From positions 1 through 21,816 of IMG/VR virus record IMGVR_UViG_3300025596_000025: 21,816 nucleotides of DNA. One strand, written 5' to 3'. Source of the DNA: a virus. Below, piece by piece: positions 1 through 21,816 of this stretch (position 1 is the stretch's first letter; the number at the start of each line of letters is the position of its first letter). The position numbers and the translations under genes were made by a program. The notes beneath the pieces were generated by a model, which worked only from the letters and a program-made list of their open reading frames with translations, searched no databases and was not told the origin of the DNA.

Positions 1-6
1 ATACGA

Positions 7-1068
7 ATGGCTAACTACATAACACCTTACTCTTCTGATGGTTTAAACTACTCAGTAGAAGTAGCAGGTGTAAATTCTTATATAGCTACTAATCCTGTAG
101 TTGATATAAAGTATGATGCTATAAGTGCCTTACAGCCTCAAGACTTCGCTAGAAATTTCTCTACTCGTATTAAACCAGGGTATGATGTGAAGAAAGCGGA
201 ATGGTGGGAGATTGTTATTGTAGCTGTACTAGTTATTATTATTATAATACTGACTGTACTATCATATTTGTTCCCTCCGTTTGGTGCATCAGTAAGTCCG
301 CTTGCTGCTGCTAGTATCGTATTACTTATAGGATCTTTGACTCTGACAGGTTTAGCTATGTATTGGGCTGAGAATGGTAGTCCTGGTGCAGCTCAGATAG
401 CAGGTATTGCAGCAGAGTACTTAGGTTATGCAGCTATGATAACTGGTGTTGCAGGTGCTACACAGAGTCTGATAGCACAACAAGGAACTATGACAGTACT
501 TCAAGGATTTCAAGCAGCTGGATCATTTATAGCGGTAGGTGGAGAGATTGCACAACAAGCTGGTTGGGTAGATGAAGAGACAGCACAGATTATCAAGATA
601 GTTGGTGCTGTACTAACAGTGTCAAAACTGTTCACAGCCCAACCTGTTCCAGTAGCTAAAGGAAGTGTGCCAAAAGGTGCAACTCCTCCTATAGATGTTC
701 CTCCTGTTGCACTACCGCCTCTACCTCCTATAGATGTTCCTACATTTGGATTAATACATCTAGCTAATGTACCTACGCCAATGATTATAAACTCGTTACT
801 TAGTTTTACTAATTCATTGTTTACTACGTATATTACAGTAATTGCTCCACCTGCAGAAGGTATAGAAGCTCAAGAAGATAAGCTACGTGCTCAAGAGAAA
901 GAACTTGAAACACTTAATCCTGAGAATAGTGAAGCTATATGGAATTCTTATACAGATCCGTATGGAAGTATATTTGAAGTAGGTGATATATATGAGAAAT
1001 CGTACATAATGCTTACTAGTGGTAGAAATAGATTACTAATGGATAAACATTATGTATCTGGTTATTGA
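7..1068 (+). CDS. putative membrane-spanning virion/ejection protein (353 aa)
   Basis: I do not recognise a named family. The protein has two strongly hydrophobic stretches, roughly residues 67-89 (an Ile/Val/Leu run after a Trp-Trp pair) and 98-119, followed by an Ala/Gly-rich amphipathic segment to about residue 180. A Pro-rich linker at about 225-245 contains the repeat PPIDVP twice. A short charged coiled-coil-like stretch at about 285-300 precedes a C-terminus ending in HYVSGY. It lies first in a run of five + strand virion-type genes ending in a virion RNA polymerase, so I infer an internal or ejection protein that could insert into the host envelope during DNA delivery. Only six bases precede the ATG and they contain no in-frame stop, so the true start may lie upstream of the window. 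The coding call is firm; the role is inference. Confidence 0.8.
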   Translation: MANYITPYSSDGLNYSVEVAGVNSYIATNPVVDIKYDAISALQPQDFARNFSTRIKPGYDVKKAEWWEIVIVAVLVIIIIILTVLSYLFPPFGASVSPLAAASIVLLIGSLTLTGLAMYWAENGSPGAAQIAGIAAEYLGYAAMITGVAGATQSLIAQQGTMTVLQGFQAAGSFIAVGGEIAQQAGWVDEETAQIIKIVGAVLTVSKLFTAQPVPVAKGSVPKGATPPIDVPPVALPPLPPIDVPTFGLIHLANVPTPMIINSLLSFTNSLFTTYITVIAPPAEGIEAQEDKLRAQEKELETLNPENSEAIWNSYTDPYGSIFEVGDIYEKSYIMLTSGRNRLLMDKHYVSGY

Positions 1069-1077
1069 TCAGATTTA

Positions 1078-1086
1078 TGGTATAAT
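1078..1086 (+). promoter_or_regulatory. extended -10 promoter (TGnTATAAT) for late virion genes
   Basis: The 47-base gap between the 353 aa and 195 aa genes holds TGGTATAAT, a perfect extended -10 element (TG at 1078-1079, TATAAT at 1081-1086), about 30 bases before the ATG at 1116. No good -35 hexamer lies 16-18 bases upstream (CTGGTT is the best-placed candidate), as is common with extended -10 promoters or activator-dependent ones. It would drive the 195, 558, 930 and 2011 aa genes through host sigma-70-type RNA polymerase. In phage N4, late promoters are read by host polymerase with help from the phage SSB; whether that holds here is inference. Confidence 0.5.
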
Positions 1087-1115
1087 TTTAAAATATAATA
1101 ATAAAAGGTACTAAT

Positions 1116-1703
1116 ATGACTGCATTTCAAAAACGACTAGCACATAAAAGATGGGTGGAAGCTGGCGGAGCTATGCCAGGGTACACAGGCAAACCTTTAG
1201 AAGCATTCGAAAAAGTGTTTACTAGTCAAGGACGAGCAGATGCTAGAAACTCGTTTGGTCAAACTATCGGCTCAGATGGTAAAGGTTTATACACAGGGGA
1301 GATAAATTATGATAATGTAATACACGTAGACTCCCCTGTGAGTAATCGTATAGATAGGGACTCTGTAAGTTACTGGGGTGGTCAATATACTGGTGCTGAT
1401 GGTAAGATGTACGAGAAAGAACTGTTTGGTGATGATTATGAAGTTGGAACTGGAGTTGATGCAAAAAAGACTGGTGATGAAAAGGGTACTGATTGGGGTA
1501 TGGATGGATATGGAGGAGTAGCTCTAGGTGCTGGACAATTAGGCCTTGGTGTTATGAGCTACTTAGAAAACCAAAAGACTGCTGATAAACAACGTCAAGT
1601 TATGGACCAGCAAATAGAGAATAATACTTTTGCACTTGGTACAGCTAAGAAAAAACAAGCAGCTATGGATAGAGACTTTGGTCGTAGACCAGGAGGAATG
1701 TAA
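1116..1703 (+). CDS. small putative virion-associated protein (195 aa)
   Basis: No named family is recognised. The start is supported by AAAGG about seven bases before the ATG. The protein begins with a basic segment (MTAFQKRLAHKRWVEAGG), has a Gly/Asp/Tyr-rich polar middle (residues about 45-130), then a short Gly-rich hydrophobic patch (about 132-148). A charged helix follows, rich in Gln, Lys and Asn (about 149-190), that looks coiled-coil competent. Similar small proteins with a Gly patch followed by a Gln-rich helix are common among internal virion proteins of podoviruses; that is a general impression, not a family match. It sits between the membrane-segment protein and the coiled-coil protein, eight bases upstream of the next Shine-Dalgarno-driven start. 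A 10-bp perfect inverted repeat lies inside it (1292-1340). Confidence 0.78.
   Translation: MTAFQKRLAHKRWVEAGGAMPGYTGKPLEAFEKVFTSQGRADARNSFGQTIGSDGKGLYTGEINYDNVIHVDSPVSNRIDRDSVSYWGGQYTGADGKMYEKELFGDDYEVGTGVDAKKTGDEKGTDWGMDGYGGVALGAGQLGLGVMSYLENQKTADKQRQVMDQQIENNTFALGTAKKKQAAMDRDFGRRPGGM
1292..1340. repeat. GC-rich 10-bp perfect inverted repeat inside the 195 aa gene
   Basis: CACAGGGGAG at 1292-1301 is the exact reverse complement of CTCCCCTGTG at 1331-1340, with a 29-base AT-rich loop. Seven of ten bases in each arm are G or C in a genome that is clearly AT-rich, so the stem stands out. It lies fully within coding sequence. It could form an mRNA hairpin or be coincidental. Confidence 0.7.
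1691..1696 (+). promoter_or_regulatory. ribosome binding site AGGAGG fixing the start at 1705
   Basis: AGGAGG sits eight bases before the ATG at 1705, within the last codons of the 195 aa gene. It selects 1705 over the upstream in-frame ATG at 1630, which lies deep inside the preceding gene and has no comparable site. Confidence 0.85.
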
Positions 1704-1704
1704 G

Positions 1705-3381
1705 ATGCCTATCAGACCTAATTTTAGTCTTGGTAACGTAGTAGATCCAACTAAGGGTGCACAAGCAGCGTTATCTAACGTTGGTACTATTATGCAACAA
1801 CAAGCAGATATTAAAAACGAAAGACTTAAAGCAGAAGATCGTGCAGCTAGACTAGTTATGTTACAAGACCAAGCCGAAAGACAAAGGGTTGCTGCAGATA
1901 GAGAGACTGAAACTTACGATTTAGCTCAGAATCAACGTCAAGGTGCAATGCTTTTAGGTGACATGGAAAACCCTCAAAATACTGTACTTACTCAGCAAGT
2001 AGATGATAAGTATACTGCATTAATTGACCAGTATAAAGACCAAAACTTAGAGGGTAATGCAGCCTACACAAAAGACCTAGATGCTTTAAACACTAAATTA
2101 TACTCAGCCTTAGGTGACGGGTCACAAATAGATGGTACTAAAGTAGATATGGTTTTAAACAGAGATCCAATTGCGTTTAAAAAACAAGCGTTTGATAAAC
2201 TTATAGCTACTGGTAACTTTACACCTACTGAAGCATCTGCTCAAGTAGCTAATGAAATGGCACGTAGATATCCAGTTAGTTCAGCTGAAGATCGTAAAAT
2301 GACTCAACAGTCTTTAGATCTAGCACTTAAACAACAAATGAAAAGTCGTGGTACTGGAAGTGGTATGACTGTTAATGAAGATGGTACAATCTCTATTGGA
2401 GCAGGTAACCAAAAAACTGTTACATCAGAAGGTGAAGCAGTAGAAAAAATTAATACTATGATTGATAGAATAAAATCTGGTAGAGATATATCTGGTTGGT
2501 TAGGAGAGAAGTTCTTAGGTAACAATAAAGCTACTAGAGCACGTTTACTAGAGTATGTTGATATTGCTCGTAAGAATAAAGTTCCAGATCATGCGATACT
2601 ATCTGAACTGCAAACAAGTGTATCTGATAATGTATTCTTAGATGATTCTATTGACATGACATCAAAAGAGTTTGTAGAGAATGCTAAGAAAAATGCAGCT
2701 AAGAGCCAAAGGACTACTACAAAAGGTGGTGGAACAGCTGGTTATCAAGCTGATGGTACAATAAATGGTGTTAGTACAGACGCACTTATTAAGCAGTACC
2801 TACTTGATTCACGTAGAAATCGTAACAGTGGTTTACGGGGTACAGCAACTGCTGCAGATCTCCCAGAGTTCTTTGGTACTAATACTGTAGCACCTAAAAC
2901 TGACCCTTTAAAAGATGTAGGTATTGATACAACTACTACACCTAAAGTTACTGCTGCTCCTGTAGTAGTTCCTAAGACTGTTACTGGTGAGCAAAAGACT
3001 AAAGTAGATATGTTGGATGAGGAGATAACAGCATTAGGCGATATTGATTCAACTGTTAAGTATGATAAAAAAGAAAAGCTAGTTATGAAGAAGAATACGA
3101 TTATTTTAGCTAATAACCTAAAAGCTTCTGTTAACTCTGGCGGTATCCAAAAGATGTCACAAGCAAATAAAGAGAACTGGATTGCTTTATATGATGGGGT
3201 AAAACAAGGTATTGTAAATACAACTGAATTACCTGGTGATATACTGAAATTCTATTTAAAGAATACTAAAAAGCTAGAAGGTATGATGGAAGGTGAACGT
3301 GCTAAGTTACTTAGACGTGAACAAGATGCATTAATACCTGATACAAACCCAATAGCTCCTCCTGTAAACCAAGGAATATAA
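1705..3381 (+). CDS. putative internal virion/ejection protein, coiled-coil rich (558 aa)
   Basis: No named family is recognised. I start the gene at 1705 because AGGAGG is eight bases upstream and the previous gene's stop is at 1701-1703; an in-frame ATG at 1630 would add 25 residues but overlap that gene by 74 bases. The N-terminal 30 residues are followed by a long helical stretch rich in Gln, Glu, Arg and Ala (about 25-90), a likely coiled coil. The middle is polar and helical; residues about 400-450 form a Thr/Pro/Val-rich linker (TTTTPKVTAAPVVVP); and the C-terminal 100 residues are Lys-rich. There is no signal peptide or membrane segment. The stop TAA is followed at once by the ATG of the 930 aa gene, so the two are translated together. 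Position and composition suggest an internal core or ejection protein. Confidence 0.82.
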   Translation: MPIRPNFSLGNVVDPTKGAQAALSNVGTIMQQQADIKNERLKAEDRAARLVMLQDQAERQRVAADRETETYDLAQNQRQGAMLLGDMENPQNTVLTQQVDDKYTALIDQYKDQNLEGNAAYTKDLDALNTKLYSALGDGSQIDGTKVDMVLNRDPIAFKKQAFDKLIATGNFTPTEASAQVANEMARRYPVSSAEDRKMTQQSLDLALKQQMKSRGTGSGMTVNEDGTISIGAGNQKTVTSEGEAVEKINTMIDRIKSGRDISGWLGEKFLGNNKATRARLLEYVDIARKNKVPDHAILSELQTSVSDNVFLDDSIDMTSKEFVENAKKNAAKSQRTTTKGGGTAGYQADGTINGVSTDALIKQYLLDSRRNRNSGLRGTATAADLPEFFGTNTVAPKTDPLKDVGIDTTTTPKVTAAPVVVPKTVTGEQKTKVDMLDEEITALGDIDSTVKYDKKEKLVMKKNTIILANNLKASVNSGGIQKMSQANKENWIALYDGVKQGIVNTTELPGDILKFYLKNTKKLEGMMEGERAKLLRREQDALIPDTNPIAPPVNQGI

Positions 3382-6174
3382 ATGTATTATGAAGAACAAC
3401 AAACCACTAGAGCTGACATAGGTGGTGTTGAACCTTTAACTCTTGCACAACAAAAACTAGCACGATTAGAGAAATCTAAGAATGCTAAGCTATCAACAAT
3501 TACAAATATGCCAGTAGAGTCTGAGTTTGTAATGCCTGATCGTTATACTGAGAATACTAACCAGACAGGTTTCATACCTTCTGCAAAGTCTAGTTTATTA
3601 CAAGCAGGCGGTAATCTTTATGATACAGCTATAGATGCTACAAATAGACTAACTGATGGTACTACAACTAAAGATAACACTTACTGGGATAGTATGTCAG
3701 AACAACAAGTAGCTGATCAAGCTGCTAACTATGATAGAACTTCTAATACACTAGCTATGAAAGATATGTCAAATCAAGTATCACAAGCTAATACACAATT
3801 CGGTGAAGGTCAATATTTAGATGCGTTAGGTAACTATGTTGGAGCTGCTGGAACTGCATTAGGGCAAGTAGATGAATTAGCGGGACAAAGTATGGGAGCT
3901 ATGGCAGAACTTGCTGGTGGTGGAGCTATTGTAGCTGGTACAGCGGCATTAGCACCTGAACTTGCTGGAGCCGCAGCAGTTGTTGGAGCTATAGCTAAAG
4001 TTGCACCTAAAGCTTCTAAAGTTCTAGGCTGGACTATGAAGACTATGCCTAAAGCTGCTGTATATGGAGCTGATAGAGCGCATGAACTAGCTAAAGAGTA
4101 TGAAGAAGCTACAGGTGAAAAGAAACCTATGAGTGAAGTAGCTGGAGATATGGCTATTGCATCACTACTAGGTGTAGTTGAACTAGGTGTTATCGGTAAA
4201 GGTGTTGCTAACATGACTGTTGGTACATTTAAAAACTCTATGGGACATCTAGCTAAGACTATAGATCCTCGTACAAGCGCTTTTAAATCTTTATCTGATA
4301 CAGTATGGCAAAAGGGTGTACAAATAGCTCAAACAGCTGGAGCTGAAGCAGGACAAGAATTCCTAGAGACTTGGCATGAGATTATATCTGGTGATAAGAA
4401 ATCTATTGGTACTCAACTACAGAGTAAAGAAGGCTGGGATAAAGCTATCGTTGGATCTATTGCAGGTCTTACAACTGGTGGTGCTATTGCAGCAGCGCCT
4501 AAAGCTATTACATTGCCAGCTGAAGTTGGTATATCAGCAACTAGAGGTGTAGTTGATTACGGCCTTAAGAAAGGTGCAGATATATCAGCTAATATGAGCT
4601 ATAAAGTCTTACCTGAAGCAGATAGACAAGCTATTGGTGATAAGTATGAAGCTGAAGATGCTTTACATAAAGAGTTTACATCTCAACTAGATGTACAGAC
4701 TAAAGACCTGGAAAACCTAACGGGAACTAAGGCAAACCTAGATGCATTTATGGCTGACCCTAAGAATGATATAGGTGGAGAATTACATACAGCTATCAAC
4801 AGTATCCAGAATGACATAAAGAAACGTGAAGCTGATGGTAAACCTATTACCGATACTGTAGCTAAGAACATTATTACTAAGGCTATAGCAGCTAATAATG
4901 CTGCATCAGTTAATTCTAAAGCACAATTAGAAGCTTCAAGAGCTAAAGATGCTACTTATAGATTGTATAGTAATACTAAAAAAGGTGTTAAAGGTGTAGT
5001 TGGTAAAGTACTAGGTAGTGATACAGTCAAGAAAGGTGTAGAAGCTACTAAAGAAGCTTATACAATTACTAAAGACTTTACAGGTAAAGCTATTGATTCT
5101 ACTGTAGATACAGCTAAGAACCTAGATAGTTCTGCAGCTCGTGGTTACATGGAATTCATTATAGATGGTAGAGCAGGTAAAGGTATTAAAGATAGTCAAA
5201 TTACTAAACAACTTAATAAAGTAGCGAATAAGATACCTGATACTGACCTAGATACTATGATTGCAGTAGCTAAGAATGATTCTAAAGTTAAAGCTGCCCT
5301 TATAAAAGTTAGAGATACTCGTAAAGCAGCTAAAATAAACTTAGGGCTACTATCTGATAAAGTTGCTACTATACCTAAGAACTCTATGGTATCTAAAGTT
5401 AGAGCTAATACTGTAACTACAGGAGCACAAGCTAAAATACTATTTAGCGAACTTCAAACACTTGCAAACCAGAAGGTTATAGACCCTAAAGTTAAAGCAC
5501 AGTTTGATGTAGCACTAGGTGTATTAAAAAAGTCCAAAGATATTACAGATGTTCAGTATAACACTCTTAGTAAACGTATTAAAAAGAACTATGTTCCTGA
5601 CACTATTAAAGATAAGTTTAATGAGTTAAAAGAAGAAGTAGTCAATATGGACACTGATGCTCTTAAATCTAGAGCCGGTAAAATGTTTACTAAGATTAAA
5701 GATATTACTAAACCATACTATGACAAAGCTAAGCCTGCTGCAGAGAAACTACACGAGGATACTAAACAGGTGATTAAGGACTTTACTGAAGACCAGACTA
5801 AAGACTTTAAGAGCGCTACAGAACGAATGAATTCAGGTAAAGATCTTGGTAACGCAACACATAGAGCTATAACTAATATTACTGCTGCCTATATAGTAAG
5901 TAATGCAGGTAATATGTCTGATATGGAAGGGATGAAAGCTCTATACTACGAGAAGTATCAAGATAGAGTAGATGCTAAAGTTAAAAGTATGACTACTGTA
6001 GATGAAAACATATATCCTATGGAAGCACCATCATCGTTTAAACATAAAGACAGTACAATACAAGATATAGAAGATCAGGTAGTTGAAACTTATAATGTTG
6101 AAAAAGTACCTATGAATGATGAAGATGTACCAGCTGCAATACTTGCACTATCTGAAGAAACTGTAATTTGTTAA
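3382..6174 (+). CDS. large internal virion/ejection protein (930 aa)
   Basis: This is a long protein rich in Ala, Gly, Lys and Thr. Residues about 171-207 form an Ala/Gly/Val hydrophobic segment, with another at about 355-375; between them lies AGAEAGQEFLETWHEI (about 318-333), a type of helix I associate with phage internal/ejection proteins. The C-terminal two thirds are Lys-rich repeats of helical heptads (for example VKKGVEATKEAYTITKDF), consistent with long coiled coils. No catalytic motif was seen. The ATG follows the previous stop directly, with AAGGAA about seven bases upstream. It lies immediately before the virion RNA polymerase gene; in N4-like phages the neighbours of that gene encode proteins packaged with it, so I infer a co-ejected protein, perhaps helping the polymerase or DNA cross the envelope. 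Confidence 0.85.
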   Translation: MYYEEQQTTRADIGGVEPLTLAQQKLARLEKSKNAKLSTITNMPVESEFVMPDRYTENTNQTGFIPSAKSSLLQAGGNLYDTAIDATNRLTDGTTTKDNTYWDSMSEQQVADQAANYDRTSNTLAMKDMSNQVSQANTQFGEGQYLDALGNYVGAAGTALGQVDELAGQSMGAMAELAGGGAIVAGTAALAPELAGAAAVVGAIAKVAPKASKVLGWTMKTMPKAAVYGADRAHELAKEYEEATGEKKPMSEVAGDMAIASLLGVVELGVIGKGVANMTVGTFKNSMGHLAKTIDPRTSAFKSLSDTVWQKGVQIAQTAGAEAGQEFLETWHEIISGDKKSIGTQLQSKEGWDKAIVGSIAGLTTGGAIAAAPKAITLPAEVGISATRGVVDYGLKKGADISANMSYKVLPEADRQAIGDKYEAEDALHKEFTSQLDVQTKDLENLTGTKANLDAFMADPKNDIGGELHTAINSIQNDIKKREADGKPITDTVAKNIITKAIAANNAASVNSKAQLEASRAKDATYRLYSNTKKGVKGVVGKVLGSDTVKKGVEATKEAYTITKDFTGKAIDSTVDTAKNLDSSAARGYMEFIIDGRAGKGIKDSQITKQLNKVANKIPDTDLDTMIAVAKNDSKVKAALIKVRDTRKAAKINLGLLSDKVATIPKNSMVSKVRANTVTTGAQAKILFSELQTLANQKVIDPKVKAQFDVALGVLKKSKDITDVQYNTLSKRIKKNYVPDTIKDKFNELKEEVVNMDTDALKSRAGKMFTKIKDITKPYYDKAKPAAEKLHEDTKQVIKDFTEDQTKDFKSATERMNSGKDLGNATHRAITNITAAYIVSNAGNMSDMEGMKALYYEKYQDRVDAKVKSMTTVDENIYPMEAPSSFKHKDSTIQDIEDQVVETYNVEKVPMNDEDVPAAILALSEETVIC

Positions 6175-6188
6175 ATTAAAGGACCACA

Positions 6189-9100
6189 ATGCCAAAATGT
6201 ATACCTAAAGAAGATCTATTAGCTGCTCTACACAGGCTCACTTTAAAAAATAAGGAAGAGATGGTAGATGATATCAAAAACGGTAAATCACTTAGATTTG
6301 ATGTTACCGAACTTAATCCAGAAGATCTAATAGGTTTTCTGAATAAGGATAATACTAGTATTAATAATATCAAAGAACTAGTTGGTGAAGCATTCTATAA
6401 AAAGATTGGGCATATTCAAAGTAAGGATACAGAGTCTGTATCTGATTTTATGGATAAAGTCTTCAATGACCCTAAACTCGCTATACCTAGAGCTATCGGT
6501 CTTCAAAATGTACTTGATGCTATTAAGGGTGAATCAGATAAAATGCATAATGAAGGTATTGATCTTAAAAGTATAAGCACTAATGGTATTACTCCAAATA
6601 TACCTACTAGACGTATTGCGTCTGTAATAGGCAGAAAGTTTATGTTTCAAACTGGTAATATGTTTAGAGGTACTAAAGAAGCTCCTTTATCAGGTGCTCA
6701 AATAGAAGTAATGTACCATAAGATAGGTATGAGAATACTAGAAGATCTTAAAGAGACAGGTGTAGTTGATATCAAAGAAGATGGTAACTACATTAATGAC
6801 TTTATTGAAGGTGATAAACATAGTTTAAAAGGTAGTGCAGCTAAGAAATCTGGAGTTACAGTAAGTCTCAACCTAGATAACCTAGTTACAGACTCTGAGA
6901 CTCAGCAAGACTATAATGCTGCTTACTTCACTAACCCAGCCCTAGCTAAAGACATATCTCGTAAGAAACGAGAGTCTAAAGATATAGCTCCTCAACTAGA
7001 AGTTATAGCTAGTATTCTTAGTGTTACTAATAACCTTACAGTACAATCTACTCAAAGTATCCCTAGTACTATTAAGCCAGACAAAGATAAGATGCAAGCT
7101 ATGAAGGATAAAGACTTTAATAATGCACCTGCTGATATACTTGCAGCTAGAGAATCTATAGCTGAGACTGGTACACATTTAACTGGTGCTAATCATAAGT
7201 TTATTAAGCAGCTTGCTGAAGCATACCAGAAAAATGGTTTAGAGAAAGGATTTGAAGACTTTGCACTGACATTATTAGCAGGTAGAAACAACAGTGGTGA
7301 CTTAAAAGGACTATTTGGTGTTAATGACTTAGAGGCTACACTAGGTAAACAAGAGAGTCAAAGTGGTCAGAACTTATCTACTGTAGCTCCTATGGAAGAC
7401 TTATTGAATAGTTACCTAGGACTATTAGATGGTAATGGTACCCCTAAAGATATGTACTTTAACCATAGCTTTGTAAGAAATATGAGACTGCATAATATGG
7501 ATACTATTCTTAACTCACAAACTAGTAAGTTTGCAAGGCATGGGCTTACTACAGGTGAAGTTACATTTGATCTTTACACTTCAGAAGGCGTTGAGGCTTA
7601 TAAGCACATGGTATCTGAACTAGCAGATGAGTCTGGATTCAGTATAGAAGACATTATATACAAAGGTGATAACAAGACTCTTGAAGCTTACTTAAATACG
7701 TACACTGAGTTATTTGAAGGTACTAATGAGACTCCGTTGGGACGTAAATTAGGGTTCCTAGATAAGATTGTTAAAGCTAATCCCCAGTTTAACGGAGTAC
7801 CTACAGCAGCACTTAGCTCATTTCAAGCTATACTAGATGTACGAAAGGGATTACTGACTGGTTCACTTACTACTGAGTACTCGACTAAATCAGATGCTAT
7901 CGCCTCAGGTGGTCTAATTGGACTAATGGAAGCACTAGGTACAAACCCAGCAGTGGCTGATATCCTTAGAGAGATGAACGTACTAAACTCTGATAAAGAT
8001 CAGTCTTTAAATGATGTGTACGGCATTTTACAGAGAGCTATAAGTAAGTATACAGAAATGGAAGATATGACATTTGAAGAGGACTTAGGTAGAGATATTA
8101 TAGATGAGAAATACTCACCAGCTATGACAGCTCTTATGAAGTCAGGTATATATACTAAGACAAATAAGGATGGTAAAGAGTATTATGATACAAGACAACT
8201 ATCTAAAACTCCTACTATGACACTTATTTATGGTCAAGGTGAAAAAGCTGCTAAGGGCACAGTTGCAGAAGACATTGCAGATCTACTATTTACTGCTGTA
8301 CAGAAACAAGATAAGATGAGTGAACCTGCTGGAAAGTATATAGCCGAGTTACTAGGTAGAGATGTTGATATACTACAAGATCCTACTATATATAATGAAG
8401 TAGTTGAAGCTCTGCAAAAGAGTAACGCACCAGCTGATATTTTATACATAGAACTTAATAAGAATGTAGCTGACGCACTATTTAAAGAACGTAATAAGAC
8501 ACTCAAAGATGTATTTGATGTATTGACAGACATACAGAAGAAGCAAGGTGGACACATGCATCTTATGCCAGTTTCTGCTATGCTTGATCCATCTATAGAG
8601 TTCACAAAAGATAACCTAAAAAAGTATGGAATGCCTATACAAAAGATATTTGATGTAGAGAAGTCTGTTGAGGATGCTGATGGTACGGTACATGAAATAT
8701 CTACTAGAGAGGAACGTCTTACATTTACAACTGTACTAGCTAATGCTACACACAATAAAGATTCATATGACATCTATACAGCTATAGCTGAAACAGACAA
8801 AGAACATGATGGTAATGGTTATATTGTAGTACATGATGAAATTATTACTGACCCGGTAACAGGTGTAAAATCTAAGAAGAACTATATTAAGTCGTTTAAA
8901 AGAATGGCCAGAGACTATGATATTTCAGATGTACTTTTACAAGCGGCTGAGTTGTATGACCCAACTAACTCAGGTATACCTAAACTTAGAGCTAAAATTG
9001 ATAAAGCGATTAAGATCAAACAAGATATTATAGATGGTGAGTTCAATGATGATAGCCAGTCTATATTCGGACAAGACGCTACTAAAGTGCCTGATCCTGA

Positions 9101-12100
9101 ACTTGGAACACCTAAACCTAGAAAACCTAAAAAGGTTGTAAAATCTGAGGGAAAGTCTGATAAGGTTACTACGGAAGTAGAGCCTAAGGCCAAAGAGTCT
9201 GCTCAAGAGAGAGACTCAGTGTTACAATCTAAGTTAGGTAAACTATTTCCAGAGATAAGTGTAACTTATTTAAAAAGCCCATCATATAAAGGTGCATTAT
9301 TTAACGATATATCTATAGTTATAAACTCATTAACTAGTACAGAAGATACATTACCTCATGAGTATGCACATCATTACATTTCTATGTATAAAGATAGTGA
9401 CTTAGTGAAAGAAGCTATAAAGAAATGGGGATCTGAGGAAGCACTAGTTCAAGCTATAGGTGAACAGACTGTTAAACAAAAAGGTGAAGCTTACGGTTGG
9501 TGGATAGACTTCTCTGGTTGGGTGAAGTCTATGTTTACCAAAGCAAGTAAAGAAGACTTACGTAATCTATTGACAGACTCTTTCTTGGCTAATGAATCGT
9601 TAGGTATTAAAAATACTGATACTACGTTTGCTTTATACCAACTAGGTGATAAACCTAATGAGAAGTCCACTAGCTACATAAATAAAGATGGTATGTCTAA
9701 AGCTGAGATGTTTGCTAACTCTAAGATGACAAATCTGAATGATGCTGTATACTCTATGCTACTAAGTAAAGTAGAAACTAGAGGATTATCAGCAAGGAAG
9801 AAGATTCATAATGCACTAAAGACTAAGTTTCCTGTATACACTGATGTAGCTAATAAGATTCAAGGTATATATGATAGTTCTGAAGCATTACAACAACTAC
9901 TTGGATTTATGCACATAGGTGGATTAAATGATAAACAAGCTAAGAATAAGTTGCAGTCACTAGCTAGTAAGATACACCACGATAGAAATACTAGAGATAA
10001 TCAAACCATGTCTAAGATTGATGATCTTACTGAACTATTTACTGAAAAAGACAATGAGAACCTGTATAACTTTATTAATAAGGGTTCACTTGCTGATTAC
10101 TTCCTGTATAGCACAGAGAATAGGTCAGAAGAGTCTATAACAAATCGTATAGCAGAATTACAAGGTAAGCTATCTAAAGACGATATGGAGCTTGTGACAC
10201 ACTTAACTTCTCTGTATACAGAGAACAAAGTTATTAACAGTGAACTAGGGCATACGGTAGATTATGATATGACTAGTCAAGGTGCTAAAGATGTCAAGGA
10301 GTTAATAGCTTTACAAAGTATTGCGTTTAACGGTACTAAAGAGTTTGTAGAAATGCAAGAGAACAATCTAGAGTTATTTAACATACTTAAAGATAATGCT
10401 ATTGCTCTAAGTATGATTCATGCAGACCTAAATAAGGGCAGTACACCTCATGTGAAAGGTACACTTATTGGTGAATACTATGAGTCACAGTCTCACAAGA
10501 AAGTTATTACAGTGAATGATATTGAGAAATTTGGGTATGAGGAAGGTAGTGGTTGGAAAATCATTGATATGCCTGAAGAGGGTAAGTTAGGACTAGCTAT
10601 TAGGAAAGTAGAGGATAGTTTCTACACAGAAGGTGCAGGAATTGATCTAGGTACAACTAATACAGATCTAATAGTACCTAAGCATATAGCTGAAAGTGTA
10701 AACCTAGCTGATAATAATATAGTTAAAGTAGGAGATAGTTATAGAAAGATACTAACTTCTGATCATAAGAGTCAAATGGGTATTATTACTAAACCTGGTC
10801 ATTCATTGATTCACTCTACTTCACATATGATTGCTGCACAAGAAGCAGATATTATAAGAAAAGAAGTACTTAAAGCGGAAGTAAGATCTATATTTGAAAC
10901 TAAAGATAGCTCAGAGATTGCTAAAGTACAAGCTAGGATTGCTGATCCAGATTCTGATCACCCTTACTTTATTAAACTAGGTAAAGGTGTGAACTATGTA
11001 GAACTAGATGCGGACATTAAAGCTAAGTATAAACCTGTAGATGTAAAACTATCTAACTTAAATGGTTTTAAAAATGAGGTATCTCTAGTTCGTAAAGATA
11101 TGGCTCATTGGTTGACAGGTGATAATGCAACATACTTTAATAATAGTCCTAAGATTCAAAAAGCTAGTAAGATCGTTAAGCAACTAGTTAGTGGGGCTAA
11201 GATAGGAATGGCTGTAGCTAATCCAGCTAAGCTTATGATGGACACTGTATCTAATACAGCCTTCTTAACAGCTATGGGTGTTCCAGCAGGATTTCAAGTA
11301 GATCAAGGTAAACAAATCTTAACAGAGATGGGTACACTAGGTACACTCAGAACTGAGATCGCTAGATTACGAGTACAGAAAGTAGCTTATCCAAAAGATA
11401 CAGAGTTACAAGCTAAATATGATAATTTGATGCAGGAGCTAGAAAATCATAAGTTGAATGGTGTAGTTAAGAGAGGTTTTATGAACTCACTCAGTTCTGA
11501 TATTATGAATAACAACTTAGACTCATTAAGTGGTCTACAAGCTGATATAAATAAAGGATTACGTTACTTACTTAATAAAGATGATGGATCAGCTAACATA
11601 GTTAATAAGTTTATTATGGACGTATCTAATGTTACTGGTGATGGTACTGAAGCGTTAAAGTACATTGGGAATATTGTTAAGAAGGCAGATTCTACTAAAG
11701 AGATGGGTAGAATGTTAGATGGAGCAGCAGAGCGTATTAAGAAGATCAAAAACAAAGAAGATGCTGTTGCATACTTAAATAACTTTGTACTATCTCCTAA
11801 CTCTGAAATTGTGAAAGGTGGTGTTTGGTATAATGATGCTATTGATACAGTAGGTAAAGAAACGTACTATCGTTACCTGACTGAGATTGTAAAAATGGAT
11901 CCTAAACTAGCTGAGGTTAAGGTCATTGAGTCTTTCCCTGATTACAAGGAAAACATGCCAATGGCCATGAAAGTACTAAGTGACTACGGAATATTAATGT
12001 TTCCATCGTACTGGACAAGAATTCACTTACCAGCATATAGAATGTTAACACAACGTAGTGTTAGTACAGGAATAGAACTAGGTTTAGCTAACTTAACTAA

Positions 12101-12224
12101 TACACATCTAGAAACTATCCTAAATGCTACAATACCAATAAAGCTAGGGACTAACCTAGATATAATCCAGACACCTACTAGTCATATAGGTATAAACTCG
12201 TTACTTCCAACCCACTTATTTTAA
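6189..12224 (+). CDS. virion-associated single-subunit RNA polymerase fused to a zincin-like domain (2011 aa)
   Basis: T7/N4-type RNA polymerase signatures appear in order. A degenerate T/DxxGR site is seen as VRNMR (429-433), followed by NSQTSKFAR (442-450), comparable to the N-x-Q segment after that motif in T7. Motif A is DAIASGG (569-575; T7 D537-GSCSGI). Motif B is RQLSKTPTMTLIYG (669-682), an exact R-x3-K-x7-Y-G. H855 in ATHNKDS is followed by motif C VVHDE with H882-D883; H855 to H882 is 27 residues, as in T7 His784-His811. A-to-B spacing is 100 (T7: 90). Residues 1057-1062 read HEYAHH, an HExxH zinc motif, with E1083/E1084 as possible third ligand. The last 900 residues resemble phage ejection proteins, including a hydrophobic patch at about 1670-1705 and FPDYKENMP to FPSYWTRI (1916-1945). 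AAAGGA precedes the ATG. By analogy with N4 gp50, it would be packaged and transcribe early genes after entry. It is far shorter than N4's roughly 3500 aa protein. Confidence 0.88.
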   Translation: MPKCIPKEDLLAALHRLTLKNKEEMVDDIKNGKSLRFDVTELNPEDLIGFLNKDNTSINNIKELVGEAFYKKIGHIQSKDTESVSDFMDKVFNDPKLAIPRAIGLQNVLDAIKGESDKMHNEGIDLKSISTNGITPNIPTRRIASVIGRKFMFQTGNMFRGTKEAPLSGAQIEVMYHKIGMRILEDLKETGVVDIKEDGNYINDFIEGDKHSLKGSAAKKSGVTVSLNLDNLVTDSETQQDYNAAYFTNPALAKDISRKKRESKDIAPQLEVIASILSVTNNLTVQSTQSIPSTIKPDKDKMQAMKDKDFNNAPADILAARESIAETGTHLTGANHKFIKQLAEAYQKNGLEKGFEDFALTLLAGRNNSGDLKGLFGVNDLEATLGKQESQSGQNLSTVAPMEDLLNSYLGLLDGNGTPKDMYFNHSFVRNMRLHNMDTILNSQTSKFARHGLTTGEVTFDLYTSEGVEAYKHMVSELADESGFSIEDIIYKGDNKTLEAYLNTYTELFEGTNETPLGRKLGFLDKIVKANPQFNGVPTAALSSFQAILDVRKGLLTGSLTTEYSTKSDAIASGGLIGLMEALGTNPAVADILREMNVLNSDKDQSLNDVYGILQRAISKYTEMEDMTFEEDLGRDIIDEKYSPAMTALMKSGIYTKTNKDGKEYYDTRQLSKTPTMTLIYGQGEKAAKGTVAEDIADLLFTAVQKQDKMSEPAGKYIAELLGRDVDILQDPTIYNEVVEALQKSNAPADILYIELNKNVADALFKERNKTLKDVFDVLTDIQKKQGGHMHLMPVSAMLDPSIEFTKDNLKKYGMPIQKIFDVEKSVEDADGTVHEISTREERLTFTTVLANATHNKDSYDIYTAIAETDKEHDGNGYIVVHDEIITDPVTGVKSKKNYIKSFKRMARDYDISDVLLQAAELYDPTNSGIPKLRAKIDKAIKIKQDIIDGEFNDDSQSIFGQDATKVPDPELGTPKPRKPKKVVKSEGKSDKVTTEVEPKAKESAQERDSVLQSKLGKLFPEISVTYLKSPSYKGALFNDISIVINSLTSTEDTLPHEYAHHYISMYKDSDLVKEAIKKWGSEEALVQAIGEQTVKQKGEAYGWWIDFSGWVKSMFTKASKEDLRNLLTDSFLANESLGIKNTDTTFALYQLGDKPNEKSTSYINKDGMSKAEMFANSKMTNLNDAVYSMLLSKVETRGLSARKKIHNALKTKFPVYTDVANKIQGIYDSSEALQQLLGFMHIGGLNDKQAKNKLQSLASKIHHDRNTRDNQTMSKIDDLTELFTEKDNENLYNFINKGSLADYFLYSTENRSEESITNRIAELQGKLSKDDMELVTHLTSLYTENKVINSELGHTVDYDMTSQGAKDVKELIALQSIAFNGTKEFVEMQENNLELFNILKDNAIALSMIHADLNKGSTPHVKGTLIGEYYESQSHKKVITVNDIEKFGYEEGSGWKIIDMPEEGKLGLAIRKVEDSFYTEGAGIDLGTTNTDLIVPKHIAESVNLADNNIVKVGDSYRKILTSDHKSQMGIITKPGHSLIHSTSHMIAAQEADIIRKEVLKAEVRSIFETKDSSEIAKVQARIADPDSDHPYFIKLGKGVNYVELDADIKAKYKPVDVKLSNLNGFKNEVSLVRKDMAHWLTGDNATYFNNSPKIQKASKIVKQLVSGAKIGMAVANPAKLMMDTVSNTAFLTAMGVPAGFQVDQGKQILTEMGTLGTLRTEIARLRVQKVAYPKDTELQAKYDNLMQELENHKLNGVVKRGFMNSLSSDIMNNNLDSLSGLQADINKGLRYLLNKDDGSANIVNKFIMDVSNVTGDGTEALKYIGNIVKKADSTKEMGRMLDGAAERIKKIKNKEDAVAYLNNFVLSPNSEIVKGGVWYNDAIDTVGKETYYRYLTEIVKMDPKLAEVKVIESFPDYKENMPMAMKVLSDYGILMFPSYWTRIHLPAYRMLTQRSVSTGIELGLANLTNTHLETILNATIPIKLGTNLDIIQTPTSHIGINSLLPTHLF

Positions 12225-12388
12225 TAAGAGGATTTGGACTTAGCGTAGAGGAATACCCCACCACCTATAAAACCTAGTATTACAATAGGTAGTATTATGT
12301 ATGATAAGTAAAAGGTTACTATCATTACTACACCTAGTACTATCACTAAGAATATAGCCTTAAAGGCTGCTGTTATAGTATTAATCAT
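12221..12388 (-). CDS. small membrane protein, last gene of the replication operon (55 aa)
   Basis: The gene reads from ATG at 12388 to TAA at 12221-12223 and encodes 55 residues, starting MINTITAAFKAIF and ending KSKSSY. Residues about 9-28 and 30-50 are almost wholly hydrophobic, so it should be an integral membrane protein with one or two helices and a short basic tail. AAGGGA lies about eight bases upstream of the ATG, and the start is one base after the TGA of the 73 aa gene, so translational coupling is likely. Its stop overlaps the stop of the convergent RNA polymerase gene by four bases. A holin-like or superinfection role is conceivable, but no family is recognised. Confidence 0.72.
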   Translation of the reverse strand: MINTITAAFKAIFLVIVLGVVMIVTFYLSYIILPIVILGFIGGGVFLYAKSKSSY

Positions 12389-12389
12389 T

Positions 12390-12611
12390 TCAATCCCTTA
12401 ACTTTACTGGACTAAGAAATAGGTATATACTAAAGATAGCACTTGATATTGTGGCAATGACCATTCCACCTAATGTACCTCCAAGTATAACTGTTAATAG
12501 TGCAAATACGCCTATGTCTAATACTGCATTAGCAAATTGACCAGACTTAAATTTAATGACAATAACGATTATATTGAATCCCATTGCCGCCCCAAGCAAT
12601 AGGAATTCCAT
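12390..12611 (-). CDS. small two-helix membrane protein (73 aa)
   Basis: The protein has hydrophobic stretches at about residues 2-19 and 30-68, broken by a polar KFKSGQ loop and a Gly-rich turn (GGTLGG), and ends in SPVKLRD. This gives two or three membrane helices. I recall similar short phage membrane proteins of unknown function with a K-F-K-x-G-x-x-A loop, but I cannot name the family. The ATG shares a base with the stop of the 77 aa gene (TAATG), which implies coupled translation; the Shine-Dalgarno is weak (AAAGAGA). Together with the downstream 55 aa gene it forms a small membrane-protein pair at the end of the operon. Confidence 0.75.
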   Translation of the reverse strand: MEFLLLGAAMGFNIIVIVIKFKSGQFANAVLDIGVFALLTVILGGTLGGMVIATISSAIFSIYLFLSPVKLRD

Positions 12612-12844
12612 TACTTGTCTCTTTCTTTTATTATCATCTCAATACGAGTCATAGGGTTTACTTCAGTATCTGCTGCTGCATCTAATAAAGCTCCTATTTG
12701 TTGTGCTGAGAATCCAATCATACTAAGAGATCTAACTGCACTAGTAATAGTAGAGAGTGTATCAATTACACCTTCAGCTCTAACATCTACATTCAGATCC
12801 TCATTGTTGTTTGTACATATAGTTTTTATAAAATTAAGTTTCAT
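12611..12844 (-). CDS. hypothetical phage protein (77 aa)
   Basis: The product is not recognised. It is a soluble small protein with a polar N-terminus (MKLNFIKTICTNNNED) and a predicted helical remainder, including SLSMIGFSAQQIGALLDAA (about 40-58). AAGGAAAG precedes the ATG, which shares one base with the stop of the DUF3310 gene (TAATG). It sits between a nucleotide-metabolism-type gene and two membrane-protein genes, which does not define a role. Confidence 0.75.
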   Translation of the reverse strand: MKLNFIKTICTNNNEDLNVDVRAEGVIDTLSTITSAVRSLSMIGFSAQQIGALLDAAADTEVNPMTRIEMIIKERDK

Positions 12845-13224
12845 TAGCTTTCCTTAGTTAAGTTGTCGATTTCATGATTTAGGTACCATAACGCTTTACG
12901 TAAATCCTCTAAACCATTCTTCTTTTTAGACCTACTAACATATTTTATTACATTAGCTGTACACCAAGAGAATGCTTCAGGATTAGCTTCAATATACTCA
13001 AGAGGACTGATAGCCATCTCTGTATAGTGATTAGGTTCTACAGGGTTATCAGCTGTAGGTAGTTCATATGTCTTTGTTAATGGTTTACCATGAGTTTCTG
13101 GTACAGTATTGTGTTTTTCATTCCTAGGTCCATCATGTACATAACATATGTCCCTATCAGAGCCTACAGGTGTTTGATTCTCACATACATGACAAAATGT
13201 ATGTGGTACTTTATGCTCACTCAT
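12844..13224 (-). CDS. DUF3310 protein related to T7 gp1.7, with an N-terminal zinc-finger-like segment (126 aa)
   Basis: The C-terminal half (about residues 65-120) matches the DUF3310 pattern: HYTEMAISPLEYIEANP, then TANVIKYVSR, then KNGLEDLRKALWYLNHEI. T7 gp1.7, a member of this family, is reported to be a nucleotide kinase, so a role in dNTP supply fits its place directly after nrdA. The N-terminus adds Cys11-x2-Cys14, Cys27 and His30, arranged like a small C-C-C-H zinc site (FCHVCENQ, then ICYVH), followed by a Pro/Asn-rich linker. GAGGGG lies about seven bases before the ATG, inside the last codons of nrdA. The 77 aa gene overlaps its stop by one base. Family assignment is fairly sure; the zinc site and enzyme activity are inference. 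Confidence 0.8.
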   Translation of the reverse strand: MSEHKVPHTFCHVCENQTPVGSDRDICYVHDGPRNEKHNTVPETHGKPLTKTYELPTADNPVEPNHYTEMAISPLEYIEANPEAFSWCTANVIKYVSRSKKKNGLEDLRKALWYLNHEIDNLTKES

Positions 13225-13227
13225 TGC

Positions 13228-14961
13228 TTACCCCTCACAAGATACACAAGAACTCTTGTTTATTTTGTATGTTAACTCTTCATTCAAACTATGTACATAG
13301 TATAGTGATAACAACCATTCGTCTAAGAAAGCTAATACGTGAAGTCTAGATATCTCTTCTTCTGATTCATCTGGAGTGATAAATAGATTTAGAGATTGCC
13401 CTTGACCTCCACCACCTAGAGTCATTATCTTCTGACGTTGAGAACCCATCATTATAATAGTCTCTTGATTTAGTTCATAAGCTGTACGGAATACGTCTTT
13501 TTCATGTACTGACAACCAGTCTTCCCCTTGTACTGAACCTTGAGCTTCTGAAATACGTTGCATAACTTCTTCAGTATATGTATCACGTTCTTTCATTAGC
13601 GTAAGTAGTACAGGGTTAATACGGTAGATGTTCCCACCTGCTGTATCTTGCTCGTATACATTTGCGTATACAGGATTTATACCTTCTGACATACCACCCA
13701 TGTGAACAGCAGTAGATTTAGTTGGAGGGAATGCCAATCTATGAGAGAAACGTTCTCCATATCCTTTCATCCACTCAGGTTCACCAACTTCTCTAGCTAA
13801 CATTCTACTAGCTAGTAAAGTCTCTCTATCAAGTTCTTTAGTTATAGATTGGTTAAACATGATTGACTCAAGTCCCCCATAAACCCAACTATTCATTTGA
13901 TAGTATGTTGATATACCTAACTGACCTAAACCAATAGCCCTAGACTTCTCAGTAAATGCAATGATCTTTTCAAACCCTTTACCAGCTCTAGCTTTAATAA
14001 GCATATCTTCAATAACCGCATCTAGGAATACTGTAGCTATTTGTATAGCTTTAGTATCTTTCCACTCATCATATCTAGCTATGTTCATAGATGACAGTAC
14101 ACAAGTAAATGAGTGATCTTCGTCATTGAATAGATTGATTTCTCCACATAAGTTACTATGGGATACTAGCAATCCTCTATCTTGATACATCTGTGGTCTA
14201 GAACGATTCACTTTATCTAGATAGAACTGATACCCCTTCCCTTTTGACATACGACCTTTCATCATCTTTTTCCAAATAGTGTCAGCAGTATCTGGGTCAG
14301 TCTTAAATAACTCTTTATAGGAGTCTGTTAAAATCCATCCAGCATTCCAGCCATCATCCTCTGCCATAATTTGATCATACATTTCATCGAAGTCTGCGTG
14401 CATCGGATTAAGATACTGACCTATGTTACCTCTACGAGAACCTTGAGATACATCTTTAGTATCTTGTACGGCTCCTGAAGCAGATTGCATAATACCAGAA
14501 GCAGTTCCACCTTTAGATATTACTGAACCTCTAGGTCTAACATTACTTAGATTCCATGATGTACCATAACCAGCTTTAGTAAGTAATGCCACTTCCATTC
14601 TAGCTGCATAGAATCCATAAATAGAGTCTTCTAAGTGTGTACCAGAACATGAGATCGGATGACCTCTATCATTACCCAAGTTAGTTAATACAGGAGTAGA
14701 AGGCGATAACCATCCTTTCCAAGTAATATCATAAAATGCATCATTCCAGTTCTCATACCCAAAGTTTTTAGGTATAGGAAATGTAGTAAGCTCTGAAGCT
14801 CTGTTAGCCATTCTAGTAAACATATCTTTTGGAGTCTCAGCAGTATTAAGATACTCATTCTCCGTAAGTAGTTGGTATGCTGCGGTTGTGTACCAATCTG
14901 GTGCTTCACCTAAGCGTTGTAACTCTTTACGTATATGTGATAGTTGTTCATATTTATTCAT
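13228..14961 (-). CDS. nrdA: class I ribonucleoside-diphosphate reductase, large (alpha) subunit
   Basis: The enzyme reduces ribonucleoside diphosphates to deoxy forms for phage DNA synthesis, using a radical passed from NrdB. Catalytic residues are visible: Cys105 (ISCSGTHLED) and Cys287 (SFTCVLSSMN) as the redox pair, and NLCGE at 270-274 with thiyl-radical Cys272 flanked by Asn270 and Glu274. The Tyr554-Tyr555 radical-transfer dyad lies in SLYYVHS, and the C-terminal pair Cys572/Cys575 (SCVSCEG) would be re-reduced by thioredoxin or glutaredoxin. At 577 aa it is much shorter than E. coli NrdA (about 760); it starts at KYEQLSHIRKELQRLG and has no room for an N-terminal ATP-cone, so dATP inhibition is probably lost. 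The ATG lies eight bases inside the end of nrdB, with AGGAAAA upstream. Confidence 0.97.
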   Translation of the reverse strand: MNKYEQLSHIRKELQRLGEAPDWYTTAAYQLLTENEYLNTAETPKDMFTRMANRASELTTFPIPKNFGYENWNDAFYDITWKGWLSPSTPVLTNLGNDRGHPISCSGTHLEDSIYGFYAARMEVALLTKAGYGTSWNLSNVRPRGSVISKGGTASGIMQSASGAVQDTKDVSQGSRRGNIGQYLNPMHADFDEMYDQIMAEDDGWNAGWILTDSYKELFKTDPDTADTIWKKMMKGRMSKGKGYQFYLDKVNRSRPQMYQDRGLLVSHSNLCGEINLFNDEDHSFTCVLSSMNIARYDEWKDTKAIQIATVFLDAVIEDMLIKARAGKGFEKIIAFTEKSRAIGLGQLGISTYYQMNSWVYGGLESIMFNQSITKELDRETLLASRMLAREVGEPEWMKGYGERFSHRLAFPPTKSTAVHMGGMSEGINPVYANVYEQDTAGGNIYRINPVLLTLMKERDTYTEEVMQRISEAQGSVQGEDWLSVHEKDVFRTAYELNQETIIMMGSQRQKIMTLGGGGQGQSLNLFITPDESEEEISRLHVLAFLDEWLLSLYYVHSLNEELTYKINKSSCVSCEG

Positions 14962-15964
14962 TAGGTTTTCCTGTTATAAACGATAGTGCACTAAATGCAT
15001 CAAAGTCCCATTTTCTACTATATTGTGTTGTACCTGATACAAAGAAGTCATGTATCCTAATTGACTTCGTACCTTTGTAGAACCAGTCTGCAATAGGGTT
15101 TTCATCGATTTCATATAGTGAGTCAAATCCTAAATCATTCAATACGTTATTAGCTCTAGATCGTATGAACACTTTTATCTGAGCACCGGTAATACCATTA
15201 ATAGGGGATGTACCAGGAAATATGAAGTCAATCATATCATCCTCATGACCTATAACTTCCTTCACTAGCTTAAGTACATTTTTATGATGCTTATCAAGAT
15301 CAAACTTTGGATCTGCAATTTGCATCTCTTTCAAACGAGTATTATGTAAGTATGTAGCTGCTACACCGTGAATCTCTTCATCTCGTATAACGTAATCTAC
15401 TCCGAACAAAGTATTCATTATGTACTTATGACCGTTAGACTTAAATGATCTAAGAATAGTAAAGTTACTAAACAGTAGAACCTGTTCTGTTAAAGCTAAT
15501 GTTGCCTTAGTTAGAAGTTTATCTTTAGATATATCTTTAGTAATCTTTTTTAAGAATGCTAACTTCTCTCTAATAACTTTAGTATCTTCTTGGTTTTTCT
15601 TAATAGTTTCAGGTGGAATGTTAAGAGTATCTGACATCTTCTGGTAGAAGAATGCATGTACAGAAGTTTCCATACGAGCTATCTCTTTGCATAGACCTTC
15701 AATTTCAGAGTGTGGATACCATGAAGCCATTTCACTCCAGACATCTCCAACTGCCTGTTCAATTTCTACAAATGATTGTAGTATAATAGTTACTGCATTG
15801 AGCCTAGTTTCATCTAGTCCCTTACGGTAATCATTAGTATCTTTATCTACTGGTATCTCTTGAGCAGTCCATGGAGCATCTTGTTGTCTCTCCATAATTT
15901 CCTTAGCTGTAGGGTATAGGTTCTCGCCAAAGAGACTTGGCGTTTCTATTGGCAATTTACCCAT
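14954..15964 (-). CDS. nrdB: class I ribonucleoside-diphosphate reductase, small (beta) subunit
   Basis: This is the ferritin-like radical-generating subunit that partners NrdA. Likely metal ligands are Glu69 (FVEIEQAV), Glu99 and His103 (METSVHAFFY), Glu160 (LTEQVLLFSN), and Glu196 and His199 (RDEEIH). Tyr107, four residues after His103, occupies the place of the E. coli radical Tyr122. One oddity is that Glu99 and His103 are four apart (E-x3-H), whereas the E. coli pair Glu115/His118 is three apart. The C-terminus (HDFFVSGTTQYSRKWDFD) resembles the tail that docks on NrdA and includes a Tyr suited to radical transfer. The length, 336 aa, is normal. Its end overlaps nrdA by eight bases. Its own Shine-Dalgarno is weak, and it starts three bases after the 58 aa gene, so translation is probably coupled. 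Confidence 0.96.
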   Translation of the reverse strand: MGKLPIETPSLFGENLYPTAKEIMERQQDAPWTAQEIPVDKDTNDYRKGLDETRLNAVTIILQSFVEIEQAVGDVWSEMASWYPHSEIEGLCKEIARMETSVHAFFYQKMSDTLNIPPETIKKNQEDTKVIREKLAFLKKITKDISKDKLLTKATLALTEQVLLFSNFTILRSFKSNGHKYIMNTLFGVDYVIRDEEIHGVAATYLHNTRLKEMQIADPKFDLDKHHKNVLKLVKEVIGHEDDMIDFIFPGTSPINGITGAQIKVFIRSRANNVLNDLGFDSLYEIDENPIADWFYKGTKSIRIHDFFVSGTTQYSRKWDFDAFSALSFITGKPNE

Positions 15965-15967
15965 AGT

Positions 15968-16144
15968 CTAGTTCTGCTTATCTTGAGCTATTAACCCAGC
16001 TCTTAAATCAGTAACTTCTTTCTTTAATCTACCTAAAGCTGTACGGATTCTCTTAGATTGTGCTTTGTTGTATGATGTTGATGTATCGTTATGATTTTCA
16101 ACCATACCTAATAATACTTCTAGTTGTGTTTGTAAATCTTCCAT
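15968..16144 (-). CDS. small basic protein resembling the histone H1-like Hc1 domain (58 aa)
   Basis: This short gene reads from ATG at 16144 to TAG at 15968-15970. It begins MEDLQTQLEVLLGMVENHND and continues with a basic helix, NKAQSKRIRTALGRLKKEV (about 26-44), then DLRAGLIAQDKQN. The pattern of a short acidic helix, an Asn-Lys-Ala turn and a Lys/Arg-rich helix is like Hc1-type histone H1-like proteins found in some bacteria and phages; this is a weak resemblance by eye. The ATG shares one base with the stop of the 81 aa gene (TAATG), and an AGGAGAAG Shine-Dalgarno lies upstream within that gene's end. It sits three bases before nrdB. A DNA- or RNA-binding role is inferred only from charge. 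Confidence 0.68.
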   Translation of the reverse strand: MEDLQTQLEVLLGMVENHNDTSTSYNKAQSKRIRTALGRLKKEVTDLRAGLIAQDKQN

Positions 16145-16389
16145 TATTCTTCTCCTGTGAATTCATCTTCAGTAAATCCTGAGATGTAGTTGTGTGCAGC
16201 TACTGCTACGGACTCTGTTAACTTCTCTAAAGCAATTGCCTGTGGTTCTGTTAATAGTTTGAATAGTTCTTTATCTTGTAATGCTACTAATGCGTCAGCT
16301 ACTGCTATCGTATCTTCACTATCTAAGTTAACTTGAACTGAGAGAAACTTCTCTACATTTTTTGTTGTTATACCGCTTTCTATTGCCAT
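16144..16389 (-). CDS. hypothetical acidic protein (81 aa)
   Basis: The product is not recognised. The protein is acidic and helical, with VADALVALQDKELFKLLTE (about 30-48) and EKLTESVAVAAHNYISGF (about 55-72), and ends in the acidic tail TEDEFTGEE. AAGGAT lies about six bases before the ATG at 16389. It is the first gene after a structured 176-base gap and appears to open the nrd sub-operon, with the downstream 58 aa gene overlapping its stop by one base. Confidence 0.78.
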   Translation of the reverse strand: MAIESGITTKNVEKFLSVQVNLDSEDTIAVADALVALQDKELFKLLTEPQAIALEKLTESVAVAAHNYISGFTEDEFTGEE

Positions 16390-16565
16390 TTATAATCCTT
16401 TTTGCAAAAGTGATGTGTCCCTGTTTTTCGTAACGCCTGTAGGGACCACACATTCGATTCAAAAGTTAGACTCCCTGTGAATTCTGGAGTTAGGTAAGAG
16501 GCACCTATCAGTTAAGATGGCTAACTATTTATTATACGGCCTTCTACCGTAACCTATAAGTAACT
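16390..16565 (-). promoter_or_regulatory. structured intergenic leader with several hairpins and a candidate -10 box
   Basis: This is the longest non-coding stretch in the window (176 bases) in an otherwise gapless genome. It holds four potential hairpins: TACGG 16535-16539 with CCGTA 16547-16551; AGTTA 16510-16514 with TAACT 16522-16526; GACTCC 16469-16474 with GGAGTT 16486-16491 (one G-T pair); and GTCCCT 16417-16422 with AGGGAC 16441-16446, extendable with a bulge. On the - strand TATAAT (16536-16531) gives a candidate -10 box, but the -35 region is poor. None of the hairpins is followed by a U-run, so a standard intrinsic terminator is not seen. It may separate expression of the SSB-side genes from the nrd-side genes. 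Confidence 0.45.
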
Positions 16566-17255
16566 TTAGATGTCGTCATCACTTGCTGGTACACTAGTTG
16601 GTGCATTTTGTCCTGCTGGAGTAACACCTGAAAGCATAGCTTGTAACTTAGCTTGACATGCAGCACTGTTAGTATTCTTGTAGTTAATTTCTACACGAGC
16701 TTTAGCATCTTCAGCTACAGTCTCCATAGTTGTACCTTCTGCAGCATCAGAATTAATTTCCATACCGTTACGTTTCTTAGTATCAAAGAAGTTGAATACA
16801 TCAATCTCTTGTCTTACCCAAGTCTTACTAGCGTCTTTCTCATCTGCAGAAATTTCTGAGTATGTAATAATGTAAAGCTTCTTGCCTTTAGCTGCTGGAT
16901 AGTTTACTACGTCTACAGTCTTACCTGATTTGTATGTTTCTGTACCTGCTTGCTCTTTACCTAGGACAGTCTTAAGGTCATTACCTGTAGCTTTAACAAT
17001 GTTAGTTAGTTGTGACATTGTACGCTTAATTGCTGCTTCTGCTTTAGTCGCATCGTTGTTTGAAGTAAATCCAACATACTCTGCTGTAAGTCCTGAAGCA
17101 TCTTTAAATACTATTTTAACTCTTTTATCTTCAATACTTTGCATTGATTCAATTGTAACTAGGTGTGCACCTGCTGTATTAATCTTAGTTCCAGTTTTAC
17201 CTAAACTATCCTGTGTTTCTTTATCTAAATTGTTGTATTGGTCTAATAAACCCAT
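16566..17255 (-). CDS. candidate single-stranded DNA-binding protein (229 aa)
   Basis: No sequence motif proves the assignment. The N-terminal 100 residues alternate in beta-strand-like stretches (KINTAGAHLVTIESMQSI, then RVKIVFKDASGLTAEYVGF) compatible with an OB fold. The middle has KLYIITYSEIS and WVRQEIDVFNFFD. The last 30 residues are Ala/Pro/Ser-rich and disordered, ending ASDDDI, much like the acidic tip of bacterial SSB tails. It lies 64 bases after a Sak4-like ATPase gene; phage Sak4 genes are known to be paired with SSB genes. It also occupies the place of the N4 SSB (gp45) relative to the primase gene. AAGGAT precedes the ATG. If this is an N4-type SSB it could take part in replication, recombination and late-promoter activation. 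Confidence 0.72.
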   Translation of the reverse strand: MGLLDQYNNLDKETQDSLGKTGTKINTAGAHLVTIESMQSIEDKRVKIVFKDASGLTAEYVGFTSNNDATKAEAAIKRTMSQLTNIVKATGNDLKTVLGKEQAGTETYKSGKTVDVVNYPAAKGKKLYIITYSEISADEKDASKTWVRQEIDVFNFFDTKKRNGMEINSDAAEGTTMETVAEDAKARVEINYKNTNSAACQAKLQAMLSGVTPAGQNAPTSVPASDDDI

Positions 17256-17319
17256 TGTATATCCTTGTGTGCTGGTGTTGCACTATTTTCTCTAAAGTGA
17301 CGTCTTGTACTGTTAAAAC

Positions 17320-18057
17320 TTATTTACTAAGTGAAATCTCTAACTCTGCTAATGAGTTCTCTTTTGACTCATACGGTGATAATGAACGTCTAATACGTGT
17401 ACTGTCAAATGATTCCATGTTATCTGCTTTAAACTTGAAATCTTCTATAGTTAGTACTGTGTTAAAGTGAGACTCTACCATACGGAAGTGGTCTTTACCT
17501 TTTACAGTTGTGAACTTCTCCGACTCAGTATCTTTTGGATCCTTAGCTGGTTTGTAGTGTGACATTACATATACAAACTTACCATGTGTATACGTCTCTT
17601 CTTTCAACATTCTGAACCATGAGTATAACTCTTTGTTATATTGAATCCACGAAGCAAATCCGTTGGATACTGTAACATAGTGTTTTTCAAACTCATCTAC
17701 TAGTGTAGAGAAGCTGTCAATTATGATACGGTCTACATCCGGATGAGCTATTGCTTTACGCATATGCATCATAATACCATCAATATCTTTATACTTAACA
17801 TTTCCAGCGTCTTTGTATAGATAGTCTGTACCATTTTCATACACATTCTTTATCTTTATCATACTTCTATACTGCGATTCATCGTCTTCTGGTAATCCCT
17901 TACCTTCTAAGTCATAAATTACTGTACGAGCTTTGTCTTCGTCTGACAGCATCTCTACTGCACTCGATTTCCCAGCATTAGGGAATGCGGCTATAAGCAC
18001 CGGGAATGCCCTAGTTAGTTTCTTTCGTTCTTCAAGTGTCTTGTCTTGTAAATTCAT
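17320..18057 (-). CDS. Sak4-like RecA-fold P-loop ATPase (245 aa)
   Basis: The Walker A motif is at residues 24-31, AFPNAGKS, with Ala in place of the first Gly, and Lys30-Ser31 would bind ATP phosphates. The Walker B motif is RIIIDSFS at 110-117 with Asp114. A beta-strand FVYVMSHYK (161-169) follows, as the sensor strand does in RecA-like cores. A short N-terminal region and this layout fit phage Sak4/AAA_24-type proteins, which act as single-strand annealing or recombination ATPases with SSB; N4-like phages have a comparable ATPase next to their primase and SSB genes. The ATG at 18057 directly follows the stop of the 788 aa gene (TAAATG), with GGAGG just upstream in that gene's last codons. 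The ATPase call is firm; the precise role is inferred from context. Confidence 0.85.
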   Translation of the reverse strand: MNLQDKTLEERKKLTRAFPVLIAAFPNAGKSSAVEMLSDEDKARTVIYDLEGKGLPEDDESQYRSMIKIKNVYENGTDYLYKDAGNVKYKDIDGIMMHMRKAIAHPDVDRIIIDSFSTLVDEFEKHYVTVSNGFASWIQYNKELYSWFRMLKEETYTHGKFVYVMSHYKPAKDPKDTESEKFTTVKGKDHFRMVESHFNTVLTIEDFKFKADNMESFDSTRIRRSLSPYESKENSLAELEISLSK

Positions 18058-20424
18058 TTATCCCTCCATTTGTGATAAGTATGTTTTTAATACTGTATTT
18101 TCTAATCGAACTTCATCCATAGGATTAGTCCAACAACTATTAAGATAGTGTATGACTTGTAAGTACTGTTCTTGGTTGGCACCTTGATCTCTCAAGTGCA
18201 TTGAAGCTCTAGCTAGTGAGATAGAACCTGCACCTGCTTTACAGTGAATTACATAATCAAATATCTTATTTACGTTTGCCATAATGTCTTTCATAGCTTT
18301 AGTCTTAGCCTGAGTAGTTACAGGCTTTGTTTTAGGTACTAATCCTTCATCTTGGTTGTTTGCACATTGACTAATAAGTTCCTCTATCTCGTAGAGTCTA
18401 CCTGTAGTGTTTGAATAAACTTCTGATCCTGCATAACCATAAATAGGTTGAGCTGGATTACCACTAGTTGGATCACCTTCAATTGTAAGCTCTTCACATA
18501 CACTTTTCATAATACATCTATATAGATTGAGTTGAGTCCCATCTATCTCGACACTTACTGGAAGTATAATTCTAAACTTGTACTTGTTTTCCCGATCTGA
18601 TGTTGTACATATGATATGCTTGAACTCTGATAGGAAGTTATGCATTTGCACAATATCTATCTCAGATTTATCTACATCTATAGTTAGTAACTTAGTAGAT
18701 GAAGCTATGTACTTTTGGTTACGATTCATCGTAATAACGTCACCATTTTTATTAGGACCATCATTATACCTGAATACGTTGTAAACTGTATCATTAGTTA
18801 CGATATTCTCTAAGAACTTCATAGAGCCTGTTTTGTAATGGTCAAAGTTATCTAGGTAAGCTATTCTATCTGCTTTAGGTACACCTGGTACCTTATTGTA
18901 GGATAGTGCATACTCACCTGTATCTTCAACTTTCTTGTATGGAGCATACTTAAATAACCTAGCTTCGTTGCAGTAGGATACAACTCCGTCTTTAGATAAG
19001 TAACTGTTCATAGGATGAAGCAGTTCATGGAAATCGTTTGATACTCTTGTAACCCAACCATTTACCATAGCTGTATCTAGAGTTACTTCAGTTAATTTAC
19101 CTTCTTTAAACTTGTCACCAAGTAATCTGTAGGCTTTAGATGAAGTAAGTATTACAAACTTCTCCATATACTTAGAATTATATTCTGCAAAGTATATAGC
19201 TGAAGCTAAATGTGTTTTAGAGATTTCATTCTCTCCACTCATTAAAGTCCATAATGCTGCCAATCTAGCTGTTTTAAAAGCTCTACCTGCAACCTCTACC
19301 TGACTAATAGATGAGTCTTCTGCTAACTCAGCTCTCATTGCACCGAACTGAAAATAGTCTGTATACAGTTGAGCTGCGTCTTCTGCAAAAGATACTACTC
19401 TGTTTGCTTCAGATGATAACATTCTAGCTACAACTTGTGTAGTCATGTCATCTAATTCTGTAGATGTTTTTGATACTACCACACGTCTTCTGTTAGCTAT
19501 CTCACGGACTTCTGCAATAGTTCCAGGTATTTCGTTGTTCTCAATGTTTTCTTCCTCTGAAGGCATTGTGTACCACGATCTACGAGCCATCATTGCATGA
19601 AATATCATAGATATAATTTCAGATACTCTCTCATCTCCAAATATAATTTTAGGAGATGAATGAAGTAATGCATTTGGATACATAGATTCAATTGCTGCTT
19701 CTCTAACTTCTGCTGTTTTATAAGATGGTGCAGGAGCATTACCCATATCATATAGAATACCAAGCATCTCTAGAACTTCTTCTGTTGTCTTACCACTCTT
19801 TAGTGCTAAACCAAATTCTCCCATAACTACACAGGGAATACCAAATTCACTAGTTGCCATACGATTTAGTTTAGATGATAGTCCACCTGATGTAGTTTTA
19901 GAACCCATTTCCAAGTCTTCTAACTCTCTAATGAAATCTACGTAGTCTGAATACACTAAATCAGATTCTACTGCATTAGGAACTTCCTTCTGCTTCTCTC
20001 TGAGAGCTATACGTTTTGCACGTTCCTCTTCTTGTTTCTCACGTTCTACTTTAATAAGTTGGAATGCTGTTGAACAAGCTGACTTCATAGTTGTTACTGA
20101 AGCATCTTTTCCACTACCTGATCCACTAATATTAATAGCATAGTAGTTGATTGATAGTTGATCCGGTGAATACACAGCATCATTTATTACAGGTCTTAAT
20201 TGACCTAGTAGATGATTAAATACAAAGTTCACTGTTGTACATGAGCTAATGTTACTAAACCCTGGAGACTTCGCTGTAACTAGCTTGATACCTTGCTGTA
20301 CTATGTTTGGTAGTCTATCTACTTCAAACTTATCACTTACTTTTATAACACTAGCTAATTCGGTTTCATATAATTTTACAATATGTCTTACATTATCTAG
20401 TCGTTCTTCTGGTGTTATTTCCAT
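18058..20424 (-). CDS. replicative helicase-primase-like protein: P-loop (DUF3987-like) plus AEP primase-like half (788 aa)
   Basis: The N-terminal half holds a P-loop, SGSGSGKD (100-107), with Asp where Ser/Thr is usual, a charged coiled coil (126-148), a Walker B-like IIFGDE (260-265), and a helical ATPase lid (RVVVSKTSTELDD to about 420). This is the layout of DUF3987-type phage helicase-like proteins. The C-terminal half resembles an archaeo-eukaryotic-type primase: TIDVDKS (581-587) gives the DxD metal site (Asp583, Asp585), TTSDRENKYKFRIILP (607-622) matches the strand-turn where SxH is expected but has Asp610 in that place, and EGDPTSGNPAQ (649-659) offers the third acidic residue, Asp651. 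It would unwind DNA and/or make primers at the fork. GGGAGG precedes the ATG, which shares one base with the upstream stop. The Sak4-like gene starts directly after its stop. Confidence 0.78.
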   Translation of the reverse strand: MEITPEERLDNVRHIVKLYETELASVIKVSDKFEVDRLPNIVQQGIKLVTAKSPGFSNISSCTTVNFVFNHLLGQLRPVINDAVYSPDQLSINYYAINISGSGSGKDASVTTMKSACSTAFQLIKVEREKQEEERAKRIALREKQKEVPNAVESDLVYSDYVDFIRELEDLEMGSKTTSGGLSSKLNRMATSEFGIPCVVMGEFGLALKSGKTTEEVLEMLGILYDMGNAPAPSYKTAEVREAAIESMYPNALLHSSPKIIFGDERVSEIISMIFHAMMARRSWYTMPSEEENIENNEIPGTIAEVREIANRRRVVVSKTSTELDDMTTQVVARMLSSEANRVVSFAEDAAQLYTDYFQFGAMRAELAEDSSISQVEVAGRAFKTARLAALWTLMSGENEISKTHLASAIYFAEYNSKYMEKFVILTSSKAYRLLGDKFKEGKLTEVTLDTAMVNGWVTRVSNDFHELLHPMNSYLSKDGVVSYCNEARLFKYAPYKKVEDTGEYALSYNKVPGVPKADRIAYLDNFDHYKTGSMKFLENIVTNDTVYNVFRYNDGPNKNGDVITMNRNQKYIASSTKLLTIDVDKSEIDIVQMHNFLSEFKHIICTTSDRENKYKFRIILPVSVEIDGTQLNLYRCIMKSVCEELTIEGDPTSGNPAQPIYGYAGSEVYSNTTGRLYEIEELISQCANNQDEGLVPKTKPVTTQAKTKAMKDIMANVNKIFDYVIHCKAGAGSISLARASMHLRDQGANQEQYLQVIHYLNSCWTNPMDEVRLENTVLKTYLSQMEG

Positions 20425-20846
20425 TAATCCTCCCTTGTTAAGATGCCACGTTTAACACGTATACCTAATTTATTTAGTTTAGCTCTAAGTGCTGATGCAG
20501 TTCGTACACCTTTATAATATCTTACTACTGATTCAAGGGATTCGCCTATAGAATCTTGTAAGTCTAGTATCTCTAGTGTATTCCATCCTTTTGAAGTAAA
20601 TCCTGTTATTTTAGCTCGTTTCTCTTCTACCACTAAAACTTCATCTTCGTAATCTCCAAATCTAGGTTTAACACCTACACTTACATACATAGATAGTGAA
20701 GCTTCTAACTCTTTAATAGTTTTGTTTGCAGCTTCTAGCTTAGTTAGTAAGTTAGCATTTGTATCCATCAACATCTGTGAAGGTTGGTTTTGTGCATACT
20801 TAATCTCATCGTATTCTTCTATGGTCATTTCAACTTTAGTAATCAT
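20424..20846 (-). CDS. hypothetical protein with coiled coil and basic C-terminus (140 aa)
   Basis: The product is not recognised. Residues about 25-52 form a likely coiled coil (NANLLTKLEAANKTIKELEA). A middle strand-rich part (about 53-85) precedes a C-terminal helical region, ALRAKLNKLGIRVKRG (about 119-134), that is basic and could form a helix-turn-helix-like DNA-binding element. AGGGAG lies about eight bases before the ATG, which overlaps the stop of the 39 aa gene (ATGA). Its TAA shares a base with the start of the 788 aa gene. The position, between polymerase-side small genes and the primase-helicase gene, suggests a replication accessory, but this is only contextual. Confidence 0.78.
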   Translation of the reverse strand: MITKVEMTIEEYDEIKYAQNQPSQMLMDTNANLLTKLEAANKTIKELEASLSMYVSVGVKPRFGDYEDEVLVVEEKRAKITGFTSKGWNTLEILDLQDSIGESLESVVRYYKGVRTASALRAKLNKLGIRVKRGILTRED

Positions 20847-20962
20847 TTTAGTTCTCCCTTTAATCTAGCTATTGCTTCTTGTATAGTATAGATCTCATCT
20901 GAGCCTAACCTATCACTCCATCTAATCATGTCTTCCAATAAATGTATTACTTCCTGTTCCAT
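20843..20962 (-). CDS. very small protein overlapping the upstream gene (39 aa)
   Basis: The product is not recognised. The reading frame runs from ATG at 20962 to TGA at 20843-20845 and encodes an acidic-to-amphipathic helix, beginning MEQEVIHLLEDMIRW and ending ARLKGELK. Its start lies 41 bases inside the end of the 92 aa gene, in a different frame, but has an excellent Shine-Dalgarno (AAAGGAT, 20974-20968) well spaced from the ATG. An alternative in-frame ATG at 20929 lacks such a site. Its stop overlaps the start of the 140 aa gene as ATGA, and without it there would be an unusual gap of about 75 bases here. These facts support a real gene. Confidence 0.62.
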   Translation of the reverse strand: MEQEVIHLLEDMIRWSDRLGSDEIYTIQEAIARLKGELK

Positions 20963-21200
20963 CTAATATCCTTTGTCCTACATCGAAAGCGTAATCGCCT
21001 TTGATTCTAGTATTGTGTTCTTTAAGGTAGTGTTTCGTACCTAACTCTTTAGTTTGTTTTATAACATCTTTCTCGTGTCGTTTTAGTACTTTACCAAGCA
21101 TTTGAAATTGAACTAGGTTGTGGGTATCACATTGTAGTTCTAATAGATCAAATCCTTCTGGTGCTTCAAACTCCCTACTGCCAACTAGTTGTACCTTCAT
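20922..21200 (-). CDS. hypothetical protein (92 aa)
   Basis: The product is not recognised. The N-terminus is strand-like and acidic (MKVQLVGSREFEAPEGFDLL), the middle is a basic helix (MLGKVLKRHEKDVIKQTKEL, about 34-53), and the tail is Gly/Asn-rich. AGGAGG lies about ten bases before the ATG, which overlaps the stop of the polymerase gene as ATGA, so translation is probably coupled to that gene. Its last 41 bases are overlapped by the start of the 39 aa gene. Confidence 0.75.
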   Translation of the reverse strand: MKVQLVGSREFEAPEGFDLLELQCDTHNLVQFQMLGKVLKRHEKDVIKQTKELGTKHYLKEHNTRIKGDYAFDVGQRILDGTGSNTFIGRHD

Positions 21201-21742
21201 TTTACTTTCCTCCTATTGTAGATAGCATCTGCCAACTCTTTTAGTTTATATATGTTGTCTTTAGTTGGTGACATCTTAGCTATGTCTGTATAGAATTCTA
21301 ACTCTCTGTACGATGCATCTATTGTCTCCATTTTATCTATAGCCCTTTGTACTTCTTCTAGTGAGCAGTTGTTCTCTAGTTCTGTTAATTCACTCCAATT
21401 TGGCCCTATGTCTAATGCTGAAGCATTTGGTACAGGTTGATATGTGAACATTTGTTTAGTCATAACTTCAACTAGGTTGTTGTTTAACCACTGTAATATG
21501 GTTGCATCTTTTCTACATTCGTAGTATAGTGAATCATATATAGTTGATGTAAGTAGAATATCTCTCTCATAACCAGCTAGTTTGATTCGTTGTCTCATCT
21601 CTGCCATTGTTAGGGCTGAAATTATATCCCAAAATTGTGCTGTTGCATTACAAATCGTGCGATTATGTTTTGCTGGATCATCTGTACGTATATGAAATCC
21701 CATACCTAAGTATGTCTGTCTCTCTTTACTAGCTTGTGACAT
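21197..21742 (-). CDS. family A DNA polymerase, C-terminal part (start not genuine)
   Basis: The 181 residues match the C-terminal palm of family A DNA polymerases. NRTICNATAQFWDI (27-40) corresponds to the R-x3-N-x3-Q segment before motif C. STIYDSLYYE (66-75) is motif C with catalytic Asp70, with Tyr in place of the usual His before it. A helix (LVEVMTKQMF) and VPNASALDIGPNWSEL (104-119) match the typical polymerase ending, followed by an unusual extension of about 60 residues. Upstream of the ATG the same frame continues with YHNELYPGV and other polymerase-like residues until two stops (21794-21799), so the ATG at 21742 is not a natural start: motifs A and B lie beyond the window. The enzyme would replicate phage DNA. 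The 92 aa gene overlaps the stop by three bases. Confidence 0.82.
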   Translation of the reverse strand: MSQASKERQTYLGMGFHIRTDDPAKHNRTICNATAQFWDIISALTMAEMRQRIKLAGYERDILLTSTIYDSLYYECRKDATILQWLNNNLVEVMTKQMFTYQPVPNASALDIGPNWSELTELENNCSLEEVQRAIDKMETIDASYRELEFYTDIAKMSPTKDNIYKLKELADAIYNRRKVK

Positions 21743-21816
21743 AACTACATTATTGTTATATGCTGTAACTCCAGGATATAGTTCGTTATGGTACTATCAA
21801 ATATAGATTGAGTTAT
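21743..21816 (-). other. upstream part of the DNA polymerase coding region, broken by an apparent -1 frameshift
   Basis: Read upstream from 21742 on the - strand, the frame gives YHNELYPGVTAYNNNVV and then two stops (TAG 21796-21794, TGA 21799-21797). In the neighbouring frame the last bases encode ITQSIFDS. Joining the two around 21793 gives QSIFDSYHNELYPGV, a plausible polymerase helix. Either one base is missing here (sequencing or assembly error near the edge), or the gene is really shifted or split. Confidence 0.6.

Follow-up and report, generated by a model that had tools for sequence, protein, structure and literature searches.

A split N4-type virion RNA polymerase with single cysteines on both sides of its break

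The DNA analysed here (the window, a 21,816-nucleotide stretch of virus record IMGVR_UViG_3300025596_000025) appears to encode an N4-type virion RNA polymerase (vRNAP) that is split over two genes and is not a compact enzyme. This reading is well supported, because the larger protein aligns end to end with residues 1013-3495 of N4 gp50, and the protein encoded upstream matches the N-termini of fused relatives. It is likely (probability roughly 0.8) that the two halves of this split polymerase are rejoined by a disulfide between their terminal cysteines, for packaging and ejection.

The polymerase gene

6189..12224, + strand: vRNAP, RNAP and C-terminal domain (CTD) part, 2011 aa from ATG, Cys only at residue 4
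6189..9098, + strand: single-subunit RNAP domain, about residues 1-970 (AlphaFold2, Foldseek, VIA-align)
7893..7895, + strand: motif A Asp569, invariant in 19 relatives
8193..8234, + strand: motif B R669-x3-K673-x7-Y681-G682; R, K and Y invariant, G varies
8751..8753, + strand: His855, invariant in 19 relatives
8832..8837, + strand: motif C His882-Asp883; Asp invariant, His varies
9216..12221, + strand: CTD, about residues 1010-2011; family HHalign against the gp50 CTD, prob 99.7, E 1.4e-25
9357..9371, + strand: HExxH motif (HEYAH, 1057-1061) in the C1 subdomain; H1057, E1058 and H1061 nearly invariant

The original prediction described a 2011-aa gene carrying D569, R-x3-K-x7-Y-G at 669-682, H855 and H882-D883, all of which are present, and the distance of 27 residues from H855 to H882 is confirmed; it presumably equals that in T7 RNA polymerase, on the T7 numbering that we assume. 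In an alignment of 19 relatives (24-58% identity to the window protein) D569, R669, K673, Y681, H855 and D883 are invariant, while G682 and H882 are variable, with Y-D at 681-682 in two sequences. The motif set of single-subunit (T7-like) RNAPs, namely the Asp of motif A, the Arg, Lys and Tyr of motif B and the Asp of motif C, is complete. PHROG RNA-polymerase family 414 matches residues 596-721 (2e-5), a Pfam search of the protein gave no match, and PDB sequence searches with single sequences returned nothing useful.

Structure prediction against T7 RNAP and the N4 mini-vRNAP, the check proposed at the outset, recovers the polymerase fold. The AlphaFold2 model of residues 1-977 (pLDDT 79.5, pTM 0.80) has its best Foldseek matches in the N4 mini-vRNAP 3c46 (E 2.8e-13) and T7 RNAP 3e2e (1.2e-12), the N4 gp50 cryo-EM structures 9pnq, 9pnt and 9pnr are also among the top matches, and VIA-align gives Z 22.0 against T7 RNAP and 17.6 against N4 2po4; these results agree with the palm, fingers and thumb fold of single-subunit RNAPs. 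Judged by this model and by motifs conserved in 19 relatives, 6189-12224 is predicted to encode a genuine single-subunit RNA polymerase. The fold and motifs A, B and C are shared with T7 RNAP, an enzyme synthesized once infection has begun and absent from the virion. A Genome_contigs search found no relative, and therefore no host or prophage link is drawn.

The N-terminal domain is encoded upstream

1..1068, + strand: gp53-like protein, 3' part, its 5' end cut by the window; family HHalign against Schitoviridae gp53, prob 100, E 1.1e-40
1116..1703, + strand: gp52-like ejection protein, 195 aa, Cys-free; family HHalign against gp52, prob 98, E 1.5e-13
1705..3381, + strand: 558-aa protein at the position of gp51, Cys-free; synteny in all loci with flanks
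3382..6174, + strand: detached vRNAP N-terminal domain (NTD), 930 aa, sole Cys at residue 930
6175..6188, + strand: intergenic gap of 14 nt with a ribosome-binding-like AAAGGA; polymerase gene in another frame
16566..17255, - strand: SSB-like gene, weak match (phrog_378, E 0.013); downstream module as in Schitoviridae by synteny
17320..18057, - strand: Sak4-like annealing protein (phrog_124, E 2.3e-9)
18058..20424, - strand: DNA primase (phrog_2135, E 3.5e-60)

Residues 1-2011 of the polymerase align with N4 gp50 from 1013 to 3495 (family HHalign, prob 100, E 1.7e-72), and the protein thus begins where the 907-1006 linker of N4 ends, at N4 1013. The C-terminal region, which had been taken for an ejection-type region, is more precisely homologous to the gp50 CTD, and the HExxH motif is likewise present in the N4 C1 subdomain (PMC12633501). 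N4 gp50 is a single 3500-aa chain (3022-3760 aa among eleven relatives), in which NTD, RNAP and CTD occupy a single polypeptide of about 3000-3800 aa, whereas the NTD in the window is a separate gene in another frame.

The upstream family matches the gp50 NTD with HHalign prob 89, E 2.3e-6 and a score of 66 (maximum 16 in 60 column shuffles), and this direct match to the Schitoviridae NTD spans just 63 columns. Against the fused NTD-RNAP proteins L087, L092, L094, L096 and L097, the same family aligns over 254-308 columns with prob 98.6-99.2. AlphaFold gave a poor model for the upstream protein (pLDDT 46.6). The possibility that this protein is gp51 was rejected (HHalign prob 0.1); the protein of 1705..3381 is assigned to gp51 by position alone, its sequence link being not significant (HHalign prob 0.7).

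Synteny points the same way, as the upstream gene fills the place and size of the NTD in all loci with flanks, and the order gp53-gp52-gp51-NTD-RNAP stands in for gp53-gp52-gp51-gp50 in loci with full flanks. The window has the Schitoviridae order, facing SSB-Sak4-primase, with the extra NTD gene and with RNR genes inserted downstream. The two proteins sum to 2941 aa, inside the 2842-3820 aa of one-piece vRNAPs (PMC10654107). Furthermore, the two kinds of break seen coincide with the N4 gp50 linkers at 907-1006 and 2102-2123 (PMC12633501). The original prediction therefore stands as to an N4-type virion polymerase homologue; the small self-contained enzyme of distinct architecture does not, since the family covers N4 1013-3495 and the NTD is the adjoining upstream gene.

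Cysteines are confined to the breaks

6169..6171, + strand: TGT codon of Cys930, which ends the NTD protein; all relatives have a single Cys among their final 6 residues
6198..6200, + strand: Cys4 codon TGT of the polymerase; two-piece relatives carry one Cys at residue 3-6, and the column is invariant

The split vRNAP of the window has C930 and C4, one on each side of the break, and no other cysteine, in contrast to N4 gp50, which is Cys-free, as are the one-piece gp50s examined (11/11). Cysteines stand on both sides of all 32 breaks examined, at different domain boundaries, and 66 of the 67 cysteines in 94,249 aa lie at a break, at most 12 residues from an N-terminus or 8 from a C-terminus; none is found at the outer ends of the chains. 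Breaks between RNAP and CTD (AD45-P4, L087, L097 and L069) also bear Cys. G004 consists of three pieces and G001 of four, with middle pieces that are Cys-capped at both ends and an extra internal Cys (C451) in a G001 middle piece. In the tree L069 and L020 are sisters (UFBoot 100); L069 has a second break with two further Cys, and L020 lacks both. No homology was identified for the second piece of L095.

Among the neighbouring proteins gp51 and gp52 have no Cys, and gp53 has some; T7 gp15 and gp16 are Cys-free, and T7 gp14 has one Cys, at residue 2. In pSb-1 the annotation divides the vRNAP into three ORFs, none of them with a Cys; this case was regarded as an artefact of sequencing or frameshift and served as a negative control. 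Separate giant proteins do not always bear a Cys pair, as Pseudoalteromonas phage Y3 has two adjoining giant Cys-free proteins of 3421 and 1027 aa. Searches of the openly accessible literature turned up no mention of disulfide bonds or of cysteines at the termini of virion polymerases.

A proposed disulfide-joined chain

An enzyme of more than 3000 residues has to be packaged and has to pass through a narrow tail. The N4 NTD is membrane-binding and reportedly required for injection of the genome, and the CTD is reportedly required for encapsidation (both unpublished data, ref 78 in PMC4496689). In the proposed mechanism, gene 3382-6174 would supply the NTD and gene 6189-12224 the RNAP and CTD, the chain being cut at the flexible NTD-RNAP linker of N4. 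Both halves are presumably present in the virion of this virus, where an intermolecular disulfide between C930 and C4, suggested by cysteine placement, would restore one continuous chain, NTD-S-S-RNAP-CTD. The CTD would bring about packaging of the rejoined chain, which would later follow the NTD through the tail, perhaps towed by it, and the reducing cytoplasm of the host could then reduce the bond and might free the polymerase from the membrane-bound NTD for early transcription. Virion assembly itself takes place in a reducing cytoplasm, which counts against disulfide formation there. Earlier authors have also argued that the lack of Cys permits tail passage (PMC3715699, PMC3915230), which counts against the mechanism as well.

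Other explanations

The split may be real and the terminal cysteines may serve otherwise, by linking like pieces into disulfide homodimers, binding metal, anchoring a lipid or being captured by an assembly factor, which we regard as improbable. Each N4 virion contains 4 +/- 1 copies of gp50 (PMC12633501), which would allow like ends to meet and pair. However, the cysteines are confined to broken ends, on both sides of each break and never at outer termini, and middle pieces have them at both ends. A dimer, metal or lipid role would not call for this order, and a metal site would take more than one Cys per end.

A compact virion polymerase that works on its own and has a distinct architecture, next to an unrelated ejection protein, is already largely refuted and very unlikely. 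The 2011-aa ORF does contain a complete RNAP and CTD, and the direct NTD match is short, but the match to RNAP-fused proteins, the locus position and size of the upstream gene and the paired terminal cysteines all speak against it.

It is still less probable that the TGY codons conserved close to the stop and start codons act as a signal in the nucleic acid, so that translational coupling, frameshifting or bypass would produce a fused chain. Genes at breaks often overlap by 1 nt or sit at most 16 nt apart, but the relative frames are 0, 1 and 2, the gaps range from -20 nt to 6.5 kb (a 1.6-kb gap contains an antisense gene, and the 6.5-kb gap is filled by other genes), TGT and TGC both occur, and flanking bases vary. 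Fusion by read-through or frameshift was rejected in view of the varying frames and gaps.

Equally far-fetched is an ejection protein of polymerase origin that has lost catalysis and kept a structural role. The variation of G682 and H882 would fit such a protein, but six motif residues are invariant in 19 sequences and the polymerase model is good.

Related systems and a possible general device

Known phages share parts of this arrangement. Schitoviridae gp50 shares with the window the homologous RNAP and CTD, the HExxH motif of C1 and the gene order; motif C is H-D in the window protein and F-D in N4. One-piece gp50 travels in the virion, is ejected, and uses hairpin promoters on single-stranded DNA. 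Alteromonas phages R22Y and PT11-V19 have the same split family, gene order and single terminal Cys in both proteins, although their polymerases are only 26-28% identical to the window protein. The R22Y protein of 2083 aa has been published as a vRNAP, in a paper that notes just its very large size and neither the split nor the cysteines (PMC11705849). The two R22Y proteins, NTD and RNAP-CTD, add up to about 3090 aa. The original prediction missed this relative, the upstream-encoded NTD and the cysteine pattern. Alteromonas phage AD45-P4 likewise divides its N4-type vRNAP between two ORFs and has one Cys per broken end, but its break lies between RNAP and CTD, and GenBank flags a potential frameshift.

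The crass-type vRNAP modules (crAss001 gp47/gp50/gp49; phi14:2 gp078/077/076) also consist of several giant proteins with Cys at adjoining termini, which in crAss001 are C2339 of gp47, C5 and C2404 of gp50 and C5 of gp49, and the terminal-Cys rule is followed in 9/9 crass-type phages checked. They differ in having internal Cys too in some pieces and another class of polymerase, which we take to be the double-psi barrel type. Mass spectrometry has identified their module proteins in virions (PMC10172136; also annotation).

These observations suggest a general device, which we consider reasonably probable, in which tailed phages that inject RNA polymerases divide giant proteins at the linkers between domains, giving two to four pieces or possibly more, couple them head to tail by single terminal-Cys disulfides, package and pull them through the tail as one chain, and uncouple them by reduction in the cell. 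Such a device would have arisen several times among N4-type phages and separately in the crass-type ones. Cysteines at each natural chain break in two polymerase classes thus offer a testable answer to the passage problem, a redox-cleavable covalent train, and the cultured phages R22Y, PT11-V19, AD45-P4, phi14:2 and crAss001 are suited to testing the disulfide.

Annotation is affected as well. Split vRNAPs were earlier taken as frameshifts or lost to a 2500-aa length filter, and the AD45-P1 vRNAP ORFs were joined as a likely calling error (PMC10654107). Terminal cysteines can also help to identify partner pieces and the correct start codons, as in crAss002.

The polymerase and its relation to gp50

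The reading frame at 6189-12224 encodes a protein of 2011 aa, as the original prediction had stated, and about twenty full-length relatives (1884-2142 aa) are present in IMG/VR. The window is a genome fragment and the sequence collections searched are partial; among 50,697 phage records, tblastn returned full-length relatives in the Alteromonas phages R22Y and PT11-V19 (26-27% identity), plus one short match. The protein matched no Pfam family and a sequence search of the PDB gave no match, and its residues 596-721 match a PHROG RNA-polymerase family (2e-5). Among the predicted motif residues, Asp569, Arg669, Lys673, Tyr681, His855 and Asp883 are invariant in a 19-sequence alignment, while Gly682 and His882 are variable. 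The anticipated polymerase fold is borne out by an AlphaFold2 model of residues 1-977 (pLDDT 79.5, pTM 0.80), which matches both N4 mini-vRNAP and T7 RNAP. Because of these invariant residues and model matches, the protein is, judged by sequence and modelled fold, a single-subunit RNA polymerase.

When a profile of the polymerase family was compared with a second profile, built from eleven diverse Schitoviridae gp50 sequences (3022-3760 aa), residues 1-2011 of the window protein aligned over their entire length with N4 gp50 1013-3495 (probability 100, E 1.7e-72). In the N4 gp50 structure, a 100-residue low-complexity linker (907-1006) precedes the RNAP domain (1007-2101), which is followed by a second linker (2102-2123) and the CTD (PMC12633501). 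From this alignment and the published domain limits, the window protein starts at the RNAP start and the NTD is the sole part missing, so that the proposed distinct compact architecture is very unlikely. A published survey of N4-like viruses dropped vRNAP relatives below 2500 aa, which would exclude the whole window clade (PMC10654107). An HExxH motif (9357-9371) lies between RNAP and CTD, and the region around it (1016-1156) shares 41% identity with a segment of MT835645, an unannotated faecal phage contig.

The detached NTD

In family loci with enough flank, gp53-like and gp52-like genes come first, followed by one in the place of gp51, an extra gene of 904-1248 aa, and the polymerase. A matrix of profile comparisons with Schitoviridae genes gave matches confined to the expected diagonal, with E 1e-40 for gp53, E 1.5e-13 for gp52, and the polymerase matching the RNAP and CTD of gp50; the match of the gp51-place protein to the gp51 profile was not significant. 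The extra gene matches the gp50 NTD with probability 89 (E 2.3e-6, 63 columns; score 66 versus 16 for the best of 60 shuffles). Loci L087, L092, L096 and L097 and unsplit L094 encode the NTD and the polymerase as one fused protein, and the extra-gene profile matches the N-terminal parts of all five (probability 98.6-99.2, 254-308 columns). Since its profile matches these bridge proteins, the assignment of the extra gene as the NTD is firm at the profile level. On the opposite strand, SSB (a weak assignment, E 0.013), Sak4 and primase are arranged as in Schitoviridae, apart from an insertion of ribonucleotide reductase genes. The large and small reductase subunit genes (13228-15964) separate the polymerase gene from the SSB-like gene, and those of phage AD45-P4 occupy a similar place.

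Cysteines at the breaks

The cysteine count started from two invariant columns, one at the C-terminal end of the upstream protein (C930) and one near the polymerase start (C4). In all of the first 17 loci each of the two proteins has exactly one cysteine, which falls among the final six residues in the NTD protein and between residues 3 and 6 in the polymerase. Loci found afterwards served as a further test of this rule (first five rows of the table).

Table. Cysteine positions in pieces of split chains.
Contig 3300010392_000731: NTD (C902); RNAP (C3, C1000); CTD (C6) after 6.5 kb of other genes
L097, L087: NTD-RNAP fused, one C-terminal Cys; separate CTD, one N-terminal Cys
AD45-P4, cultured phage: 2481 aa (C2479); 1409 aa (C4)
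112-kb virus, three pieces: 2644 (C2644); 3840 (C4, C3840); 1455 (C4)
104-kb virus, four pieces: 2713 (C2713); 1293 (C3, C1293); 987 (C3, C451, C986); 1337 (C4)
crAss001, crass-type: gp47 (C2339); gp50 (C5, C1334, C2404); gp49 (C5)
phi14:2, crass-type: 1797 (C1797); 2180 (C3, C2179); 1421 (C3)

Across all N4-type chains, cysteines flank both sides of 32/32 breaks. This count includes incomplete downstream pieces where a contig ends, and the L095 break, for which no homology of the second piece was identified. The chains total 94,249 residues with 67 cysteines, of which 66 are at piece ends, and at broken ends only; the one internal cysteine, C451, belongs to a middle member of the four-piece chain (L119, reverse complement, 11735-14698). 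One-piece gp50 has none (11/11), nor do gp51, gp52, unsplit L094 or pSb-1, a three-ORF artefact; gp53 has some. Cysteine-free gp50 was already known and has been attributed to its need to cross the tail and the oxidising periplasm (PMC3715699, PMC3915230). Because the codons (TGT or TGC), reading frames and gaps (from overlaps to kilobases) all vary, the constraint as read from these genes is on the protein. The AD45-P4 gp50 region (L102:1606-13288), annotated in GenBank as a 'potential frameshift', probably represents a true split into 2481 and 1409 aa with a cysteine at each broken end. In L120, an opposite-strand ORF of ~278 codons (10481-12108), KilA-N/Rha-like by eye, lies between two chain pieces, and both ends keep their cysteine. 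Phage Y3 (L131), described as N4-derived, encodes two adjacent giant cysteine-free proteins, of 3421 aa and 1027 aa, which carry the annotations DdrB-like and ADP-ribosyltransferase.

Crass-type polymerases

The crass-type virion polymerase, which belongs to a different class from the N4-type, entered the analysis when crAss001 was examined as a control. Cysteines occur at adjoining ends in 9/9 crass-type phages (crAss001, DAC15, phi14:2, phi17:2, crAss002, cr128_1, Dulem virus 41, cr114_1 and cr50_1; L121, L123-L130), and the rule is looser here because some pieces also have internal cysteines. crAss002 gp_33 (L126:7270-20007) fits only with its start moved to an internal ATG (MSC...), and its annotated start looks ~32 codons too early. 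The phi14:2 pieces are virion proteins according to the record annotation, and those of crAss001 were found in virions by mass spectrometry (PMC10172136). In cr128_1, a small thioredoxin-like protein (WCGPC; L127:5678-5923) is encoded near the polymerase genes.

Proposed mechanism and history of the breaks

Because every break has cysteines on its two sides and the outer ends have none, the simplest reading is that the pieces are joined by head-to-tail disulfides, which would restore one linear chain. The N4 NTD binds membrane (PMC12633501). Injection is said to depend on this domain and encapsidation on the CTD (PMC4496689, from unpublished data cited there); separate pieces would need holding together for both. 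Interchain disulfides are present in tail and portal parts of crAss001 virions (PMC10172136). Reduction in the cytoplasm might then release the pieces. No published description of the pattern was found in the literature searched, whose scope did not extend to key subscription papers.

In an RNAP-core tree, the break between NTD and RNAP is common to the 19 members of the window's clade (UFBoot 100), to which L097 is sister. L069 has an extra break between RNAP and CTD together with two further cysteines, and its sister L020 (UFBoot 100) has neither. A further clade (UFBoot 96), made up of AD45, L087, L092 and L096, has its break after RNAP. If the ancestor was in one piece, and the change was therefore splitting rather than fusion, at least three breaks would have arisen separately, each with its own cysteine pair.
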